In this document: one piece after another, positions 1 through 64,000 of the stretch | Layout: every line of letters begins with the position of its first letter | Position numbering within the stretch: the first letter of the stretch is position 1 | DNA from: a virus | Direction: 5' to 3' (one strand) | DNA: 64,000 nucleotides | IMG/VR virus record: IMGVR_UViG_3300037110_000161 | Coordinates: 1 to 64,000 of that record | Position numbers and translations under genes: made by a program | The notes under the pieces: generated by a model | What the model saw: the letters and a program-made list of their open reading frames with translations, nothing else | What the model was told of the DNA's origin: nothing | Database searches by the model: none

Positions 1-2611
1 CGGGAGGCGTTACGTAGGGCGGGATCACCACCAGCCGGGCGTTGGCCGCCTGGCTCGTCGCTTGCCCCGTGCTGAACGAACTCGCGGGGAGAAGCGGCTG
101 TGCGGAAAAGCCCTCGTCGCCAGGCGTCCGGTCGCCCCAATCGCTTTGGCCACGGAAAACGATGTTGGGACCGCCCACGAATATGCTGCCCGTCAGCGTA
201 ATCCCATCCGTGTTACCCACCGGGAGCGCCCCAGTGGCCCGCAGTCCGATACCGCCCCCGCCCGCGTTGCCCGCCGCAATGTCCGCTTGCGACGGATACG
301 TTACAGTCGGCGACAAGGCCGCCGGCCAATAGTACGGGTCTGCCGCCAACGCGCCCGCCTTCACCGGGGTCGCGCACTCGATGTCGATGCAGTTGTTCGC
401 GGAGTCATACTCCGCCCGCTCGACGATCACGCTGACCGGGCCGGAGGCCACATAGCCCGGCGCGTTGAAGTTCACGCAATCCAGCGCCTCCAGGTTCAGG
501 TGGTTGAGATAGGTGCGGAACTTGAGCCTCTTCCAGGTGTTCGACAACCGGTTCAACCAGAACGTCGCCATCTTCAGGATGATGTCCGGTTGGTTGAAGA
601 TGTACCACTCGTAGTCCTTCTCCAGCAGGCCATAGTGGGCGACGTTGTGCCGCAGGATCATGTACTGCGGCAAGGCTTCCTGGCCCGCGGCGTACTGCTC
701 CGCGCCCGGGACATACGTCATGTACCACTTGACGTTCATCTTCGTCACCACGTCTTCCATGCGGGTGAACTCGACCTCCATGCCCTGCTCGGCGTCGATG
801 TCACTCGGCGTAATCGTGTCCACGGGCGTGGGCTCTTCCGCCAGGTACTTCAGGTAGACCACATTGTCTTCCAGCCAGAACGCGCAACGCGACTGGAAGG
901 CGATCTCCTTCAAGACTTCCACGACGTTCTTCCGCTGCAAGAGCGGGAAATTTGCCGGAAAAGGTGCCAGCTTGGTGCGGACATAATTGAAGCTGGTCGC
1001 GTCATAGGTCAAGTTCGTGTAGTTGTCGATAATGTACTTCAGAATATCGACAATGTTCGGCCCGACCGTGGATTGGAAGGTGACGTACAGGTCGTCCGAC
1101 CAACCCTGGATCAAGTCGCCGTTGGCGTCCTGATAGGCTACGGTGCTCAAAAGCTGCGGCAGGACGATCTCGACGGCGGTTATGCTGCCGTAGTTGACCG
1201 TCTGGACCGTGTACATATCGGGGGTCAACACCACCAATTGTCGTGCGCCGTTGTAGGTGCGATAGGCTTTGACCGCCAACACGGTGCCCGGCGTGATCGA
1301 GGCGATGTAGGTGACCCCGGTGTACAACTTGACCGTCGTGCCCGCGTCCGCCCAGAACTGCTTGAGAATGTAGGGGGTGGCAGGCGTCGGCACGCTCGGC
1401 GTGGTAATCGTAATCGCATCGTAAATGGCGATGCACGGATTGCCGAAATCGCCGCAGAATGAGTCGCAGGGGACGGGAGCTTCGTAATGGACGTGGCTGG
1501 ACGATCCGACCGGCTGGCAGGCAGGAAGTGCCTGGTTCAAGCTGTAGTCGAGCCATTCGTTGTACCAGGCGTTTTCAATGGCAAGCGTCGCCGTGGGATC
1601 GTTGCTGGACTCGATGTAGAAATACTCCCCCTCGAAATGGCCCGTGAAGAGCGCGCCCTTGATGTCCAGAGTGACGGTCTGGTTCTGGGGGAAATCTTCG
1701 CCGCCGAGAATCTGCACGGGGTTGGCACCGGAGCCCAAGAGCAGTTGATGGGCGCGGTCGTACTGCTGGACGCGCTTCTCCTGCGCACAGGCCGCCGCCC
1801 GCACCATCCCCGCCTCCTGCTGGCCGATCTGCGCGTAGATCGCATTGGCCTGGTTCAGGTACTTCTGCGAGGTGACGGCATCCACGGAATCCCAGCAGGA
1901 AGCCACGTTCAACAAGAAGCCCGCGTGGATGGTCTCCTGGGCAAGCTGGGCCAGGCTTTTGGGGTCGTAGGCCGGCTGGGCACCATTGAGCGCTGTACTC
2001 GTGCCGTACTCGGTGACAATCCCAACGCCTTCGAGCAGCGTGCCCTCCACGGCGGCCCCCAGCGACAGCGCCGGGTAGTCGTAAACCAAGCCGAAAACCT
2101 GCGGCCAAGCCTTGCCCACCAGGTCGGCCGGGATGTAGGGGAAATTGCCCTCCTCGGCCGAGAAGCCGCACTCCAAGTCCTCGATCTGCGAGAGGACCGT
2201 GATCTTGACGGTGCGGTCCCGCTCGCTCCAGCTCACCGGACTGTTTATCAACCCCACGAAGGTCACGAACCGGTCGCTCCAGGCAAGACCCGTGAACCAC
2301 TGGTAGAGGCGGACCGTGCGCTTGGTGATGTCGTAAGAATCAAAGAGGGCCTTGATCGAGCCATCCGTGTCGTCCAGGGTGACCTCGATCTGTTTGGACG
2401 AGTTGTTCCAGGTCGTCACGTCGATCGCGTCGTCCAGATTGCCGATCTGGATGATCGCCCCGGGGATCACGGTGCCATCGGGAGTAATGGTGCGATCCGC
2501 GTACTGCTTGGGCTGCACCCCGTCGCGCCAGTCCACTTCCACGATCATAATCGGCTCGTTGCCAAGCCGCTGGGCCAGCGCGGCAAGCCCGTTGGCAGAA
2601 ATGCTACGCAT
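1..2611 (-). CDS. Tail tip/hub-like protein, partial (C-terminus outside window)
   Basis: The minus frame is open from an ATG at 2611 to the window edge (870 codons), so the C-terminus is missing. The ATG follows AAGGAG by 8 nt. The product starts MRSISANGLAALAQRLGNEP and reads as a large, mostly beta, aromatic-rich virion protein with central stretches such as DILKYIIDNYTNLTYDATSF. Its place after the tape measure and distal tail genes suggests a tail hub or receptor-side baseplate protein. I cannot name a family. Upstream, its original overlap with the preceding tail gene has been broken by the RIT element, but its ribosome binding site survives. The dense open frames on the opposite strand here are shadows. 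Confidence 0.85.
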   Translation of the reverse strand, partial: MRSISANGLAALAQRLGNEPIMIVEVDWRDGVQPKQYADRTITPDGTVIPGAIIQIGNLDDAIDVTTWNNSSKQIEVTLDDTDGSIKALFDSYDITKRTVRLYQWFTGLAWSDRFVTFVGLINSPVSWSERDRTVKITVLSQIEDLECGFSAEEGNFPYIPADLVGKAWPQVFGLVYDYPALSLGAAVEGTLLEGVGIVTEYGTSTALNGAQPAYDPKSLAQLAQETIHAGFLLNVASCWDSVDAVTSQKYLNQANAIYAQIGQQEAGMVRAAACAQEKRVQQYDRAHQLLLGSGANPVQILGGEDFPQNQTVTLDIKGALFTGHFEGEYFYIESSNDPTATLAIENAWYNEWLDYSLNQALPACQPVGSSSHVHYEAPVPCDSFCGDFGNPCIAIYDAITITTPSVPTPATPYILKQFWADAGTTVKLYTGVTYIASITPGTVLAVKAYRTYNGARQLVVLTPDMYTVQTVNYGSITAVEIVLPQLLSTVAYQDANGDLIQGWSDDLYVTFQSTVGPNIVDILKYIIDNYTNLTYDATSFNYVRTKLAPFPANFPLLQRKNVVEVLKEIAFQSRCAFWLEDNVVYLKYLAEEPTPVDTITPSDIDAEQGMEVEFTRMEDVVTKMNVKWYMTYVPGAEQYAAGQEALPQYMILRHNVAHYGLLEKDYEWYIFNQPDIILKMATFWLNRLSNTWKRLKFRTYLNHLNLEALDCVNFNAPGYVASGPVSVIVERAEYDSANNCIDIECATPVKAGALAADPYYWPAALSPTVTYPSQADIAAGNAGGGGIGLRATGALPVGNTDGITLTGSIFVGGPNIVFRGQSDWGDRTPGDEGFSAQPLLPASSFSTGQATSQAANARLVVIPPYVTPP

Positions 2612-2618
2612 GTTGTAG

Positions 2619-2681
2619 GACTCCTTATGTGGTCAACCACATAAGGAGTCTTATGTGGCTAAGGGAGTTATGTGGCGTCCA
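2619..2681. repeat. RIT left end: nested TTATGTGG inverted repeats
   Basis: A 30-bp near-perfect palindrome (about 2620-2649; arms ACTCCTTATGTGGT and its complement) is followed by an end repeat that matches the right end in inverted orientation over about 35 bp with two or three mismatches. A third TTATGTGGCGTCCA at 2668-2681 pairs perfectly with 2718-2731, just after the third recombinase gene. That pair may be a recombination site, a terminator, or both. Confidence 0.85.
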
Positions 2682-2717
2682 ATCAGTCCCCCCGGGAATC
2701 AGGGCCGACAGCCAAAC

Positions 2718-2731
2718 TGGACGCCACATAA
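2718..2731. repeat. Inner arm of RIT left-end inverted repeat
   Basis: TGGACGCCACATAA is the exact complement of 2668-2681. It lies 10 nt beyond the stop of the third recombinase gene. Confidence 0.8.
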
Positions 2732-2740
2732 TGTAATCCT

Positions 2741-3787
2741 CTACAGCGTCTTCAGAAACTCCATCAATCCCTTGTCTTCGCGCCAGGGCTTCTTCGGCTT
2801 CTTTCGTCTCTTTCCTTCGACTTCGCAATTTGCCAGGGCTTTTGCCTTCATCTCCAGATCAACCTCTGCGTAAATGTTCGTCGTGTTAAGGCTGACGTGG
2901 CCTAGCCAGGCGCGAATCGTGTTGATGTCCACTCCAGCCCGTAGCAGGTGGGTGGCCGTCGTGTGCCGAATCGTATGGGGACTCACACGTTTCTTCGTAA
3001 TCGAAGGCAGTTTTGCCGCCACCTTCACCACGTGCCGTTCCACCAGTGTGTGAATGCCATATCGCGTTAAGGGCTGTCCACGTCGGTTCAGGAAGACATG
3101 CTCGGACGCCGCCCGGTTGCCAACCAGATCAAGTAGTTCAATAACTGTCTTGGTCCACAAGGGACAGCGGCGAGATTTGTTTCCTTTGCCATGAATGAGA
3201 ACGGACGACATGTCGCGCCCCGGCGTCGATCCCAGGTTGAGGTCGGTGATCCGCACGTGCGCCACCTCATCGGCCCGTGCGCCCGTGTTGTACAGGAACA
3301 GCAGGATGGCATGGTCCCGACGACCTTGAGCGGTGCCGCGGTCTGGCGCGGCTAACAAGGCATCCATCTCATCCTTCTCCAGGTAAGTGACCAAGGGGCG
3401 GTCGCCTTTCTTTAACGGAATGTTCCTGAGTTCCCCGTGCCATGAGAGCTGTGCAGGACTGCGCAAGGCGATGAAATGGCTCAGCGAACGAATCGCCGCC
3501 AGCCTTTGATTGCGCGTTGATGCCCCCCATCCGCGAGTCTTTTCGAGTTCTTTCAGGAAGGCACGAATTCGGGCGGCTGAAAGGTCCCCAATCCTCAGCA
3601 GGTCGAGTCGCCTGCGAGCAGCACGAGCGACGAATGGCAATAACAGGCACAACGTATCGCGGTAACTTCTTTGCGTGTTGCGGGCAAGATTCCGTTCGCT
3701 CACCACGTACTCCAGCAAGAATCGCCGGACCCAGGGGCCAAGTAAGTCGTTACTCATGGTGTCCCTCCTGTCCAGCATACAGGCCAA
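2741..3787 (-). CDS. ritC: RIT tyrosine recombinase C (348 aa)
   Basis: This is a full-length phage-integrase-family tyrosine recombinase. The N-terminal SAM-like core-binding domain covers about residues 10-110. The catalytic domain shows the first Arg in YNTGARADEVAHVRI, the HTIRH box, LGHVSLNTTNIYAEVD with the nucleophilic Tyr, and a conserved Lys region between them. It is the last of three recombinases and starts inside the end of the second gene (38-nt overlap). The C-terminus is rich in Lys and Arg. Three different recombinases in tandem are thought to act together on RIT ends; the exact role of this one is unknown. Confidence 0.95.
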   Translation of the reverse strand: MACMLDRRDTMSNDLLGPWVRRFLLEYVVSERNLARNTQRSYRDTLCLLLPFVARAARRRLDLLRIGDLSAARIRAFLKELEKTRGWGASTRNQRLAAIRSLSHFIALRSPAQLSWHGELRNIPLKKGDRPLVTYLEKDEMDALLAAPDRGTAQGRRDHAILLFLYNTGARADEVAHVRITDLNLGSTPGRDMSSVLIHGKGNKSRRCPLWTKTVIELLDLVGNRAASEHVFLNRRGQPLTRYGIHTLVERHVVKVAAKLPSITKKRVSPHTIRHTTATHLLRAGVDINTIRAWLGHVSLNTTNIYAEVDLEMKAKALANCEVEGKRRKKPKKPWREDKGLMEFLKTL

Positions 3788-4682
3788 AGCGGTTGCCAGC
3801 TTTTTCGAGCAACGCGGGGGTCATGGTGAGATAGACCTGCGTGTTCTCGATGCGAACATGTCCGAGGTAGGTGGACAGTTGTGGCAGCAACTTCTGCACA
3901 TCAGCCCCTTGCTGATACCAGGAGGTGAGGCGATCAACGGCGAACGTGTGGCGCAAGTCATGCAGCCGAGGCTGAAAACGCGCGCTATCGGTTCGGAACA
4001 CCTTAGCTCGCTTGCAGACGAAACGGAAGTAGTTCAGGATCGCCTGAGGGTTTATCCGACCGCCTGTTGTCGTGGTAAAGAATGGCGCCGTCATCTCTCG
4101 CGTCTGGGGCCGTGCGTATGCTGCCAAGACTCGGCCAAGTTGCGGTCCAAAGGGTACCAAATGAGTCTTGAGGAATTTTGTGTGGCGGATCGTCAGGCAA
4201 GAGCCTTTCCAATCCACATCGGCACGTTCCAGGTTGAGTGCCTCCTGGCGTCGCAGCCCAGCGCCATAGAGCAGCAGGAAGATGGTTCGCATGGTACCTG
4301 GTTCCACGCAAGACCGTGGACGATGGATGGTGTCGATTGTCTGTAACAAACGGCGTAGCTCTTCATGTGAGTAGATGTAGGGCACCAAGGGAGGAACCTG
4401 CTGTGGCACCACAGGTGGCAAGGGCGCCACGGACACGTAGCGGCGGCTCGTGGCATAACGGTAAAAGGATCGCAAGATGCCGTACTTGATGTGCCAAGTG
4501 CGGGTGAGCGGCCCGGCTCCCGTCAAGAACTTTTGTACTTGCTTCGGACGGACATCCGCAATATCCGCCCGTGCGCCCATAAAGCGACCGAACTTCCCAA
4601 GATGACCACCGTGTGAAGGAGGGCGGTACCCTAGCGATCTTTGGTAGGCGAGGTACTGTTGAATCAACCGTTGAAGATTCAT
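3750..4682 (-). CDS. ritB: RIT tyrosine recombinase B (310 aa)
   Basis: This is the middle recombinase of the trio and the shortest. Its catalytic domain has LLLYGAGLRRQEALNLERAD (first Arg), HDLRHTFA (His-x-x-Arg) and LGHVRIENTQVYL (Tyr). The ATG overlaps the stop of the first recombinase (ATGA), which implies translational coupling. The second gene of RIT elements usually has this divergent short form. Confidence 0.95.
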   Translation of the reverse strand: MNLQRLIQQYLAYQRSLGYRPPSHGGHLGKFGRFMGARADIADVRPKQVQKFLTGAGPLTRTWHIKYGILRSFYRYATSRRYVSVAPLPPVVPQQVPPLVPYIYSHEELRRLLQTIDTIHRPRSCVEPGTMRTIFLLLYGAGLRRQEALNLERADVDWKGSCLTIRHTKFLKTHLVPFGPQLGRVLAAYARPQTREMTAPFFTTTTGGRINPQAILNYFRFVCKRAKVFRTDSARFQPRLHDLRHTFAVDRLTSWYQQGADVQKLLPQLSTYLGHVRIENTQVYLTMTPALLEKAGNRFGLYAGQEGHHE

Positions 4683-5884
4683 CGCAGTCCTCCCAAGTCG
4701 AAGTCAGCCACCTGCCGGAGTCCGGCAATGTCCACTTTGGCATAAACGCGCGTGGTGTCAGGATTGGCATGCCCGAGATGGTCGCCAATCTCTTTTAGGC
4801 ACAAGCCTTGGGCCAACAAGTGAGTAGCACAAGCATGGCGAAGGGTGTGCGGCCCGTAATGAGGGGTGGACACGCCGAGTCGCCGCAAACGAATGGCGAC
4901 GACGTGCCACAGCGCCGAGCGAAACGGCCGGATCGGGTGGAGGAGCGTCAAAAACACCTCGCGGTGGTCCGAGCGTGGCCGTACCTCCTTGAGATAACGA
5001 AGGACAGCATCACCCACAGGGCGGATCAACGGATAGGTCCGCGTCCGTCGCGTCTTGGAAGATACGACGGAAAGTAACTCCCGATCCCAGTCGAAATCGC
5101 TGAGCCGGAGATGTCTAACTTCGCCACCCCGGAGACCGTAGATAGCAAAGAGCATGAGGATAGCGCGGTCGCGGATTTCAACCGGCCGACTTCCTTCTGT
5201 CATTGCCAGTAGTCGTCGCACTTCGTCCCAGGATGGCCCAACAGGCAGCGATACCTGGGTGAAAGTGCGAGGACTCCTGATGGCTTGTGCCAGCCCTTTT
5301 CGACACCACTGGCGTTCCTCGGCATACCGAAGAAAGGCGCGCAAGTCACCTGCGAACGTCTGAACCGTTTTCCGTGCGTACCTGTGCTGGTTAATCATCT
5401 CCAAGAACGCCTTGTCAATCTGAGTAATGCTGATCCCGCGAAGGGAACCGTTCTGGCTACCAAGGTCGCCGAGGAATTGCCGCAGGAATGTAGAGCGATG
5501 TGTCACTGTTGAGCTTGAGAAGCCTCTTTCATCTCGCATATAGTTGGCGAAGGATTCGATCCTTCTTGCATAAGGATTGGCAGGCACTGATACTTGCTCC
5601 AGGCGGCCGAGGAATTGGAGCCATCGAGTGGCAAGGGAAATAAAGCCCGACCGCTTGTCGTTGGCCTTCTGCTTGATCTCGTCACGAGAGATGTTTTCGG
5701 CGGGACGGCGAGCCAGTCTGAGAGTGTCTGCGATCCTCAAAAGCCAATCAGCATCGGCTCGTAGCGTCTTGCGGGGCAGCCCACGCTCGGCGAGGTGGGC
5801 GAGAAAGCGGCGTCGCTCCTCCGGCAGCGGGCCAGCATTATGACGCGCCAGCGCGTGCGGTTGTGTGAACAATTGCTCGAACAT
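4679..5884 (-). CDS. ritA: RIT tyrosine recombinase A (401 aa)
   Basis: This is the first recombinase of the trio. A long N-terminal region (about residues 1-100) precedes a SAM-like arm domain. The catalytic domain has IYGLRGGEVRHLRLSD, GPHTLRHACATHLL and LGHANPDTTRVYAKVD. Stop and start of the next gene overlap (ATGA). About 57 nt separate the start from the inverted repeats at the right end, leaving room for a promoter made partly by the element end. Confidence 0.95.
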   Translation of the reverse strand: MFEQLFTQPHALARHNAGPLPEERRRFLAHLAERGLPRKTLRADADWLLRIADTLRLARRPAENISRDEIKQKANDKRSGFISLATRWLQFLGRLEQVSVPANPYARRIESFANYMRDERGFSSSTVTHRSTFLRQFLGDLGSQNGSLRGISITQIDKAFLEMINQHRYARKTVQTFAGDLRAFLRYAEERQWCRKGLAQAIRSPRTFTQVSLPVGPSWDEVRRLLAMTEGSRPVEIRDRAILMLFAIYGLRGGEVRHLRLSDFDWDRELLSVVSSKTRRTRTYPLIRPVGDAVLRYLKEVRPRSDHREVFLTLLHPIRPFRSALWHVVAIRLRRLGVSTPHYGPHTLRHACATHLLAQGLCLKEIGDHLGHANPDTTRVYAKVDIAGLRQVADFDLGGLR

Positions 5885-5941
5885 AGTCGAACCTCCGAAA
5901 GGGGTGGAAACAAGAGAGACATTTCGACTATGGTACGCAAA

Positions 5942-6031
5942 TTATGTGGCGCAGGAAACGACCAGATCATCTATTTTTCGAGAGAAGGATTGGCTTCGCC
6001 ACATAACGTCCTTAGCCACATAAGACTCCTT
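5942..6031. repeat. RIT right end inverted repeats
   Basis: TTATGTGGCG at 5942-5951 pairs with CGCCACATAA at 5997-6006. A further GCCACATAA follows at 6015-6023, then the direct repeat GACTCCTT. Read on the minus strand, this end matches the left end over about 35 bp with two or three mismatches. The outermost 12 bases now encode the last codons and stop of the disrupted tail gene. Confidence 0.88.
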
Positions 6032-6413
6032 CAAACTCGATGTCGATGGCCTGCAATTCGCCGCGAGGCATGGGGGCAATCGCCGGCTGGGCCGCGTCGG
6101 GCGTATCAAACTCGAACGGGTTGTTGGTGAAGTTCCCCGCCCACACCCGGCCGCTGTGATCGGTGGCCTGCACCTTGGAGGCGAAGTAGGCGAAGATAAA
6201 GGCCCGCAACTCCAACGCCTTATTGCGCGAGAGCCAGAAGGTCCACTTCAGCTTCCGCCGTCCGCCGCGGCGCTTGACGTAGGTGTAGCGGGTCCCGTCC
6301 ATTGCCAGCTTGCGGCTCACGGAGTCCAGGATCGCTTCGGCGTCGCTGAACTGCGGGCTTGGCAAAAGCGTCGTGGTCTGAAGCGCCGGATAGGGGGCCG
6401 AAAACTGGAACAT
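6012..6413 (-). CDS. Distal tail protein, 3' end altered by RIT insertion (133 aa)
   Basis: This small tail protein ends in the motif EFEGVLCG, which parallels the EFEGELAT end of the upstream gene, so the two probably share a fold. The last codons (LCG, stop) come from the RIT end. Without the element the frame would read EGVLQHA and stop 8 nt inside the next gene. The start at 6413 lies 8 nt after the upstream stop. The fold is beta-rich with aromatic residues (KWTFWLSRNKALELRAF), consistent with a distal tail or minor tail component. Confidence 0.85.
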   Translation of the reverse strand: MFQFSAPYPALQTTTLLPSPQFSDAEAILDSVSRKLAMDGTRYTYVKRRGGRRKLKWTFWLSRNKALELRAFIFAYFASKVQATDHSGRVWAGNFTNNPFEFDTPDAAQPAIAPMPRGELQAIDIEFEGVLCG

Positions 6414-6421
6414 CGTTGCAC

Positions 6422-8053
6422 CTACGTGGCTAACTCGCCTTCAAACTCGAAGCTCGCCGTATACATGCCTCGCCCATCCTGGGTCATGGGCTCGGTGGTG
6501 TTGGTAATCACCCCCGTCCAGTAGCGCTGCTCCCAGTCCACGTAGCCAATCTCCAGACCCAAATGCGTGGTCATAAAGTCCAGGAGGCCGCGGGCCTCGG
6601 TCTCATTCAAGCCGCTGAAGCTGAGCACTTGCACCTGGACTTTGGGCCAAATCGGATCGGCAAAGACGATGAGCGTGCCGCCGCGGGTCTCGCGGCTGAT
6701 GCGGTTGAATTGCAGCCGGTCCTTGTTGCCCAAGTCGGGCGACCGCAGGGTGAGCCAATCGCTGTAAGGCGGCGCGGCTGGATAAACCAGCGTGCCCGCC
6801 GCCACGCCGGCCACCGGTGACCAGACCAGCGTTGCGGGCGGCACAGGCGAACCGGCCGAAGTCGTACCGATAAAGGGATGGTACCGCCACTCCCAGTCCC
6901 GCCGCACCACAATGAACGCAACGGCCTCTTCCAGCGATAACGCCGAGGTGGCAGAAAAGTTGCGAACGCCGGAGACCTGGGCCACATCGCCCAGCGTCAG
7001 GGCGTCTCGAAGCGCCTTGACTGCGACGGCTGCCGCTGCATCAGCAAATACGAGCGTGCTGGCCGCCAACGGCACTTTGTTCAGGTTGGCCGCTGACACG
7101 AATACCAGCGTATCCGTGGCCATCGCCGGAATCGCCGCCGCGCGAATGACAATGCCCACCGCCTGCTGGCCGAAGGACAACAAGTGGCCGGCTGTGCGCG
7201 GCTGGCCCGGACGTAACGCGGCCGTGGCTACGTCCTGGAGGCCGACTGTGTACGCGACCGCGCCGGCAACCGGATCGTAACTGTAGTAGGTCTGCGACAA
7301 CGGGTCGCTGACTGCGGCGTAAAACGGCCTGATGCAGGTCGCCTGATCCTGCAAAGTCAGGCCCAGGTTGCTCTCGGCGGACACGACGGGCTTATGCACC
7401 ACGTGCGCGGCAAGTACCGCCTGGGCAACGAGCGCTAACTGCGACTGAGCCGTGACATTGTGAATCGTGGACCGGACAAAGCCTGGGGCCAAATCGGTAA
7501 GGCTCAGGGCGTCAGTCCGCCGGCACGCCAATACGATGTTCCGGCTGGCTGCGTCCGCAATCGCCAGGGTATCGACGACATGCTTCGTCTTCTCGACGAT
7601 AGCGTGGTCAGCCAGCGCCAGCTCAATGAATGCGACCTGGCACAGATTGACGTTTACCAACTGCCCCAGGCTGATGCTGTCGGCTGCGCTGCAAAGTTTC
7701 GGCCTGGTCCTTGAGCCAACCGACGCATCCTGCACGTTGAGGCTGTCAATGGCCCGGTTGCGCTTAGTGCCATTGCAAAGGTTGTTGTCGGCAAGATTCA
7801 AGGCGTCCTGAATCTTGCATGAGATCGGCGTCAGACGGGCCGTGTCCGTAAACGTCAGCGCATCGGCAGCAGCAACATTATGAACATTACTCGGCGGAGA
7901 AGCATTGGAGATCAGGTACTCGACGTACTGTCGGCTGACCCGGGCCTTGCCGCTGCCCGTGGCCAGCACCTCGGCGACCTGTCGCGTGACCCGCACCTTC
8001 CCGGCACCCTGGACGAGCACATCTGCGTATTGTCGAGTGGTGCGGAGCGTCAT
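6422..8053 (-). CDS. Repeat-containing minor tail protein (543 aa)
   Basis: Three parts are visible. Residues 1-50 carry three copies of a short R-x-(T/S)RQ-x-x-(E/D)-x-L unit. Residues 55-390 carry many degenerate copies of a D-(A/S)-L-x-(L/F)-x-D-x-A motif separated by about 30-50 residues. Residues 390-543 form a terminal domain (GGTLIVFADPIWPKVQVQVL; IGYVDWEQRYWTGVI) ending FEFEGELAT. The last part resembles the 133-aa neighbour downstream. It lies between tape measure-side virion genes and the hub protein. A repetitive side-fibre or tail decoration role is inferred, not shown. Confidence 0.82.
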   Translation of the reverse strand: MTLRTTRQYADVLVQGAGKVRVTRQVAEVLATGSGKARVSRQYVEYLISNASPPSNVHNVAAADALTFTDTARLTPISCKIQDALNLADNNLCNGTKRNRAIDSLNVQDASVGSRTRPKLCSAADSISLGQLVNVNLCQVAFIELALADHAIVEKTKHVVDTLAIADAASRNIVLACRRTDALSLTDLAPGFVRSTIHNVTAQSQLALVAQAVLAAHVVHKPVVSAESNLGLTLQDQATCIRPFYAAVSDPLSQTYYSYDPVAGAVAYTVGLQDVATAALRPGQPRTAGHLLSFGQQAVGIVIRAAAIPAMATDTLVFVSAANLNKVPLAASTLVFADAAAAVAVKALRDALTLGDVAQVSGVRNFSATSALSLEEAVAFIVVRRDWEWRYHPFIGTTSAGSPVPPATLVWSPVAGVAAGTLVYPAAPPYSDWLTLRSPDLGNKDRLQFNRISRETRGGTLIVFADPIWPKVQVQVLSFSGLNETEARGLLDFMTTHLGLEIGYVDWEQRYWTGVITNTTEPMTQDGRGMYTASFEFEGELAT

Positions 8054-8054
8054 C

Positions 8055-9080
8055 TCAGCCTACCTCCACTCCAAATTGGACGGCGTTGATCGCCGCGGCC
8101 GACCACGCGCTGCCGGTATTGGGGTCTGTCTCGCTGATCCGCGTGGTGGTCACATAATTCGTCAGCGCGATCGCCTGGGCCGCGCCCGCACTCTCGGTTC
8201 CCCCAGACTTGATCTGCGTCTTTACGTTAAAGGCGTTGAGGTCCGTGTCCCGGCAATCGGTGTTGATCTGGACGCCCACGATCGCGCCCACCGTGGGCAG
8301 CGACCCGTAGTGCCACAGTTCTTCCTGGCCCGTCGTCACGCTTTCCAGGTAGGTGGCGTCGTCGTTGGCCGGATTCTCGTTGACCATCGTGTAATGATCC
8401 CCGGAGCCGCTGGGCGTCCATTGGGACAAGTCACCAGTCGCGTTGGGGAAGATCGCCAAGACTTTCACGTTGCCGAGGAAGTCGTTGTTGGCGGACCCAC
8501 TGCCGTCGCAAACATAGAAATCGTCGAAGAAGGGGACGTAGCCAAAGGCGATTGCCAGCTTGACGATGTTATGGTAATTGTCCGACCCCGCCTTGGTGTT
8601 CCCTGTGTAGCTGAACACGACCTGGCTACTGCTCCGCACCACGATCGAGCCGGCCGAAGCGTCACAGATGACCTTCAATTCGATGTACGCCCAGAAGCCC
8701 AGCCGCACCTGAGCCCCCGAGGTGGTGCCGAGGTGGGTGCTGCCCAAGTAAACGTCCAGTTCCGTGCTGCCGGGCGTATAGGTAACGTTGACGCCCAGGG
8801 TCGAGCCATCCATGAAGCCAATCACCGGCCCAGGGGCAGTGTACGGCTGAAAGCCGATGCCTGCGATCAACGTATTGCTGGTTGTCAGCACCGGGGTGTG
8901 AATTTCCCAGGAACCGGAGGTCGGCTGGATGCCCCAGCCGCCCGTGCGACCGGGCACTAGCTGGCAAGAACTGGCGGCGTTGGAGTAAGCGTAGCGACGC
9001 GCCAGACAGTCGCTCGGCGACACGTTGTTGAGGTTACCGGTGCCATAGCCCTCGAACCCGTCGATCCACAATAGCGACAT
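8055..9080 (-). CDS. Virion surface protein, tandem paralogue 1 (341 aa)
   Basis: Start chosen at ATG 9080 behind GAGGTG, giving MSLLWIDGFEGYG. It is clearly paralogous to the next gene upstream (MALLWIEGFEALG): both share ATYLESV/ASYVET, the DNYHNIV/DNYHNVV block, a (D/Y)D-x-YVCD stretch and an NTDCRDTD/NTDCRETD block. The body looks like a concanavalin/LamG-type beta sandwich, which would suit carbohydrate or cell-surface binding. That is inferred from the shape of the sequence only. Confidence 0.85.
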   Translation of the reverse strand: MSLLWIDGFEGYGTGNLNNVSPSDCLARRYAYSNAASSCQLVPGRTGGWGIQPTSGSWEIHTPVLTTSNTLIAGIGFQPYTAPGPVIGFMDGSTLGVNVTYTPGSTELDVYLGSTHLGTTSGAQVRLGFWAYIELKVICDASAGSIVVRSSSQVVFSYTGNTKAGSDNYHNIVKLAIAFGYVPFFDDFYVCDGSGSANNDFLGNVKVLAIFPNATGDLSQWTPSGSGDHYTMVNENPANDDATYLESVTTGQEELWHYGSLPTVGAIVGVQINTDCRDTDLNAFNVKTQIKSGGTESAGAAQAIALTNYVTTTRISETDPNTGSAWSAAAINAVQFGVEVG

Positions 9081-9093
9081 GTTCGCACCTCTC

Positions 9094-10125
9094 TTAGGCC
9101 ACCTGGACGCCGAATTGAGCGGCAGCCAGTGTGGCAGATGTCCACGCGGAAGCCGTGTTGGGATCAGTTTGGCAGACCCGCGATTGCGTGAGATAGGCCA
9201 TGCTACCGATCGACTGTGGCGTGCCGGCACTGGTGGCCACGCCTGACTTTATCAGGGTCTTGAGGCAGAAACTCTCGGCGTCCGTCTCGCGGCAATCCGT
9301 ATTGACTTGAATCCCCAGCACCGAAGGAGCCGACACCGGGTCTTGATAATTCCACAACTCTTCCGCGCCAGACTGATCCGTCTCCACGTAGCTTGCGTCG
9401 CTGTCCAGGGGATTTTCATCGACGTATCCGTAGTGGGCCCCGCTGCCGCTTCCGGTCCATCCGGCCGCGTCTCCGGCAGCGTTCGGCAAGAGGAGGCCCA
9501 CCTGCACGTCGCCGAGAAAGTTGTTGTTCACCGGGCCGCTGTTGTCGCAGACGTACCAATCGTCATACGTCGGAATCCAGCCACCGGCTGCCGCGAGCGC
9601 GACAACATTATGGTAGTTGTCTGGACCGGCCTTGGTATTGACGCCGGTCAGCGAGAGCTTCGTCACGCCGTTGACCCGGACCTTGACGGTGCCCGCTGTG
9701 GCATGGCACTTGACCTTCACCTCGACGTAGGACCAGGTGCCCTGCGCCAAGCCCGCTCCGCTGGTCGTTCCCAGCAGCGTGCCGTAATACCCGCAGACGA
9801 CCTGAATCTCACCGCTGCCGTTGTAGTTGAATGCTACGCCCTGCGTGGCCCCATCGAAAAGTTGAATGATTGGGCCACCGTTGTAATACGGATTGATGCC
9901 CAGGCCGCAAATCAGGGTGTCCGCGGTCGTGAGCGCGGCGGTGCGGATGACGAAGGAACCGCTGTCACCTCGCATGGCATAGCCGCCCAGGCGGCCCGCA
10001 CAGAGGACAGCATACTGCGGCACTAAGCTGTAAGGATACTTGCCGGCCAAGTAGGTGGCGGGCGTCGGCCCGCTGTTGATGCTGGTGCCCAGGGCCTCAA
10101 AGCCTTCGATCCAGAGTAGCGCCAT
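9094..10125 (-). CDS. Virion surface protein, tandem paralogue 2 (343 aa)
   Basis: The start MALLWIEGFE at 10125 aligns with the start of the downstream paralogue and has a GAGG upstream; the open frame continues further upstream but without coding sense. Shared blocks include DNYHNVVALA, YDDWYVCDNSG and QVNTDCRETDAESF. The probable jelly-roll or LamG-like fold and the tandem duplication point to surface-exposed adhesion proteins of the virion. A strong hairpin lies in the 77-nt gap before it. Confidence 0.85.
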   Translation of the reverse strand: MALLWIEGFEALGTSINSGPTPATYLAGKYPYSLVPQYAVLCAGRLGGYAMRGDSGSFVIRTAALTTADTLICGLGINPYYNGGPIIQLFDGATQGVAFNYNGSGEIQVVCGYYGTLLGTTSGAGLAQGTWSYVEVKVKCHATAGTVKVRVNGVTKLSLTGVNTKAGPDNYHNVVALAAAGGWIPTYDDWYVCDNSGPVNNNFLGDVQVGLLLPNAAGDAAGWTGSGSGAHYGYVDENPLDSDASYVETDQSGAEELWNYQDPVSAPSVLGIQVNTDCRETDAESFCLKTLIKSGVATSAGTPQSIGSMAYLTQSRVCQTDPNTASAWTSATLAAAQFGVQVA

Positions 10126-10145
10126 GGCACGCCTCACACAAGAAC

Positions 10146-10183
10146 GGGGCCGGGCCAGCCGCACGAGCCACCGGCCCGGCCCC
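10146..10183 (-). terminator. GC-rich intercistronic hairpin
   Basis: GGGGCCGGGCC pairs perfectly with GGCCCGGCCCC (11 bp, 16-nt loop) between two late genes. There is no clear U-tract. It may be a weak terminator, an mRNA stabiliser or a processing site. Confidence 0.55.
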
Positions 10184-10202
10184 ACGAGGGAGAACACCAA
10201 AA

Positions 10203-10781
10203 TTACGCGCTGACCGTGTAGGTGACCTTCAACTGGTCGCCATTGGCCACGGTCACCGTGCCGCTGGCGAACTGGGCCTCGGCCCACAGCGTCCCGCCGC
10301 CGCTGTGGTCGTTCTTCGTGCTGGGGGCGGAACCGCCGCCGACCAGGAACAGGCCATAGACGCTCCCGGAACCGTTGATGTCGAAGACCGCGGGGCTGGC
10401 GTTGGTAACCGACTGGGCGGTGGACGTGGCATTGCCCCACCCCAGCCGCGTGGTCTCGGTAAAGGCCACGAACTCGTTCCAACCGTTGGTGCCCCCGATC
10501 TGGGCATAGGTGTCGCCGGCCGCCAGGGTCGGGGTCCCCGAGCCGTCGATCAGCCCGATGAACCACGCGGTAATCGGCGTGGCGGAGTTGAACATCACGT
10601 TGAAGAGCTTGTTCTTCCCCTCGTTGACGACAGAGTTGGGAAACTCGTACTGGCCGATTTTCTGCCCTTTGCGGAAGTGCTCGACCACGAACCGGCCGCG
10701 AGGTTGAAGGTGCTCTTCGATAGCGCGGGCACGGACCATCGAGCAACTGGCCGACTGCTGAACATTCGGGTTGTCGTTCAT
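10203..10781 (-). CDS. Phage virion protein of unknown function (192 aa)
   Basis: The product reads GRFVVEHFRKGQKIGQYEFPNSVVNEGKN with the later block AWFIGLIDGSGTPTLAAGDTY. I associate this pattern with tail or virion proteins in many phages (a VNEGLN-type signature and a WF.GLID block), without a known activity. It sits between the tape measure gene and the surface-protein pair and is bracketed by hairpins on both sides. Confidence 0.82.
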   Translation of the reverse strand: MNDNPNVQQSASCSMVRARAIEEHLQPRGRFVVEHFRKGQKIGQYEFPNSVVNEGKNKLFNVMFNSATPITAWFIGLIDGSGTPTLAAGDTYAQIGGTNGWNEFVAFTETTRLGWGNATSTAQSVTNASPAVFDINGSGSVYGLFLVGGGSAPSTKNDHSGGGTLWAEAQFASGTVTVANGDQLKVTYTVSA

Positions 10782-10807
10782 TGAATTTCCTCGTCAAGAA
10801 ATGAAGC

Positions 10808-10827
10808 GGGCCGCCTCGAAGCGGCCC
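10808..10827 (-). terminator. Hairpin after tape measure gene
   Basis: GGGCCGC and GCGGCCC pair perfectly across a 6-nt loop. On the minus strand the stem is followed by GCTTCATTTCTT, so a weak terminator is possible. Confidence 0.5.
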
Positions 10828-10855
10828 ACGAATTGCCCAGCCGGCTTGCCCGGCG

Positions 10856-13800
10856 TTACAGGATCGACGTGCCGCGGCGCAACTCGCGCCGCAGCTCGTT
10901 GGCGATGGACCGGGCCGTCTGCCGGCCCGTCCCGCCCCCCTCAACACGCACGTTGATGTCGCCGACGTTGGTGACGTGCCCTCCTTGGCTGTGGTAGGAG
11001 GGCTTTACCCCGGCATTCATCGCCGTGAGCTGGCTGGCAAACCGGCGGGTCGTGGCCGCGCTCATTACCATTTCCCCCGGCGAGAGCATGGCAGGGATCA
11101 CGTCCGTGCCCCGCGGGCGTCCGCCGCCCGCCAGAAAGGCCACACCGCCATGTGCAGCCGTCAGTTTTCCTTCCATACCGGGCGGCTGCACGTTGGCTGC
11201 CGCCTGGGCCAAGCGGCTCATGGCGTCACCGGCCGCCTGAATGGTGGCCAGGAACGTCTGCATTGCGCTGTTGCCCTCGCCGATGGCGGTCGTGATCTGC
11301 GAGACCTTATTGGTCACATCCCCGGCCTGCTTGCCGGCGTCGGGAAACTTTTGCTTCAAGGCGTCCATTCCCTGATTAGACTGCTGCATTTGCTGGCCAA
11401 GATTGGGGAACTTCTGCTGGATGCCGCGCAACCGCTCCGCGTAATCGAGCATTTCCTTCAAGCTCTTGAGATTCGCTTCCGTCGAACCCATGTGAAGGTC
11501 CAGCGACCAGGGCATGTTTTTCTTCAGGTCTTGGACCTTCTTCAGCAGGTCGTCCATGCCTTTGGCGTTGATCTGCATGGGATGCGACCGCATCTGCAAG
11601 ATCGTCTCGTTGATCTCGCGGAATTTCTTGGTCGCCACGTCCAGGTCGGCCTTCCCCGTGGTTCCGAACACGCCGGTGAGCATGTTCGCGCCAACCTTGA
11701 GCGCCTGGAACACGCCCACCGCGTCGTCCTTTTGGACCGCCATGTTGCCGGCGATCTGCCGCTGGCGACTGTCGATCTGCGCCAAGGCGTCGCGCTGATC
11801 GTCGTAGGCTTGCTTGACTTCCTTGCTCAGGGTCCGCTGCTGCGTGAGCGATTGCTCGGCCGCGTGGAACTGCTCCTCCATCGACTTCCCGGCCAGTTTG
11901 GACGGGTCACCGACGTAGACATCTAGCTTGATCTTGCCCAGGCCGGTAGTGATCCGCTGGTTCAACTCGGCGAGTTTCCCAGGGGCCACGAACAGGTCGC
12001 GGATCTCGGCCTTGGTGACCGCCCCCTCCATCGTCTCCCGCATCTTGCGTTTCATCGCGTCGAAGTTGAGCCAGTCGGAGACCTCCCACTTCTTGCCCGC
12101 GAACATCAGGTTTTGGAATTCCTGCAAGTCCTGCTTGGTCTTGGCGAGGGCCTTCTCGCGGTCTTCGCCCGCGAGGGGTTGGCCCTTCTTGTCGAACAGG
12201 TCCATCTGCTTGGCCACGTCCTTGGCCAACTCCCGCATCCGAGTGACGCGCTGTTCCTCGTCGGCCGCGGCCTTGGCTGCCGCCTGGGCCTGTGACTGCC
12301 GATTGGCCTGCAAAATCTTCTGTGCATCCAGTTGGCTTCGCAGTACCCACTCGATCGCCCGCTCGGCGTCCTCCTCGCCCATAGCGTCCTTCCGCCGCTG
12401 GGCGATCGACATCGCCTCTTGGGCGAACGCCTCCGCCCTCTTGTAGATGCTCTGCGCCACGTCCGTGTCCTGCGGCGTCTTGGCCTTCGCCATCTGCTCT
12501 TGGGCCTGGTGCGCCAACTGAAGGGCACGATTGGCATAGTCGGCCTGCTGGTCCCAGCCGCCCTTTCCATGCGTCTCGTTGAAGCGAAACTGCGTATCTG
12601 CCAAGGTGCCGGAGATTTCCTTGCTCCGCTTCACGGAATCCGTGACGGCCCGCTCGGCTTCCTGGGCCAGGTTCCGTAAGACGTGAACTTCCTTCTCCGC
12701 CTCTTCCACGATCTTGTTCATCGTGGCGTGCGAATCGTCCGTCAGCCGCTTGTTGTCTCCTTTGGTGTCGTCCACCATCTGGAAGTAGGCTTTGCGCTGC
12801 GCGGCCAGGGCTTGGTTCGCCCGTTGGACGATGGCCTGGTTGGCGCGGTCCTCTTCCTCAATCCGCCGCTGGGCGGCAGCCCGGACCATTTCCAGCCGCT
12901 CGTTCTCCGCGTTGCGGAAATCCTCTTCCACCTGCCGGATACTCTGGATGATCCGGGTGTTGGCGAAGTCGAAGGCGGCATAGGCTGTCAGACCCAGTAG
13001 CAGGCCGTTAACAGCGATACCCAGAGGACCGAGCCCCAGGGCCGCCAGGCGAGCATTCATCGCCATCGCGCCCATTGCCACGGCGAGACCGCCAAAGGCG
13101 GTCACGGCCGCGCCCAGCACGGGCACCAACGCCTTGATTGCCGCGCCCAGCGCGTCCGCCCCGCCCACGAAGCCCAGGAATTGATTGACCGCCTGGACGA
13201 TCGCGGCCCCCAGGTCCGTCGTCAGGAAGGTCTTCAGCTTGTTCATCTCGGTGAGCGTCTTCTGCGCGTCGCTGTCGATGAACAGCTTGTACTTCTCGTT
13301 GAACGCCGCCACGGTCATTTCGTGGAGGTGCTCCAGGGAGTCGGCCGTCCGCTTGCCGTCCTCGTCCGTCTCGCGCAGGGCACCGCTGATGGCCCGCACG
13401 TTGGGGATCAACTTGGCGAAGGCCGCCATGTTCTCGTCCGTGCTTTCTCGCAGCTTGAGCAGCGCGCCCTCCAGGCCCAGGGCGGCGATCATCTGCGGCC
13501 CGGACTCGAAGCCCAGGCTGCGCAGTTCCTTCGACAAGTCCTGGGAGGGCTTGATAAGGGCCATCATTGCCGAACGCAGCGCCGTGGCGGCCTCGGCCGG
13601 CTTCACGCCGGAAATGGTCAGCGTGACCATCATGGCGTTCAGCTCGTCCAGGCCCACGCCCAACTCGCTCGACACGGCCGTCACGCGGCCCAGCACCGAG
13701 GCCAGTTCCTCGCCCCGCACCCGGCCGACCTGGATCGTCCCAAAAAACTTCGCCGCCACTTCCTCCGCCTGGCTGGAACTCATGCGGTAGGAGTTCAATG

Positions 13801-14539
13801 TGCCGGCAACCAGGTTCACTGCCGCGCCGGCGTCCATCACGGCAACCTTGGACAGCTTAAAGGCCGCCGTGAGCACCTCGGCTTGCTGCGCGGTGCTCGT
13901 GAATTGGTTCGAGATCGCCTGGTACTGCGCCTCGGCGACTTGGGCCAGCGGGATGTTGAACTGCCGGGACAACTCGGCCAAGTGCTGCGAGATCGAATCA
14001 AGGCTGGTGCCCACGCCCGGCGCAACGGACTGAATCTCCGCCACGCGGGTCATAAATTGCAGGTTGGAGTCGAACGCCTCGTGCATCGCGTCACGCATGG
14101 CGCTGAGCGCGCGGACGATGGCCTGCGTCATTACGACGCGGCTCAAGGTCTCCCACGAGACGACGAAATGGGCCGCCGCCTTGTCGGCATCCTCGATCGG
14201 CGTCTTGTCGATCTGCGGCGTGACCTTCGGCACTTCTGTCGGCGTGACCGGCGCGGTTGCTTGGCCAGGAGTTTGCCCGGGGGCGGCGGCGCCGCTGGTC
14301 GACTGGGCGCTAAAAGCGGATTGCAGTTTCGCCATCGCGGTGGCGGCCGTATTGGCGCTACTGGCAATGTCCTTGAGGATTTGCACCGTCTCGGCGGCCT
14401 TGGTGTTCCAGGTCGCCATCGCGTCGCCCACGGAGCCCAGCCGGGCCTCGAAGCTGCCCAAGGCGCTGTCCATCTTCGCCAGCGCATCCAGTGCGGCACT
14501 GGCGTCGAAGCCCAGACTTTGGACAATTTCATCCGCCAT
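10856..14539 (-). CDS. Tail tape measure protein, TP901 type (1227 aa)
   Basis: This is the longest gene of the window, as expected for the protein that sets tail length. Residues about 130-400 carry the TP901/PhageMin_Tail-type region, with NQFTSTAQQAEVLTAAFKLS, GRVRGEELASVLGRVTAVSS and SGVKPAEAATALRSAMMALI. A hydrophobic segment near residues 455-515 (VLGAAVTAFGGLAVAMGAMA) follows, as is usual for such proteins. Residues 530-1100 are largely helical and coiled-coil. Near the end is AMLSPGEMVMSA, a motif I know from many tape measure C-termini. It is directly downstream of the tail chaperone pair and a completion protein. Confidence 0.95.
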   Translation of the reverse strand: MADEIVQSLGFDASAALDALAKMDSALGSFEARLGSVGDAMATWNTKAAETVQILKDIASSANTAATAMAKLQSAFSAQSTSGAAAPGQTPGQATAPVTPTEVPKVTPQIDKTPIEDADKAAAHFVVSWETLSRVVMTQAIVRALSAMRDAMHEAFDSNLQFMTRVAEIQSVAPGVGTSLDSISQHLAELSRQFNIPLAQVAEAQYQAISNQFTSTAQQAEVLTAAFKLSKVAVMDAGAAVNLVAGTLNSYRMSSSQAEEVAAKFFGTIQVGRVRGEELASVLGRVTAVSSELGVGLDELNAMMVTLTISGVKPAEAATALRSAMMALIKPSQDLSKELRSLGFESGPQMIAALGLEGALLKLRESTDENMAAFAKLIPNVRAISGALRETDEDGKRTADSLEHLHEMTVAAFNEKYKLFIDSDAQKTLTEMNKLKTFLTTDLGAAIVQAVNQFLGFVGGADALGAAIKALVPVLGAAVTAFGGLAVAMGAMAMNARLAALGLGPLGIAVNGLLLGLTAYAAFDFANTRIIQSIRQVEEDFRNAENERLEMVRAAAQRRIEEEDRANQAIVQRANQALAAQRKAYFQMVDDTKGDNKRLTDDSHATMNKIVEEAEKEVHVLRNLAQEAERAVTDSVKRSKEISGTLADTQFRFNETHGKGGWDQQADYANRALQLAHQAQEQMAKAKTPQDTDVAQSIYKRAEAFAQEAMSIAQRRKDAMGEEDAERAIEWVLRSQLDAQKILQANRQSQAQAAAKAAADEEQRVTRMRELAKDVAKQMDLFDKKGQPLAGEDREKALAKTKQDLQEFQNLMFAGKKWEVSDWLNFDAMKRKMRETMEGAVTKAEIRDLFVAPGKLAELNQRITTGLGKIKLDVYVGDPSKLAGKSMEEQFHAAEQSLTQQRTLSKEVKQAYDDQRDALAQIDSRQRQIAGNMAVQKDDAVGVFQALKVGANMLTGVFGTTGKADLDVATKKFREINETILQMRSHPMQINAKGMDDLLKKVQDLKKNMPWSLDLHMGSTEANLKSLKEMLDYAERLRGIQQKFPNLGQQMQQSNQGMDALKQKFPDAGKQAGDVTNKVSQITTAIGEGNSAMQTFLATIQAAGDAMSRLAQAAANVQPPGMEGKLTAAHGGVAFLAGGGRPRGTDVIPAMLSPGEMVMSAATTRRFASQLTAMNAGVKPSYHSQGGHVTNVGDINVRVEGGGTGRQTARSIANELRRELRRGTSIL

Positions 14540-14542
14540 TGG

Positions 14543-15031
14543 CTACACCTTGATCTTCGTGACCTTCAGACAGGCAAAGGGATCGGGCAAACGCACGTTC
14601 TCCGCGAACTTGCGGAACGCCGTCTCTCCCTTCTTCTGAAAGTCGTAGGGACCGGGCTTCTTGAGGTGGAAGCCCCATTGCGTGGCGTCCGCGACCTCAT
14701 TGATGCACAACCAAGGCAGCGTGGTTGAGTAATTGAAAACGTAGCGGCCCTTCATCGCGTCGGTTTCCAGAGAACCGCTGCTCTCCGCCATCCCGCGACC
14801 GACGCGGCTAGGGGCCACCGGCGAAATCGGGATGTTGTACTCGATGTTGCGGGCAAGCGCCAGGAACGTGGCCCGCGATGCGCCGCTCCACACCGGCACC
14901 TCCGCCAGCACGGTGGCTTCCAACCACTGCATGATCGCCTGGGCGATGTCCTCCCGCAGTTGCCTGTCCAGCACCCGGCGGTACTTGTCTAAGTCGATGC
15001 GGGGGGCGCGAAGGGTGCCGGTGAATTTCAT
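14543..15031 (-). CDS. Tail completion/neck protein, HK97 gp10-like (162 aa)
   Basis: Start at ATG 15031 with GGAGG 8 nt upstream; the longer frame to 15061 would overlap the chaperone reading frame. A helical N-terminal half with VPVWSGASRATFLALARN is followed by a beta-rich part (YVFNYSTTLPWLCINEVADA). This pattern is seen in HK97 gp10-like neck or tail-completion proteins. Placement between chaperone and tape measure is slightly unusual for that family, so the identity is tentative. Confidence 0.72.
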   Translation of the reverse strand: MKFTGTLRAPRIDLDKYRRVLDRQLREDIAQAIMQWLEATVLAEVPVWSGASRATFLALARNIEYNIPISPVAPSRVGRGMAESSGSLETDAMKGRYVFNYSTTLPWLCINEVADATQWGFHLKKPGPYDFQKKGETAFRKFAENVRLPDPFACLKVTKIKV

Positions 15032-15047
15032 GGTCAGGGACCTCCGC

Positions 15048-15724
15048 TCATTCGGCGGCAAAGGGCATCCTTGCCCCCAGCAGGCGAGCCTCCCGCTCGG
15101 ACTCGTCGTAAGCCCGCGTCTGGTCGAAGGCCACGATCAGGGCTTGCGTCTGGACGCCGCAATCGTCCCACGCGGGTTTTACGCCCGGCGGCAGGACGCC
15201 TAGGCGCTCGCAGGCGCACCAGACGGAGTATTCGGCGGTGCGGTGGGGAGGCCAGAGGATGCGACTTTCGCTGCCTCCCCAGCAAGAAAAACCTCGCGGG
15301 CTCGCTTGAGCTTGGCCTCGTCCAGGCAGTTGGCCTCCAAGACCAGGTTCATCACTCGCTGGCACTCGATGTCGCTCAGGCCGCCGCTGCGGAGGTCGGT
15401 GGACCAGTTCTTCCACGTGCTGGGATCGGCCAAGTTGACCGTATCCCACTCAACGTTGCTGGGCTCCAGCGATTTGGCAATCATGTAGCCGAGCCGCTTC
15501 TGGCCCCATTCGGACATGACCTGCTGGTACGTCGGGTCGTCGGCCAGCGGCACCCAGCCGTCGCGGGTCATCTTGCCCGGCGGCACGGGACGCGGGCAAA
15601 GGGCCTCGAAATCCTCCATGCTCGGCACAGGCCGGGCGCGGATCACAATCTCCTGCTCGCCGCGAGGCAGGACCAGGAACACTTCGGTGGGCAGGCTGTT
15701 GGGGTCGATACCGCCAATCTTCAT
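15048..15724 (-). CDS. Tail assembly chaperone, -1 frameshift product (G-T type, about 225 aa)
   Basis: This is a predicted fusion made by slipping back one base near GGTTTTTC (15286-15293). In the zero frame the slip site reads G GTT TTT, and the shifted frame then continues SCWGGSESRILWPP to a TGA at 15048-15050. The shifted part (about 79 residues, with GVKPAWDDCGVQTQALIVAF) has no good start of its own and coding character only beyond this point. In many siphophages two overlapping frames joined by -1 frameshifting lie just before the tape measure gene, as here. The exact slip site is inferred. Confidence 0.72.
15200..15724 (-). CDS. Tail assembly chaperone, unshifted product (G type, 174 aa)
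   Basis: ATG at 15724 has GGGAG upstream. The N-terminus reads MKIGGIDPNSLPTEVFLVLP, followed by a helical region (MSEWGQKRLGYMIAKSLEPS). The frame ends in a Pro/Ala/Ser-rich tail (TAPPNTPSGAPASA). It follows the tail tube gene and precedes the tape measure, as expected for the abundant G-type chaperone that coats the tape measure protein during assembly. Confidence 0.85.
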   Translation of the reverse strand: MKIGGIDPNSLPTEVFLVLPRGEQEIVIRARPVPSMEDFEALCPRPVPPGKMTRDGWVPLADDPTYQQVMSEWGQKRLGYMIAKSLEPSNVEWDTVNLADPSTWKNWSTDLRSGGLSDIECQRVMNLVLEANCLDEAKLKRAREVFLAGEAAKVASSGLPTAPPNTPSGAPASA

Positions 15725-15759
15725 AGGTGTTCTCCCTCGATAGGTGCGAAAGACAAGAT

Positions 15760-15793
15760 CGGCAGCGCCGGCGCTCGGATGCCGGCGCTGCCG
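15760..15793 (-). terminator. Hairpin after tail tube gene
   Basis: CGGCAGCGCCGGC and its exact complement (13 bp) flank an 8-nt loop, 55 nt downstream of the tail tube stop. On the minus strand it is followed by ATCTTGTCTTTCG. Partial termination after the highly expressed tail tube gene is plausible. Confidence 0.6.
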
Positions 15794-15847
15794 GCTAGTC
15801 GGGTGGCTAGCAAAACCGGTCATTTGAGAAAGAGGACCGGGGAGTCG

Positions 15848-16924
15848 TTACACGTTGTCGCAGTCGGATCCGCGGTAGACGGTCGGCTCCTTGGCCATGC
15901 ACTTGCCGCTGAGCACGATGGTCGCCGCGTTATAGTTCATCTCGCGGGTCTCGGCCCGGAACATGGGGAACACGCTCGTCTCCCGATTGACCGGGGCGCA
16001 GGGCGGGTCGTATTCCACAATCACGTCGATGCAGTACGGCTCGCACTGGTCGGGCGAGGAACTGACCCACTCGACGGCGCTGTTGTGGCCTTTCAAGGCG
16101 TCCATCGGGCAGACGGCCTCACTGGTGCCGCTGGTGATGTGCTCGTACACGGCGTCGAGCTTCACGTCCATCGGCACGTCCTTCGGCTCGCGCACCGTGT
16201 CCAATAGTCCGCGGTCCAAGAGGTAGGTGTAGTCCCGATGCTCGGTGTAGGTCAGGTTCCCTTCGCCGATCTTGACGTTGATCTGCTGCGGCTTGAACGT
16301 GATGGCTGCACTGGCGGCATAGGTGCCCGCGCCCAAGGCAGGCGAGATGGTGATGCTGGTGGTGCCCCCGCCACCGCTCGGCGCGGTGCCGGCCACGGTC
16401 TCCGCGATGGCGACATAGGCGTCGGTGCCGATCAAGTTCGAGGTGTCCGCCGTCAGAGTGGCCTGCGGCGCATTGGCCAGCGTGCCTTGGAAGACCACTG
16501 TCCAGGAGCCGAGCGTCCCCGTCACGGCGACGTTCGACATCGCGCCCACCAGCGGTGCCAAGGCCGCCGCGACCGTCGTCGGATCAGCGTCGTAGGCAAT
16601 CTCCGTGGTCTGCGAGCCGCCCCACAAAAGCTTGAGCGTGCCGCCGGTGGCGTTGGTCACGGCCACCGTCTGCGTCTCATTCGCGCCGCCGGTGCCCGTG
16701 CCTTGCACGCGGGCGGTGACCGTATGGTCCACCGGATTCGTCTCGCCCACGATGCGGAGCCGAGCGCCCACGGGAACTGTTCCCGGGTTGAGGCTGTTGA
16801 GCGCCACCGACGTAAGGGTGAGGCTAGTCGCCCCGGCAACCGGCGCGGTCACGGGACCAACGGCGGTCCCCTTCAGGCCATCCTGGAAACGGATGGTGCA
16901 GTATTTCAGTTCAATGCGAGCCAT
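15848..16924 (-). CDS. Major tail tube protein with inserted domain (358 aa)
   Basis: The outer parts, about residues 1-25 and 205-358, read as a tail tube core (KYCTIRFQDG, NLTYTEHRDYTYLLDRGLLD, DVPMDVKLDAVYEHI). Residues about 25-200 are a Thr/Ala/Gly-rich beta region (SLTLTSVALNSLNPGTVPVG) that looks like an inserted Ig-like or similar surface domain. The C-terminus carries several Cys (CEPYCIDVIVEYDPPCAP). Position before the chaperone pair supports the call. A hairpin follows the gene. Confidence 0.82.
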   Translation of the reverse strand: MARIELKYCTIRFQDGLKGTAVGPVTAPVAGATSLTLTSVALNSLNPGTVPVGARLRIVGETNPVDHTVTARVQGTGTGGANETQTVAVTNATGGTLKLLWGGSQTTEIAYDADPTTVAAALAPLVGAMSNVAVTGTLGSWTVVFQGTLANAPQATLTADTSNLIGTDAYVAIAETVAGTAPSGGGGTTSITISPALGAGTYAASAAITFKPQQINVKIGEGNLTYTEHRDYTYLLDRGLLDTVREPKDVPMDVKLDAVYEHITSGTSEAVCPMDALKGHNSAVEWVSSSPDQCEPYCIDVIVEYDPPCAPVNRETSVFPMFRAETREMNYNAATIVLSGKCMAKEPTVYRGSDCDNV

Positions 16925-16944
16925 TGCTATGGGTCTCCTGTTGG

Positions 16945-17433
16945 CTAACTGTCGAAGTAACCGACGTAGCGGGCGTCGATCATCACCTGCTTCTGCCGGT
17001 CGGTCTGATCGGTCTGCCCGAAGTGGAAGATGCGCACGGCGTCGTTGCGTCCGGTGCGCGGTAGCAGGCAGCCGACGAAGCTGCCGTCGTCCCCCGGCTG
17101 AGCGCCGAGCCGCGTCACGGAGAGCGGGCCGTCCAACGCCGCGTGAAACTGCCCAACGATCTGGATGATGTCGTACTGGTTGGCGTTGATCTCATAGCGG
17201 CTGGTAAACAGCAGGTTGATGTCTACGCTGACCTCGTGGTAGTCGATGCTCAATTCCCGCGTGAAAGGGCCGGACATGCGAATCTCGACCCGGGCGGGGG
17301 CTTCCATGTAGGCGGTCGTCCGTTCGTCCAGACCCTCCACCAAAGCCGGGATATTGGCCTGCTGGGCAAGTTGCTTCATCAACGTCGCCACGGACGCAAA
17401 GGCCCACCGTGCCCAATTGGGATCGACCGCCAT
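16945..17433 (-). CDS. Tail terminator-like protein (162 aa)
   Basis: The size, position between the neck protein and the tail tube gene, and mixed alpha/beta pattern (ELSIDYHEVSVDINLLFTSR; IIQIVGQFHAALDG) fit a tail terminator or tail-completion protein that caps the tube. No family motif is conclusive. Confidence 0.7.
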   Translation of the reverse strand: MAVDPNWARWAFASVATLMKQLAQQANIPALVEGLDERTTAYMEAPARVEIRMSGPFTRELSIDYHEVSVDINLLFTSRYEINANQYDIIQIVGQFHAALDGPLSVTRLGAQPGDDGSFVGCLLPRTGRNDAVRIFHFGQTDQTDRQKQVMIDARYVGYFDS

Positions 17434-17441
17434 CGGAGCAC

Positions 17442-17954
17442 CTATGGACTGGTGAACGAGTTGTCTTGGAGCGTAAGCTGATCGGCTGTCGAGAGCCGCG
17501 TTATCCGCATGTCGCAGACTTCGACCCGCCCTTGGAGTTCCTTGGCGATCACCAGCCAGGCCCGGTGATATTCGTAGTCCGTCACGCTCTCGATGTCGTA
17601 GTGGCGATCGTTGAAGACGATCCAGTCGTCCTTCTTGAGCACGAGGTCCGGCGGGACTTCGCTGCGGTCGAATAGGAAGTGTCGGCCGCCGGTATCGAAG
17701 GAAGAGCCTTGTACAATCGCCCGGTTAGCGGTCATCGCCCCGGCGTTCTGCCGCACCTCCCGCTGACGCTTCTCAGGAAGCACCACCACGCGCTGCACCT
17801 TCCACTGCACGATCTGCCACTGCGTCTGGCCGCTGGTCGGGTCCGCCTGGACCTGCAACTTGCGGCGGACCACCACTGTCACGCCATGCTGGCGCTTGTG
17901 GACGTACATCGCCAGCCGCATGAAACGATCGTGGATCGGATTGGCCTGGTACAT
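17442..17954 (-). CDS. Head closure/neck protein (170 aa)
   Basis: The sequence is beta-rich, with VTVVVRRKLQVQADPTSGQT and LKKDDWIVFNDRHYDIESVT, the second of which resembles head-closure (head-tail joining) proteins of phages. It lies between the membrane gene and the tail terminator candidate, 8 nt from the latter. Function inferred from position and pattern. Confidence 0.7.
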   Translation of the reverse strand: MYQANPIHDRFMRLAMYVHKRQHGVTVVVRRKLQVQADPTSGQTQWQIVQWKVQRVVVLPEKRQREVRQNAGAMTANRAIVQGSSFDTGGRHFLFDRSEVPPDLVLKKDDWIVFNDRHYDIESVTDYEYHRAWLVIAKELQGRVEVCDMRITRLSTADQLTLQDNSFTSP

Positions 17955-17958
17955 GGCG

Positions 17959-18228
17959 CTATCCTTCGGGGCACTTGTGTCGCAGGGGGCACTCGAAGCG
18001 GTCGCCCAGGGCCTTTTCCAGGCGTTCCATCATGGCCGTGTTCTGCGCGATTACGTCGGTGCAGCGCTCGACCATCGGCAGCAGCACGTCGCGCTGCTCG
18101 TCTTCCAGCTTCGTGATGCGGTCGCTCATTCGCAGTTCGCGGAGCCAGTTCTGCCAGAAGAAAAACGCCACCACGATCGCCAGTGGCCCGTACTGTTTCA
18201 GTAGCGGCCACAAGTAAGTCATGTCCAT
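17959..18228 (-). CDS. Small membrane protein with coiled coil, holin-like (89 aa)
   Basis: ATG 18228 has GGGAGG 7 nt upstream. One hydrophobic segment (about residues 8-25, GPLAIVVAFFFWQNWL) is followed by a charged helix (RITKLEDEQRDVLLPMVERC) and a Cys-containing tail (FECPLRHKCPEG). One membrane span plus a charged helix is reminiscent of UviB/BhlA-type holin-like peptides. Its location between coat and neck genes is odd for a lysis gene, so a virion-associated membrane protein is an alternative. Confidence 0.7.
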   Translation of the reverse strand: MDMTYLWPLLKQYGPLAIVVAFFFWQNWLRELRMSDRITKLEDEQRDVLLPMVERCTDVIAQNTAMMERLEKALGDRFECPLRHKCPEG

Positions 18229-18249
18229 GCCGACGCCTCCCTTCAAAGG

Positions 18250-18280
18250 CCGCCGGGCCGGGATGCCCCCGGCCCGGCGG
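18250..18280 (-). terminator. Hairpin after coat protein gene
   Basis: CCGCCGGGCCGGG pairs with its exact complement (13 bp, 5-nt loop) 14 nt past the coat stop and just before the next Shine-Dalgarno. It probably reduces readthrough from the coat gene or protects its 3' end. Confidence 0.6.
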
Positions 18281-18294
18281 ATTGCACTGCCGAC

Positions 18295-19731
18295 TTAGCC
18301 CTGGAGCACGACGCAGAGGCGGTCGTCCAGGACGGCCACACCGGCGAGAATGTCCAGGTTGACCACCGTGCCGCCGTTGGCGATGCTGTACTGCATCGAA
18401 ACCCGCATGGCGATGTCGTTGTAGACACCGACGTGCGACAGCACGCCCATCGCGTTGTTGGGGATGGCCAGCGGACGGGTGACCAGGGCGATGGCGTTCC
18501 GATGGAAGGCCAAGTTCAGTGCGCCGGCCGGGCCGGGATAGCACTTGTCGCCGCTGGCGACAGCCTGCTCCAGCGGCCGATCCACGTAGATCGTCTGCTG
18601 GCCGGCGGCCGACAGGTAGGACTCGATCACGGTGTAGGTCACGCGGCCCGCACCGGTGCCGAAGGCGACCAACTGCCCGATTTGCGGGGCAGCGTTCCAG
18701 CCGGTCAAGACGATCCCTTCCACGTAGCCCGCGGCGTAGGCGGCACCTGCGACGCACGCCTTGTAGACCGTCAGCGGAGCGCTGGCAGCCGTGGCGTACT
18801 TGTTCACCTCGTTCAAGGTGATGGCCGTGGTGGCACCGGTCGCGGTGGTCGCGGCGGTGATGTACGTCGGCTGGTCATTTCCGGCCACGACGGCGAACTC
18901 GCCGATGTTCACGGCATAGTCGGCCAAGGTGACGGCCTGCGACCCGCCCGCGCCGGTGGCCAGGGCATTGGTGACGGTGCCCGTGGTGTCGGCATCAGCG
19001 TTGGCCAGCGAGGGGCTGTTGACGTTCTGGTCCATGTAGGTGTCGAAGCCCAGAATCCGTCCCAGGGTGGCGCTTTCCAACGCCGTACCGAAGTCGCCGC
19101 GCATCTGGGCGGCGATGAACAACTCGTTCTTCAACAGCGCGGTCTCGCTCACGGGAGCAAGCACCAGGTTGCGACCTTCCAGCGGGGCCTTGTTGATGTT
19201 CAACTGCTCGCGGGCTTCCAGCACGTAGTCCTTGCTGTTCTGGCAGGACAAGTTGAGCAACCGGCCGACGCGCCCGCTCGGGCCACCGTTGGCCAGGGCC
19301 GGGGTCAAAAAGGCATGGACGCGGCCCAGCACGGCGCGGTCCACCGAGCGGGCGATGGTCATCATGCCCGGCCGGAGGTAGATGTCCACCAGGTCTTGGA
19401 AGGACTTGCTGGCCTCGCCGTCCTTGATGGTGAAGCTGGTGTAGAACCACTGGTCCAGCGGCACCTTGACGTTCGTGGCCGAGGCATCTTGGTTCTGCAA
19501 GGGATCGCCGTCCGCCTTGCGGCGAATCTGGAACGTGCCGGGCCGGCGGGTGTTCACCACGTCGCCGAACTGCCGGATTTCGTTCTCGAAGTCGCGGTGG
19601 ACCAGGTTGGCGATCACCATGTTCTCTTGGAGGATCGCCAAGCCTTCCGAGGCCCACAGCTCCGGGATGAAGGCGGTGTTGTCGTTGTCGTAAGAGACGA
19701 CCACCGCGGGGGAGAGGTACAACGGATTCAT
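18295..19731 (-). CDS. Major capsid protein, P22 coat-like (478 aa)
   Basis: Residues 20-200 read as a P22-type HK97-fold coat: FIPELWASEGLAILQENMVI, VHRDFENEIRQFGDVVNTRR, FTIKDGEASKSFQDLVDIYL, SVDRAVLGRVH. A Thr/Ala-rich stretch (about 230-360) looks like an I-domain or other insertion. The end (VSMQYSIANGGTVVNLDILA) completes the coat core. The first 15 residues, MNPLYLSPAVVVSYD, nearly repeat those of the scaffold gene upstream. The order scaffold-coat-neck-tail supports the assignment. Confidence 0.92.
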   Translation of the reverse strand: MNPLYLSPAVVVSYDNDNTAFIPELWASEGLAILQENMVIANLVHRDFENEIRQFGDVVNTRRPGTFQIRRKADGDPLQNQDASATNVKVPLDQWFYTSFTIKDGEASKSFQDLVDIYLRPGMMTIARSVDRAVLGRVHAFLTPALANGGPSGRVGRLLNLSCQNSKDYVLEAREQLNINKAPLEGRNLVLAPVSETALLKNELFIAAQMRGDFGTALESATLGRILGFDTYMDQNVNSPSLANADADTTGTVTNALATGAGGSQAVTLADYAVNIGEFAVVAGNDQPTYITAATTATGATTAITLNEVNKYATAASAPLTVYKACVAGAAYAAGYVEGIVLTGWNAAPQIGQLVAFGTGAGRVTYTVIESYLSAAGQQTIYVDRPLEQAVASGDKCYPGPAGALNLAFHRNAIALVTRPLAIPNNAMGVLSHVGVYNDIAMRVSMQYSIANGGTVVNLDILAGVAVLDDRLCVVLQG

Positions 19732-19765
19732 CGTTTTACTCCGTAGTTGTCAGTTCAAGAAACAC

Positions 19766-19790
19766 AAGAAGCCGCGACGTGCGGCTTCTT
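19766..19790 (-). terminator. Hairpin between scaffold and coat genes
   Basis: AAGAAGCCGC and GCGGCTTCTT (perfect 10 bp, 5-nt loop) lie between the scaffold stop and the coat start. On the minus strand the stem ends CTTCTT and runs into GTGTTTCTT, so it is the most terminator-like of the late hairpins. It may set the scaffold/coat ratio. Confidence 0.6.
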
Positions 19791-19816
19791 GACGACGAAC
19801 CCCTGATGAATGCGAA

Positions 19817-20704
19817 CTAGCGGCCGAGCTTGCCCTTGGGGGCACGCAATCCGAGCGCAGCAGGGTTCTTCGCTCGGAGTTCCATGTACTGCTCTTGAGT
19901 GAGCTTCCGCGGATCGAACTTGCCGCCAGTTCCCGACGCAAGGCCGCCGGTTGCCGCACTCGACCCGATGCCGCTGACGACGCCGGACTTAAAAAGGTTG
20001 CCGTAGATTTGCGGCAGGTCCTTCATCCGCTTCACAGCGCTGTCGGGCGTGTGGAGCGTGGCGGTCGGCTCTCCAGTATTGGGATCGGTGTCCGGGAAAT
20101 CGACCACGACCTTGAACTTCCCCGTGCCTTTGCCCGTCTTCTCGTCCGTGATCTCAATCAGACGGGTCATGGGACGCAACACGGACATGACCGTGTTGAC
20201 GTTGAACGCCTCGCCGCCGACGGCCGCGTCCTGCAAAGCCCGCTCCACCGTTCCTTCGCGGTAACGCTGCTCCCATTCCTTGGCGGCCTTCTCCGCATTG
20301 GTGATCTTGCCAGTGAGCTGCTCTTCGAGTTGCTTCTTCTCGTGAGCCAACTGCTGTTCCTTCGTCCGCGTTTCCTTCCGCAGGTCTTCCAACTGTTGGG
20401 CGAACTGCTCGCGCTCTTGGATGGTCAGGTTCTTCGACGCCGACACCTCCTCCAACATCTTCTCGACCCGCTGCACTTGTGCCTGATGCTTGCGCCGGTC
20501 ATCGGCCAGCATCCGGTTGACATCTTCCTGGGAGAAACGAGCATCGCCCGATCCGGTCCCGGCACCTGCTCCCGCGCCTGACGCAGCCGCGGCAACCGCG
20601 CCGGCATCGCCAGCACCCGCGCCGCTTCCGGCACCCGCGCTAGCACCCTCACCCTCGCCGTCGTAAGAAGCCAACACCGCACGCGACAGATAGAGAGGAT
20701 TCAT
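19817..20704 (-). CDS. Capsid scaffolding protein (295 aa)
   Basis: Start at ATG 20704, giving MNPLYLSRAVLASYD, which parallels the coat N-terminus. A Gly/Ala-rich linker (about residues 18-50) leads to a long acidic coiled coil (residues about 55-150, with DDRRKHQAQVQRVEKMLEEV) and a more ordered C-terminal part (RLIEITDEKTGKGTGKFKVV, then KLTQEQYMELRAKNPAALGL). Composition and position immediately before the coat gene are typical of phage scaffolds, including a conserved C-terminal LTQEQY-type helix. Confidence 0.88.
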   Translation of the reverse strand: MNPLYLSRAVLASYDGEGEGASAGAGSGAGAGDAGAVAAAASGAGAGAGTGSGDARFSQEDVNRMLADDRRKHQAQVQRVEKMLEEVSASKNLTIQEREQFAQQLEDLRKETRTKEQQLAHEKKQLEEQLTGKITNAEKAAKEWEQRYREGTVERALQDAAVGGEAFNVNTVMSVLRPMTRLIEITDEKTGKGTGKFKVVVDFPDTDPNTGEPTATLHTPDSAVKRMKDLPQIYGNLFKSGVVSGIGSSAATGGLASGTGGKFDPRKLTQEQYMELRAKNPAALGLRAPKGKLGR

Positions 20705-20826
20705 CACTGTTCTCGCACCCACGCTTAAAGGTACAGACGCCGAGCGTCGTGGTCCGCAGGCATCTCAAAGCCACGGCCTTAGAATGGGCCGCCGTGTTGG
20801 CCCAGCAATGGAGCCCATCAGCCGGG

Positions 20827-21396
20827 CTACGAAACTCGCGACAACCTCACCGCCTGGTCGTCGCGCAGGAAAGGCCTCAAGAGCGACCATGCCAGCGGAT
20901 TCGGCACGAGGTTGATAAGGTGTTCGATCGGCACCATGTTCCGCTCGTAGTGCGTGCGAACCTCGGCGTAGCCTTGGGCCGTGACGGAAAGGTTCTCCAA
21001 CTCCATCTGCGGGTCTACGCCGTCCAGCAGACTGTAGGCCAATTCGTACTCGGCCCGGCGGATGGCCTCGGGCACAATCGTGTCCGCGCCGCGGGGGAAC
21101 TCCAGCTCTTGGCTGGCATCCGCCGCACGCTCATCTTGCCGATATTGCTCCGCCTTCTCCCGATCGAATGTGCCATTGGTAGGATCACGCCAAGGTGGCA
21201 GCGTTTGTTGGCGAAAAAGCCAGACCGAATGCTTTTCCCCTTTGAAGGCCAAGTTGTCGATCAACCGCCGGGCCGCCAACAAAGCCTTTGGCCAATCCGC
21301 GTCGTCGGCGTCATTCCAGGCTTGCGAGTGCAGCCGGCCGGCAAAGTAGTCTTCCGCTTCACCAAGGTCGCCGTAATACGTTGCGTCAATCGCCAT
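20827..21396 (-). CDS. Head-tail connector/adaptor, DnaT_2-like (189 aa)
   Basis: The opening MAIDATYYGDLGEAEDYFAG with DADWPKALLAARRLIDNL matches a phage family usually labelled as putative DnaT-like. From its constant place beside capsid genes I take it to be a head-tail adaptor. The later PEAIRRAEYELAYSLLDGVD helix pair also resembles connector proteins. Its start overlaps the end of the glycosyltransferase gene by 11 nt. Confidence 0.78.
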   Translation of the reverse strand: MAIDATYYGDLGEAEDYFAGRLHSQAWNDADDADWPKALLAARRLIDNLAFKGEKHSVWLFRQQTLPPWRDPTNGTFDREKAEQYRQDERAADASQELEFPRGADTIVPEAIRRAEYELAYSLLDGVDPQMELENLSVTAQGYAEVRTHYERNMVPIEHLINLVPNPLAWSLLRPFLRDDQAVRLSRVS

Positions 21397-22555
21397 GTGA
21401 TACCTGCTTCAGCCAGTCAAGCTGCGTTCGCTCTCGCTCCACGTACCAGCCGCCTTTCCAGAGGTCGGAAAGCATCTGGAAATACTCTTGGTAGCGCCAA
21501 CGCACGCGATCCAGGCTGTAGTTGGCCACAGACCGCCGATGAACATCGCTCCGGTCCAAGCGTGGCGCGTGACGCGCCGCAAAAAGGAAGTGGTCCAGCG
21601 TTCGACAGCGAAACCCGGTCCTGCCGTGCTCCACGGTCTCGGGAAACGCGCCCCAATCAGTCGTGATGGCCGGCGTGCCCGTCATTTGGGACTCAATCGC
21701 TACCGCGCCGAAGGGCTCGATATACGTGGTGGGGACAAAAGTGGCGATCGCGCCGCCGTAAAGCTCCGCCCGCTTCGCACCGGTGGCGAAGCCGACGTAC
21801 TCCAAGTTGTCGCCTTCGTAGACCTCGCCGTCCGCACAATGGATACGGTTGCCCTCGACCTTGACGCATCCCTGCCCGGCGATCTTCAGCTTGGCTCCCA
21901 GCCGCGTGCAGGTCTCGACGGCAATGTGGATGCCCTTCCGCTTGATGAGGCGGCCGAGGTAGAGATAGTAGCCGCCCCGGCCGCCGTCCGGCTGGAAGGG
22001 GTAGTCGGCCGGGTTCAAATAGTTGGGGATCACCACGTCGTAGAATTTGCCCTCCGGGTCGTAGCCGCCCTCCGCCCCCCAAATCTTGTGCATGTGGCTG
22101 TAAGACTCGAACACGCGGTACTTGGCGAAGGTGCCGTTGTAGCCGATGCCGTACTCTACCACCATCACGTCCGTACCCACGGCGTTGGCCAGAGGGATGT
22201 TAATGGTGCCCATGATAAGGCACACGAAGTCGCCCGGCCGCTTGCGCTTGTTGATCTCGGCCGCAGCCCGCTCATTGGTCAACTGCCAGTAGGGTGCCCG
22301 GCCGCTCCAATCAACCTCGTAGAGGGCATCGGGATTATACCTGCCAAAGAACCCCTCCTGCTCGGCCTTGGAGAGGATAGTCACGTCTTCGACGCAGCAA
22401 TCGGCGACTTCGCTCCCCTCCACGCCGTAGTGGAAGACCTCGTGGCCGAGGGATGCCATCATCTGGCAGAAGTGCAAGACCTTCATCGTGAAGGCGCAGG
22501 CCGAATGACTCATGTTCGTCTGCGTATGCGGCAAGGCAACCACGTGGAATCGCAT
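21386..22555 (-). CDS. Family 1/GT4-type glycosyltransferase (389 aa)
   Basis: This is a GT-B enzyme transferring sugar from a nucleotide donor. The N-terminal half has MRFHVVALPHTQTN and FCQMMASLGHEVFHYG. The C-terminal nucleotide-binding half has YYLYLGRLIKRKGIHIAVET, the glycine-rich LKIAGQG and the E-x7-E signature EPFGAVAIE. It lies inside the virion operon between two collagen-like fibre genes and the connector gene. This suggests that it modifies virion proteins, the Thr-rich collagen-like fibres being the obvious substrate, rather than host surface sugars. The substrate is inferred. Confidence 0.9.
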   Translation of the reverse strand: MRFHVVALPHTQTNMSHSACAFTMKVLHFCQMMASLGHEVFHYGVEGSEVADCCVEDVTILSKAEQEGFFGRYNPDALYEVDWSGRAPYWQLTNERAAAEINKRKRPGDFVCLIMGTINIPLANAVGTDVMVVEYGIGYNGTFAKYRVFESYSHMHKIWGAEGGYDPEGKFYDVVIPNYLNPADYPFQPDGGRGGYYLYLGRLIKRKGIHIAVETCTRLGAKLKIAGQGCVKVEGNRIHCADGEVYEGDNLEYVGFATGAKRAELYGGAIATFVPTTYIEPFGAVAIESQMTGTPAITTDWGAFPETVEHGRTGFRCRTLDHFLFAARHAPRLDRSDVHRRSVANYSLDRVRWRYQEYFQMLSDLWKGGWYVERERTQLDWLKQVSHGD

Positions 22556-22664
22556 GGCTTTCCCTCTAGGTTCCGAATTTCAGGTACAGGGTCTTCAGCG
22601 CCCAAATCGCGTCCTGCCACACCGTCGTGCCATTCACCCGGCGGTGCGGTCAGCTTGCTCTGGA

Positions 22665-24848
22665 CTAGCCCTTGACCTTCACGTAGGAAAAGTGCGCCAC
22701 CCAATTGACCGTGTACGTGGAAACCCCGCCGACCGAAAGTTGCAGGACCGAACTGTTGTTGACCAATCCCAAAACGTTGTAGTTGACGCCGTTGTAAGAG
22801 GTGTAAACCCAAACGGGTACCGCGAGCGTAACCACGCCGTTCAGGATATGAGCGTTTGCGCAACCGTAGCCGTGATAGTAGCCGATGTTCGACGTGCCGA
22901 TGATTCGGCCAACCAGATGGATGAAGATAGAAATCGTACTCGTAGTCTCGGCCGTAATGGGCAGTCCTGGTGCCAAATAGACGGTCGCCGCATTCACGGA
23001 TTGACCCTGGCAGACAATCTCTCCATGCACAGCGTCACCGGCAGTTGCAATCTGTCCGGTACATGCGACAGTCTGGCCATTCATGGTCGTTGTTGCGCCA
23101 GGACCAACTGCCACCCGCTGGGGATACAAGGTGGTGCCGTCAAACGTCAGGTTCGCGCTGTCGGTCACCGTGCTCGCCGATGCGGCATAGATGACTTGGC
23201 CTGCCGTCAGACCCGACAAGCCGGGTCCAGCCGGTCCCGTGGCTCCCGTCGCACCAACGCCGCCCGTGCCCCCAGTCGGCCCTGTGGCCCCCGTCGCGCC
23301 GACACCACCTGTTCCACCAGTAGGCCCCGTGGCTCCCGTCGCGCCGACGCCACCCGTACCACCGGTCGGTCCCGATGGTCCAGTCGCGCCGACACCGCCG
23401 GTGTTGCCTTGCGGGCCACTCGGTCCAGTCGGTCCCGTGGCCCCCGGCTGTCCGGCTAGTCCGATGTTCCAATTTGCGTAGGTTCCTGAGCCACCTGTGA
23501 GATCGGCAGTGAGGGTGAGTGTCCCGGCAGAATAGGTAGTCACCACTCCTTCCAACCAATTGGACGGAGTGGTCACATAAGAAACCCGCACTCGGTCCCC
23601 TGGCAGGTATGCCAGGCCAGATTGCGTTGCAAAACCAATGCTTCCAGTTCCAATCGTGTGGGAAGTTGTGGAGGTGGCGGTATAGCCAGCTCCCGTCGCT
23701 CCCGTTGGTCCGGTAGCACCTGTCGCACCAACGGCCCCGCTGCTGCCAGCAGTACCCTGCGGCCCACTTGGGCCGCTCGGTCCAGTCGCGCCCGTGGTTC
23801 CAACGCCGCTCGGCCCGGTCGGTCCCGTAGCACCTGTCGCGCCTACGGCACCGTTGCTGCCGGCCGTTCCTTGCGGCCCGCTGGGGCCGCTCGGTCCAGT
23901 CGCGCCCGTAGTTCCAATGCCGGTCGGCCCGGTCGGTCCCGTAGCGCCTGTCGCGCCTGTCGCGCCTACGGCCCCGTCATTTCCAGCAGCGCCTTGCGGC
24001 CCGCTGGGGCCACTCGGCCCAGTCGCGCCCGTGGTTCCAATGCCAGTCGCTCCGGTCGGGCCTGTAGCGCCTGTCGCGCCCACGGCCCCGTTGCCCCCAG
24101 CAGTACCTTGCGGCCCGCTGGGGCCACTCGGCCCCGTCGCGCCCGTGGTTCCAATGCCAGTTGGCCCGGTCGGTCCCGTAGCGCCTGTCGCGCCAACAGC
24201 CCCGTCATTTCCAGCAGCGCCCTGCGGCCCGCTGGGGCCACTCGGCCCAGTCGCGCCCGTGGTTCCAACGCCAGTCGGCCCGGTCGGTCCCGTAGCGCCT
24301 GTCGCGCCAACAGCACCATCACTTCCAGCAGCGCCTTGCGGCCCGCCCGGGCCACTCGCCCCAGTCGCGCCCGTGGTTCCAATGCCAGTCGGCCCGGTCG
24401 GTCCCGTAGCGCCCGTCGCGCCAGCGGCCCCATCGTTACCGGCAGTTCCTTGCGGCCCGCTGGGGCCACTCGGCCCCGTTGCGCCCGTGGTTCCAATGCC
24501 AGTCGGCCCGGTCGGTCCCGTAGCACCCGTCGCGCCAACAGCACCGTCATTTCCCGCAGCGCCCTGCGGCCCGCTGGGGCCACTCGGCCCCGTTGCGCCC
24601 GTGGTTCCAATGCCAGTCGGCCCGGTCGGTCCCGTAGCACCCGTCGCGCCAACAGCACCAGCGCTTCCCGCTGGCCCTGTCGCCCCCGTTGGGCCTGTTG
24701 CGCCGACCGGTCCCGTCGCGCCTGTCGCGCCCGTTGGTCCTGTCGCGCCATTGCCCCCGCTTCCGCCAGCACCCGGCCCGCTGGGGCCTGTCGGACCTGT
24801 AGGCCCAGTAGGGCCTTGCAATCCTGGATTCTCGTAATCGAATTGCAT
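22665..24848 (-). CDS. Collagen-like fibre protein with C1q-like head (727 aa)
   Basis: Start at ATG 24848 ([12 protein letters not shown]) with GAGGT upstream. Most of the protein is Gly-X-Y repeat very rich in Gly-Pro-Thr, Gly-Ala-Thr and Gly-Pro-Ser, expected to form a trimeric collagen helix. A 38-residue unit (12 triplets plus a Gly-Ile pair) repeats about eight times, so the triplet phase is interrupted regularly. A globular insert near 390-450 and a C-terminal beta domain (about 590-727) suggest a C1q/TNF-like trimeric tip. Such proteins serve as head or tail fibres. Many Thr residues in the Y position could be glycosylated by the adjacent enzyme. Confidence 0.92.
23680..24700 (-). repeat. 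114-bp tandem repeats encoding collagen units
   Basis: The marker GTGGTTCCAA recurs at 24031, 24145, 24259, 24373, 24487 and 24601, exactly 114 bp apart, with further diverged copies to the left. Each unit is 38 codons. Differences between copies are mostly synonymous or exchange similar triplets, as expected for an array that expands and contracts by recombination. Confidence 0.9.
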
Positions 24849-24858
24849 CACAGCGACC

Positions 24859-25653
24859 TCACGGTGCAAAAGCGTACCAACTCAAGCTCCCGCTCGCATC
24901 GGACTTCAAGCACCAAAACTGATTGACACCAACGGGTGCGGGAGGCAAGCCCACGCTCGGACCTGTTGCACCCGTAGCGCCCTTCTCGCCGACAGGCCCA
25001 CGGGGGCCTGTTGCCCCGGTCGCACCTGTGGGCCCGGGATCGCCCTGGTCGCCCGCTGCTCCTTGTAGCCCTTGTGGACCGGACGGACCGCAGGGACCGG
25101 TCGAGCCAGCCGGGCCGGTGGCACCGGTCGGGCCACCGACCGGACCGGTCGCACCTGTTGCGCCTGTAGGACCAGACGGGCCAGTCGCACCCGTTGGGCC
25201 GCCGGATGGCCCACTAGGGCCCGTTGCACCCGTGGGGCCTGTGGCACCGACCGCCCCATCACTTCCCACTGGACCTGTCGCGCCCGTTGGTCCTGTTGCG
25301 CCGACCGCCCCATCGCTTCCAGCGGGTCCTGTCGCACCAACGGCCCCAGCGTCTCCTGTGGGGCCTGTTGCTCCGGCAGGACCAGTCGCACCGACAGGAC
25401 CGGTGGCACCTGTTGCCCCAACTCCGTCATTGCCCGGTGCGCCACTTGGCCCAGCGGGTCCGGTGGCACCCACAGGTCCCGTGGCACCCACAGGGCCAGT
25501 GGCCCCCTGCGCGCCGGTGGGACCCGTCGCGCCGAGGCGACCCTGCGGCCCTGTTGCGCCGACTGGGCCGGTTGGACCCGTGGGGCCGCCCGATGGACCA
25601 CTCGGCCCTTGGGGGCCCGTTGCACCGGTCGGATCAGCATAGATGAATGCCAC
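24859..25653 (-). CDS. Second collagen-like fibre protein (264 aa)
   Basis: A short leader (MAFIYADP) is followed by Gly-X-Y triplets from about residue 9 to 235 and a small C-terminal segment ([20 protein letters not shown]). Two isolated Cys occur, one inside the helix (TGPCGPSG) and one in the tail, which could crosslink trimers. The array is less regular than in the neighbouring larger protein and has GGP phase breaks. It is followed within 10 nt by that gene; a shorter partner fibre or fibre base is likely. Confidence 0.9.
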
Positions 25654-25655
25654 GG

Positions 25656-25979
25656 CTAGACTCCCATCCAGGCCAAGTCTTGATTGGAGCTTTGTGAAAT
25701 CACATAAATCTGCGAGGGGTCCTCAATGGGCAGGTCGATGCTGCTGCCTGGCAGAAGCGGCACACCACCTGTTCCCACCGCCGCATCTGCCGTGACCGCC
25801 TTGCGGCCGACAAAAATCACGTCCGTGTTCGGATTCAGGTCATTAGGACCCGGAGCCCGCAGCAAAATGCCCCGGACCAATTTCATCGACAACGGTGTCA
25901 AGGGCACTGCCACCGGACCAACCACCGTATGCCCATGTTGCAACGCGGACGATGGCGAGGTTTCTTTGACTTCCCACAT
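25656..25979 (-). CDS. Small virion (decoration-like) protein (107 aa)
   Basis: Start at ATG 25979, right behind the portal stop and GAGGAA. The block [20 protein letters not shown], then [34 protein letters not shown] and YVISQ, ending DLAWMGV, is a pattern I recognise from small phage structural proteins. These sit near portal or capsid genes and are thought to decorate the particle. The longer open frame upstream overlaps the portal gene and is not used. Confidence 0.8.
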
Positions 25980-25981
25980 GG

Positions 25982-27874
25982 CTATTCCTCTTGATTGTGC
26001 TTGCCCTGGCCGCGCACGGGCGTCTTGGTCGTGTCGTTGAGAGTGGTGTCGCGGCTGGCGGCCTTCTCCACCTTGCCCGCGCCGGGGTTTGCCGAGAGAT
26101 CGTGGACGCCACGCGCGCCGGCGTCGCTGTTCATCTGCCCGACCTCGTTCAAGGCCGTGGATTCGGAGCCAGCCAGTTTCTCGGTAGCCGGATCGCGGCT
26201 GGTGGCCCCGGTGGTCTCGGTGCCCAATTGGCCGCCTCTTTGCTGGGCCTGCAAAATCCGAATCGCCCTGGCCGCATGGTCCGCGCGGGCCTGGATGTGC
26301 TCGTCGTCGTTGAAGCCCAGGGCCATTGAGCCGGTCTTCTCGCCGCACAGACCGGCCTCGACCGCCGCAATGATGGTCGTGGGGTCGCTGGTGGCGTAGG
26401 GGGCCTTGTCGATCTCATCGAAGATGGCTTGCATGTCGCTGACGCTGATCTTGCCTCCCAAAAGCGCCAAGACGATGTTCTTTGCCAGCTCGCGTTTAAC
26501 CTTCTGCCCGGGCACGGCGTACATCAACTTGACCAGGCTTTGGGCTTCCGCAATCCGATCGGAATCCGTCTTCAGGCTGTAGCGGTCGGGATATTTGATT
26601 GTGGCGACGTTCCGCTGCGAAACGTTTCGCTCTTCGTAGGCCGCCCAGAACTCGGCAATCTGCCGCTCGGCCGCCTCCAGGACCAAACCGATGTAGGACA
26701 GACCGGCTTCAAGCCCTTGGTTGTCCATCGACTTCGATTCCGCCGTGGCCCGGTTCGCCGTGTCTGCGACGGCCAGATGGATCAGCTTGCGGATGCCGTC
26801 CTCCAGCTTGGCTTGCAGGTCCATCGACGCCTTTAACGGTTCGCTCGACGGGTTGATGAACGAGGGAGCGTTCATCCCCTTGTCGTAGGTCCGGCCCTGA
26901 GTCACTCCGACCCGGATGTCATTGTCGGCACCAGGCTGTCCGCCCGTCGTCGCCGTCCCGTCTTCGCCCACGGAACTCTTTAAGTGGCCGCCCGTGGCCC
27001 GCTGGTCCTTTTGCTCGATATAGAAGGGGAAGTTGGCCTTGAGGGCGTAATTCACGTCGCCCGAGCCCAGGTTCAAAAGCGCGATCTGGTGCTCCACCAC
27101 GTCCTTAATCATCGAGTCGCCGATGTCCAGCAACACGAAAGGGATGCGCGTCAACTCCAACTCCACGGCCCCGGCCGGGTTCCCCTCACGGTCGATGGGA
27201 TTTCCGGCGGTGTCCAGAAATTGCAGGTTGACCAGACCCGTGTCGCGGTCGATCCACAACATGCGGAACCGCTCGACGGTCGTAGTTGGCAGGTAGGTCC
27301 GCTGGTCGAAGTTGAGAACTACGTCGCGGAGCAGAATCGCCTGGAACGTGGACGGCTCGTCCGGCTTGGAGCAAGTCCAGCTCAGGATGTCTTCAATGGG
27401 GTAGAAGTACAGGTACGGCCGATAATTCTTCACGTCCGCCAAGGTGGCGTTGCCCGGGACCAGTGGGGAATCGACGTACACGCCCACGCGGCCCATAATG
27501 AGCAACTCGGTCAGTACCTTGATGCCCAAGAAGCCGTTCATGGTGTTGCCGCGGAGATCGACGCCCAGGTCCAAGCCGTTGACCGCCCGCTGATACGCAC
27601 TGCTGCCGTCGCGCCGGCTCGTGTCCTTGAGCCGCTGGAAGATGGCATTGCGGACATCGTTGATAGCCACCCGAGCAAACGATGGGATCGGCGTCATATC
27701 CAGCCGCGCCTGGAACTCCGGTTCATCCTCCCGCGACGAGAACTTTTTGAGGTACAGCTTGCGGAAGTATTCGCCGCCGTTGTAGCAAATCCGCCATTTG
27801 CGCCAGTCCAGCAGGCTGCTGAGGTAACTCGGGTGCCTGACTTCGACGATGTTGGTGATGAACTCAACAACCAA
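25982..27874 (-). CDS. Portal protein, DUF4055-like (630 aa)
   Basis: The portal forms the dodecameric DNA gate of the capsid vertex. The N-terminal part carries PSFARVAINDVRNAIFQRLK and a wing region; FLGIKVLTELLIMGRVGVYV and VVEHQIALLNLGSGDVNYAL are typical of this portal group, and GGHLKSSVGEDG lies between. The clip/stem region has LEDGIRKLIHLAVADTANRA followed by LSYIGLVLEAAERQIAEFWA. About the last 110 residues are hydrophilic (TGATSRDPATEKLAGSESTA) and may be a flexible tail. It follows the terminase gene by 12 nt. Confidence 0.92.
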   Translation of the reverse strand: MVVEFITNIVEVRHPSYLSSLLDWRKWRICYNGGEYFRKLYLKKFSSREDEPEFQARLDMTPIPSFARVAINDVRNAIFQRLKDTSRRDGSSAYQRAVNGLDLGVDLRGNTMNGFLGIKVLTELLIMGRVGVYVDSPLVPGNATLADVKNYRPYLYFYPIEDILSWTCSKPDEPSTFQAILLRDVVLNFDQRTYLPTTTVERFRMLWIDRDTGLVNLQFLDTAGNPIDREGNPAGAVELELTRIPFVLLDIGDSMIKDVVEHQIALLNLGSGDVNYALKANFPFYIEQKDQRATGGHLKSSVGEDGTATTGGQPGADNDIRVGVTQGRTYDKGMNAPSFINPSSEPLKASMDLQAKLEDGIRKLIHLAVADTANRATAESKSMDNQGLEAGLSYIGLVLEAAERQIAEFWAAYEERNVSQRNVATIKYPDRYSLKTDSDRIAEAQSLVKLMYAVPGQKVKRELAKNIVLALLGGKISVSDMQAIFDEIDKAPYATSDPTTIIAAVEAGLCGEKTGSMALGFNDDEHIQARADHAARAIRILQAQQRGGQLGTETTGATSRDPATEKLAGSESTALNEVGQMNSDAGARGVHDLSANPGAGKVEKAASRDTTLNDTTKTPVRGQGKHNQEE

Positions 27875-27886
27875 GATGGCACTCCT

Positions 27887-29581
27887 TTAGAGAACCTTGC
27901 TGATGCTGGTGCCGCCGGACGATGGCACGAACGTCAAAGCGATGTCGGCGTAGACCAAGGCATGGGCGTAGTGGTCAGGTCCGGTGTTCACGTAGGTGGC
28001 CTCCGGGTTGCCATGTTCATCTTTCTCATAGGTCCGCACGAGGTTCTTGACGTGCTCGCGGAACTCCAGCGAAATATCGGCCGGCAGCAATATCCGTGAA
28101 GGATTCATCTTGAAGCGGCCCAGCGTGCAACTCAGCCAGTTGGTGCGGTCTACCGTCGCCATAGGGGCACCGGTGTCTTCCTCGGTGATCGCTATTTCCT
28201 TGGCCGCGATTCCTCGCCGATAACGGCAGAGGTGGACATAGCCGTAAAACTTGCGGGCAAACCGCCGCGCGTCGTTGATGTTCGGATCGGCGTCCACCAC
28301 GCAGGCGAGGACTTGCCATTCCCGCATCAACTGGCCGACGTAGTTCCAGTCCTCCTCCCGGAACTTGCCGTACCAGAGCAGCTTGCCGACCGCTGCCAGA
28401 TTGATGTCCACACGGCGGTCGCCGTCAAACAGCCACTCCACTACGGTGATGTAGCCGGTCTTGCCCTGGTCCACACCCATCGTGATGCAGCGCCGACCGC
28501 CGATCCCCGGCCGCACGTCGCCGGTAATATGCTTCCGCACGGCGGCGTCCAGCATCGCGTCGGAGACCTGGGCACCTTCGCCGATGAATGGCAGGCCCAG
28601 CTTCGAGTTATGGAACTCTTTGTTGGCCGCCTCGTCGCCAAGGCCACGGAAGTGGGCAATGACGATCTCACCGGGAGAGACCGTAGACGAATAAAGCTGA
28701 TTGGCGTAAAAGCCACGGGACTCCTGCGGGCTGACTTGCAGGTTCGTCGGCTGCCACAAGCCCCCGGCCAGGAACTCCGGCTTGGCTCGATGGTCCAGCC
28801 TGTGTTTGCAGTCCTTGCACTTGATGAACGACTCGTGGCAGCGGGGATCGCTGACCGTCTCGCCGATGATCTCGACGCAATCGGGCCAGACGAACTCCGT
28901 CCATCGGCCGCAACAGGGGCATTTGAACTGGAAGTGTTCCTGCGTGCTGGTGAGGAACAGCTTGTGGATGCCGTACTTCGGCACGGTGGGCGTCGAGATG
29001 GCCAGGACATGCTTCTCGATCTGCCCGGACAAACGCTCCAAGGCCAACCAGATGGCCTTCGTGTCCATTTCGTCCAGCTCGTCCAGGACCAGTTCCGAAA
29101 CCGGAATGGACTTCAGGTTCGAGTCACCACGGCTTCCGCGGATGTACAGGACGTTGGTTCCCGTGGACTTCAGGCCCACGGTGTTGGTGTCAACGAACAG
29201 TTGCTTGAGATACGAGCTGAGCTTCAGTGCGGTGGCGAAGCGGGCCTTGGAAAAGTCGCTCGCATTCAACGTCGTGGGAAGCACGTACAGCACGTCACGC
29301 TTCAACTGGTCAAGCACAAAGAATGCCCGATTGATCCCAGCTTCAGTGATGCCCAACTGAGCCGCCTTCATCGCCACGGTGAAGGCCGCCTTGCTGTTGT
29401 GAATCTCGCGGCACCAGGGGTGATGTGCGAAGCCGTAGGGACCGGGGAAGGGTGCTCCCATCACCCTGCGATGCTCAGCCCATCGGCTACACGACTGTAA
29501 GGACGAGTTCTCCAAGCCGCGTGTGACGCCCTCTTGGAAGGCGTCCCACAGCTCGCCGCGGCTAGCGCGCTCTTCGACCAT
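27887..29581 (-). CDS. terL: Terminase large subunit, GpA-like (564 aa)
   Basis: The DNA-packaging ATPase/nuclease. The ATPase part has an atypical phosphate-binding region (SKAAFTVAMKAAQLGITEAG, comparable to the GpA-family QxGxSE box) and an acidic VLDELDEMD Walker B. A zinc-ribbon pair (CPCCGRW and CKDCKH, about residues 225-270) matches GpA-type terminases. The nuclease half shows acidic positions in MGVDQGKTGY, VVDADPN and TGPDHYAHALVYAD. Coding sense without a stop continues 23 codons upstream of the ATG with a CNLC motif but no standard start, so the true N-terminus is uncertain. Confidence 0.93.
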   Translation of the reverse strand: MVEERASRGELWDAFQEGVTRGLENSSLQSCSRWAEHRRVMGAPFPGPYGFAHHPWCREIHNSKAAFTVAMKAAQLGITEAGINRAFFVLDQLKRDVLYVLPTTLNASDFSKARFATALKLSSYLKQLFVDTNTVGLKSTGTNVLYIRGSRGDSNLKSIPVSELVLDELDEMDTKAIWLALERLSGQIEKHVLAISTPTVPKYGIHKLFLTSTQEHFQFKCPCCGRWTEFVWPDCVEIIGETVSDPRCHESFIKCKDCKHRLDHRAKPEFLAGGLWQPTNLQVSPQESRGFYANQLYSSTVSPGEIVIAHFRGLGDEAANKEFHNSKLGLPFIGEGAQVSDAMLDAAVRKHITGDVRPGIGGRRCITMGVDQGKTGYITVVEWLFDGDRRVDINLAAVGKLLWYGKFREEDWNYVGQLMREWQVLACVVDADPNINDARRFARKFYGYVHLCRYRRGIAAKEIAITEEDTGAPMATVDRTNWLSCTLGRFKMNPSRILLPADISLEFREHVKNLVRTYEKDEHGNPEATYVNTGPDHYAHALVYADIALTFVPSSGGTSISKVL

Positions 29582-29675
29582 TGTGTAGCCACCGTTGTAG
29601 CAGAGGTTGCATGGCAGGTTCGCTTGGCGTCTTGCTCGGTCAGTCTGCGTTCATCCTGTGCAACCTCGTGTTTTC

Positions 29676-30095
29676 TCAGCCGGCCGCTACGGGCTCGTCG
29701 TCTGCGTCCATTTCTGACTCAACGGCCGGGGCCGGTTCACTGGTCGGAGCAGGCTCGGGTTCCACAACCGGCTCCGGTTCGTGGGCCGGTGCAACCGGGG
29801 CCGGCTCAACAACCGGAGGAGGTTCGATGGCCGGAGCTGGAGCAGACTCAAGCTTGTCGGCCGGCTTCCGCTTGGCGGACCTGAGCAAGGCCGGGCCGCA
29901 GCCGAAGGGCGGCCGGTGGTCTGGCCCCAGGAAGCACGAGTACACGTCCACCTCGTCTTCCTGAACGCCGTCCGGCAGGGGGATGTCCACCCAGTAGTGG
30001 CTGTCGTCTACCGTCGTTGTGACTTCGCCCTTCGGCGTGTAGAGGATGATGCTCACCAGCGGCAAACTGCTATTGTGCGGGACGGGCACTCGCAT
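29676..30095 (-). CDS. Unknown protein with Pro/Glu/Ala-rich tail (139 aa)
   Basis: Residues 1-75 look folded (SIILYTPKGEVTTTVDDSHY, DVYSCFLGPDHRPPFGCGPA). Residues 85-139 are a low-complexity Pro-Glu-Pro-Val/Ala tail. It overlaps the upstream gene by 26 nt and precedes terminase. No function recognised. Confidence 0.72.
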   Translation of the reverse strand: MRVPVPHNSSLPLVSIILYTPKGEVTTTVDDSHYWVDIPLPDGVQEDEVDVYSCFLGPDHRPPFGCGPALLRSAKRKPADKLESAPAPAIEPPPVVEPAPVAPAHEPEPVVEPEPAPTSEPAPAVESEMDADDEPVAAG

Positions 30096-30336
30096 TGTTT
30101 TCCTCGCAGGCTTGGGCGACTTCCAACAGGCGTGACGCCAGTCGTCGAAGATGACTGGGATCGCCGCCCGGTGCGCCGAGAAGCGTGTAAACGTGCATCA
30201 TTTCCACGGCCGCGTTGCAGGTGACCAGCGCGTGGTGCCAGAGGCGTTTGCCGTCTTCGAGCATCAGCCCGGAGACCGGCGGCAGCTTTGGTTTCACCGG
30301 CGTCGGCGGGCAGTTCGCACACCGTCGCTCGGCCAT
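30070..30336 (-). CDS. Small unknown protein with N-terminal CxxC (88 aa)
   Basis: ATG at 30336 overlaps the stop of the thioredoxin-like gene (TGATG) and follows GGGAGG. The protein starts MAERRCANCPP and is otherwise helical (RLWHHALVTCNAAVEMMHVY, LRRLASRLLEVAQACEENN). Coupling to the upstream gene suggests joint expression. No family recognised. Confidence 0.7.
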   Translation of the reverse strand: MAERRCANCPPTPVKPKLPPVSGLMLEDGKRLWHHALVTCNAAVEMMHVYTLLGAPGGDPSHLRRLASRLLEVAQACEENNASARPAQ

Positions 30337-30761
30337 CACGACCTCCCGAAGACTTCGTTCATCAGCCGAACGGCCTCGTCGATGTCCTGCGTCTGCACAG
30401 TATCGTGACCACAGCGGATCACGAAGTAGACCGGGATGCTCGTGATGCCATAGTACCGCTTGGTCATTTCCGAGCACTTGTCGATGTTGATCCGTTCGAC
30501 ATCCACGCCCATCTGCTCCAAGGCGTCTAGCTGCGGTTGGCCGGCTTGGCAAGCAGGGCACCAATCGGCACCAAAGGCAATGATCTTCGGCCGGCAACAC
30601 TGGCCGTGTTGCTTGTCCGGTTGCGCCTCGTGGCGTTGGTCGGGCGTCGGCCAAGGGGCCACCGGCGTCGGAGGCTCACAGCCGGCGATCAAAATGGTCG
30701 TCAAGATCACAGCCAGCGGCACCAGCACGGATTTGCAAAAAGATCGCGTCTTCATGTTCAC
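30336..30761 (-). CDS. Thioredoxin-fold lipoprotein (141 aa)
   Basis: GTG start at 30761 is 7 nt behind AGGAG; an in-frame ATG two codons later is the alternative. A signal peptide with lipobox (ILTTILIAGC) is followed by a thioredoxin fold carrying GADWCPACQAGQPQLDAL with the CxxC redox pair and the cis-Pro region GITSIPVYFV. It would be exported and membrane-anchored and act on thiols outside the cytoplasm. In a phage late operon it may help fold disulphide-bonded exported proteins or act on the host envelope; that role is inferred. Confidence 0.88.
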   Translation of the reverse strand: MNMKTRSFCKSVLVPLAVILTTILIAGCEPPTPVAPWPTPDQRHEAQPDKQHGQCCRPKIIAFGADWCPACQAGQPQLDALEQMGVDVERINIDKCSEMTKRYYGITSIPVYFVIRCGHDTVQTQDIDEAVRLMNEVFGRS

Positions 30762-30836
30762 GGCGAATCTCCTGGCACGGCAAGACTGCGGTTCTCGAAA
30801 GGCTCGCGGCGCATCCGGGAGCCCTTGGAGAACCGG

Positions 30837-30864
30837 CCCCGGCCGGTTACGACGCCGGCCGGGG
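30837..30864 (-). terminator. Perfect 10-bp hairpin
   Basis: CCCCGGCCGG and CCGGCCGGGG flank an 8-nt loop in the 170-nt gap between the anchored protein gene and the thioredoxin-like gene. There is no U-tract. Confidence 0.5.
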
Positions 30865-30930
30865 CACGGGAGTGGGAAGACCTGCCAAAGTGCGCTTGCG
30901 TCAGTGGCGTGGCAGGTTGCTCGGACGCGA

Positions 30931-31365
30931 TTAGGACTTGGCCGAAGCAGAGGCGGGGGCCGGAGCCGCGGAAGCGGGAGCGTCGGCCGGGGCAGCCGCT
31001 CCCTCGATCACGGCGATCTTCGCCTTCACCAGGGCCATGCCCTCGGGCGTGGCGAGCTTCTTGTCCAGCACGTTCTCATAGGTGGATTCCAGTTCCTTCT
31101 CGATGGCGTCGTTGCCGGACTCCACCAACTTGGAGAGATCGTGAATCTTTTCGAGCAGATCGTTCACGTCGCCCACGGCAAAGTCTTCGAGCAGGGCCGG
31201 CAACAGCTTGAGGCCGACCGCCCGCAGCTTGATGGCCAGGACTTGAGCATCCCGCTTCTTGGTCGTCAGCGCTTCGTTCTTGCCGAAGAGCCACTTGCCG
31301 ATCTCACGACCAACGAGCACGCACGCCACGGCGGCCAGAATCCAAATCACAACAATGGGGTTCAT
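30931..31365 (-). CDS. N-terminally anchored membrane protein (144 aa)
   Basis: ATG at 31365 follows GGAGAAG. One N-terminal membrane segment (NPIVVIWILAAVACVLVG) is followed by a long helical region (residues 35-120) and an Ala/Pro/Ser tail (DAPASAAPAPASASAKS). Size and topology resemble some signal-anchor holin or spanin-type proteins in lysis cassettes, but no family motif is seen. Confidence 0.75.
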   Translation of the reverse strand: MNPIVVIWILAAVACVLVGREIGKWLFGKNEALTTKKRDAQVLAIKLRAVGLKLLPALLEDFAVGDVNDLLEKIHDLSKLVESGNDAIEKELESTYENVLDKKLATPEGMALVKAKIAVIEGAAAPADAPASAAPAPASASAKS

Positions 31366-31439
31366 CTTTCTTCTCCGCGTTTGGGAATGCCGCAGGCGCG
31401 GCGTAGCAGTCACCGGACAAAGGCAGTCGCACTAAGGAA

Positions 31440-32141
31440 TCAACAGTGCGTGGCCGGCAGCAACTTCTCTTTGAGTTTCTTACCGTAGCCGAGGCAAAAG
31501 CCGACCAGGAAACCAGCGCCACCGATCGGGACCACAAGCCAACCAGGCAGTGCGGACTCGGGCTCCGCCAGATCGGGGTTCACCACCTCGGGCTTGCCGC
31601 CGTCGTTAATCGGCTGCGGCTCGGGATCGTGATTGGGCTGTGGCTGAGGTTTCGGACGTTCCAGATTGTTGAGGCGGTTGTCGGTATCCCGCCGCCACGG
31701 CAAGATAGGTCGCAGCCCTTGGGCCTTGCCGACCGCCCCCGCCAGGGCCCCGTTCAGCCCGGCCGCCGTCATGGGAAGGTCCTTCCCCGCCGCCTCGTAG
31801 ACCACTACCGCGTCGGGTTGCTGCATTCGCACGGTGGGTAGCCCCGCGACGTTCGGAGCATACCGCTCCTTGTAGATCGCCGTGTCACTCGTCACAGGGC
31901 AGAATTGCACCTGGTCCTTCAGTTTGGTCAGATTTGGATTGTTGTCGAACCAGTTCAGGATTTCGTTGTAGCGGGCGTCGTTGGAGTCTCCGACGACACT
32001 GATGTACCACTTGCCCTGGTCGTTGGGCAGGTTGACCACGCGCTCTTCGGCCAGGACGCCGTTCACTGTGTCGGCGAAACAGGGGACTACGACCGCGAAG
32101 AGGGCGACCGCACACATCGCGCATAGCAACAGCTTGTTCAT
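31440..32141 (-). CDS. Exported, C-terminally anchored protein (233 aa)
   Basis: A clear signal peptide (LLLCAMCAVALFAVVVPCFA) leads to a domain of about 110 residues (KWYISVVGDSNDARYNEILN, then a GLPTVRMQ stretch) that looks like a degenerate thioredoxin fold without CxxC. A Pro/Asn-rich linker (PKPQPQPNHDPEPQPIND) and a C-terminal membrane helix (LVVPIGGAGFLVGFCLGYG) with a Lys-rich end follow. Together with its neighbours it forms a block of exported late proteins. Confidence 0.78.
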   Translation of the reverse strand: MNKLLLCAMCAVALFAVVVPCFADTVNGVLAEERVVNLPNDQGKWYISVVGDSNDARYNEILNWFDNNPNLTKLKDQVQFCPVTSDTAIYKERYAPNVAGLPTVRMQQPDAVVVYEAAGKDLPMTAAGLNGALAGAVGKAQGLRPILPWRRDTDNRLNNLERPKPQPQPNHDPEPQPINDGGKPEVVNPDLAEPESALPGWLVVPIGGAGFLVGFCLGYGKKLKEKLLPATHC

Positions 32142-32171
32142 TGCTTTCCTCTCGTGAAACAGACTTGGGCG

Positions 32172-32741
32172 TTATTGTGGAAGCGGAGCCGCCGGAGTGT
32201 AGATCGGCGTTATGGCCCACCCGTCGCTGGCCTGCCATTCAGCAATCAGCGTCTCGCGCGGGACCCAGATGTACTGCTCGACGGCGTTGTCGTCCAAGAG
32301 GGCGGCCCACTTTTCATCCAGGTGGACCAAGGCAACCATGTGCTGGCCGCCCCGAATCGTAATGCCGCAGCCGCGTCGCGTGCGGCACGCCCACTCCAAG
32401 AACTTCACGTCGCCGTTGGTGACGGAGGCGTAGCGCACGCCGGCCTCGTCGAGCCGCTGGGCCATGTCGTCCGGCCACTCGCCGTCGCCGCAGTTCTGTC
32501 GGACCCAATTGGCAGTGCGGTAGCGGCCCTGCCAACGCAACAGGGAAACCATTGTGGCCCAGGTGCAAGAACCTTGACCACCCTCTCCCCACCAATTGCT
32601 CTGCCGCAGGGCGAGCGGCAAGTTGACCGTGGGACGCTCCACCACAGGGCGTCCCTTCCGCACCGGCGGGGCCACGATGCCGGGCGACTCGCAACCGGCA
32701 ACCACCACCAGCAACAACACTGCCAGGACAATCCGCTTCAT
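32172..32741 (-). CDS. Papain-like (C39-type) peptidase lipoprotein (189 aa)
   Basis: ATG 32741 follows GGAGG. The signal peptide ends in the lipobox VVVAGC. The mature part has QSNWWGEGGQGSCTWATMVS (catalytic Cys with preceding Gln and following Trp), GGQHMVALVHLDE (catalytic His) and LLDDN (Asp/Asn), the arrangement of C39/papain-type cysteine peptidases. It may cleave peptides or process envelope proteins outside the cytoplasm. The start codon overlaps the end of the YiiX-like gene (4 nt). A lysis or host-envelope role is inferred from context. Confidence 0.82.
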   Translation of the reverse strand: MKRIVLAVLLLVVVAGCESPGIVAPPVRKGRPVVERPTVNLPLALRQSNWWGEGGQGSCTWATMVSLLRWQGRYRTANWVRQNCGDGEWPDDMAQRLDEAGVRYASVTNGDVKFLEWACRTRRGCGITIRGGQHMVALVHLDEKWAALLDDNAVEQYIWVPRETLIAEWQASDGWAITPIYTPAAPLPQ

Positions 32742-33400
32742 CGCAGCCTCCGTGGTTTGAAGACCAGTTCCTTGTACTGAAGCATCCGGCACAGGTGGTT
32801 GGGGTTCCAGCGGGCGGCGCTCACCGTTGGCATGAGGCCGAGGTCCGCATAGGCGGCGGCCACCCACTCCGAACAAAAGATCATGTGCAGGTCTTGTTCG
32901 CGGAACAACGATTCCACAAAAGACAACCCGACGCCGGCCGCGCGAAACGCCCCCATCGCGTCATAAGGCGTGTGGATCGTTGCCATCACAAAGTCGCTCA
33001 GCCGGCTGTCTTCATGCGCATAGAGCGGCCGATAGAGTGGATAGTGCCAGACTTTGCCTGGGTAAGCCTGGAGAATCTTGGTGAGGTCGTGGGCCTGGGT
33101 GCCATTGAAGCATTCGCCCGAGAGTTCGCAGGGCATGTTCTCCAGCGTCGTGCTCTCGAACAACAGCAACCGGCCGTCTGCGGCGTGGGCCATGACCCCG
33201 ACGTGGCTGATGCCCCAAAACGGAATCCCGTAGGTGCCAAGATTGATAAGCGCACTGATCCAACTGTTGCCCGAGAAGCCGATCACGTCCCCAGCCTTGA
33301 GGTCATTCGGGTTGACGATCAGGCCCAGGTCGTACCGCGACAACGCTTTCAGCGTTGGTGAGGTGGGCGGTTGGCGGCACATTGACAGGAAGGGGAACAT
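32738..33400 (-). CDS. YiiX/permuted NlpC-P60-like amidase or peptidase (220 aa)
   Basis: ATG 33400 follows GAGGTG. The order LKAGDVIGFSG, then GISHVGVMAH (His) and later FCSEWVAAAYADLG (Cys) is that of the circularly permuted papain fold of YiiX/YaeF proteins, where His precedes Cys. Such enzymes cut amide or ester bonds, often in peptidoglycan or lipoproteins. This is the best endolysin candidate visible in the late region, though no secretion signal is evident and the true substrate is unknown. Confidence 0.82.
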   Translation of the reverse strand: MFPFLSMCRQPPTSPTLKALSRYDLGLIVNPNDLKAGDVIGFSGNSWISALINLGTYGIPFWGISHVGVMAHAADGRLLLFESTTLENMPCELSGECFNGTQAHDLTKILQAYPGKVWHYPLYRPLYAHEDSRLSDFVMATIHTPYDAMGAFRAAGVGLSFVESLFREQDLHMIFCSEWVAAAYADLGLMPTVSAARWNPNHLCRMLQYKELVFKPRRLR

Positions 33401-33572
33401 GTTGCACCTCAGGTCCGGGGATCCGCGCCATGCAGATGTTGTCGATGTACTTGGACGTGCCGTTGCGGCGAATGCCGAGGCGTTTTTGCTCGTCGGCCCA
33501 GCAGTCCTCGCAGCGGTCCTCGCCGCCATAGGTGACAATGCGACCGCACTCACACCAGACGGGCAATTGCAT
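33303..33572 (-). CDS. Small Cys-rich zinc-ribbon-like protein (89 aa)
   Basis: The start at ATG 33572 overlaps the stop of the upstream gene (TAATG). Residues 7-27 hold CECGRIVTYGGEDRCEDC, a likely zinc site of two Cys pairs. The C-terminal third overlaps the start of the YiiX-like gene by 98 nt in another frame. That is unusual, so translation may stop earlier in practice, but the N-terminal part looks real. Confidence 0.62.
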   Translation of the reverse strand: MQLPVWCECGRIVTYGGEDRCEDCWADEQKRLGIRRNGTSKYIDNICMARIPGPEVQHVPLPVNVPPTAHLTNAESVVAVRPGPDRQPE

Positions 33573-34141
33573 TAGGACTCCGCCAGGGCCGAAAGGGTGG
33601 GCACGGTGGCCGCGTCGTTGCGGGCTTCTTGGATTGTGGTTATCACGTCGCGGATCAACGTGTCCACAAGCTGATCGTAATTGGGCAAGCCTTCGAGGCG
33701 AGCCACGAGCTTCTGGCATATCTGCTGCCCGACACGCAAGAGCGTCGGCTTTGCCAGCAGACTGCCCAGCCGCTCTTCGATCTGGTTGCACGTCTTGACC
33801 AGCTTTTCGAGCGTGAGGATATGGCTGTTTACACGCCCGTAGATCGCCAACCGTTCTACGTCCGAGTGGGCCGAATTCCACAGTCCCTCGACCATCATGC
33901 GAGTCAGGGCGATCTCGTCACGGAGCGATTTGATGTCGTCGTGTTCGGCAAAGGCCGCCAATCGGGCACGATCCTGGGCTCGTGCCAAGAGGTATTGCCG
34001 CAACCCCTTTTCTGGCGGCTGGTACGAGCCAGCGTGGACCCGGCAATAATCCGACCCTTCCTCGGCAACCGTCATGCACTGCCCGGTGCCGACCGACGCC
34101 TTGCAGCGGCGGGGATCCGCTAGGTCCGTCACTCGCTCCAT
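33572..34141 (-). CDS. Zn-finger helical protein, small-terminase candidate (189 aa)
   Basis: ATG 34141 with GAGG 6 nt upstream. The N-terminus carries a Cys/His cluster (RRCKASVGTGQC and YCRVHAG) that probably binds zinc and DNA. The remainder is helical (LRDEIALTRMMVEGLWNSAH; LTLEKLVKTCNQIEERLGSL). Being the first gene of the late operon, a role in DNA recognition for packaging is plausible, but no small-terminase signature is certain. Confidence 0.68.
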   Translation of the reverse strand: MERVTDLADPRRCKASVGTGQCMTVAEEGSDYCRVHAGSYQPPEKGLRQYLLARAQDRARLAAFAEHDDIKSLRDEIALTRMMVEGLWNSAHSDVERLAIYGRVNSHILTLEKLVKTCNQIEERLGSLLAKPTLLRVGQQICQKLVARLEGLPNYDQLVDTLIRDVITTIQEARNDAATVPTLSALAES

Positions 34142-34241
34142 GATTCGCCTCAACCGCGGCCACGAGAGTTCCTACGCTATTACCAGATACCGAAAACGGT
34201 GTTTTTTTCGGACAGAACTCGAAATCTCTCTGCCACGCGCT

Positions 34242-34270
34242 CTAATACCCGTCCCTGGTTGCTGATTCAA
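34242..34270 (-). promoter_or_regulatory. Predicted promoter of the late operon
   Basis: On the minus strand TTGAAT (34265-34270) and TATTAG (34242-34247) are separated by exactly 17 nt, about 100 nt before the first late gene. It lies in the divergent gap with the plus-strand gene at 34289. An inverted repeat CCGAAAA...TTTTCGG (about 34189-34211) lies between promoter and gene and could be an operator or attenuator. Confidence 0.45.
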
Positions 34271-34288
34271 CCGGTGAAGGAGATCAAC

Positions 34289-34807
34289 ATGCGACACCAC
34301 GAGCGCAGGCCATCAGGCCCGCCGCGTCAGAACGCCCCCAAGCCCGTCTTGCCGATGGTTCAGCTTCCGATCTACCGCGTCAAACAGCGGCACCTGGAAG
34401 CTTTCCTGGCGAGGGTGTACCGGATGGACGGCTTCGACTTCCTGTTGGCGGCTGGGGTCACGCCCGGAATGTGTCCGGAATACCTGGTCAGTCCGGCGCT
34501 GCCACCGGCAATGAGCGCCCGGCAGGAGGCCGACCGCATCCGCCAAGGCCGCCGAACCCGCAACGTGGGCCTGATCCTAAACGTACTCTGCCTGGACGGC
34601 TTTATCCCGGCCGGGCGGTACACCATCGACACGCACCCCGCGCCACCGCCCGGCCAGGTCTACCGGACCTTGTTGATCGAGACGGGCGATCCCAACCATC
34701 CACGGTGCGCAGAGTTCAAGCGGCAGCACCGCAGCAACCGCGCGTTTACACAACTGGCAGCGCAGATGGACAAGGCGGTCTTGGATGCTCAACGCGAGCA
34801 GAAATGA
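34289..34807 (+). CDS. Unknown protein (172 aa)
   Basis: ATG at 34289 follows AAGGAG. The sequence is basic (MRHHERRPSGPPRQ start) with a folded part containing RVYRMDGFDFLLAAGVTPGM and FIPAGRYTIDTHPAPPPGQV. It is divergent from the late operon and ends in a hairpin at 34809-34833. No family recognised; a small regulator or early protein is possible. Confidence 0.72.
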   Translation: MRHHERRPSGPPRQNAPKPVLPMVQLPIYRVKQRHLEAFLARVYRMDGFDFLLAAGVTPGMCPEYLVSPALPPAMSARQEADRIRQGRRTRNVGLILNVLCLDGFIPAGRYTIDTHPAPPPGQVYRTLLIETGDPNHPRCAEFKRQHRSNRAFTQLAAQMDKAVLDAQREQK

Positions 34808-34808
34808 G

Positions 34809-34833
34809 CCGGCCGCTCACACGCCGCGGCCGG
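34809..34833 (+). terminator. Hairpin after plus-strand gene
   Basis: CCGGCCGC and GCGGCCGG (perfect 8 bp) begin 2 nt after the stop of the gene ending at 34807. No U-tract. Confidence 0.45.
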
Positions 34834-35100
34834 TAGTGGACCTGCGATGTTTCGGTAATCGGTTCCATTCTGAAGCAAGCCAGGAACCATCTGAGCATAT
34901 GGGCTCATCGCTCGGCGCAACTTCGTAGCGTTCGGACGCAAGCGCCCCACGTTCGTCTGCTGCAACGGCATGTTAGGCGACCATTTCCAAGCGGATCCTG
35001 CCATCAGACTCTCCGTCCCAGCGTTCTTGTTGCCGCCGGAAAGCGTGCTTGCCTTTGAAGCATCAATCAGTCTGGTAGGCTGCGAAGATTGTGAGGAGCC

Positions 35101-36429
35101 CTAATCGCCGCCACCTTCAAGCATGGCAGCGTCGAACTCCTCGTCAAATTCGGCTCGTGCAGCATCAACCATCGGCTTGATCTGCGCCCTGATCTCTTCG
35201 GAGGATTCGCTCTGATACACTTCGTCGAGAAGATCTGATCGCCCCTCGAGTTCTGCACACGCGCCAGCATAGTGCGTATCATCGTAAGCTCCTAGGATCG
35301 CCTCAACCCACACCTTGCGCCCTTCGGCTGGCGTCGACAAGTAGTCTTTCACGGCTTCTCCCGTGCTCATCAAATAGAACATCCGCCGCAGCCGTGGGTC
35401 GGACACAACCTGGTCCGTGTGGTTTTCTCGCATGAGGCGACGGAGAGTCTCTTCACCGTAAAGTTCTAGGACTGCCTGAACGAATCGTCGCTGCCGAGGG
35501 CTATCCGAACCGAGGTCGCTTCCCAACTTCCGAAAGATGCCATTGCGTTCAAGCCACGACCACGCGTCGCGGCGGCGGTAATTGCTCAAGCACTCGATTA
35601 CCACATCGAGACTCGGTCGGCTTTCGGGCTCCTTTGCGAGCATTCGCCGCACAACGTTGCCGAGGTATCTCCGCTCAGGCGACCAGCCGGAATCCTCGAT
35701 CTCTATGGGTTGGTTTCGGACGGCCATCACCAGCCGAGAATAGAGACCAATATCGGAAAAAATCGGCTGCCCGGTAAGAAGCTGATAGCCTATTGTGCCC
35801 AACGAATAGACATCCGAAGAAGTGCTGCATTCCTCCCGGAACAGCCATTCGGGCGCTGCGAACCGAAGAGTTCCCAAGAAACTCTGTGAATTGGTAACGG
35901 TCGCTTCGCTCTGAAGTCGCACGACGCCCAGGTCGAGCAACACCGCTTGGCCGCCACTGTCGCGCATTACGTTCGCGGATTTCACATCTCTATGGAGAAT
36001 ACCGTGATCGTGCAGCGCTTTCAGTCCATTGGCGGTTCCGAGGAGCAGATTCCGAGCCAAATCCGTGGGCACAGGTCCACGGCTGGTCAGGCTTTCCAGA
36101 GTCTCGCCTGTAATAAGGCTCATCACCACGTACCGCGGCAAGCCATCCTTCCAGAAGGCGGCTGTATCGTGGACCTTCACGAGGTTCGGGTGTGCCAGGT
36201 AACTGCCGACCATCGACTCTCTAATTCGCCGCGCGATTATTATCCGCGCCTCTTCGCGTTCGAAAATCGCGGGGGCGTACCATTTCAAGCAGAATCGTTC
36301 ACCTGCTCGGAACGATGTCCACGGAACACTGAGCTGAACCTCGAAGACCGTCCCGGTGGCTCCGCTGCCGAGCTTCCGTTCTATCTTGAAAAGGCCGTCG
36401 ATTATCTCGCCAATTGCAGGGAGTCCCAT
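35101..36429 (-). CDS. Eukaryotic-like Ser/Thr protein kinase (442 aa)
   Basis: Complete kinase domain at about residues 10-285: glycine loop LGSGATGTVFE, lysine in FCLKWY (K49), catalytic loop LHRDVKSANV (D148), metal site LLDLG (D166, DLG instead of DFG) and FAAPEWL with SSDVYSLG. Residues 290-442 are a helical, acidic C-terminal domain with no membrane segment, so the kinase is cytoplasmic, unlike the usual membrane-bound Hanks kinases. It is the last gene of the six-gene cargo operon, 37 nt after ThyX. Kinases of this kind occur as sensors or effectors in phage defence; here that is inferred. Confidence 0.93.
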   Translation of the reverse strand: MGLPAIGEIIDGLFKIERKLGSGATGTVFEVQLSVPWTSFRAGERFCLKWYAPAIFEREEARIIIARRIRESMVGSYLAHPNLVKVHDTAAFWKDGLPRYVVMSLITGETLESLTSRGPVPTDLARNLLLGTANGLKALHDHGILHRDVKSANVMRDSGGQAVLLDLGVVRLQSEATVTNSQSFLGTLRFAAPEWLFREECSTSSDVYSLGTIGYQLLTGQPIFSDIGLYSRLVMAVRNQPIEIEDSGWSPERRYLGNVVRRMLAKEPESRPSLDVVIECLSNYRRRDAWSWLERNGIFRKLGSDLGSDSPRQRRFVQAVLELYGEETLRRLMRENHTDQVVSDPRLRRMFYLMSTGEAVKDYLSTPAEGRKVWVEAILGAYDDTHYAGACAELEGRSDLLDEVYQSESSEEIRAQIKPMVDAARAEFDEEFDAAMLEGGGD

Positions 36430-36466
36430 GGTTGTTTCTAACTTCGGCTGTGGGGCGAAGGTGCCG

Positions 36467-37399
36467 TCAGCGCGTTTCGCGCCACGGCACCTCTAAGCCT
36501 ATTACGCTCAGCTTCTCCTCCAACTCATCGCGCTCCCTGCTCCGCCGAAAGCCTTGCTCCTCCCGCACGAGCAATCCTTCCTCTTCGGCCCGCCGCACGG
36601 CCATCGCGATATCGCCACTATGCAGTGCGCGGATGATTTCCAATTCCAGGCGGGAGAATGAAACTGCTTGCAACTGAAAATCCAGGAATGCTTGCCAGGT
36701 GAGGGGGCACCATTTGCTGACGATCGTTTGCCCAATGATATTCGTGTAGCTGCGAATTTCCTGCTGCGCGTGTGCGTCCATGCGGAGCAGGAGAAAATGC
36801 AACAGGTTGTGCAGATCGATCTTCCAGTACGCCTCCGTGTACGTCGCTAGAGGTAAATCCTTTCTCGCCTGCTCCCTTGCAATGCCCAGTCGAAGGCGCT
36901 CTTCGTAGACGTCACGTGCCAGTACCTGTACAGCCTTCTCGCGATCGGAGAGATGTGCCCCGACTTCCGCATCGACGGTACCGCTACTCCCTTGCTGGTT
37001 CGTCTGGGACTGCTTCCGCCATTCTCCTGGGGTCGTCCGTTGCGCCGCGTCGATTGCCACCGAGTACCGTGTCGAGTACTCGTTCACATTCGCCGTCCTG
37101 TGCCGAATCCACTGTCGCCACGTATCCATCGGGACGCGCACATGCAGCTTGATTTCGCACATCTCGAAGGGCGTCGTATGGCGATGCCGCAGTAAGTAGC
37201 GTATCAGCCCCTGGTCTTCCCGTACTTTCTTGGTTCCCGTGCCGTACGAGACGCGCGCCGCCTGCACGATGGATTCGTCCGATCCCATGTAGTCGATGAC
37301 GCGCACGAAGCCATCATCGAGGACTTTGAACGGCACACCGAGGATCTCATCCAACGCCTCCACCCGCGGCCGGCTCAACTTCTCCCATTCTTTTTCCAT
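36467..37399 (-). CDS. thyX: Flavin-dependent thymidylate synthase ThyX (310 aa)
   Basis: ThyX methylates dUMP to dTMP using methylene-tetrahydrofolate and FAD. The signature RHRTANVNEYSTRY is present, together with LLRHRHTTPFEMCEIKLHVR and the C-terminal VSKWCPLTWQAFLDF. A Ser/Ala/Gln-rich insertion of about 60 residues follows the signature. The protein looks complete and active. It sits between the glycosylase-methyltransferase fusion and the kinase (20 and 37 nt gaps), so it is part of the cargo operon rather than a stand-alone nucleotide gene. It could supply dTMP to the phage or act on another pyrimidine; the context makes the second worth testing. Confidence 0.95.
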   Translation of the reverse strand: MEKEWEKLSRPRVEALDEILGVPFKVLDDGFVRVIDYMGSDESIVQAARVSYGTGTKKVREDQGLIRYLLRHRHTTPFEMCEIKLHVRVPMDTWRQWIRHRTANVNEYSTRYSVAIDAAQRTTPGEWRKQSQTNQQGSSGTVDAEVGAHLSDREKAVQVLARDVYEERLRLGIAREQARKDLPLATYTEAYWKIDLHNLLHFLLLRMDAHAQQEIRSYTNIIGQTIVSKWCPLTWQAFLDFQLQAVSFSRLELEIIRALHSGDIAMAVRRAEEEGLLVREEQGFRRSRERDELEEKLSVIGLEVPWRETR

Positions 37400-37419
37400 G
37401 GTTCTTCGACTCCTCCCAA

Positions 37420-39213
37420 CTATTGCTGCCTATCGGCACGGAGGATCGCCCGCGCCACCGCAGCCGCAAGGAGCGGCGGCACCGCGTCCGCCACCTGCTG
37501 CTGCTGGAAACCGATCGATCCCAAGAACTCGTACGAGTCCGGGAATGACTGCAATCTCGCCGCTTCCCGGACTGACAGACCGCGGCTCTGCGTCGGGTGA
37601 ATCAGCATGTTCTTCCGGAAGTTCCCGATCACCTTCGATGGCTCATTTCGCTTCAGGCGGAAGTAAATGCCCGTGTGGCAACGGGTGTAGTCCTTGTAGT
37701 TCCTCAGCAGCTTGTGCGGTATCGCCTCCCAGTTCTGTCCTGGCTTGATGCATTTGTACCGTTGGAGAACGTAGTCCGCGTTGCACGTCACGAGGTTCCC
37801 CTGCACGACGCCGTTCGTTTTCGATCGCATCATCACCTGGTACGCGGACAGCGTAGCGTCCGCTCTATACGGCAGGACATCGGTCTCATCTCCATTCCGC
37901 AGGAGCGGCAGATCCCCGATCGCCGCCCAGACGGACACGAGCGGTTGTTTCTCCGGCCCGTGCGTCGCTTCGAGAAACGGGATGGAGATTCCCAGGCGAT
38001 TCCCGATGACGAACACTCGTCGGCGCACCTGCGGGACGCCGAACTCTGCCGAATTCAATTCGCGACACTCCGCCTTGTAGCCGAAATCCTTGGCACCCCC
38101 GATGATCGCTTGCAGTACTTCGCCGCCGCCGAGCGTGCGAAGGCCGGCCACATTCTCCAAGACGAACCAAGCCGGTCGCATTACGTCCACGACATCCAAG
38201 AACTGTTGGTACAGATGATTGCGGGGATTATCGAGCGTCCGCGTCCGCCGGTTCGATTCAGAAAAGCCTTGACAAGGCGGCCCGCCGATGATCGCCGTCA
38301 GGTCGCCCGGTCGCAGCGCGAGCTTCCGCATGATCGCCTTTGGATCGACAGTCCGAATATCTTCTTGGACCACATCCGTGTTTCGGTGATTGTGCCGGTA
38401 GGTCGTCGCGACGCGCAGATCCTCCTCGACGGCCTGCACGATTGAGAACCCCGCTTCTTGGAACCCGACACTCATGCCACCCGCCCCCGCGAACAGATCG
38501 ACCGCAAGTGGCTTCGGCCGAACGGCGACCGGCAACGGTTTTTCCGCACGGCCGTGTGAACAGGAGCGCCGGAGACAGCACCCATCACACTGGGGCTCGA
38601 TCGCATGGCAGCGCGCGCGTCCATGTGCGACCGCGGCCACGTGGAATCCATGGCGAGACTCCGCAGGCACGGCATCCTGCAATGCCGCGTGCGCCGCGTC
38701 GTACGACAGGCGACGCGACACGAATCCCAACCGGACGCCCAAGCGAAAGGTGTGGATGTCTACCGGAAGCACCGGCATGTCGAAGCAGTATAGGAGCACG
38801 CAGCGTGCCGCCTTCTTGCCTACGCCCGGTAGCGCCACGAGCGCACGCTCGGCCTCGTCAGGCTCCATCCCTTTTAGCCAGGAGAGCGTCAGCTTGCCGT
38901 GGCGTGCCACGATGCTTCGCAGCATGTCGCGGATCAGTTTCGCCCGGCGTTGTCCCATACCGGCACAGGCGATAGTCTTACGGATCTCGGCCAATGTCGC
39001 CGTCCGTACCGCATTCCATGTTCCGAAACTCGCCTTCAGGTTCGCGTACGCCTTACGGTATTTCTTCTCATCAGTCTTCTCCGAGAGGAGGATGAAGACC
39101 AGCTCGTCGAGGGCATTCCGTTTGTTCCCCAGCTTCGGCAAGCCGTACTCTTGCAGCAGAAGCGCCGTCAGGCGCTTCACGCGATTCACATTCCGAGTCT
39201 TGGCCGTCTTCAT
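37420..39213 (-). CDS. Endonuclease III (HhH-GPD)-C5 cytosine DNA methyltransferase fusion (597 aa)
   Basis: ATG 39213 overlaps the upstream stop (ATGA). Residues about 1-220 are an endonuclease III-type DNA glycosylase: LPGVGKKAARC with K134 and VDIH with D152, 18 apart as in E. coli Nth (K120, D138). Cysteines 202, 209, 212 and 218 have the C-x6-C-x2-C-x5-C spacing of the Nth iron-sulphur loop. Residues 235-597 are a complete C5-methyltransferase: LAVDLFAGAGG (motif I), GGPPCQGFS (C314), ENVAG (motif VI), QVRRRVFVIG (VIII) and a final motif X. Known precedent: Mig.MthI, an Nth-family G:T glycosylase encoded beside a C5 methyltransferase. Here both are one chain. Confidence 0.95.
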   Translation of the reverse strand: MKTAKTRNVNRVKRLTALLLQEYGLPKLGNKRNALDELVFILLSEKTDEKKYRKAYANLKASFGTWNAVRTATLAEIRKTIACAGMGQRRAKLIRDMLRSIVARHGKLTLSWLKGMEPDEAERALVALPGVGKKAARCVLLYCFDMPVLPVDIHTFRLGVRLGFVSRRLSYDAAHAALQDAVPAESRHGFHVAAVAHGRARCHAIEPQCDGCCLRRSCSHGRAEKPLPVAVRPKPLAVDLFAGAGGMSVGFQEAGFSIVQAVEEDLRVATTYRHNHRNTDVVQEDIRTVDPKAIMRKLALRPGDLTAIIGGPPCQGFSESNRRTRTLDNPRNHLYQQFLDVVDVMRPAWFVLENVAGLRTLGGGEVLQAIIGGAKDFGYKAECRELNSAEFGVPQVRRRVFVIGNRLGISIPFLEATHGPEKQPLVSVWAAIGDLPLLRNGDETDVLPYRADATLSAYQVMMRSKTNGVVQGNLVTCNADYVLQRYKCIKPGQNWEAIPHKLLRNYKDYTRCHTGIYFRLKRNEPSKVIGNFRKNMLIHPTQSRGLSVREAARLQSFPDSYEFLGSIGFQQQQVADAVPPLLAAAVARAILRADRQQ

Positions 39214-40193
39214 GGAGGCAGCCCGTCGATGAACAGTGTATCGGCTCCCGACGAGTAGTCCCGCACGTTGTATTCGCCGGGCACACAGTACGTGACCTGT
39301 ATCTGCGGAAACTCCTCCACGAGCAGCAGCACCGCAAGCGTGGACAGCTTGGTGCTCATGGGAGCCAGTACGACGTTGCTCTCTCGCAGGCACGGCTCCA
39401 CCAGGCACCGCAACTGCGTATAACATTCGTGGATGTCGGCAGTTGCGAAACGGAACTCCTCCACGTCCTGACGGGACAACACCAACTCCTGCTCCGCGAT
39501 ATTGCGAGCCAGGAACCGTTCGGTCGTCGGCGGATCGCCGATGCCCATGAGCACCTTCTTCGGCTCATGCTCATCAATGACCTTCAAGACACGATCAGGC
39601 TCGAACCCAGCGAGGACAGCCAAGACCGTCGGCTGACTCGGGTCTTGGACACCCGAGAACCCAACGACGTTCCGGACGCTACGGAATCCTCGACTCAGCC
39701 ACGATCCATGGTCGGCCGGAGACACGTAGACTGCGCGCACCGTGGGCTTGGGCTCGAACGATCGGAGGAGGGCGGAGGCGATGAGAAGCGATTCCCTATT
39801 AAACGTCGTCGTGTCGATCGTCACCGTGGGTTGCTGATCCTGCGGCTGCCAGTCCGTCAGTAACGCCTTCCGTAGCGTCTCCAGTTGCTTCGGTGCGTCG
39901 AACAGCGAACCCTCCACGACATCCACCCGATCCGCGTGTCGCGCGAGAATTGTAATCAACTGGTACAAGTGCGGCCGTGTACCCACACCCTGGCAGCCTT
40001 CGAGGCACTCGCTGTTGGCGTAAATGATCGCCTGGCGAGCCCGGTATGTCGGCGGCAGGCACTCCGCGGCTTTCACGCTCCGCGGCTCGAAACTCGCGCA
40101 CGCGAGGAACAGATCGTCAGGCTTGCCAACAATTGCCGGCTGAAGCACCTGATCCCGAATCGCTTGGGCAATCGTACATCGGAAGGGACTCAT
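39210..40193 (-). CDS. Unknown protein of cargo operon, alpha/beta (327 aa)
   Basis: The ATG at 40193 overlaps the ATPase stop and its own stop overlaps the next start (both ATGA), so it is tightly coupled. Alternating hydrophobic strands and helices (DLFLACASFEPRSVKAAECL; QPTVTIDTTTFNRESLLIAS; NVVLAPMSTKLSTLAVLLLV; QVTYCVPGEYNVRDYSSGAD) suggest a Rossmann-like fold with repeated strand-end motifs, including VTIDTTTFN and VLAPMSTK. No enzyme motif is certain. This may be the least characterised core component of the system. Confidence 0.88.
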   Translation of the reverse strand: MSPFRCTIAQAIRDQVLQPAIVGKPDDLFLACASFEPRSVKAAECLPPTYRARQAIIYANSECLEGCQGVGTRPHLYQLITILARHADRVDVVEGSLFDAPKQLETLRKALLTDWQPQDQQPTVTIDTTTFNRESLLIASALLRSFEPKPTVRAVYVSPADHGSWLSRGFRSVRNVVGFSGVQDPSQPTVLAVLAGFEPDRVLKVIDEHEPKKVLMGIGDPPTTERFLARNIAEQELVLSRQDVEEFRFATADIHECYTQLRCLVEPCLRESNVVLAPMSTKLSTLAVLLLVEEFPQIQVTYCVPGEYNVRDYSSGADTLFIDGLPP

Positions 40194-42019
40194 TCCTTCT
40201 CCTCCCCAGGGTCGCTCGGGAATAGTGGTCTGTTCTCGTCGTCCTCCACCACGCCGAGACGCATCCGGACGAACCGAGGAGGATCGCTGCAAGCAAGCTC
40301 CAAATGGTCGGAGCTCAATTGGATACGTCCTTCAAAGCCCGTTGGATCGAGCTTGAAGACCGGGCACAGGCGACGATTCAAGATGTACCAGGGCTGGCGT
40401 CCACCGCCTTCTTTCGTGCTGTAGGTGCGACGTTGGAAGTACCGATGTTGCACGCCGAGTCGCAGGATTTCCTCCAGGTTCGACGAGAGCGACTCGCGCA
40501 CAGTGAAGGAGAACACGCGAGCCTCGCGCGCCGATGGATCATGCAGCCGTTCGTAGAAGAGACGCCCCAGGGACTCGATCAACGTGCGCAACGCGTCCAA
40601 TTGGCTCCAATTCTCCGGCGGAAGATCCTTCCGGATATCCTGGAGCTTCACGTCCAGGAACTCTTCCGAGTACCGGTAGCAGACTTCATCCTGCACGCTC
40701 GGCGGTACTGCGCGCAGTTCACCCAGCTTCGCCCCTTTCTTCACGCATGCGTCCACCATGAGATAGCATGGTTCCAGGAAGTCCCGCACGATGCCCGACG
40801 AAAGATGCACCAGGTTCTGGAATCCAGCATAGCTCTTGCGCTGCTTCTTTCGTTTCAGTTCCTGAAACAGCCGCGCCGTCGCGTAGCGCGTGACGTAGTC
40901 GCCCTGCCTCCCCGGCTCTCCCGCCTTGTGCCACTCCTCTGCCGTCTCTTTCTTGATGTCGTCGAAGCGCTGCCGTTCCGTGTCATTCACCGGGAGGAAC
41001 TGGTCGATGTTCTTCTCCGGGAGCGGGGACAACGTCAGGCGGCGCTCGGCGATGAGTCGTACTTTGTTGGCGTAGTCGGACTTCGATTGGGTGTACAACT
41101 CCTCCACGTTGACTTCCGAGTAGTCATGCGGTTGCTCAATCAGGCCGCCCCGTAGCGTCAGGAGCGTGTCGTACTTCTCCCGTTGTGCCGAGACTTTCAC
41201 GCAAAGCCATTGGTTATCTCGGTTCGCGACCCAACTGTTGACGATCCTCTGTTGCACTCGGTTTAGGCGGTCCGCATCATCGAGGAGCACATACACGGAC
41301 GCACCACGGATCACCGGAAGGTCGCCTACCAACTGCATGAACGGCAACAGGAAATCATGGTAGCCGCTGGTCGCCCCCTCGTACTGCGTCTCGCCGCGGC
41401 CGAGGCACCGCCAGCGCAAGAATCCTCCGATCTTCAGATTCTCCAGGCTGAACAATCGGTGCAGCCAGCCCAGCGGATCAACGGCAATGTCGTTCGATTC
41501 CGTCGCTCCTCGCCCCGATGCGGCAATCGATGCCGGCTCGAAGAGCATGATCACCTTCTTCGCGAACGCCGTCAGCTCACATACGCCGATCACGCCGGCC
41601 GCGAACTGATCGCGCAAACACACAATCAGCCGATCCGCAATGGTGATGTTCAGGAGGTGCTCGCTCAAGATCGCCGTCGCCGACTCATCGAGCGTCTCGA
41701 ATTCCGTCTTGTTCAACTGCCCTTCCTTGCAGGGGCAGTACACGCCGAGGAATGGTTCGGACGTGCTGAAGACCTTCTCGATCCCGCCATGCACGATGCC
41801 CTGGCACTGTGGCTCCAAGTACCGCAGCATCATGCTCTTGCCGGAGCCTCTCGACCCCCAAATGAACGTGTGCCGACGCTGGCGGACCGTTTCGATCTGC
41901 GTGTACTGCTCGATGAAAAGGCCGACGAGTTGCTCCGGGGGCAACTTCTCCGGGCTCTCGACCACGAAAGGGTTACCGGGTAACAGGCCGGGAGTCGCAA
42001 GTGTATTCATATCGGTCAT
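40190..42019 (-). CDS. P-loop ATPase, ORC/KAP-like (609 aa)
   Basis: ATG 42019 overlaps the stop of the HD gene (ATGA). Walker A is WGSRGSGKSMML (residues 54-65) and Walker B is VYVLLDDADRL (242-252). The start NPFVVESPEKLPPEQLVGLF and the layout resemble ORC/Cdc6- or KAP-like ATPases found in several defence systems. The C-terminal half (about 330-609) is helical and basic, with a likely winged-helix segment (LSSNLEEILRLGVQHRYFQR) that could bind DNA or partners. Probably the energy-dependent sensor or motor of the operon. Confidence 0.92.
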   Translation of the reverse strand: MTDMNTLATPGLLPGNPFVVESPEKLPPEQLVGLFIEQYTQIETVRQRRHTFIWGSRGSGKSMMLRYLEPQCQGIVHGGIEKVFSTSEPFLGVYCPCKEGQLNKTEFETLDESATAILSEHLLNITIADRLIVCLRDQFAAGVIGVCELTAFAKKVIMLFEPASIAASGRGATESNDIAVDPLGWLHRLFSLENLKIGGFLRWRCLGRGETQYEGATSGYHDFLLPFMQLVGDLPVIRGASVYVLLDDADRLNRVQQRIVNSWVANRDNQWLCVKVSAQREKYDTLLTLRGGLIEQPHDYSEVNVEELYTQSKSDYANKVRLIAERRLTLSPLPEKNIDQFLPVNDTERQRFDDIKKETAEEWHKAGEPGRQGDYVTRYATARLFQELKRKKQRKSYAGFQNLVHLSSGIVRDFLEPCYLMVDACVKKGAKLGELRAVPPSVQDEVCYRYSEEFLDVKLQDIRKDLPPENWSQLDALRTLIESLGRLFYERLHDPSAREARVFSFTVRESLSSNLEEILRLGVQHRYFQRRTYSTKEGGGRQPWYILNRRLCPVFKLDPTGFEGRIQLSSDHLELACSDPPRFVRMRLGVVEDDENRPLFPSDPGEEKE

Positions 42020-43038
42020 GGCTTCAGCGCCTCGGCAAGGGTCTCCGGACGCCACTGCGGGTGGCGCTCGAAGAACGGTTGGAACAGTCCGACGCCCGGA
42101 TATGACGTGTGGTCCAGGCCGCAATCGCCGATGGGCAGCGTCAGGGTGTCATAGCCGCCGTGGCGTTCGGCTCCTCGGACGAGCGTCAGCCGGGCCTCGA
42201 TCTCCCGGATAGATGCGTATCTCGCCAGGCTCGTGCCACAGTAAATCCGTTCGTTATTCATTTTCTCCAGTCGGCACAGGACGTACTCCAGCACGGAGAT
42301 TTTTCCCTCACCATCGCAGCGCCCGTGGAAGTCTCTGCAGGGGCACCGACGCAGAATCGCATCCGTGTCGAGTTCGATCGTCACGACGATTCTCTCACGC
42401 TCCGGTTCCGGCCGGGCGCTCACGACCGCCCTGGCGTACTGCCAGTAGATCTGTTGGCCTTCCGGTACGTCGGGAAGCAGTGCAAGACTAATGCGTGAAC
42501 GGTTCTCGGACACCTCATCGGCGAACTTCAAGACGGCGGCGAGTGTTCGGGGATACACCTGGTACGTGACGGAGCCCATCGCGCAATCTTCGTCGGGTTT
42601 CGGGACGCTCAACCCCCTGTCGCCCGCATGCGCACGGACGATCTCGTTGACGAGGCGCTGTGTCGTAGGGCATGGGAAGCCAAGCGTGCGGATGCTCTCC
42701 ATCAACTTGAGCACCCGATCGGCATGATTCGAACGACCATAGACCATGCCCACGTCGTGCCAGATGATGGCGGCGAGCATGAGGAACAAATCCATCGTCG
42801 TGAGATCCGATTTGCTCTTCAACCGCGGTGCGAGCAGGTAGCCGGCAGTCTGGATGACCGACTGGATGTGCGGCTTGCCATGATCCGTGTAGTACGGGCA
42901 TGCGGTTTGCACCCACTCGTAGTACTCGGTTTCCAAGTACTGTCGCATCGTCTCGTACCGATGCCACAGATTCTCAGCGTTCGCGTCTTTCGCAGCGCGT
43001 CGCTCAAGTTCCCGCTCAAGGCTCGGCGTGTCTTTCAT
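42016..43038 (-). CDS. HD-domain metal-dependent phosphohydrolase (340 aa)
   Basis: First gene of the cargo operon. ATG 43038 chosen; a GTG two codons earlier is possible. Metal ligands of an HD domain are visible: H57 (TDHGKPHIQSV), H94-D95 (IIWHDVGMVYGR), an AHAGDRG helix and the Asp of LKFADEVSENR. A Cys cluster (CPCRDFHGRCDGEG) and a beta-rich C-terminal domain follow. The TDHG...H...HD pattern resembles HD-CE and related defence-linked HD proteins. It could hydrolyse a nucleotide signal or act on nucleic acid; the substrate is unknown. Confidence 0.92.
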   Translation of the reverse strand: MKDTPSLERELERRAAKDANAENLWHRYETMRQYLETEYYEWVQTACPYYTDHGKPHIQSVIQTAGYLLAPRLKSKSDLTTMDLFLMLAAIIWHDVGMVYGRSNHADRVLKLMESIRTLGFPCPTTQRLVNEIVRAHAGDRGLSVPKPDEDCAMGSVTYQVYPRTLAAVLKFADEVSENRSRISLALLPDVPEGQQIYWQYARAVVSARPEPERERIVVTIELDTDAILRRCPCRDFHGRCDGEGKISVLEYVLCRLEKMNNERIYCGTSLARYASIREIEARLTLVRGAERHGGYDTLTLPIGDCGLDHTSYPGVGLFQPFFERHPQWRPETLAEALKP

Positions 43039-43123
43039 GCTCACTCGCCCACGTTTGCAACGTTGAGAGCATCACCGGCGCTCGGAAATAACCCGACAGA
43101 GGCAAACGGATACACTGTTTAGA

Positions 43124-43138
43124 CGGGGTGAAACCCCG
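43124..43138 (-). promoter_or_regulatory. Palindromic operator candidate at cargo promoter
   Basis: CGGGGTGAAACCCCG is a perfect 6-bp inverted repeat with a 3-nt centre, placed immediately downstream of the -10 box where transcription should start. It could be a repressor site or a 5' mRNA hairpin. Confidence 0.55.
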
Positions 43139-43139
43139 A

Positions 43140-43167
43140 ATTATAACCGATTTGGGCAAAATGTGAA
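43140..43167 (-). promoter_or_regulatory. Near-consensus sigma70-type promoter of the cargo operon
   Basis: On the minus strand TTCACA (43162-43167, 5 of 6 matches) and a perfect TATAAT (43140-43145) are separated by 16 nt. The start of the HD gene lies about 100 nt downstream. This is the best promoter match in the window and indicates independent expression of the operon. Confidence 0.78.
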
Positions 43168-43463
43168 CACCTGGCGACTGGCGACGAGTCAAAACCGAGC
43201 AGCGGCTTCCACCCCCCCATATTACCACTGTTGCCAATCAGCGGCACCGCCGGCCACGCAAGTCGGGCAGGCTATCGTCGACGACCATTCCACAGTTGGA
43301 CGGCCGAATGGCCAGCGAAACGAACCGCAGCGCACGTCGGTAGCGACACCGCCTCGGCCCGAAGGTCGGAAGCGCCCAAGAAAAGGGGCAGATGAGCGTG
43401 GTTTCGCACCGCGTAAGAGGGCATGGGGTCTTCGTCAGACCCTGTAAGTGCGGGCGGTGTTGA
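43168..43463. other. Gap between cargo promoter and ART-like gene
   Basis: No convincing gene. The stretch is less GC-rich near the promoter and otherwise shows nothing beyond the elements listed separately. Confidence 0.5.
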
Positions 43464-44180
43464 TTATTGCCTCAAAAGGTGGTTCGGTATTGGGCAGGGA
43501 ATTGGGTCGGTCGAAGTTACATTGACCTTCTCGCCTGGGATAATGACCTCGAACTCTTTCGAGAAGTTGAAATATGCAATGACATCGGTGACCGCGCATT
43601 CCCCAGTCAGGTAGACTTTGTGGGCTTTGTAGTATTCATACGCAAAGTCGATCGCGACCGGCAGCTCAAAGGTCCAGCTCAAGCCGCGCTTGTTAAGGTT
43701 CTCTTGGCAGCCGCGATAAACCCTCAGAGGGTCGCTACGAGTCAATAGAAAAGATCGCTCTGCCGGGGTCATCAACTTCACCAACCCTAGGCGGGGACTT
43801 GCAAACAGCCGCCGGTATCTCTGGGAGTGCTCGTGCTTGAATTCGGTGTTCTTCTTAGGAGCATGAACCCAGATGTGACCTAGGATAGTCCAATACTCGT
43901 CATCGCTTAGGGCATTACAGGTAGCCTCGAAGTTCGCGGCCGTGTTCGTGTCAACAGATTCGTACTGCGAGTGGTGTCGCAGAGCGACTGGGACTAGTCG
44001 ATCGGCAGCTTCATCGGCCGGATCTGGCTCATAAAGAGCTGCATGGCCGGCAGCCTCGAAGAAGTCGCCACGCGCCATCGCTGGCTCGTAGGGCGGAATC
44101 TTCCCGTTCCCTCGCTTCAACGAGAGAGAATACGCGAGATTACGAGCCTCTTCATGCTGAAAGGCGGTCAACGGCGGCAT
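43464..44180 (-). CDS. ADP-ribosyltransferase-like protein (238 aa)
   Basis: ATG 44180 (MPPLTAF) has GAGAAG upstream; the open frame extends further. The C-terminal half shows the spaced pattern of an ART fold: VYRGCQ (Arg), GLSWTFELPVAIDFAYEYY (STS-like LSWT), and NFSKEFEVIIPGEKV with the catalytic Glu region. The N-terminal half is helical (RYRRLFASPRLGLVKLMTPA). This would transfer ADP-ribose from NAD to a protein or nucleic acid. It lies beside the cargo operon but has its own position upstream of that promoter. Weak sequence match; structure prediction would decide. Confidence 0.72.
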   Translation of the reverse strand: MPPLTAFQHEEARNLAYSLSLKRGNGKIPPYEPAMARGDFFEAAGHAALYEPDPADEAADRLVPVALRHHSQYESVDTNTAANFEATCNALSDDEYWTILGHIWVHAPKKNTEFKHEHSQRYRRLFASPRLGLVKLMTPAERSFLLTRSDPLRVYRGCQENLNKRGLSWTFELPVAIDFAYEYYKAHKVYLTGECAVTDVIAYFNFSKEFEVIIPGEKVNVTSTDPIPCPIPNHLLRQ

Positions 44181-44206
44181 ATCAATCTTCTCAACTACCC
44201 GTGTGA

Positions 44207-44395
44207 TCAGTGAATCGCAGCAGGACCAACCGCCACTGACGGCGGCACACTCCCGGAAATAGCCACGGGGTAACACGACCCAGAACGGAAGAGAGAATCA
44301 TCTCCGCCCCGAGGCCGGGGGTTCATGCAGGCGTAGTAAACTGCGGGCGCGTGCCGGCCTAGGAGAGCCTCCAGTCGCCACCAAAAATCCTCCAT
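44207..44395 (-). CDS. Small unknown protein (62 aa)
   Basis: The ATG at 44395 follows a strong AGGAGGGG by 5 nt, and the gene ends 26 nt before the ART-like start. The sequence (MEDFWWRLEALLGRHAPAVY) begins convincingly, but the second half is less protein-like. It could be a leader or a small partner. Confidence 0.42.
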   Translation of the reverse strand: MEDFWWRLEALLGRHAPAVYYACMNPRPRGGDDSLFRSGSCYPVAISGSVPPSVAVGPAAIH

Positions 44396-44764
44396 CCGCG
44401 CCCCTCCTCGCTAAACTCTCTGACGGTATTTGAGCGTAACCGCCACCCCCCCTTCGTCAAGGAAACGGGCGGATGCAATGCCGCGTCGTGCCACGGATGG
44501 GGAGAAAGTCATCGCGCGCCAGTTGCGACACACCGACGCGCACTGGGAAACGCGTTGCCGTCGAGCGGAGATTGACCGTCCCAACTACCCGTGACGCGTG
44601 AAACAGACCATCGACCAATAAATGAGACGCTCGGCGTTGCGGTGTCGTCGCCTGGTAGGGTCTTTCTTTTGACCGGCAATCGTAACGATGGCCCTGGGGG
44701 CAGCATTCCCCAAAGCCATGGCGCTCCGAAATTCCCGCCCGACAACACGCTGGCCGGCTGACAG
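44396..44764. other. Gap with no convincing gene
   Basis: Frames on both strands lack coding character and ribosome binding sites. It may mark the border between accessory cargo and phage backbone. Confidence 0.45.
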
Positions 44765-45052
44765 CTAGCGCTTCTTCTTCGATTCGCCCTTGGTCGCCTC
44801 GGCCTTCATGTCGGCGACGATGCGGCGGGTCTCGTTGATGATGGCAGTCATGCCCTCGTTCCACGCTTGGGCGTCAAGCAAGCGAAGCGGGCTTGCCAAA
44901 GAGGTGCCGGGAAAGGTGATCCGCACTTCAGAGCCCTTCCCCGACTTGTAGGCGGCAATCTCTGACTTGATTATCAGTGAGGCATTTGCACCCGTGTAGG
45001 GGCGGACCGTCAATCGCACGCCCCAGTCCAGAATCTCGCGTTCGACAGCCAT
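44765..45052 (-). CDS. Unknown small protein (95 aa)
   Basis: The protein has a beta-strand start (REILDWGVRLTVRPYTGANA), a central part with EVRITFPGTSLASPLRLLDA, and a basic tail (ATKGESKKKR). The start lies 2 nt after the upstream stop and GAGGAA precedes it. Not recognised. Confidence 0.75.
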   Translation of the reverse strand: MAVEREILDWGVRLTVRPYTGANASLIIKSEIAAYKSGKGSEVRITFPGTSLASPLRLLDAQAWNEGMTAIINETRRIVADMKAEATKGESKKKR

Positions 45053-45053
45053 G

Positions 45054-45335
45054 TCAGTATTCCTCGGGAAGCAGGATGCACGTTGAAGACCGGTCAGCCT
45101 CGGTTATGATCCAGATTTTCACGCCCGTGTCAAGATGGTAGGCGCTGAGAATCCGGGCACATTGGGCAATGGCGTCGTCATTGGCCCGCCGGTCTTCCAC
45201 GCCCAGGTCGCCCCAGTCGCCGGACACTTGGCGAGCCAGGAATTCCGTCGGCCGCTGCCCGGCTTCCTCGAACTGCGCCAACGCCCCAGGGGTCACCACC
45301 AACTGGCCTAACGCGAACATCGGTCGGTCGCTCAT
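45054..45335 (-). CDS. Conserved mobile-element protein with SGDWGDL motif (93 aa)
   Basis: The pattern LGQLVVTPGALAQFEEAG, ARQVSGDWGDLGVEDRRAND and GVKIWIITEADRSSTCILLP, ending EEY, is one I know as a very widespread small protein of plasmids, integrative elements and phages. Its biochemical role is not established. Complete length. It supports the mobile-element nature of the region. Confidence 0.9.
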   Translation of the reverse strand: MSDRPMFALGQLVVTPGALAQFEEAGQRPTEFLARQVSGDWGDLGVEDRRANDDAIAQCARILSAYHLDTGVKIWIITEADRSSTCILLPEEY

Positions 45336-45357
45336 AGTTAGAGTCCAGCGTTCAAGT

Positions 45358-45876
45358 TCATCGCCGACCTCGCTTCAAGTAGGCCGGATCGAACAGGCGT
45401 TTCAGCAGCGTGCAAGCATAGATCGAGGCATCACGATCCGGCCGGTAGACCACCCAATCCGGCGCGCCGGCCGCTGGGCACCACAGGTAGCGTGGCGGAT
45501 CGGCGGCAGTCCAGGCCATTCCGCGGGCTTCGGCCGCTGACCGCAAGTGGCGCGTCGTGAAGTCCACGATTTCTTGGCTGTTCAGAATTCCGACCCAGAC
45601 GTGGATCTCCGGCAGGTTGCCCAAGGCGACCGATAAGGCGCTTTCTGACGAAGTCGGCGTCCACATGTAGGCAAAATGAGTGTCGATTTGGCCATCGTCT
45701 TCCACACGACGGACGCGCGGCCATTGAAGCGAGCCAGCTTGAATCACCGCCGGCAGCCCGTGCTGACACAAGACCGCAGCCGTGTGGTGGGCGTAATAGA
45801 GGCACTGACCCGGCTGGTCTTCCAGCCGGCCGATCTGCCGCTCGATTTCGGCGATGATTTTGCCTCGTTTTCCCAT
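45358..45876 (-). CDS. Transglutaminase/papain-like fold protein (172 aa)
   Basis: QCLYYAHHTAAVL (Cys at the start of a helix), LPEIHVWVGIL (His) and EIVDFTTRHL (Asp) are spaced like a transglutaminase-type Cys-His-Asp triad. No signal peptide. The stop/start overlap with the upstream gene suggests an operon. The activity is inferred from these motifs only. Confidence 0.75.
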   Translation of the reverse strand: MGKRGKIIAEIERQIGRLEDQPGQCLYYAHHTAAVLCQHGLPAVIQAGSLQWPRVRRVEDDGQIDTHFAYMWTPTSSESALSVALGNLPEIHVWVGILNSQEIVDFTTRHLRSAAEARGMAWTAADPPRYLWCPAAGAPDWVVYRPDRDASIYACTLLKRLFDPAYLKRGRR

Positions 45877-46193
45877 CAGTACACGGCCTCCAAGACGGGA
45901 TGCAGGGGTCGGATGTCGCCGGCCTTGAGCCTGACGTAATTGAAGATCAAGGGCCGGTGCTGACCAGTCGGCAGCCGCTCGACGTAGGGATCATGGCCCC
46001 GCGCCATCCCTTGCCGGCGTTCACGTTCCAGCGTCGGCGTGAGCAGCTTCGGGTCGAAGCCGAACGATTCGACTTCTTCCGGCTCGGTTCCCTGGGCCTG
46101 AACTGCGGCCCAAAGGTCGAGAATGCGGTAGAGCCGGGCCTGCTCTTCGCGCCGGGCCTTGATCCTTGCAAGTGTGTCTTCAGCAGGAGTCAT
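45876..46193 (-). CDS. Unknown small protein (105 aa)
   Basis: A helical N-terminus (ARIKARREEQARLYRILDLW) is followed by ESFGFDPKLLTPTLERERRQ and a more beta C-terminus (HRPLIFNYVRLKAGDIRPLH). It overlaps the following gene by one base. Not recognised. Confidence 0.72.
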   Translation of the reverse strand: MTPAEDTLARIKARREEQARLYRILDLWAAVQAQGTEPEEVESFGFDPKLLTPTLERERRQGMARGHDPYVERLPTGQHRPLIFNYVRLKAGDIRPLHPVLEAVY

Positions 46194-46273
46194 GGTTCAA
46201 TGATGCCGTAGATAAAATGAAGGGCAAACGTGTCGGGCGGGGCTTACACCCGACCGAATCTGCGTGCCTCTCG

Positions 46274-47728
46274 CTATTGGGCTGCCGACACCACGGCACT
46301 TTCGCTTGCCATCTCTACCACCACCCGAAGCAGAAAGTCCTGAAAGTCGCGGCTGGTGTCGGTCGCACCCGTGACCCAATGAGTGACTTCCTCCAAGGCA
46401 GTCTTGAGCACCATCTTCGTGACGCCGCTGGCATGATCCTCGGCGATGTAGACGCCCGTTTCGTCGCAGAAGCCCAACAACCGGCTTCCGCCATTCATCA
46501 CGTCGCGAAAGCACCCGACCGCTGGCTTCGCCTTGTCGTTGGTCATGCTCAGGTTGACGAGCCAGCCCCATACTGTATCGACAGCTTCAACAGCAGCCGG
46601 CGTGGCGGGCAGCTTCTCGCGGCCCTGCTTCTCGTTCTCCGTAAGCACCTGGGCATCGGTCTTGACACCGAAGCGGGCGGCGGCCGTCACGATGTTGTCG
46701 GCCCTGATGGATTTGGCGGCGTAGCCCTTCCTCTCCACAAACTCGACGATCGTGGCGGATGGGCCGCACAGAATCGCATCGCCAGCCACGGCTTGCCACG
46801 CCTGCTGCCAGTTCTTTTGCTGCTCGGGCTGGGGCGTCTCCCACGACGGGCAGATGTAGTGTGGGTCCAACGTGTCCTCGAAGGCCGGCTTCTGGTCCAC
46901 CAGGGCCTTGAACACCGGGACCAACTCCGGGGCGGACGCCTTGCGGTACAACTTGGCGATCGCCGCCTTGATGGTGTAATCGCTGCTGTTGCGGCATTCG
47001 TCGATTTGCAATTCGGCCTGTTTGAAGTTGTAGTCATAGACCGAATCGTCGGTCGCTTCTTCGATCTCGCGGACCCAGACGCCGGCCCGGTAGATCACGG
47101 CGGTCTTCTTGCCGTTGAGGTTCCGGGTCGCCTTGGGCAGGAACGACTGCTTGACTTGCTCGGGGCGACCGGAAAAATGCAGGAACCGTTTGGGCAACTC
47201 GTCCAAATACCGCCGAACTTCCTCGTTCAGCTCCACGTACACGCGGGTGTAGCCGTCCTTCGCCTTGACCTTCTCGTCTTCGACTGGCATAACGCACAGC
47301 CGTGCATCCGAAAGCGCCGGAATGAACTCGCCGTTCTCTTCGCGGAGCGTGCGGTCGATGGCGTTGCTAATGAACTCGCGCATCGCCATGCCCAGGTCGG
47401 TCCAGTCGATCGCGCCGAAGTCGAGCACCCAACCCAGATCGATGGTCCGAGTGGACGTGCCGCCCAATTTGCACATGACCCGCTTGACCAGCTTGCGAGT
47501 CAGGCCGTCGTCGATCTCGTCGTCACGGGTCTGGAAGTCCAGGCGGGTTTTGCCACAGTAAACGATAACCTTGAGCCCGGCCCGCAAGAGCACGTTAATC
47601 GCGTGCTTGTTGCCGCTGCCAAACTGGCCGATCGCGCCTTCCACGCCGCAATCGCGGGTCGTGCTGACGCCAAGCAAAGTGAAGCCTTCCACGGGAGCCA
47701 CGCCGGGATTCTGGACGAGAAGAAACAT
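46274..47728 (-). CDS. GHKL-type ATPase-like protein with motifs in unusual order (484 aa)
   Basis: ATG 47728 with GAGGT upstream. GQFGSGNKHAIN (residues 34-45) resembles a glycine-rich G2 lid, and REFISNAID (117-125) resembles the N box of GHKL ATPases (Glu-x3-Asn-x2-Asp). In GHKL proteins the N box normally comes first, so the order would be permuted. The C-terminal region contains LEEVTHWVTGATDTS, an acidic-His helix. I read it as a phage ATP-binding protein with low certainty; the remainder is not recognised. Confidence 0.7.
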   Translation of the reverse strand: MFLLVQNPGVAPVEGFTLLGVSTTRDCGVEGAIGQFGSGNKHAINVLLRAGLKVIVYCGKTRLDFQTRDDEIDDGLTRKLVKRVMCKLGGTSTRTIDLGWVLDFGAIDWTDLGMAMREFISNAIDRTLREENGEFIPALSDARLCVMPVEDEKVKAKDGYTRVYVELNEEVRRYLDELPKRFLHFSGRPEQVKQSFLPKATRNLNGKKTAVIYRAGVWVREIEEATDDSVYDYNFKQAELQIDECRNSSDYTIKAAIAKLYRKASAPELVPVFKALVDQKPAFEDTLDPHYICPSWETPQPEQQKNWQQAWQAVAGDAILCGPSATIVEFVERKGYAAKSIRADNIVTAAARFGVKTDAQVLTENEKQGREKLPATPAAVEAVDTVWGWLVNLSMTNDKAKPAVGCFRDVMNGGSRLLGFCDETGVYIAEDHASGVTKMVLKTALEEVTHWVTGATDTSRDFQDFLLRVVVEMASESAVVSAAQ

Positions 47729-47809
47729 GGGTTGTACCTCAAAGATGTAACGTCATGGATTGAATTTGCCCGGATGGCGGCAGCCGCCAGTTCCGATTTT
47801 CGGCCGCGG

Positions 47810-47989
47810 TCAGTCGGTCTTGTCGCGAGTCCTTTCCAATTGCTGACCCTGCTCGGTCAGTTGGCCTTCGAGTTGCTCAACTGTTCCTTCCAATTCCTTG
47901 ATGCGTTTGATGGCGATGCCCAGGACTTCGGATTCCCGGCCACCGACGATGCCCAACACGCCACGCAGTTTGTCGAGATTGCTGCTCAT
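47810..47989 (-). CDS. Small coiled-coil protein (59 aa)
   Basis: ATG 47989 with GGAG upstream overlaps the stop of the 44-aa gene before it (ATGA). The sequence is MSSNLDKLRGVLGIVG followed by a heptad-type helix (KRIKELEGTVEQLEGQLTEQ). Probably a small oligomer; function unknown. Confidence 0.6.
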   Translation of the reverse strand: MSSNLDKLRGVLGIVGGRESEVLGIAIKRIKELEGTVEQLEGQLTEQGQQLERTRDKTD

Positions 47990-48120
47990 TGGCTTTCTCC
48001 ATTGCCGTTGCCCAGGTACTCGACCACAGATTGCCACCACCGGGATACCGTGCTCAACTGCTCGCGTCCCGTATCGCGCCGGCCGAAGGTCTTGGCGCTG
48101 GTCAACTCGGTGCCGTTCAT
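47986..48120 (-). CDS. Very small unknown protein (44 aa)
   Basis: The frame MNGTELTSAKTFGRRDTGRE to a TGA is joined by 4-nt overlaps to both neighbours: the protease stop (ATGA at 48117-48120) and the coiled-coil start (ATGA at 47986-47989). The double coupling is the main evidence. SRWWQSVVEYLGN is a possible amphipathic helix. Confidence 0.5.
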   Translation of the reverse strand: MNGTELTSAKTFGRRDTGREQLSTVSRWWQSVVEYLGNGNGESQ

Positions 48121-48713
48121 TCGTCGCCCCCTTCTTCACTGCCCTCTTCCTCCACCATTTCGCCACCGCAGCCGCAGGTCGGCAGGCCGGCTTCGTCCAA
48201 CCACTTGCGGGTCATGCGCACCACGCAACCGCACTGTTGGCACGTGACTTTGAGCATCCGCGTGGTCTGCGTCTTCGGCCGGTTGCTGGCCACCAGGCGG
48301 GCGTGTGGGTAGTCGCCAAGCTGTTCGATTAGTTCTTTGAGCCGGGTCTGCAACGCCTCGCCCGCGACCGTGGCCGTCATTTTGCCCTCCAGCCCAATGG
48401 CCTTGGCGACTCGCCGGAACGGCCCACGGTGTTTGCAGTCGATCCCCACGGCCGTATGAACCAACTCGTGAACCAGGGTGGCGGTGACTTCGATGCTCTC
48501 CTTGAGCAGCGGGGAAATAAAGACCTGGAACGACTTGTCTTCGCTGCTCTCGACGCCCCAGCACTCGCCGATGCGGCGGGCCTTGTTCGCCAAGGCGGAC
48601 TTCGAAGGAAAACCGCACGAAACGCGAATCTTCTCGGGCAGGGGCGCCCCGATCTGCTCGAAATCGGGTCGGAGCAAGTCGATCATCTGTTGCAGCCAGT
48701 CTTCGCGGATCAC
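48117..48713 (-). CDS. SprT-like zinc metalloprotease (198 aa)
   Basis: GTG at 48713 follows TTGGAGA; an ATG at 48764 without a ribosome site is the alternative. The active-site helix TATLVHELVHTAVGIDCKHR carries HExxH, and GPFRRVAKAIGL follows as in SprT/Spartan proteins. The C-terminus has a zinc ribbon (VTCQQCGCVVRM and LPTCGCGG). SprT proteins digest proteins linked to DNA. An acidic tail ends the protein. The phage version may clear protein blocks or host factors; that is inferred. Confidence 0.88.
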   Translation of the reverse strand: MIREDWLQQMIDLLRPDFEQIGAPLPEKIRVSCGFPSKSALANKARRIGECWGVESSEDKSFQVFISPLLKESIEVTATLVHELVHTAVGIDCKHRGPFRRVAKAIGLEGKMTATVAGEALQTRLKELIEQLGDYPHARLVASNRPKTQTTRMLKVTCQQCGCVVRMTRKWLDEAGLPTCGCGGEMVEEEGSEEGGDE

Positions 48714-48779
48714 GGGTGCGTCTCCAAGAGTTGTGTAAACGTTGGCTATAGTGTAGCCATGCATCGAAATGGGTGCATG

Positions 48780-49529
48780 TCAATGTGCCGGCAAAGCACC
48801 TTCCAGGGTGCGAAAGCGATTGATCCTACCCAAACACTCGGATGCGTGACGCTGGAACAGTCGCCATACAGCCGGTTTGGTGTAAGCCTTGCCATCGCGG
48901 GTGAAGTGGCCGTTTTCGTTGAGCCACTGGGCGATCTCGTCCAGCGTGCGTCCGTCGGCCCGCAGTTCCTTTATCGTCGGGACCAGGTGGGCGTACTTCC
49001 TGTCGGTTTCGGCGCGACGTTTCGCGGCCGACCGCTGCGTCGCCTTCCTGAACCCTCGCAGGTGCTCGCGGCCCTGCCACGCACCCTCGCGGGCCGAGCC
49101 CAGCTTGACGCCACGGGCCCTGGCGGCGGCCAGGGCCTTTCTCGTCCGCTCGCCGATAAGTCGCGCCTCCTCTTGGGCCACGGCAGCCAAGATGTGTAGC
49201 GTCAGGGTGTTGGCCCCCTTGCAATCGCAGCATACGAAGTCCACCTTCGACTCCATCAAGGCTGCCGTGAAGGCGACGTTGCGGGCAAGCCGATCCAGTT
49301 TGGCGACCACCAGCGTGGCGTTGGAGAGCTTCGCATGGGCGAGGGCCTTCGCCAGCTCCGGTCGATCGGGGGTCGTTCCTGTCTCGATTTCGGTGTAGTG
49401 GGCGATCTCGCTGCCACCCGACTCAGCAATCAGCTTCAAGACATCCATTTGTTGGGCCTCAAGACCCAAGCCCGACCTGCCCTGACGCTTGGTGCTGACG
49501 CGGTAGTACGGAATGAAGCGTGCGGTCAT
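48780..49529 (-). CDS. Serine recombinase/resolvase (249 aa)
   Basis: The catalytic domain begins FIPYYRVSTKRQGRSGLGLE with the Ser nucleophile and the usual Tyr-x-Arg-Val-Ser. KLDRLARNVAFTAALMES carries the conserved Arg pair, and EEARLIGERTRKALAAARAR the E-helix. The C-terminal part (LDEIAQWLNENGHFTRDGKA) is a helix-turn-helix of the type found in small recombinases of mobile elements. It is paralogous to the gene at 51099. It may resolve dimers or invert DNA; a structured inverted repeat lies upstream (49982-50048). Confidence 0.92.
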   Translation of the reverse strand: MTARFIPYYRVSTKRQGRSGLGLEAQQMDVLKLIAESGGSEIAHYTEIETGTTPDRPELAKALAHAKLSNATLVVAKLDRLARNVAFTAALMESKVDFVCCDCKGANTLTLHILAAVAQEEARLIGERTRKALAAARARGVKLGSAREGAWQGREHLRGFRKATQRSAAKRRAETDRKYAHLVPTIKELRADGRTLDEIAQWLNENGHFTRDGKAYTKPAVWRLFQRHASECLGRINRFRTLEGALPAH

Positions 49530-50113
49530 CGTGGTGTGTCCTTCTAGTATTATCATACCACGAAATGGCTGAATGTCAAATCGCCAAACGAGATTTTCGG
49601 AGTGGCGGGGACGGCTTTTCAGCAAGGCGCGACATCCACGAACGTCGAGATGGCATTCCGGGGCGCCATCCCACGCCTCACGATCCAAGCGGGGGCACCC
49701 AGCGAGGAACACCAGCGCGGTGGCCCAACCTATCGTCATGCGGAGCTGGGTGCGCGAGGCTTGTGCGGCCCGGTGAACGTTTTCCTACCGGAGGGCCAAT
49801 CCAGTCGCTGCTCGGCTCTCCGTTTCCGGACCGATGCTCGCCGCAACCCTTGTGGCCCTTGTGCCGGGGTTTGCACCGGGGGGTGGGATGAGGTAGGATT
49901 GAATCGACAATTTGAAATTGACGCGCAAGCGTCGAGTCACTGCTTCCCAACGAACGACCAACCTGGGCTTCCGAGCCCTTGAACGTGAAGGCAGTGCTTG
50001 ACCGCGCTTCCCCGAAAGGGGGAGCGTCGGCCGGCACTGTTTCACGTTGCCCCTTGGTCGGGGCGTTGGGAGCAGTCTGGTTTGACGCTCCCCTGTCTTT
50101 TTTCGGGGCCTGC
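49530..50113. other. Non-coding gap upstream of serine recombinase
   Basis: No frame here has convincing coding character. The stretch contains an A/T-rich patch just before the recombinase and the large inverted repeat listed separately; a resolution or crossover site would be expected here. Confidence 0.5.
49982..50048. repeat. Structured inverted repeat (possible res/crossover site or RNA)
   Basis: AACGTGAAGGCAGTGC (49982-49997) pairs with GCACTGTTTCACGTT (50034-50048) with one bulge or mismatch. Inside lies a second imperfect pair, GCTTCCCC and GGGGGAGC. The nested form could be a recombinase site or a folded RNA. Confidence 0.5.
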
Positions 50114-50254
50114 ATGACCGCACGCGATCGTCTTGCTCAACAGTTCGACGAATTACGCGATAGGGTTCGCGCTCTGTCCACAGTCATGAGCTGGCCCGGT
50201 CTGCCACAGGTGGGCCTTGTTGCCGACATCGATCTCACAGGTGCATCATGTTGA
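50114..50254 (+). CDS. Very small unknown protein (46 aa)
   Basis: The sequence begins MTARDRLAQQFDELRDRVRA and continues to a TGA that overlaps the start of the next gene by 7 nt. An amphipathic helix is likely. Coupling to two more plus-strand genes supports it. Confidence 0.5.
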   Translation: MTARDRLAQQFDELRDRVRALSTVMSWPGLPQVGLVADIDLTGASC

Positions 50255-50460
50255 TCGCGGAAATGCGGTGTCGGCTGCGATGCCTCGGCTGGAAGCCCCT
50301 GGACGACGCGCAGCAAGCCTACGATGGTAGCTGGTGGTTGAGTGCCCAGAGTTGTGGGCACACCATCGTCGCCCTTGCTGACAGCCGCTCAGAAACCTGG
50401 TCACTTGCCTGCTCGATGGCGATGAAGCTTACACGCAACGGCCTGGTGAACCCTCTATGA
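50248..50460 (+). CDS. Small unknown protein (70 aa)
   Basis: The frame MLIAEMRCRLRCLGWKPLDD with GSWWLSAQSCGHTIVALADS reads like a small folded domain. Its stop overlaps the next start (ATGA). Function unknown. Confidence 0.58.
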   Translation: MLIAEMRCRLRCLGWKPLDDAQQAYDGSWWLSAQSCGHTIVALADSRSETWSLACSMAMKLTRNGLVNPL

Positions 50461-50708
50461 CCCACCCAATCGCAACAGGCATAAAAATAGACGACCTGCG
50501 CCAGCTTGTCGCGCGGAAGACCGAGGCCGTCAAGCGGCTCGAATCGCAATTGGAGACCGAGGATGCGGAATTAGTCGAACTAGAGCGGCAACTTGAAACG
50601 CTTGAAGATGAACACGAGGTGAGCCCGGATGAAACCAAGAGGCCGGAACCCGCAATCAGACCTGCGGATAGCCGTACTTCCAGCGAAAGGCGGGATCGGC
50701 TCGTTTGA
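50457..50708 (+). CDS. Small coiled-coil protein (83 aa)
   Basis: ATG overlaps the previous stop. Residues 10-55 form a heptad helix (EAVKRLESQLETEDAELVEL). The last 17 codons overlap the convergent minus-strand gene at 50656, so the end is less certain. Third gene of a short plus-strand cluster. Confidence 0.6.
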   Translation: MTHPIATGIKIDDLRQLVARKTEAVKRLESQLETEDAELVELERQLETLEDEHEVSPDETKRPEPAIRPADSRTSSERRDRLV

Positions 50709-51102
50709 TCGCCAAGGCCGTGAACACGGCGTTGGACTCTTCGCAGCCAGCCAGGGCGCGCTTCCACTCGTTGACCATGTATCGGGTCACGCCCCAGAAG
50801 TGTGCTACGGCCACCTCGTCTTCTTCTGCCACGGCGCGGACCAGGCCGGCGAACAGAATCGGCATGAGGCCCTTGTGCCGGCCACGCTTGCAGTGGAAGC
50901 CCGGCCAGGGAATCGGCGCCTCAGTCATGCCTTCCACCGTGACATCCCCGTAATACTCGTCGTGGACCGTCGAACCGACCTTGACGCTCGGCGGCATGTA
51001 CGGGCCGGCACGGAACGGATACCCGTTGGCCAGCGGATATTCGACGGCCGTCGGCTGCTCGCCGCTGTCGCGGGGCTTCGCCCTTTGTTTTGCAGCCGTC
51101 AC
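50656..51102 (-). CDS. Conserved mobile-element protein with HTH-like C-terminus (148 aa)
   Basis: GTG at 51102 overlaps the recombinase stop (GTGA) and follows GGAGAAG. The central part has VGSTVHDEYYGDVTVEGMTE and PWPGFHCKRGRHKGLMPILF; the C-terminal part (VAHFWGVTRYMVNEWKRALA) looks like a helix-turn-helix that contacts DNA. Coupling to a serine recombinase suggests an accessory or regulatory role. Confidence 0.78.
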   Translation of the reverse strand: MTAAKQRAKPRDSGEQPTAVEYPLANGYPFRAGPYMPPSVKVGSTVHDEYYGDVTVEGMTEAPIPWPGFHCKRGRHKGLMPILFAGLVRAVAEEDEVAVAHFWGVTRYMVNEWKRALAGCEESNAVFTALAIKRADPAFRWKYGYPQV

Positions 51103-51833
51103 GCCGTCTTCTCCATGCACGGGATGATTTGCGGCTTGCCGCCGCGATCCTTGACTTTGCCCAGAAAACCGTCACCGAGGTAGCGTTTCAGCAACCGCCA
51201 CACCGACACCTGATTGAATGGATGGCCAGCCGTAGTCGTATGCCCATTGTTGTTCAACCATTCGGCGATCTCGTCCATCGTCTTGCCGGCTTCCCGCATT
51301 TCCTTCAAGGTCGGCATGATGAAGCGGTAAGTCTCTTCGGTGCGCTGCCGCCGCAACTTTGCCGACTGGGCGATCGCTTTCTTCGTCCCCCGCAAGTGCT
51401 CCCGACCTTCCCAATGGCCAGGCCGTGCCGACCCCAGCTTGATTCCCTTCCTCTTGACGGCCTCGGCCAGGGTCCGCTTCGTCCGCTCGCTGATCCGCCG
51501 CGACTCCTCCTCGGCCGAGGCGACCAGGATGTGGACCGTGAACTTGTTGCACTGCTCGTTATCGAGACACGCGAAGTCCACGCGACTCTCAAGCAAGATC
51601 GCGAGAAACCTGGCGTTTCGCCCAAGGCGGCCGAGTTTCGCGATGACCAGGACCGCCTCGTCGCGGCGGCACTGCTCAAGGGCTTCCACCAATCGGGGCC
51701 ACTGCCGCTTTCCTTCCACGAATTCGGCGATCAACGCGCCGTTGTTGAACTTGACGAACTCCGCCACAGCCGAGCGGTCGGTCTGCCGATAGTGGTAAGA
51801 GACATACTTGACTTTTGTCGTATGGATATTCAT
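51099..51833 (-). CDS. Serine recombinase paralogue lacking the catalytic serine (244 aa)
   Basis: ATG 51833. The fold and C-terminal helix-turn-helix (MDEIAEWLNNNGHTTTAGHP) closely follow the gene at 48780, with shared blocks such as KLGSARPGHWEGREHLRG. At the active site the usual YRVST is YRQTD, so the Ser is replaced by Thr, and LDRLARN is LGRLGRN. The reaction centre is therefore altered and the enzyme may be inactive in strand exchange, acting as DNA-binding partner or regulator. Coupled by GTGA to the next gene. Confidence 0.88.
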   Translation of the reverse strand: MNIHTTKVKYVSYHYRQTDRSAVAEFVKFNNGALIAEFVEGKRQWPRLVEALEQCRRDEAVLVIAKLGRLGRNARFLAILLESRVDFACLDNEQCNKFTVHILVASAEEESRRISERTKRTLAEAVKRKGIKLGSARPGHWEGREHLRGTKKAIAQSAKLRRQRTEETYRFIMPTLKEMREAGKTMDEIAEWLNNNGHTTTAGHPFNQVSVWRLLKRYLGDGFLGKVKDRGGKPQIIPCMEKTA

Positions 51834-51896
51834 AATCAACCCCGCTTTATTTCTGGCCTGTAGCGCAAGCTTACACCACCTCCAAGGGAAAGTCAA

Positions 51897-52316
51897 ATGG
51901 ACGCAAATGTGGTCACGCCGATGCTGACGCTTTTCCGTTCCGACGAACCTTCCTATCAACCGCTTCATCCCTCAAAATCGCTTCAACCCGAAGACGGCGA
52001 TCCGCAGGCGTCGCTGGAAAACTTGAAGCAGCTCGGACTGGTGATTCAGGAGATCTGGGCGCGGAAGGGACTCTCCCGAATCTTGATCCAGTTCGCCACG
52101 GGCGAACAATACGTTGCGCTCGGCTTGCGGAACCCGGCGGCTTTGGCTTTTCTCGCCTCGAACGCCGGCTTCGGCGACTACCACGAACTGGAATCGTTCT
52201 ACGCCCGCCTGCCGGCCGACTATGACGGCAAGCTGCCCGCCGTGACGGATCGCCACGGCATGCTGCCGCCGAAAGAGTACGACGACGCAATCCCCGCACC
52301 CGCAGGCGACCGGTAA
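51897..52316 (+). CDS. Unknown protein (139 aa)
   Basis: Divergent from the recombinase gene with a 63-nt gap. ATG at 51897 follows AAGGGAAAG. The middle part looks folded (LKQLGLVIQEIWARKGLSRI, then EQYVALGLRNPAALAFLASN). The ends are low complexity. Not recognised. Confidence 0.65.
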   Translation: MDANVVTPMLTLFRSDEPSYQPLHPSKSLQPEDGDPQASLENLKQLGLVIQEIWARKGLSRILIQFATGEQYVALGLRNPAALAFLASNAGFGDYHELESFYARLPADYDGKLPAVTDRHGMLPPKEYDDAIPAPAGDR

Positions 52317-52986
52317 CGGCCGGCCTCACCACCCCTCCTTTGTTCTTGGAGGACGGGTGAGTGATGCGTCACCATCAGTCACCCGCCCGTGGACGCCGCA
52401 ATACTGCAATAAGCCTCTCGCGGGCAAGCGGTTGTGACGCCAGTGGCCTGCGGGTCATGGTGACTGGTGACTCATGGTGAGCCTTTTTTCCCATTACCAC
52501 TCTATGTATATGTGTTACTACTTCTGATCTATGTTTCTTAACAACGATTGGGGAAAAAGGGACACCAAACGAGGAGAAAACGCAGGTTTCTGGCAGCAAC
52601 TCGTTGTCGAGCAATGGGTTAGTTTGGTGACTCATTTGCCTGGGCGGGTGACGCTTTCAGCCACGATGTTTCGATCGCTCTTACCGCCTCCCTCGCCCTC
52701 GTCCCGCGTGTAAACACACGTTGTCCGTCCGCGCTCGTCCCCTCCAGTAGCCGGCATGAGTTTTCGGCCGGCTTTCGACAGGCCCTAATCGGGCCGTCTG
52801 TTTACAGTGCCGCGTCAGACCTCCCTTTGTGCGTGCGAGCACAGTCAGAGGAGCAAGCCCGCGCGCTCGCCGTTCCGATTGTGTCGGTTTTCCCAAATAG
52901 ACTGACCCTCCACCACCCTTACTGGGGGAAGTGTCCGCGGGCAAGGCCGGCCACATCGCTACGACCCCTACAATCGCAACGGTTGC

Positions 52987-53014
52987 GTTTGCTTGAACGG
53001 TGGTTCAAGCAAAC
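52987..53014. repeat. Perfect 12-bp inverted repeat
   Basis: GTTTGCTTGAAC and GTTCAAGCAAAC are separated by 4 nt. There is no U-tract on either side, so it is more likely a protein-binding site or replication element than a terminator. Confidence 0.65.
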
Positions 53015-53036
53015 CGAACTAGGGCAAGGCAACGGC

Positions 53037-53061
53037 CCGCGGGTCCGCTCACCCGGCCGCG
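53037..53061. repeat. GC-rich repeat flanking the plus-strand operon (copy 1)
   Basis: The 25 bp from CCGCGGG to GGCCGCG are identical to 55907-55931, with similar sequence extending about 16 bp further left in both places. Confidence 0.75.
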
Positions 53062-53385
53062 GGCCGCGGGGTCGACCTGGTGGGGAGGCTGAAGCGCATT
53101 TTCTAACCGCGCGCTTCTAACCGCGCGTGAGATTTACGTGGCCTCGTGACGTAACATATTACCCGCAAGCAACTTACGATCTTAGTTCCCACCCGCAAGC
53201 TACTTCGGCACGTTGCCCCGCGAGCATAGGGCAGAGAATCGGCCGCGCAGACAATATATATACGGCGCAACTCCGGCGCGAATTCGGCGCTTGCTCACCT
53301 TGCCCCGATAACTCTTGCAACCCGCAAGATTCTCTCTTCTCCGGCGCTTTCTGCGCGGATTCCGCTCAAGTTTGGTTGACGACAT

Positions 53386-53414
53386 TTGAACATGCGACGA
53401 AAGAAGTGCATGAT
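53386..53414 (+). promoter_or_regulatory. Weak predicted promoter of the early operon
   Basis: TTGAAC (53386-53391) and CATGAT (53409-53414), 17 nt apart, about 58 nt before the first gene. Each box matches 4 of 6 consensus bases. Confidence 0.35.
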
Positions 53415-53471
53415 TAAATAGATCAGACATCGCACAAAAGACGCGAATACTTGCAACAGTGAGGGTCAACC

Positions 53472-53660
53472 ATGTTAAGCATCATTCGCAAGGCAACCGG
53501 GAAGCGAGTGGCAGAAGTGGAAGAGGGGCATTGGTTGGAAACCGTTTTAGCGTGTCTGCCATTCGGGGTTTATGGGGTGGAAGACTCGGAAGGCAACGAA
53601 GTGAATCAAGCAACCGTCAAGGCGGGTCGGGTTTCCTTCAGCAACGCAACAGGGAGCTAG
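53472..53660 (+). CDS. Small unknown protein (62 aa)
   Basis: ATG follows GAGGGT by 6 nt. The sequence MLSIIRKATGKRVAEVEEGH with GVYGVEDSEGNEVNQATVKA reads like a small beta domain. First gene of a compact plus-strand operon whose genes are preceded by closely similar leaders (GGAGCAACTACC or shorter). Confidence 0.72.
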   Translation: MLSIIRKATGKRVAEVEEGHWLETVLACLPFGVYGVEDSEGNEVNQATVKAGRVSFSNATGS

Positions 53661-53664
53661 CACC

Positions 53665-53826
53665 ATGAGTAAGAAACATTTTCGGGCGCTTGCCGATGCA
53701 ATTTCCAGCATTGCCGACAAGGCGGAACGGGAGCGCGTTTGCGAGTTAGTGGGCGCGGTCTGCGCCGGGTGCAATGGCCGTTTCTGCTGGTATACGTGGC
53801 GCGCGGCTTGTGGAGTAAGGGGGTAG
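53665..53826 (+). CDS. Conserved small phage/plasmid protein (53 aa)
   Basis: MSKKHFRALADAISSIADKA followed by RERVCELVGAVCAGCNGRFC and ending near RAACGV matches a widespread small protein (xKKHFxALA...F...ACGV) of phages and plasmids that I know only as hypothetical. Helical; function unknown. The start lies 4 nt after the upstream stop. Confidence 0.82.
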   Translation: MSKKHFRALADAISSIADKAERERVCELVGAVCAGCNGRFCWYTWRAACGVRG

Positions 53827-53830
53827 CACC

Positions 53831-54190
53831 ATGCTGGCAACACAGAAAACCATTCTGGCCGATTTTGAAATTCAATTCCTGGGGATTGATTCCCCCTCCT
53901 ACTTCCCCGGATACGGAACCGCGTTTACCCCGTTTCGTTTCTGCGCGTACGGCATTGGGGACACTGAAGAGGAGGCGTTAGAAGACTGCTTGGAAATGAT
54001 GGCGCAATCTGCTGGGTTCGATTTCGACGAACTGGCGGAGCAACGCATCCGGGCAGAATACGGCGCTTGCGACACAACCACGGTTGCCGAAGCGCTGGGG
54101 TGGTCGGAAGAGGAAACCGAAGAGGTTTCGGATAGCGGGGAAGAGTGTTATTTCCACGTTGGCATTAGGTGGAATGAGAAGGCGAACTAG
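53831..54190 (+). CDS. Unknown acidic protein (119 aa)
   Basis: Opens MLATQKTILADFEIQFLGID and continues with PFRFCAYGIGDTEEEALEDC; ends in an acidic part and VGIRWNEKAN. Four nucleotides from the previous stop. No family recognised. Confidence 0.78.
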   Translation: MLATQKTILADFEIQFLGIDSPSYFPGYGTAFTPFRFCAYGIGDTEEEALEDCLEMMAQSAGFDFDELAEQRIRAEYGACDTTTVAEALGWSEEETEEVSDSGEECYFHVGIRWNEKAN

Positions 54191-54208
54191 CAACCGGGAG
54201 CAACTACC

Positions 54209-54718
54209 ATGATTCGGTTTCGATGGTTGACGGGGGATAGGGATTTTCTGACCTACGGGGGCAAGTGGATTTCGACCCGCCAGAATAACGGGGAATTCGA
54301 TTACTACCTTGTAATTGAGTTGCTCAACTGGCGGGAAACGGTTGGGGAACGGGAAGCGCCGCCGGAAACCTACAACGTTTCTCTGTCTGTCGTTTCGCCT
54401 CAGGAGGCGCAAGGAAAGATCAGCGCGGCGCTAGACTGTTGCGGAATCACGGAAGCAATGCTTCAGACCGCAACTGGAAACGGATACCGCGATACGGTTC
54501 TAGTGGAAGCGCTCTATACCTACGGGATACATACCCCGGTCTGGAGTAAAGACGGGAACAATTGGCGCGCGCTAATGCGGGAAGCGCGCCAAGAGGCAAG
54601 GCAATGCGAATTCCTTTTCGGATTCTACCTTGACCGGCCCGTCAATCGCATCGGTACAACGGGGTGGGAATCCTTACGGGGTGACTTGACCAGCGCGCTT
54701 GACCGGGTTTGCAACTAG
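54209..54718 (+). CDS. Unknown protein (169 aa)
   Basis: Begins MIRFRWLTGDRDFLTYGGKW and contains DYYLVIELLNWRETVGEREA, a beta-helix mixture. A GGGAGCAACTACC leader precedes the ATG. Tight spacing with neighbours indicates an operon. Not recognised. Confidence 0.78.
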   Translation: MIRFRWLTGDRDFLTYGGKWISTRQNNGEFDYYLVIELLNWRETVGEREAPPETYNVSLSVVSPQEAQGKISAALDCCGITEAMLQTATGNGYRDTVLVEALYTYGIHTPVWSKDGNNWRALMREARQEARQCEFLFGFYLDRPVNRIGTTGWESLRGDLTSALDRVCN

Positions 54719-54729
54719 GAGCAACTACC

Positions 54730-55482
54730 ATGCAACTAGGGGAAATGGACCTGGAAACGGCAGCAAGGGAGGCGCGGGGCAATTGGCAGAAGTTTGACTG
54801 CTTTGCTTGGCACGATAGGCCGGAAGATTCGGAGGAGTGGGCGATTGTCTACACTCACAACCGGGATTCCGACTTATTGGACCAAAGCAACGCCGATGCG
54901 ATCGACAAGGCGCTAGCGCCGTTTACCGAAGGGGACAACCCCGATGTCCGGGCGGAACATCACGGGCATTGGGCTTGTGGGTGGATTGACGGTTACGCCA
55001 TTCGCGTCTACCGCAACGGCCAGATTACCGAAGCATTTCGCGCCTACCATGAGCTAGCGGCGCGGCTTGCGGATTACCCCATCTTGGACGAAGAAGACCA
55101 CTCCCGGCGGGAATATGAGGCAACGCTAGAGAATCTCCGCAATGAGGGTTTCGCTGATTGCTACGCGCCACCGGAGGAGTGGGCCGGGGAAGTCTTTTCG
55201 TGGTTGTGGGACCACAACCAAAGCGCCGTTGAAAACCGCGATGGAAACGGGGGCTATGCCACTAAAGAAGAGATAGGCGAAGCGCTGGACGCGCTGGGGT
55301 ATCGGATTCTGTGGGTGGTTTCCTACGTCGATACAGGAGAGGTTAGGGAAGAGTACCGCGAAGAATCGGAAGCGCAAGAGCGCTGCGAAGCGCTGCGCGC
55401 CGACGGAGTTCTAGGCGCGACCTACTGCGAACAATTGCCGACTTATGAGGAAAACAACAATGACGCTAACACTGCAACGTGA
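54730..55482 (+). CDS. Unknown acidic protein (250 aa)
   Basis: ATG 54730 (MQLGEMDLETAARE) follows AGGAG. It contains HHGHWACGWIDGYAIRVYRN, AYHELAARLADYPILDEEDH and a C-terminal helix rich in Glu. Such long acidic proteins with WxxGW-type blocks are frequent in phage early modules without known function. It overlaps the next gene by 23 nt. Confidence 0.78.
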   Translation: MQLGEMDLETAAREARGNWQKFDCFAWHDRPEDSEEWAIVYTHNRDSDLLDQSNADAIDKALAPFTEGDNPDVRAEHHGHWACGWIDGYAIRVYRNGQITEAFRAYHELAARLADYPILDEEDHSRREYEATLENLRNEGFADCYAPPEEWAGEVFSWLWDHNQSAVENRDGNGGYATKEEIGEALDALGYRILWVVSYVDTGEVREEYREESEAQERCEALRADGVLGATYCEQLPTYEENNNDANTAT

Positions 55483-55873
55483 GTATGCGCAAGCGCGCAA
55501 GGCGGGTTACTCCGCCCGGGAATCCCTGCGCACTGCGCGGATTGTCCGGGAGTGGGACAACTTGGAATCCGCGGGGCTTGTCCGATTGCGGGCGGAGGGG
55601 GAGCAAGAGGGCTATTTCGACGTTTACGGGGAACCGGACAGCGCGAAGGAACGGGCAGAAATCGAGCGCTACCTTGACCTATGGGGTTGCTATTGCTGCC
55701 TTGCCGAATACCTTGACACCCGCGGCACGTGGCAAGTAGCCGATTCCATCAGCATGTGTGTCTACGCGAACCCCTTGGACCCCTTGGAGAATTGGTACAT
55801 TCCCGACTTGATGGAATCGGCTATTGAAACGGCAACAGCGGTTCATTTTCAACGGGCAGGGAGTGGCATATAG
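55460..55873 (+). CDS. Unknown protein (137 aa)
   Basis: Start at ATG 55460 (MTLTLQREYAQARKAGYSAR). A central part (ERYLDLWGCYCCLAEYLDTR) and WQVADSISMCVYANPLDPLE follow. Last gene of the plus-strand operon; GC-rich tandem repeats begin just behind it. It belongs to a small-protein type (AYSxREAxRxAR start) I have seen in mobile elements, function unknown. Confidence 0.75.
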   Translation: MTLTLQREYAQARKAGYSARESLRTARIVREWDNLESAGLVRLRAEGEQEGYFDVYGEPDSAKERAEIERYLDLWGCYCCLAEYLDTRGTWQVADSISMCVYANPLDPLENWYIPDLMESAIETATAVHFQRAGSGI

Positions 55874-55890
55874 CGGCCGGGGCTTGCCCC

Positions 55891-56205
55891 CGGGGCAAAC
55901 AGCGGGCCGCGGGTCCGCTCACCCGGCCGCGCTTGTACGCGCCGCGGGAAGGGGCCGGCGCTTGCTCCCGGGCAGACAACGGGCCGCGGGTCCGCCCACC
56001 CGGCTGCGCTTGTACGCGCCGCGGGAAGGGGCCGGCGCTTGCTCCCGGGCAGACAACGGGCCGCGGGTCCGCCCACCCGGCTGCGCTTGTACGCGCCGCG
56101 GGAAGGGGCCGGCGCTTGCTCCCGGGCAGACAACGGGCCGCGGGTCCGCCCACCCGGCTGCGCTTGTACGCGCCGCGGGAAGGGGCCGGCGCTTGCGCTC
56201 GGGCG
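55891..56205. repeat. 77-bp GC-rich tandem repeats (about four copies)
   Basis: GGGCCGCGGGTCCGC starts at 55904, 55981, 56058 and 56135, exactly 77 bp apart; the first copy matches the single repeat at 53037-53061. Each unit contains the palindromic groups GCGCCGCGG and CCGGCGC, so strong secondary structure is expected. It follows the early operon and may stop transcription or mark an exchange point. Confidence 0.88.
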
Positions 56206-56220
56206 ATTGCACGGGGCGCA

Positions 56221-56251
56221 AAAAATGGGCAAGGGTCTTTTCCCTTGCCCG
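56221..56251 (-). terminator. Rho-independent terminator (minus strand)
   Basis: GGGCAAGGG and CCCTTGCCC pair perfectly over 9 bp with a 6-nt loop; on the minus strand the stem is followed by ATTTTTT. It lies 24 nt after the stop of the gene ending at 56275 and is the clearest terminator in the window. Confidence 0.85.
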
Positions 56252-56274
56252 TAATCGTTCGGCCGGGTTGCTTG

Positions 56275-56508
56275 CTAGCTTGCCTTGCGGGAAGAGGGTT
56301 TCCAATTCTTCGGAGGGAACTTGTGTTTGACTTGCTTGCTTAGCTCATGGAGAATCGAATCGAAACACTCCGCATAGCGGGGGAGATTCCGCAAACGGTA
56401 AAGCAAACCGCTATGGGGGCGTACCCCGTTGCGGACCAATTCCCGCATTGCCGGCTTGTCACATGGAGCAATCGGGTCAAGGAGGAATTCCAACGTTGCA
56501 TCGTTCAT
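56275..56508 (-). CDS. Small unknown protein (77 aa)
   Basis: MNDATLEFLLDPIAPCDKPA with RELVRNGVRPHSGLLYRLRN; basic C-terminus (KFPPKNWKPSSRKAS). Start at ATG 56508; three further codons upstream are possible. It is convergent with the plus-strand operon and closed by a good terminator. A small DNA-binding or regulatory protein is possible. Confidence 0.68.
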   Translation of the reverse strand: MNDATLEFLLDPIAPCDKPAMRELVRNGVRPHSGLLYRLRNLPRYAECFDSILHELSKQVKHKFPPKNWKPSSRKAS

Positions 56509-57410
56509 TGTTGCCACTCCAAGGGTTGAAAAGTGATGTTTGCGACATCAACTCTTCTGCCATGTCGGGCGAAGAAGTCACGCGATTTTCCCCGGAAAAC
56601 ACGGGGGTTTTCGACAAAGCGCGCCGACAAACAACCCTCCTTTGCGATGCACGAACTGACGCAGAAACGGCCGCACCAGGTTGCCCCTAACCGTAGGCTG
56701 AAGTGGCTACAGAAAATCAAAATCCGGTTTCATGGCGCGCCGGAAAGTGCTAGCGCGCCGGCGCGGCTTCACTTTCTCGCGGTCGGCGCAATCTTGTTGC
56801 CGACCCTTCTCGAAGGCCGGCGCGATCCTCGGCGACCCGCAAGTTTCTTTTGAACTTCCCGCCTTGCTGAAAGCCGCGGTAGTCAAGCCGGCTTGACCGG
56901 GCCAGCTTGATGGGGCCGGCTGGCAGCTCGACCTTCAAGCCGCCTGTGGACCGAGCCGAGGCGGCCATTGACGGCGGGGTGACCGTCAAAGCGGCTGGCG
57001 GCCGGCTCCCGATCGGCCTACGCGGCGGCACGCAGCCTATTGTGGCTTGACGGGCGGCGGGCGCGCTGGCGGCCGGGAAGCTATCGGGCGGCCGGGCGGC
57101 GGCCTTGTAGCGTGTAAACGCGCGAAAGTGATTGGGCCGGCCCGATCGGTCCCGCGCGATCGGCGAAAAGACAGCGGCGGCGTCCCCTTTGCCGATCATG
57201 CGCCCCATCATGCGCCCGATCATGCGCCCCGGCCGGCGGAAGGCACTGCAGCCGGGCCACAGGCAGGCGTGAAACGGTTAGGCAGCGCCGGTGGGAATCG
57301 GAAGCGGCCGGATGGCGGGCCACCGGCTGGCGGAAGAGTGAGGCGTCGAAAATCCTTATGGCCCTGTTTCGGACCCTCCCAGAATCCTTATGGCGGGCGG
57401 CCGGGGTGGT
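56509..57410. other. GC-rich region without convincing gene
   Basis: Palindromic GGCCGGC runs, three tandem copies of the 12-mer ATCATGCGCCC(C/G) at 57195-57229, and two copies of CATAAGGATT (minus strand). A minus-strand frame at 56750-57223 beginning MIGRMMGRMIGKGD is open but compositionally unconvincing. A control region or decayed sequence is likely. Confidence 0.4.
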
Positions 57411-57584
57411 TCAATCCGTGTAGCTTACTCCGGTCTTGTCCGGCGGCTCTTTCCCCTTGGCAAGGGCGGCCTTTGCGCCATGGCGCAAGCGGCGGCTGGC
57501 GCGCTTGATTGTGGTCTTGGCACCGGGCCGGTGACGTCCGGCTTTGCAGGTCTTGCAGCTACAGAATTTCAGGTGATTGGGCAT
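57411..57584 (-). CDS. Small basic CxC-type protein (57 aa)
   Basis: MPNHLKFCSCKTCKAGRHRP followed by a basic helix (IKRASRRLRHGAKAALAKGK) and the end VSYTD. This matches a small phage and plasmid protein I know (MPN..FCSC..C.AG...YTD), with a probable zinc knuckle and nucleic-acid-binding character. It is too short for most gene finders, but the pattern is clear. Confidence 0.78.
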   Translation of the reverse strand: MPNHLKFCSCKTCKAGRHRPGAKTTIKRASRRLRHGAKAALAKGKEPPDKTGVSYTD

Positions 57585-57679
57585 AGCGTTGCACCGGCCT
57601 GTTGCTCCGGTTGCCTCACGATTCGGGAAGCCGGGCGGCCCGGTGAGGGCGGGCCGCCCGGCGGGGAGCTACGCAACGC

Positions 57680-57979
57680 TTAGGCTCTTGCCAGTTCGCG
57701 GCAAGCGCGGTGCATGGTAGGGGCGACTCGCTTGATCGGTCGGGGGTTGTAGCCGATGCTTCGCAACTCGGCTAGCAGATCGGCGGCTTCCGCTTCGCTG
57801 GCGGGCCGGCTGTTGCGGATGCACAGCCCGAAGTCCGCCGCGGCGTGCTGCCCGACGTGTTGATAGCTGGTACAAAGGTAGCCGTAGTTGTCGGCCGGCA
57901 AGACGGGGAAGAGCGCGAACACGTCGCTATCGTCGCCCTTCCAAACACGAATCACAACAGGGTCAAAGGTGCTGCTCAT
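57680..57979 (-). CDS. Unknown conserved small protein (99 aa)
   Basis: MSSTFDPVVIRVWKGDDSDV with FALFPVLPADNYGYLCTSYQ and HVGQHAAADFGLC. The start is chosen at the ATG behind AGGAG; the longer frame upstream lacks coding sense. This type (VIRxxxxDVFALFP) recurs on plasmids and phages, function unknown. Confidence 0.8.
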   Translation of the reverse strand: MSSTFDPVVIRVWKGDDSDVFALFPVLPADNYGYLCTSYQHVGQHAAADFGLCIRNSRPASEAEAADLLAELRSIGYNPRPIKRVAPTMHRACRELARA

Positions 57980-58007
57980 GGTGTGCTCCTGTTTGGCTGG
58001 TCGTGCG

Positions 58008-58529
58008 TCATGGAATCGTGCGGTTGGCGATGGCGTCGACGGCGGTTTCAATACCCTCAACATAGGCCGGCGATTCCACGTCCACTCCCGCGCAGGCATG
58101 GGCGAGAATCAGCGATTCAAGGCCGTCGATAGCCGCGTTGTACTGTCGATTCGCGGCCGTCTTGTGTTCGCGGAGGTCACTGACGATGGAGCCGCTACCC
58201 GGCTCTTCCACCCCGTTCTCTCTCGCCAACGTCACGGTGATCCCGTAGCAGGGGAGTTGAATCTTGCGACCAACCGTTCGGTCAGAATCGGCTGGTAGCG
58301 TCAACGCCAGTCCGGCCACCTTCAGCGCCGCTTCGGTTTCCGTTTCCTTGGCGACGAAGAATTCCCTGATGGCCGGGTTCCCGTATTCGTCCATGATGCC
58401 GGGCGTGGAAAGGACGGTCTCCAGGAGCCGGTCCATCGCGCATGCCAAGCCTTCCGGGTCGGTTTTCCGCGGATTGTATTCGACCTCGACGGTCAACGTG
58501 GTCTTCTTAGTCTTTTTGATCTTTGCCAT
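58008..58529 (-). CDS. Unknown protein (173 aa)
   Basis: Basic start (MAKIKKTKKTTLTVEVEYNP), then SDRTVGRKIQLPCYGITVTL and a helical C-terminus (LESLILAHACAGVDVESPAY). The central beta part and the C-terminal helix suggest a two-domain small protein. Not recognised. The gene lies 28 nt before the next in the same direction. Confidence 0.76.
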   Translation of the reverse strand: MAKIKKTKKTTLTVEVEYNPRKTDPEGLACAMDRLLETVLSTPGIMDEYGNPAIREFFVAKETETEAALKVAGLALTLPADSDRTVGRKIQLPCYGITVTLARENGVEEPGSGSIVSDLREHKTAANRQYNAAIDGLESLILAHACAGVDVESPAYVEGIETAVDAIANRTIP

Positions 58530-58567
58530 TTGATCCTCTTGCGGTTGGGCGCTGTTGAGAGGCCGCG

Positions 58568-58837
58568 TCAGACCTCTTCTATGCTACGGATGGACGGAAT
58601 CACTGTGTCGCCCACCGACACGCCCAATTTTCGCAGAGCCTCAGCAAGTTCTGGGTACTCATCGGTGGGCAAGCCGAAGTCTTCGGCGACTTCGATGTAA
58701 TCCATGCTCTGGCACACTGGCTCTGCTTCACCTTGAAACAGCTTGGCAATAGCCTCGGCCTCACTGGTCGCTTCGACTCGGTACTTCATTGCATGAAGTT
58801 CGTATTGTTCAATCTCGTAAGTCAATGTCGTTTTCAC
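58568..58837 (-). CDS. Small unknown protein (89 aa)
   Basis: MKTTLTYEIEQYELHAMKYR, then SEAEAIAKLFQGEAEPVCQS; a short beta-alpha-beta protein of the antirestriction or orphan early-gene type. The ATG overlaps the upstream stop (ATGA). Confidence 0.72.
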   Translation of the reverse strand: MKTTLTYEIEQYELHAMKYRVEATSEAEAIAKLFQGEAEPVCQSMDYIEVAEDFGLPTDEYPELAEALRKLGVSVGDTVIPSIRSIEEV

Positions 58838-59202
58838 GTTTGAGCGTCCCCTGTGCTTGAATTGCGATCGTCCTGGATCAGGCGGGCGTAATTTGCTTCG
58901 TCCAGCTCGTGCGTTTCGTAGGGGAGATTTTCCAGGTAAGTGGCGTCAACAGAAACGTGGCAATACCCGCCGTTGGCGCGCCAAATTGCCAGGGACAGCC
59001 GCTCGGTGAACTCTTCTTCGCTTTCGCCTCCGCACAGTGAGTTCTGCGCAGATGCGTGCATCGTTGCCGCGCTGTCGTTCTCGTCGCCAGTACGCCACCA
59101 GTCATCAAACGGCCACTCCTGTTCTGCCGCCGCTTGGATTTCGGCCACCTTTGCCGGGTCGTACCCCGACACCTCTACGCTCATCTCGTAAAAGCTGCTC
59201 AT
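58834..59202 (-). CDS. Unknown protein (122 aa)
   Basis: MSSFYEMSVEVSGYDPAKVA, a beta-helix opening, then FTERLSLAIWRANGGYCHVS and VDATYLENLPYETHELDEAN. Overlaps both neighbours by 4 nt, so it is in a coupled pair. This family (E..F..RL..AIW.AN) is frequent on plasmids and phages; role unknown. Confidence 0.8.
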   Translation of the reverse strand: MSSFYEMSVEVSGYDPAKVAEIQAAAEQEWPFDDWWRTGDENDSAATMHASAQNSLCGGESEEEFTERLSLAIWRANGGYCHVSVDATYLENLPYETHELDEANYARLIQDDRNSSTGDAQT

Positions 59203-59720
59203 GTTCGCTCCTCCTTCCGGCCGAACGCTGCCCGCTGGTCTTCGATGAAGTCATGGGCGTTCTGCCATTGAGTCGTGTCGGCAGTGACGAATACCGCCCC
59301 ACCACCGAACTCGCCCACGCGGGGTTTTGAGCACGTGGCGGAGTAGGTGAGCGACCAACACTGGTCGGGCCGGAACTGCTTGAGAAACTTCTGCACCAGC
59401 CAAGCGACGTTGCTGGCGTCTCCCCAGTCTTCCGCGTACAACCACAAGTGGCGGCCCCAACCTCCCGTATCGTGATCTTCATGGAAGCCATACTCAAAAC
59501 CCAGCGCATCCCATTGGGCATCGTGGTCCGGCTTGTCACGTAAGAAACGAACGCCGGACCAATCCGCATCTGCGTCGACCAGGTCGGCCGGCACGGCGTC
59601 TTCGGGGTATTCCTTCTCACCAATGGCGCGGACAGGTTGAAGCTGGTCCTTCAGCCACGCCTCCTCTTGCGCGGTAAGGTTCGCAACGACTTCCGAGAAT
59701 TGCAGGTAGTTGTCTGCCAC
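59199..59720 (-). CDS. Unknown protein (173 aa)
   Basis: GTG start at 59720 behind AGGAGAG. The opening has YLQFSEVVANLTAQEEAWLK, and WGRHLWLYAEDWGDASNVAW with KFLKQFRPDQCWSLTYSATC follows; the end (FVTADTTQWQNAHDFIEDQR) completes a pattern known to me from plasmid-borne small proteins (FSxxxxLTxEE...FGGGA..VTA). Function unknown. Confidence 0.82.
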   Translation of the reverse strand: MADNYLQFSEVVANLTAQEEAWLKDQLQPVRAIGEKEYPEDAVPADLVDADADWSGVRFLRDKPDHDAQWDALGFEYGFHEDHDTGGWGRHLWLYAEDWGDASNVAWLVQKFLKQFRPDQCWSLTYSATCSKPRVGEFGGGAVFVTADTTQWQNAHDFIEDQRAAFGRKEERT

Positions 59721-59722
59721 CG

Positions 59723-60085
59723 TTACTCTCCTTCTCTTGGTTGGCTTTCGATCAGGTCTTCGATTTGCCTCTCGGTGTCTTGGGCACCCAACCCATCGAC
59801 CAGGTATCGGATCTGGTCATCCAATCCGCCGTTGTTTATGTCGGCGGCGATGCTGGCCGCGAATTCGTGGACCATTTCGTCCAAGTCTTCCGGCTCCAGG
59901 CCCGCGGCGTCCGCCCTGTCCACCAACTTGGCCACCAGTTTCTCGTTGTCGGCCTCGGCGGGCTGAAGATCCATGTCGCAATCGCAGTGTTCGCAGACCT
60001 GCCCGCCGTGCTCGGCCAGCCAGTCGTAGCGGATTTCCAGAGAGAGCCCGCATTGCGGGCATTTCCAGGTCCGGGCTGTGTTCAT
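59723..60085 (-). CDS. Zinc-ribbon protein with acidic helical tail (120 aa)
   Basis: ATG 60085 overlaps the upstream stop. MNTARTWKCPQCGLSLEIRY and VCEHCDCDMDL give two CxxC pairs, a zinc ribbon. The rest is acidic and helical (KLVDRADAAGLEPEDLDEMV). Probably a nucleic-acid or protein binder in the early module. Confidence 0.78.
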   Translation of the reverse strand: MNTARTWKCPQCGLSLEIRYDWLAEHGGQVCEHCDCDMDLQPAEADNEKLVAKLVDRADAAGLEPEDLDEMVHEFAASIAADINNGGLDDQIRYLVDGLGAQDTERQIEDLIESQPREGE

Positions 60086-60357
60086 CGGCGGTGTCCTATC
60101 TTTTCGGTCTTCTTCTTGAGGAAGTCGGCTTGATGGCAGACGGGGTGTAGCGCCCGGATTGCCATTTTTGCTTTCTCGATGCACGTGAAGGCGTTGGCAA
60201 AATGACAATCGTATTCTTCCAACGGCATGAATGGCGGCGGCCTCTTCAGCCGCGCCTGTAGCACCGCGCGGCTGGCTTTCAAGTCGGCGGCCAGCGATGC
60301 AAGCTGGGCACCGGCGGAGTCCAGTTCGGTCAAGATTCGATCTTTGGCGTAGATCAC
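60082..60357 (-). CDS. Small unknown protein (91 aa)
   Basis: MIYAKDRILTELDSAGAQLA, a helical protein with HFANAFTCIEKAKMAIRALH. Coupled to the following zinc-ribbon gene by ATGA. No family recognised. Confidence 0.7.
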   Translation of the reverse strand: MIYAKDRILTELDSAGAQLASLAADLKASRAVLQARLKRPPPFMPLEEYDCHFANAFTCIEKAKMAIRALHPVCHQADFLKKKTEKIGHRR

Positions 60358-60381
60358 GGCATCATTCCTTTCGGCAAGGAG

Positions 60382-60912
60382 TCAACCATCCACAATTTCA
60401 AAGGCCGGCAAAGGCGGCAGTTTCGGGGGCATGGATCGGCTCAGTCTGCGGTAAATCCTCTCCCACGCCTGCAGGCGTTTTTCCGCTGTGCGTCTCTTGT
60501 CGTTCACCAGCTTCGCCATGCCGTGCATAGCCTTCTCGATCTCTTCGCAGCAAATGACCGGAGCGCCATTCTGCGTAGTCAGCATACACCGGTCCGCCTT
60601 GCCCGGTAGGTCGGGGCGAAACTCCACAAAGCACGGATCATATTCGTACTTCCCCGACGTTTGCCGCTGGAAAGGGATTTTGTGCTCGCGCAACCAGCCC
60701 TCCAGTTCCTCGAATTCTCCCCAGGCAGCTTCGCAGTCGGCGAAGTGCAGCAGGCCGCTTTCGTCGCGCGCGCTTAGAATGCCATCTTCCGATGTGGAAG
60801 CGATGGGAGTTTCGTCCCAATCCAACCTCAAGTCGGAAATGGGGAACTCGTCTAAGAGACTGCGGGACAGCTTGCCCCCAATCCAGATTTCTGCGGCCAT
60901 GCGGTCGGCCAT
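60382..60912 (-). CDS. Unknown protein (176 aa)
   Basis: ATG 60912 follows GGGAGAG. It contains MAAEIWIGGKLSRSLLDEFP, GKYEYDPCFVEFRPDLPGKA and VICCEEIEKAMHGMAKLVND. The middle looks beta, the end helical. This type (AEIWIGG..... EFRPG) recurs in planctomycete and plasmid islands to my knowledge, function unknown. Confidence 0.76.
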   Translation of the reverse strand: MADRMAAEIWIGGKLSRSLLDEFPISDLRLDWDETPIASTSEDGILSARDESGLLHFADCEAAWGEFEELEGWLREHKIPFQRQTSGKYEYDPCFVEFRPDLPGKADRCMLTTQNGAPVICCEEIEKAMHGMAKLVNDKRRTAEKRLQAWERIYRRLSRSMPPKLPPLPAFEIVDG

Positions 60913-60962
60913 AAGATGCTCTCCCGCGGGGTTTGCCCGTTGTAGAAGTTGATATGTTGTAG

Positions 60963-61241
60963 TTAGATGAAAGCCTCTTCTAGCCCGGCCTCCACGGCGG
61001 CCCGCTCGGTATGGTTCAACGGGCGCACCAGATTGGCTTGGGCATCGCCCCAGAACAGGCTGATAAAGTCGTACCCGTGATAGTTTGGCGTAACGAAGCC
61101 CACGCCCGGCCCGGCGTCGATCCAGTCGGTCGCGGTGCCCACGTTCAAGTCGTTCAAGTAGTCCAAGACGGCAGCAAAATCATCGCCGAAGTTCTCATAG
61201 TCCCCCGCGTCCCCCACCCTCAGCCAAAGTTGCCCGCTCAT
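60963..61241 (-). CDS. Small unknown protein (92 aa)
   Basis: MSGQLWLRVGDAGDYENFGD, then AAVLDYLNDLNVGTATDWID and GYDFISLFWGDAQANL. Good coding character; acidic; end helical (NHTERAAVEAGLEEAFI). Not recognised. Confidence 0.74.
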   Translation of the reverse strand: MSGQLWLRVGDAGDYENFGDDFAAVLDYLNDLNVGTATDWIDAGPGVGFVTPNYHGYDFISLFWGDAQANLVRPLNHTERAAVEAGLEEAFI

Positions 61242-61290
61242 GGTTGCTTGTTTCCTTTATGATTCACGCACACGTTGGGCTGCTCGCATG

Positions 61291-61518
61291 TCACGGCGCG
61301 ACGGCCCGATTCTCCGCTTCTCCTTTCCACCCGCACGAATCACGATTGCCACACTCCGCAAGCAGCTCGCCGCATTCTGGGCACCGGGCGTCAAGGTAGG
61401 CGTCAAAGGCTTCCGTACAACCGGCACAAGCATAGACCTTGCGTGTTCCGATTAGCGCGTGGCTGTGGTTGTCGCGGCGGGTATTGATCGGCTGGCGGCA
61501 GATTATGCACTTGGGCAT
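61291..61518 (-). CDS. Double zinc-ribbon protein (75 aa)
   Basis: ATG 61518 chosen because the protein then starts directly with CIICRQPIN. Cys pairs CIIC, CAGC, CPEC and a Cys in CGWKG indicate two zinc sites. Likely nucleic-acid or protein binding. A short GC-rich inverted repeat (GGGCGGCCCGG type) lies just upstream. Confidence 0.74.
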   Translation of the reverse strand: MPKCIICRQPINTRRDNHSHALIGTRKVYACAGCTEAFDAYLDARCPECGELLAECGNRDSCGWKGEAENRAVAP

Positions 61519-61597
61519 CGGTCGGTTCCAAAAGGGGGCCGGGCGGCCCGGAGGGGACAGACGGGCCGCCCGGCGGGAGCAATGCAACGGGATGGGG

Positions 61598-62074
61598 TCA
61601 GGCGTTGTCGGCAACCTCGCCAATCATCTTGCGAAGGGCCTCCCGCTTGTCGGTTTCTAAGGCGTCGGTATCGTCGCACTCCTCGGCCGTTTCATCGAAA
61701 TCGCTGATAATGCCGCCGGCTTCGCTGTTGATCTTCTCGATCAGTTCGCGCCATTCGTTGTAGACAGCGTTGCCGTAGGTGAACGCGGCCATTGTGCTAA
61801 TGGCCTCTTTCGGGGCCTGCCCTTGCCAAAGGCCGCTGTCGGTTTCCTCAAAGTCCACTAACTGGTCGATCAGGGTGGCGGCGTCGATCAGGCTGTACGC
61901 CTTATCGACGTGGCACTCATGGTGCCAAGCATCGCCATTAGGGTAGTCGTTCAGCAGATCGTCGCTGGCCTCTCCATCGTCCAGCAGTTGCTCCAGGATT
62001 TCGTCGGCGAAGTTGCGAACCGTATCGGCGGCATCGTCGGCCGCTTCGCGGAGATAGTTGGTTGTTTCGGTCAT
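61598..62074 (-). CDS. Unknown acidic protein (158 aa)
   Basis: TNYLREAADDAADTVRNFAD, then DGEASDDLLNDYPNGDAWHH and YSLIDAATLIDQLVDFEETD. Very acidic, helical; a middle block WHHECHVDKAYSLIDA and a later AAFTYGNAVYNEW. This pattern (YxxGDxxHHExHVDKxYxLxEAA.LL..L) is a conserved plasmid or phage protein in my experience, function unknown. Confidence 0.8.
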   Translation of the reverse strand: MTETTNYLREAADDAADTVRNFADEILEQLLDDGEASDDLLNDYPNGDAWHHECHVDKAYSLIDAATLIDQLVDFEETDSGLWQGQAPKEAISTMAAFTYGNAVYNEWRELIEKINSEAGGIISDFDETAEECDDTDALETDKREALRKMIGEVADNA

Positions 62075-62092
62075 GTTGCGTGCTCCGGTTGC

Positions 62093-62674
62093 CTAGGCCA
62101 CGATGCGAACCGATTGGAAGGGCGCGCCGGTCACGGCCGGGCCGCCCGTGCTGTTGCAGCGGGCGATTTCCAGGTGGCAGGGCATCCACCCGGTAGACTT
62201 GCCGACCCGGAAGCGGCGGCGCTCGCCGTGGCGGTCCACCACTTCTACCCGCTTCCCTTCCAAGCCAATCAGTTGCGCGGTCAATTCGGCCGGGCAACGC
62301 TTCCCGGTGCGCTGGCAGTATGCGCCGGCCCGGTCAAGGAGGGTCCGGTAGGCTTTGTACGCGCGGGTGGTGCCCCGTGCTTGCGGTGGAAGATCGTCGG
62401 CGTCGAGCGCTTCGCTGCGCAGCCATGCCGCCACGGCCTTGTGCCGCTCAAGGCATACGTCAAAGCCCAGGCAGGTATACCCGGACTTGTCGGGAATGAC
62501 GTACAGCTCTTGTTCGGCGTTGACTGTCACGGGCATGGGCTTCTCGAAAGCCTCCAAGGCGGCCCTCACGCGGTCTAGGCTGGGTGCCAGAAACGTCGTC
62601 CGCTCGCAATTCAGCAGCAATTGCTTCGCGGCCTGTTTCAAGTCGGCAATCTGTTTCGCGGTCGGCCGCCTCAT
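62093..62674 (-). CDS. Unknown conserved protein (193 aa)
   Basis: ATG 62674 (MRRPTAKQIADLKQAAKQLL). Contains YVIPDKSGYTCLGFDVCLER and HGERRRFRVGKSTGWMPCHL with the end EIARCNSTGGPAV; the second block resembles a conserved mobile-element family (RFxVGKSTGWIPxHLEI). No biochemical role known to me. Confidence 0.82.
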   Translation of the reverse strand: MRRPTAKQIADLKQAAKQLLLNCERTTFLAPSLDRVRAALEAFEKPMPVTVNAEQELYVIPDKSGYTCLGFDVCLERHKAVAAWLRSEALDADDLPPQARGTTRAYKAYRTLLDRAGAYCQRTGKRCPAELTAQLIGLEGKRVEVVDRHGERRRFRVGKSTGWMPCHLEIARCNSTGGPAVTGAPFQSVRIVA

Positions 62675-62755
62675 GGTGCTTGCTCCCTGTCGCGTTTGCC
62701 TCACTACACAAGCATAGCACAACATAGCTGAATGTCACATAGCCGCGAAAGGTTT

Positions 62756-62959
62756 TTAGGCGGGCGCACCGCTGGCAAGGTGTTGCACTCGCACTACCTC
62801 GCTACCGGCCAGTTTGTTGTAAAGGGCCGGGTATTGCCGCATGAATTCGCAGCGGGTTGCCTTTGTCGGCTCCGGCCCCGCGGTCCCCATTGGCAGATAA
62901 TGGAGAAACCAGCGGAGTAGCACGTCACGGTCAAAACTATCAAGGTTCTCGACCATCAT
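62756..62959 (-). CDS. Small unknown protein (67 aa)
   Basis: MMVENLDSFDRDVLLRWFLH with GTAGPEPTKATRCEFMRQYP; the start overlaps the stop upstream by 4 nt. Compact helical protein. Not recognised. Confidence 0.68.
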   Translation of the reverse strand: MMVENLDSFDRDVLLRWFLHYLPMGTAGPEPTKATRCEFMRQYPALYNKLAGSEVVRVQHLASGAPA

Positions 62960-63423
62960 GTTGGCTTGCTCCCCCAGTAGGCGCGTGAGAAGTGCTCGCG
63001 CGTCGGCTGGTATTCAGGATAGTAGCGGCGGATAAGATACACCCCCGCGTGGAAGTCGGCATTCTCCAAGGGGTCAACGCCGGAGTCGATCGTCAAGTTG
63101 CCGGCGTGCCAGCCCGCTTCGTTTTCGGGGTGGAAGTTGAAGCAACCTCGGAAATAGCCCATCACTTGGAGAATCCAATCTTGCACCGTAGGCGAATCGA
63201 GGGCCGGCTTCTGCCGCTCCCAGGTGTTCAAGACCGTGCGAACCGCGGCCCGCGTGGCAGGGTCAAGCATCGGCGAATCCACGGCGTACTCTAACGACAT
63301 GCAAGTGCGGTTTTCCGGCTTGCGGCGTAGGTCGGTTTGTACGCTCTTGGTAAGCATCGGATGCGTGGGCGGGCAAAGGAACCCGCCCATGCCCTCCAGG
63401 ATGATACGGCCTTTCTGTTGCAT
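62956..63423 (-). CDS. Unknown protein (155 aa)
   Basis: ATG 63423 behind GGAGCAA. Contains EYAVDSPMLDPATRAAVRTV, DWILQVMGYFRGCFNFHPEN and AGVYLIRRYYPEYQPTREHF. Good coding character in a coupled pair with the next gene. No family recognised. Confidence 0.74.
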   Translation of the reverse strand: MQQKGRIILEGMGGFLCPPTHPMLTKSVQTDLRRKPENRTCMSLEYAVDSPMLDPATRAAVRTVLNTWERQKPALDSPTVQDWILQVMGYFRGCFNFHPENEAGWHAGNLTIDSGVDPLENADFHAGVYLIRRYYPEYQPTREHFSRAYWGSKPT

Positions 63424-63439
63424 GGCGGTTGCTCCGGCC

Positions 63440-64000
63440 TCAGGCGGCGTGGCTGGCAGCCGGCGCGGGAACGTGGAATACCCCTCCCACGTCAATCTGC
63501 CGGCGCAGCCAGCGGTAGAAGTCGATGTCGTTTACGTTGTCGTCAACGATGCGGTCATAATCGACGGCCATGTCCGGGTTCAAGGCAATCCGGCGGGTCC
63601 GCTCGCAACGCACAGTCGCCAGGTGGTAGTGGGCTTGTTCGATAAACTTGTCCACGTCGGCAACGCTCACGGGCTCACGTTGGAAACAGGCCGGCTGAAG
63701 GGCTTGCGTTACCCGTTCCACGGCGGAAAAGCGGCCGTTGGCAAAGCGTTCCGGGATTTCGACAAACCGGCCGGGGTACTGCCGTCGCACTTCCGGCGGG
63801 ACTTCCATGCCGGCGGCAACGGCGGCGGCAACGATCATTTCGTGCGTAATGCCGGTCAAGGCGAGCAGATCGGCGTCAAGCTCGATGAAGCTGCCGTAGT
63901 AATCGCCCTTGTAAATGCGCCGCGGTGCCCCTTGGTTGACGCTGGCGACGGCTTGCCGCCGTTTCGCGGTCGTTTGCCCGACTACCACAAGGGCCGGCGT
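63440..64000 (-). CDS. Unknown protein, start possibly beyond the window (at least 182 aa)
   Basis: The frame is open to the window edge; a GTG at 63988 is the last visible start but lacks a ribosome site in view. KGDYYGSFIELDADLLALTG, VPPEVRRQYPGRFVEIPERF and DIDFYRWLRRQIDVGGVFHV are seen. It may be a conserved early-module protein; function unknown. Confidence 0.7.
   Translation of the reverse strand, partial: TPALVVVGQTTAKRRQAVASVNQGAPRRIYKGDYYGSFIELDADLLALTGITHEMIVAAAVAAGMEVPPEVRRQYPGRFVEIPERFANGRFSAVERVTQALQPACFQREPVSVADVDKFIEQAHYHLATVRCERTRRIALNPDMAVDYDRIVDDNVNDIDFYRWLRRQIDVGGVFHVPAPAASHAA

What the first reader, a model, noticed from the sequence alone, without database searches (positions are those of the whole stretch)
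2604..6413. RIT element precisely interrupts two overlapping tail genes, and the original junction can be rebuilt
Deleting the element with one GACTCCTT copy restores a frame that ends EGVLQHA and stops inside the start of the next gene (ATGCGTAG overlap). With the element, the upstream protein ends EGVLCG and the downstream gene keeps its AAGGAG site. So the insertion changed only a few C-terminal residues and kept both genes translatable: a phage operon tolerating a mobile element.
Basis: seen in the sequence. Interest (0 to 1): 0.75.

Follow-up and report, generated by a model that had tools for sequence, protein, structure and literature searches.

The report
Recombinase trio inserted between phage tail genes
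A small mobile DNA element carrying three recombinase genes has inserted cleanly at the boundary between two tail genes of a bacteriophage, and comparing it with related phages and about 25 other copies shows the original sequence and suggests how this poorly understood kind of element integrates and chooses its sites.

Summary
Window 2625-6023 is an intact RIT element (ritA, ritB, ritC) at the 3' end of a 133-aa tail gene. Joining the flanks gives EGVLQHA*, ending inside the next gene's ATGCGTAG. The nearest relative, L005, has this junction uninterrupted and equally long; none of 64 related phage loci has the element there. Blast against L005 overlaps by exactly 6 bp (GACTCC), so the repeat is 6 bp, not 8.

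The hexamer occurs three times: at both outer ends, and inverted inside, between a 20-bp palindrome (P) and the terminal repeat. The same layout recurs in about 25 RITs from phages, plasmids and chromosomes. In three lineages the RIT sits in either orientation while P stays on one side of the target. The inner hexamer resembles the present target (4.6/6 against 2.3/6 expected). I infer a circular form whose joint holds two inverted 6-bp crossover sites, either usable, with the inner hexamer recording the previous target. Several lineages repeatedly hit one homologous gene.

That both tail genes still work is inference. The element is a known kind. Its phage setting and the two-site model look new, but Ricker 2013 could not be read and no activity is shown.

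The parts
6012..6413 (-). Upstream tail gene as interrupted (133 aa, ends EGVLCG; the stop TAA at 6012-6014 lies in the element's terminal repeat)
   Evidence: No Pfam, NCBIfam or PHROG hit. Structural alignments are nearly all tail-tube/baseplate-type proteins, but best Z is only 7.7 and mean pLDDT 65. Lies downstream of the tape measure gene. 64 viral relatives.
2..2611 (-). Downstream gene (870 aa, runs to the window edge), start codon intact 7 bp from the outer hexamer
   Evidence: 98% aa identity to L069, same contig as L005. No family hit; structure model unusable.
2604..2611 (-). ATGCGTAG: start of the downstream gene and, in the empty site, stop of the upstream gene
   Evidence: Sequence; joined translation; the equivalent overlap is present in L005.
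2621..2626 (-). AAGGAG ribosome-site-like hexamer before the downstream ATG; its AA (2625-2626) is element sequence
   Evidence: Sequence.
2619..2624 (.). Outer hexamer GACTCC on the palindrome side (core of the target)
   Evidence: Blast edge against L005 at 2624.
2625..2644 (.). Palindrome P, TTATGTGGTCAACCACATAA: two recombinase arms back to back
   Evidence: (I5); same element part in L073 and viral RITs.
2645..2650 (.). Inner hexamer GGAGTC, reverse complement of the outer hexamers
2651..2677 (.). Terminal inverted repeat, ritC side, beginning TTATGTGGC
   Evidence: I1.
2741..3757 (-). ritC, 338 aa from ATG 3757 (longer TTG start at 3787 possible); overlaps ritB by 8 bp
   Evidence: best match to RitC PHG136; catalytic R171, HxxR 271-274, H297, Y306.
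3750..4682 (-). ritB, 310 aa; overlaps ritA by 4 bp (ATGA)
   Evidence: best match to RitB PHG135.
4679..5884 (-). ritA, 401 aa
   Evidence: best match to RitA PHG134.
5997..6023 (.). Terminal inverted repeat, ritA side, ending GCCACATAA
   Evidence: I1.
6024..6029 (.). Outer hexamer GACTCC on the ritA side
   Evidence: Blast edge against L005 at 6024.

Best explanation
A complete RIT (recombinase-in-trio) element integrated by tyrosine-recombinase site-specific recombination at a 6-bp core (GGAGTC on the coding strand, the Gly-Val codons of a conserved FEGV motif) at the 3' end of a phage tail gene. Inferred mechanism: the mobile form is a circle whose joint reads TIR_C - hexamer - palindrome P - inverted hexamer - TIR_A. 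P supplies a second pair of arms, so the joint holds two crossover sites in inverted orientation and either can recombine with a target core. The product always reads outer hexamer - P - inner hexamer - TIR...TIR - outer hexamer; the RIT can face either way, but P lies on a fixed side of the target core. Outer hexamers come from target and/or donor, and the inner hexamer is left from the previous site. Here the joint hexamer between P and TIR_A was used. All three hexamers are identical, so the donor copy probably sat at the same core, plausibly a homologous tail gene in another phage. Shown: anatomy, empty site in a relative, 6-bp repeat, recurrence of the layout, orientation rule. Inferred: circle, strand exchange, donor history, tolerance by the phage.
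For: Empty site in L005 and exact 6-bp overlap. No RIT at this site in 64 relatives. RitA/B/C best match the named RitA/B/C of pHG1 in the right order, catalytic residues intact. Same layout in L073 with GACCCG. RIT in both orientations with P on the same target side: Mesorhizobium AR02, E. coli methylase genes, phage copies L152/L153 against L154. Inner and outer hexamers match 4.64/6 over 25 elements against 2.31/6 permuted, 0 of 20,000 permutations as high. Inner hexamers equal targets of sister copies (L154/L153, L152/L154, L145/L158). 6-bp spacer behaviour is experimentally known for the related SE elements (PMC10214605).
Against: No circle, excision or transposition was observed for this or any RIT here. 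The 25 elements are partly related, so the permutation test overstates independence. L079 shows an inner hexamer unrelated to its target (2/6), L076 has P at both ends and L140 none next to the RIT, so the scheme does not cover every copy. No second insertion at the FEGV site was found, so recurrent use of this tail gene is a guess. The hexamer occurs 25 times in the window, so it cannot be the whole target signal.
Confidence: 0.75

Rival explanations
1. Insertion with a true 8-bp duplication (GACTCCTT), either transposase-like or with an 8-bp crossover region, so that the flank TT is also derived from the event.
For: The repeat does read 8 bp in the window. The window's GAA codon is rare among relatives (1 of 43 GAA), as if the A came from the element.
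Against: The element encodes only tyrosine recombinases, which do not make target duplications by staggered repair. In other elements the identity stops at 6 bp (L147 AACCCG then TT/CC; L145 then TT/CC). Blast against L005 gives 6 bp.
Confidence: 0.12
2. The inner inverted hexamer is copied from the present target during integration, for example through a hairpin at the palindrome, and does not record an earlier site.
For: Perfect inner/outer match in the window, L073, L147, L095, AR02 and most E. coli copies.
Against: Inner and outer differ in L079, L080 (right end), L088, L152, L154 and others, and inner hexamers equal targets of sister copies.
Confidence: 0.07
3. Assembly chimera: a RIT from another replicon joined to the phage contig by error.
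For: The record is a metagenomic virus contig and reads were not available.
Against: Both junctions carry the hexamer and the element-specific ends, both flanks belong to the same gene junction, and other viral contigs carry RITs with both junctions.
Confidence: 0.03

Closest known systems
RIT elements, e.g. Cupriavidus necator H16 pHG1 and C. metallidurans CH34 ritABC (PMC2864759, PMC3414803)
   Same: Three adjacent overlapping tyrosine-recombinase genes in the order A-B-C, about 3.4 kb, terminal inverted repeat with an overlapping palindrome, insertion inside a gene.
   Different: Lies in a phage tail operon and leaves both genes nearly whole. Protein identity to pHG1 trio only 33-37%. The 2012 survey listed no RIT protein in phages.
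SE elements and GInts (PMC10214605, PMC5385486)
   Same: Several tyrosine recombinases, 6-bp (GInt 6-7 nt) crossover spacer, target- or donor-derived spacer at the ends, target specificity.
   Different: They have a fourth gene, a single spacer in the circle joint and large cargo. The RIT here has no cargo and an extra palindrome that would give two spacers.
Tn916-like coupling sequences (as discussed in PMC10214605)
   Same: Hexamers at the ends that may come from donor or target (compare L080, L102).
   Different: RITs prefer homologous cores within a lineage, use three recombinases and carry no conjugation genes.

Membership tests
RIT element | Three consecutive tyrosine-recombinase genes in the order ritA-ritB-ritC with short overlaps (4-8 bp, PMC3414803) | tested here: met
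   PF00589 in all three; overlaps of 4 bp (ritA/ritB) and 8 bp (ritB/ritC) in the sequence.
RIT element | Each protein belongs to its own RitA, RitB or RitC family | tested here: met
   Best pHG1 match of A, B, C is RitA PHG134 (34.6%), RitB PHG135 (32.8%), RitC PHG136 (36.7%).
RIT element | Possible catalytic motif R-H-Y in all three | tested here: met
   Invariant catalytic residues in alignments A1-A3.
RIT element | About 3.5 kb with a terminal inverted repeat of about 28-34 bp and an overlapping palindrome | tested here: met
   3.4 kb; 35-nt repeat; 20-bp palindrome next to it.
RIT element | Extra domain features: two core-binding domains in RitA, extra C-terminal helix in RitC (PMC8138268) | not tested
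   No structure prediction was made for the Rit proteins.
RIT element | Mobility | not testable with these tools
   Only indirect evidence: occupied window site and empty site in relatives.
GInt / SE element | Conserved fourth gene (ginD or srap-type) beside the recombinases | tested here: not met
   Only the three recombinase ORFs fill the element.
Phage tail proteins (interrupted genes) | Tail-tube/baseplate fold or a curated tail family | tested here: inconclusive
   No PHROG or Pfam hit; fold matches nearly all to tail proteins but Z below 8; position after the tape measure gene.

The most novel reading that the evidence does not exclude
RIT elements use a palindrome to build a circle joint with two inverted 6-bp crossover sites, so they insert in either orientation, and they keep in the inner hexamer a record of the previous target. 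Some lineages live in phages and hop between homologous copies of one phage gene; the window's lineage uses the end of a tail gene, where damage is small.
Probability: 0.5. Interest if true: 0.75.

Novelty: new member of a known kind. Interest (0 to 1): 0.55.

Why it matters
In the literature readable here, RIT elements have been known since 2009 without exact ends, a target rule or a mechanism; the 2012 survey found the end repeats unconvincing and could not explain the need for three recombinases. An insertion with a clear empty site, compared with about 25 others, fixes the ends to the base, gives a 6-bp core and yields a concrete joint sequence that PCR can test. It also indicates that phages, including several related to this one, are regular carriers of RITs and could spread them.

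Tried and rejected
(1) Inner hexamer templated by the present target: rejected as a rule, since inner and outer differ in many copies. (2) Palindromes without RIT genes as excision scars: L091 and L094 carry P alone, but about one chance match is expected in the collection by my estimate and no relative without P was examined; not claimed. (3) Other insertions at the FEGV site: 26 pattern hits, none with RIT genes or the tail gene. (4) Scan for CCACATAA-N6-TTATGTGG: most of the 20 hits are hairpins without RIT genes; only L090, L099 and L101 fit. (5) Structure of the 870-aa protein: unusable, mean pLDDT 32. (6) Sequence search of both tail proteins against the PDB: nothing credible. (7) RitA scan of viral contigs found nothing; the RitC alignment found 22. 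(8) Terminators inside the element: no more than shuffles allow. (9) Tyroviruses have three tyrosine recombinases, but scattered, so not a RIT.

Full report
1. Observation. On the minus strand the window reads: 133-aa tail gene (6413-6012), ritA (5884-4679), ritB (4682-3750), ritC (3757-2741), then an 870-aa gene from 2611. The three proteins are phage-integrase-family tyrosine recombinases with their catalytic residues in place. The inverted repeat, the direct repeat and the EGVLCG / EGVLQHA endings are as described.

2. Empty site. A scan of viral contigs with the 133-aa protein gave 64 related loci. In the closest, L005 (95% aa; the neighbouring 870-aa protein on the same contig is 98% identical), the junction is uninterrupted and has exactly the length of the rebuilt one: GAG GGA GTC CAG CAA TAT GCG TAA against GAA GGA GTC CTA CAA CAT GCG TAG. 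Blastn aligns window 1-2624 (94.3%) and 6024-9090 (87.8%) to L005 with a 6-bp overlap. The repeat is therefore GACTCC; the further TT is palindrome on one side and flank on the other. No RIT genes lie in the fetched flanks of any of the 64. The residues after FEGV vary among relatives (QQYA, PPNA, EQ and others), so the change to LCG is plausibly harmless. The stop/start overlap is however separated, and expression of the downstream gene is untested.

3. The phage. PHROG matches give terminase (27887-29581), portal (25982-27874), major head protein (18295-19731) and tape measure (10856-14539) on the same strand. The interrupted genes lie downstream of the tape measure. The model of the 133-aa protein aligns almost only with tail-tube and baseplate proteins, at middling Z. 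'Tail genes' is therefore likely but not proved.

4. End anatomy. In + orientation: GACTCC (2619-2624), palindrome P TTATGTGGTCAACCACATAA (2625-2644), GGAGTC (2645-2650), terminal repeat from TTATGTGGC (2651-2677), genes, terminal repeat to GCCACATAA (5997-6023), GACTCC (6024-6029). The arms CCACATAA / TTATGTGG flank the inner hexamer as inverted half sites, the layout of a tyrosine-recombinase core site with a 6-bp crossover region. The planctomycete element L073, the closest bacterial one found (RitC 73%), reads GACCCG-P-CGGGTC-TIR...TIR-GACCCG, with P on the other side of the trio.

5. Comparison set. Further RITs were taken from genome contigs, plasmids, E. coli genomes, viral contigs and Planctomycetota genomes. 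(a) Orientation rule: in Mesorhizobium AR02 two copies sit in the same target, which looks like a group II intron, with the RIT inverted, yet P is on the same side of the target. The same holds for E. coli copies in the DPF motif of DNA methyltransferase genes such as yhdJ and for phage copies L152/L153 against L154. A joint TIR_C-hexamer-P-hexamer'-TIR_A with two usable inverted sites explains this directly. (b) Hexamers: the reverse complement of the inner hexamer matches the outer one at 4.64 of 6 positions over 25 elements, against 2.31 for permuted pairs, with none of 20,000 permutations as high. The elements are partly related, so this is not 25 independent tests. Where the two differ, the inner hexamer can equal the target of a sister copy (L154 inner = L153 outer; L152 inner = L154 outer; L145 inner = L158 target). 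This fits a record of the previous site better than copying from the present one. (c) Outer hexamers can differ between the two ends (L080 GGCCGC/AACCAT; L102 GAGCGT/GAAAGG), as expected if one is donor-derived.

6. RITs in phages. Viral copies L096, L100, L102 and L143 lie in homologues of one gene (DEQREVLLPLVER|CADVI...), their hexamers mostly being codon variants of Glu-Arg. L152-L155 and L159 share a second gene, L145 and L158 a third. Three contigs that carry an empty homologue of the window's tail gene carry a RIT elsewhere: 3300037484_001943 (L056, L140), 3300032118_000010 (L022, L145) and 3300041955_000428 (L013, L151). In the RitC tree the window groups with L073 and a viral clade (91/89), and the viral label needs at least three changes. 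The 2012 survey lists no RIT protein in phages (PMC3414803).

7. Mechanism. Most likely the element was a circle with the joint above; the hexamer between P and TIR_A recombined with GGAGTC of the tail gene, leaving P on the downstream side. Three identical hexamers suggest that the donor sat at an identical core, plausibly the same tail gene in another phage: of 43 relatives scored, 8 have exactly GGAGTC and many others a one-base variant. The hexamer alone occurs 25 times in the window, so flanking recognition must contribute. Shown: insertion, 6-bp repeat, layout, orientation rule. Inferred: circle, strand exchange, donor history, tolerance.

8. Known or new. RIT membership is met on every defining feature tested. 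The published description of the ends is an inverted repeat with an overlapping palindrome and unexplained variation (PMC3414803), or 34-bp repeats (PMC10214605). SE elements and GInts show 6-bp spacer behaviour with one spacer. The two-site joint and the hexamer record were not found in the readable literature, but Ricker 2013, the main paper on RIT ends, was not readable. The element itself is a new member of a known kind.

Noticed in passing
L086:14253-21110: Mesorhizobium AR02 plasmid: a distantly related RIT is inserted in the ritB gene of another RIT.
   Followed up: partly
L143:3935-6680: About 2.7 kb with an IS91-like transposase and a tyrosine integrase lies between the RIT terminal repeat and its palindrome in a viral contig.
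   Followed up: partly
L118, L119, L120, L084: E. coli WP4-S18-ESBL-07 holds copies of one RIT on the chromosome and three plasmids, all in DNA methyltransferase genes at the same Asp-Pro codons.
   Followed up: yes
L147:3700-7140: A viral-contig RIT sits in the NPPF motif of a DNA-methyltransferase-like gene.
   Followed up: partly
L140:3700-7200; L144: RITs in viral contigs flanked by inverted copies of phage gene sequence, as if a rearrangement had occurred through the element.
   Followed up: no
L091:804-823; L094:2689-2708: Palindrome of the P type at one homologous locus in two viral contigs without RIT genes; possible scar or chance.
   Followed up: no
L174 (G313:C1:3825541-3826539): Planctomycete ritC with an in-frame TAA, probably a decayed copy.
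   Followed up: no
window 48780-49739 (-): The phage has its own serine-recombinase-like gene (PHROG DNA invertase / integrase).
   Followed up: no
window 37420-39426 (-): The phage carries an uninterrupted DNA methyltransferase gene, the kind of gene other RIT lineages target.
   Followed up: no

What the first reader, a model, noticed from the sequence alone, without database searches (positions are those of the whole stretch)
37420..39213. Single-chain endonuclease III-type glycosylase fused to a C5 cytosine methyltransferase
Both halves keep every key residue: K134 and D152 with the Nth spacing of 18, four Cys in exact Nth iron-sulphur spacing (202, 209, 212, 218), and methyltransferase motifs I, IV (C314), VI, VIII and X. 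Nth-family G:T glycosylases encoded next to C5 methyltransferases are known (Mig.MthI), giving repair of deaminated 5-methylcytosine. A physical fusion inside a defence-like operon suggests coupling of marking with repair, or a glycosylase that attacks DNA with the wrong modification.
Basis: partly seen in the sequence, partly recalled or inferred. Interest (0 to 1): 0.85.

Follow-up and report, generated by a model that had tools for sequence, protein, structure and literature searches.

The report
Fused DNA-methylating and mismatch-repair enzyme
A phage, and separately a planctomycete bacterium, carry one protein that joins a DNA-cytosine-methylating enzyme to an endonuclease III-type repair enzyme, most likely so that the enzyme making mutation-prone 5-methylcytosine also starts repair when that base decays to thymine; known bacteria and archaea do this with two separate proteins.

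Summary
One 597-codon ORF (37420-39213, minus strand) encodes an intact EndoIII/Nth-type HhH-GPD domain (K134, D152, four Cys in Nth spacing) fused to an intact C5-cytosine methyltransferase. It is not an assembly artefact. A second viral contig has the identical protein, and a Planctomycetota chromosome encodes a full-length 57% identical fusion in the same operon.

The operon is HD-CE / ORC-CDC6-like ATPase / CARF6 / C5-MTase, often with ThyX. I found the four-gene core in 21 loci from bacteria, an archaeon, plasmids and viruses; only two carry the fusion. Others carry Vsr, the classical T:G-mismatch nickase, beside or near the same genes, so the glycosylase looks like a substitute for Vsr.

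The glycosylase belongs to a supported clade whose other sampled members also sit in C5-MTase operons (one in DISARM). The planctomycete fusion has Tyr where this one has Lys, as in the T:G glycosylase Mig.MthI. Two further fusions exist: another virus, and one in reverse order.

Best explanation: a single-chain 'mark and repair' enzyme that starts excision of thymine arising from 5mC deamination. Substrate is inferred, not shown. The 'weapon' reading is not excluded but has no support. It is a new variant of the known Vsr/Mig coupling.

The parts
37420..39213 (-). Nth-type HhH-GPD glycosylase :: C5-cytosine methyltransferase fusion, 597 aa (P0001)
   Evidence: Open frame; Pfam HhH-GPD and DNA_methylase; identical copy L002; 57% identical full-length fusion L045
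38548..39213 (-). Glycosylase half (residues 1-222); K134 codon at 38812-38814, D152 codon at 38758-38760
   Evidence: HMMER to EndoIII structures; alignment A4; AF2 model pLDDT 88.4 and fold search
38560..38610 (-). [4Fe-4S] cluster loop C-X6-C-X2-C-X5-C (C202, C209, C212, C218)
   Evidence: Residues checked; all four invariant in alignment A4 with Nth and Mig
37438..38505 (-). C5-MTase half (residues 237-592), catalytic Cys314 at 38272-38274
   Evidence: Pfam DNA_methylase 200.9 bits; motifs; fold matches to DNMT1/MET1, 3g7u, M.HaeIII
39210..40193 (-). CARF6-like sensor; its stop overlaps the fusion's start (ATGA)
   Evidence: PADLOC CARF6 model, 227 bits; junction sequence
40190..42019 (-). 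ORC-CDC6-like AAA+ ATPase (Walker A GSRGSGKS, Walker B DDAD)
   Evidence: Pfam PF24389, 306 bits; conservation over 16 cassettes
42016..43044 (-). HD-CE metal-dependent phosphohydrolase; H55, H59, H96-D97, H107, H139, D176 invariant in 16 of 16 cassettes
   Evidence: Pfam PF24391, 63.6 bits; conservation
36467..37399 (-). ThyX (FAD-dependent thymidylate synthase), the gene after the fusion; found in 7 of 21 cassettes
   Evidence: Pfam Thy1, 168.3 bits
35101..36429 (-). Ser/Thr protein kinase, 37 bp after ThyX; possible extra member, not seen in the other cassettes
   Evidence: Pfam Pkinase; PADLOC PD-T4-6-type models

Best explanation
The gene encodes a single-chain 'mark and repair' enzyme. 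The C-terminal half methylates cytosine at C5 in the target sequence of a CARF6/ORC-CDC6/HD-CE defence cassette, labelling self DNA. The 5-methylcytosine it makes deaminates to thymine, giving T:G mismatches that ordinary uracil repair cannot see. The N-terminal EndoIII-type domain excises that thymine (probably also U from U:G), with D152 activating the attack and K134 giving an optional AP-lyase step, so that host base-excision repair restores C:G. Fusion keeps repair where methylation happens and guarantees that MTase and repair enzyme are inherited together. Shown here: both domains intact and conserved, the fusion conserved in a virus and a bacterial chromosome, Vsr beside or near sister cassettes, and a glycosylase clade tied to C5-MTase operons. 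Inferred: MTase target, T:G substrate, in-cis action, and the defence role of the cassette.
For: Fusion conserved in a Planctomycetota chromosome with the same operon order, both halves under purifying selection. The closest viral cassette (L003, 47-65% identity gene by gene) has an unfused MTase and a vsr gene ending 14 bp before HD-CE. L007 (vsr next to thyX) and L175 (vsr between two C5 MTases just upstream) also carry Vsr. The glycosylase falls in a supported clade (95/90, 97/88) whose other three members are stand-alone genes in C5-MTase operons, one overlapping the MTase in a DISARM operon; no C5-MTase was detected beside the 20 other planctomycete Nth homologues fetched for comparison, nor beside L049. 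The orthologue L045 has Tyr at the Lys position (LPGIGKY), as Mig.MthI does (LPGVGKY); D152 and all four Cys are invariant. ROS1, an EndoIII-type enzyme solved on T:G DNA, is among the nearest relatives. Mig.MthI reduces damage from 5mC deamination, with U/G = T/G as best substrates (PMC2714593); Vsr starts repair of T:G left by 5mC deamination (PMC12907096).
Against: No activity can be read from sequence. The domain is closer to EndoIII-1/Nth than to Mig.MthI (102 against 32.7 bits). The Mig specificity residues are not conserved: by the alignment, the Mig A50 position is a Glu that is invariant in this clade. Tyr126 matters for T:G activity in Mig (PMC2714593), and this copy has Lys. Most cassettes (16 of 21) show neither a fused glycosylase nor a nearby vsr, so repair is not required for the system. 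In L007 the vsr may belong to a neighbouring second MTase operon.
Confidence: 0.62

Rival explanations
1. General EndoIII activity: the domain repairs oxidised pyrimidines (thymine glycol, 5-hydroxycytosine, oxidised 5mC) near methylation sites, with no special role for T:G mismatches.
For: Closest solved relatives are Deinococcus EndoIII-1 and EndoIII-3, and the Nth catalytic Lys and Asp are both kept.
Against: The clade is tied to C5-MTase operons. The orthologous fusion L045 lacks the Lys that an EndoIII AP lyase needs. Vsr, a T:G enzyme, sits beside or near sister cassettes.
Confidence: 0.17
2. Weapon: the glycosylase excises 5mC or another modified base from incoming or competitor DNA, making abasic sites, so that the fusion is part of restriction (like glycosylase-based defence, or ROS1/DME-type 5mC excision).
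For: ROS1, solved on 5mC DNA, is among the nearest relatives. The cassette has no obvious classical restriction nuclease.
Against: 19 of 21 cassettes have no such domain, so it is not the core effector. A 5mC glycosylase fused to its own C5 MTase would destroy its own product. Loss of the Lys in L045 removes the lyase step.
Confidence: 0.12
3. Non-catalytic: the HhH-GPD domain mainly serves as a DNA-binding or base-flipping accessory for the MTase.
For: Haloarchaeal DISARM-linked MTases L005 and L006 have a degenerate N-terminal HhH region lacking the Lys and most of the cluster cysteines; L046 has Thr at the Lys position.
Against: In the window protein D152, K134 and all four cluster Cys are kept, D and Cys also in L045, L046 and L074; the model is a confident EndoIII fold.
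Confidence: 0.09

Closest known systems
Mig.MthI (T:G mismatch glycosylase of Methanothermobacter, PDB 1kea)
   Same: HhH-GPD fold with [4Fe-4S] cluster, acts with a C5-MTase against 5mC deamination; the orthologous fusion L045 shares its Tyr at the catalytic Lys position
   Different: Mig is a separate protein, only about 21% identical to the window domain; the window copy has Lys; here the glycosylase is covalently joined to the MTase
Vsr endonuclease / very short patch repair
   Same: T:G repair enzyme linked to a C5-MTase gene; occurs beside or near sister cassettes (L003, L007, L175)
   Different: Unrelated fold (PD-(D/E)XK nickase), not fused; nicks beside the T instead of excising the base
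Deinococcus radiodurans EndoIII-1 (4unf, 8a5c) and E. coli Nth
   Same: Best sequence and fold matches; K, D and four Cys conserved
   Different: Housekeeping stand-alone enzymes; the window domain lies in a separate MTase-linked clade with an invariant Glu (E49) and Tyr (Y52)
Arabidopsis ROS1 (7yho, 7yhp, 7yhq)
   Same: EndoIII-type bifunctional glycosylase active on T:G and 5mC
   Different: Plant demethylase with other domains; not fused to a MTase
DISARM (DrmA, DrmB, DrmMII) and Mza systems
   Same: C5-MTase-based defence operons in which a stand-alone glycosylase gene overlaps the MTase gene (L050 DISARM, L176 Mza)
   Different: The window cassette lacks DrmA/DrmB and MzaB/MzaC; its partners are HD-CE, ORC-CDC6-like, CARF6 and ThyX

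Membership tests
EndoIII/Nth-type HhH-GPD glycosylase | HhH-GPD fold | tested here: met
   Pfam above cut-off; AF2 model pTM 0.83, TM 0.75-0.82 to EndoIII structures
EndoIII/Nth-type HhH-GPD glycosylase | Catalytic Asp and Lys 18 residues apart | tested here: met
   K134 and D152; Lys not conserved in the orthologue L045, which has Tyr
EndoIII/Nth-type HhH-GPD glycosylase | C-X6-C-X2-C-X5-C iron-sulphur loop | tested here: met
   C202, C209, C212, C218
EndoIII/Nth-type HhH-GPD glycosylase | Excision of oxidised pyrimidines with AP-lyase activity | not testable with these tools
   Needs an enzyme assay
Mig.MthI T:G glycosylase | Orthology to Mig.MthI | tested here: not met
   32.7 bits to 1kea against 102 to EndoIII-1; not grouped with Mig in trees (Mig is a long branch)
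Mig.MthI T:G glycosylase | Tyr at the catalytic Lys position | tested here: not met
   K134 in the window; Tyr in the orthologous fusion L045
Mig.MthI T:G glycosylase | Linked to a C5-MTase | tested here: met
   Fused in one chain
Mig.MthI T:G glycosylase | T:G and U:G excision | not testable with these tools
   Needs an enzyme assay
C5-cytosine DNA methyltransferase | Motifs I, IV (catalytic Cys), VI, VIII, X | tested here: met
   motif X is ADAVPP, a variant shared by its nearest relatives
C5-cytosine DNA methyltransferase | Known target sequence | not testable with these tools
   Needs bisulphite, EM-seq or nanopore data
DISARM | DrmA helicase and DrmB beside the C5 MTase | tested here: not met
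   Operon partners are HD-CE, ORC-CDC6-like, CARF6 and ThyX
Glycosylase-based anti-phage defence | Glycosylase is the core effector that restricts phage DNA | tested here: not met
   19 of 21 cassettes lack the glycosylase; tested by genomic distribution only

The most novel reading that the evidence does not exclude
The fused glycosylase is an active part of immunity: within an undescribed HD-CE/ORC-CDC6/CARF6/C5-MTase/ThyX defence system, the MTase half marks self while the glycosylase half strips thymine or modified pyrimidines from DNA with the wrong mark, and ThyX protects or rebalances the host thymidylate pool.
Probability: 0.1. Interest if true: 0.85.

Novelty: new variant of a known kind. 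Interest (0 to 1): 0.52.

Why it matters
C5 methylation is mutagenic because 5mC decays to T. Bacteria and archaea are known to answer with a separate repair gene beside the MTase (Vsr, Mig). A covalent MTase-glycosylase, found here in at least two forms (N-terminal and C-terminal glycosylase), makes it possible to test whether repair in cis at the methylated site is more effective, and whether fusion prevents the harm that an unpartnered T:G repair enzyme can cause once its MTase is lost (reported for Caulobacter VsrA, PMC12907096). It also points to a clade of MTase-linked EndoIII enzymes in planctomycetes, and to a widespread cassette (HD-CE, ORC-CDC6-like, CARF6, C5-MTase, often ThyX) for which I found no description in the held literature and no PADLOC model beyond CARF6.

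Tried and rejected
Assembly or frameshift artefact: rejected. Degenerate pocket: rejected for this copy. Mig orthologue: rejected by sequence and tree. Haloarchaeal plasmid MTases L005 and L006, found by tblastn over 90% of the query, looked like the same fusion, but their N-terminal domain is degenerate and Pfam does not see it. INPHARED phages and PLSDB plasmids gave no other intact fusion. Glycosylase as core effector: rejected by distribution over 21 cassettes. A Vsr found in the genome of L016 is not near its cassette. Literature: no paper found for HD-CE with ORC-CDC6, for CARF6, or for an endonuclease III/C5-MTase fusion; the NAR 2020 CARF classification is not held. L059, L065 and L070, which joined the MTase-linked group weakly in one tree, have no MTase nearby; L059 is a degenerate Nth-like protein.

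Full report
What is there. The window is part of a 73,270-base viral record with terminase, portal, major head and tape-measure genes and two serine recombinases of the resolvase/integrase type, one checked against Pfam and PHROGs. On the minus strand, the 597-codon ORF 37420-39213 is open throughout and carries HhH-GPD (residues 42-183) and DNA_methylase (238-591) above Pfam cut-offs. The start codon overlaps the previous gene's stop (ATGA), so the fusion start at 39213 is the likely one although the frame is open to 39426.

Not an artefact. The identical protein is on a second IMG/VR contig, which may be the same viral population. More decisively, a scan of 392 Planctomycetota genomes found one chromosome (G148, L045) with a full-length relative: 598 aa, 57% identity, glycosylase half 47%, MTase half 63%. 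Third codon positions diverge far more than first and second in both halves, which is purifying selection.

The operon. HD-CE (42016-43044), ORC-CDC6-like ATPase (40190-42019), CARF6 (39210-40193), fusion, ThyX (36467-37399) and perhaps a protein kinase (35101-36429). The same HD-CE/ORC/CARF6/C5-MTase set occurs in 21 loci examined here: Planctomycetota, Pseudomonadota, Armatimonadota, Bacillota, Bathyarchaeota, alphaproteobacterial and Spirosoma plasmids, and viral contigs. HD metal-ligand residues are invariant in the 16 aligned cassettes, so HD-CE is probably an active phosphohydrolase. ThyX accompanies 7 of 21. Only the window and L045 carry the glycosylase. Literature searches and PADLOC gave no description of the whole set; this is absence in the sources held, not proof of novelty.

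Module exchange. Between the window and L045, MTase and ThyX are 62-63% identical, but HD-CE, ORC and CARF6 only 25-28%. In trees the two fused MTases are sisters (91/78), while for ORC, HD-CE and CARF6 the window groups with L003 and L010 and L045 is remote (L045 is a long branch). The modification half and the sensor/effector half therefore seem to be exchanged separately.

Vsr as the functional counterpart. L003, a virus with the same gene order (47-65% identity gene by gene), has an unfused MTase and a vsr gene on the same strand ending 14 bp before HD-CE. L007 has vsr beside thyX, possibly belonging to a second MTase operon. L175 has vsr between two C5 MTases upstream of its HD-CE/ORC/CARF6. 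In total 5 of 21 cassettes have a fused glycosylase or a nearby vsr, and none has both.

Glycosylase clade. In a tree of 31 EndoIII-type domains, the window and L045 domains group with three stand-alone glycosylases (95/90; 97/88 with more rows). All three lie in operons with C5 MTases: L050, overlapping the MTase in a DISARM operon with DrmA and DrmB; L047, with two C5 MTases and a PD-(D/E)XK protein; and L048, with a SNF2 helicase. None of the 20 fetched comparison homologues from planctomycetes, nor L049, has a C5 MTase detected nearby. The search ranked hits by similarity to the glycosylase without regard to MTases, but the sample is small. Two further fusions lie near this clade: L074, a virus, same domain order, with K, D and four Cys intact; and L046, reverse order, MTase first, with Thr at the Lys position. 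Haloarchaeal DISARM-linked MTases have a degenerate version. In an Armatimonadota-phylum genome a more Mig-like, Tyr-bearing glycosylase gene overlaps a C5 MTase in a Mza operon. Scans of 150 more genomes of G148's order and about 900 genomes of other phyla at stricter cut-offs found no other full-length match.

Active site. D152 and the four Cys are invariant; the Lys is K in the window, Y in L045 and T in L046. Since the orthologous fusion lacks the lyase Lys, AP-lyase activity cannot be essential, which fits a Mig-like monofunctional excision better than a ROS1- or Nth-type bifunctional one. By sequence the domain is nearest Deinococcus EndoIII-1, then EndoIII-3, ROS1 and Nth, with Mig.MthI weak; fold search agrees in the order of the top matches. 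The Mig sequence I used was recalled from memory and verified as identical to 1kea. The A50 position of Mig, important for its T preference (PMC2714593), is an invariant Glu in this clade, so the substrate cannot be read from the sequence.

Mechanism. Shown: intact fusion, conservation, clade association, Vsr in sister cassettes. Inferred: the MTase marks self DNA for the cassette; deaminated 5mC gives T:G; the fused domain excises T; host repair completes. Fusion would also ensure that the repair enzyme is never inherited without its MTase, which matters because an unpartnered Vsr harms Caulobacter (PMC12907096).

Verdict. Observation confirmed. The repair reading is the best supported (0.62). 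The attack reading is possible but unsupported (0.12). It is a new variant of the known C5-MTase plus T:G-repair pairing, conserved as one chain and set in a cassette that deserves study in its own right.

Noticed in passing
window 35101-43044 and loci L003, L007, L010-L017, L020, L022-L024, L045, L143, L175, L177-L179: A recurrent operon of HD-CE, ORC-CDC6-like ATPase, CARF6 and C5-MTase, possibly an undescribed defence system; no description of the set found in the held literature or PADLOC.
   Followed up: partly
window 36467-37399; L003, L007, L010, L015, L022, L045: ThyX accompanies the cassette in 7 of 21 loci, including an unrelated-looking ThyX in a Lachnospiraceae MAG (L015). No explanation for a thymidylate synthase beside a C5-MTase.
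   Followed up: partly
L045:13044-19470 against window 36467-43044: MTase and ThyX are 62-63% identical while HD-CE, ORC and CARF6 of the same two operons are 25-28%: the halves appear to be exchanged as modules.
   Followed up: yes
L046:7234-9312 (-): Reverse-order fusion, C5-MTase followed by an HhH-GPD domain with Thr in place of the catalytic Lys, in a planctomycete.
   Followed up: partly
L074:9692-11950 (+): Another viral HhH-GPD::C5-MTase fusion (752 aa) with intact K, D and four Cys and a different MTase type.
   Followed up: partly
L176:8296-9084 (-): Mig-like glycosylase (Tyr at the Lys position) overlapping a C5-MTase gene in a Mza-type operon.
   Followed up: partly
L175:496-10919 (-): Long defence locus: C5-MTase with a 330-residue unknown N-terminal domain, Vsr, second C5-MTase, three unknown genes, then HD-CE, ORC and CARF6.
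   Followed up: no
window 35101-36429 (-): Ser/Thr protein kinase matching PADLOC PD-T4-6-type defence kinases, 37 bp after ThyX.
   Followed up: no
window 48780-49739 and 51099-51968 (-): Two related serine recombinases, suggesting a temperate phage.
   Followed up: no
window 21386-22555 (-): Phage-type glycosyltransferase (phrog_3408) between the structural genes.
   Followed up: no
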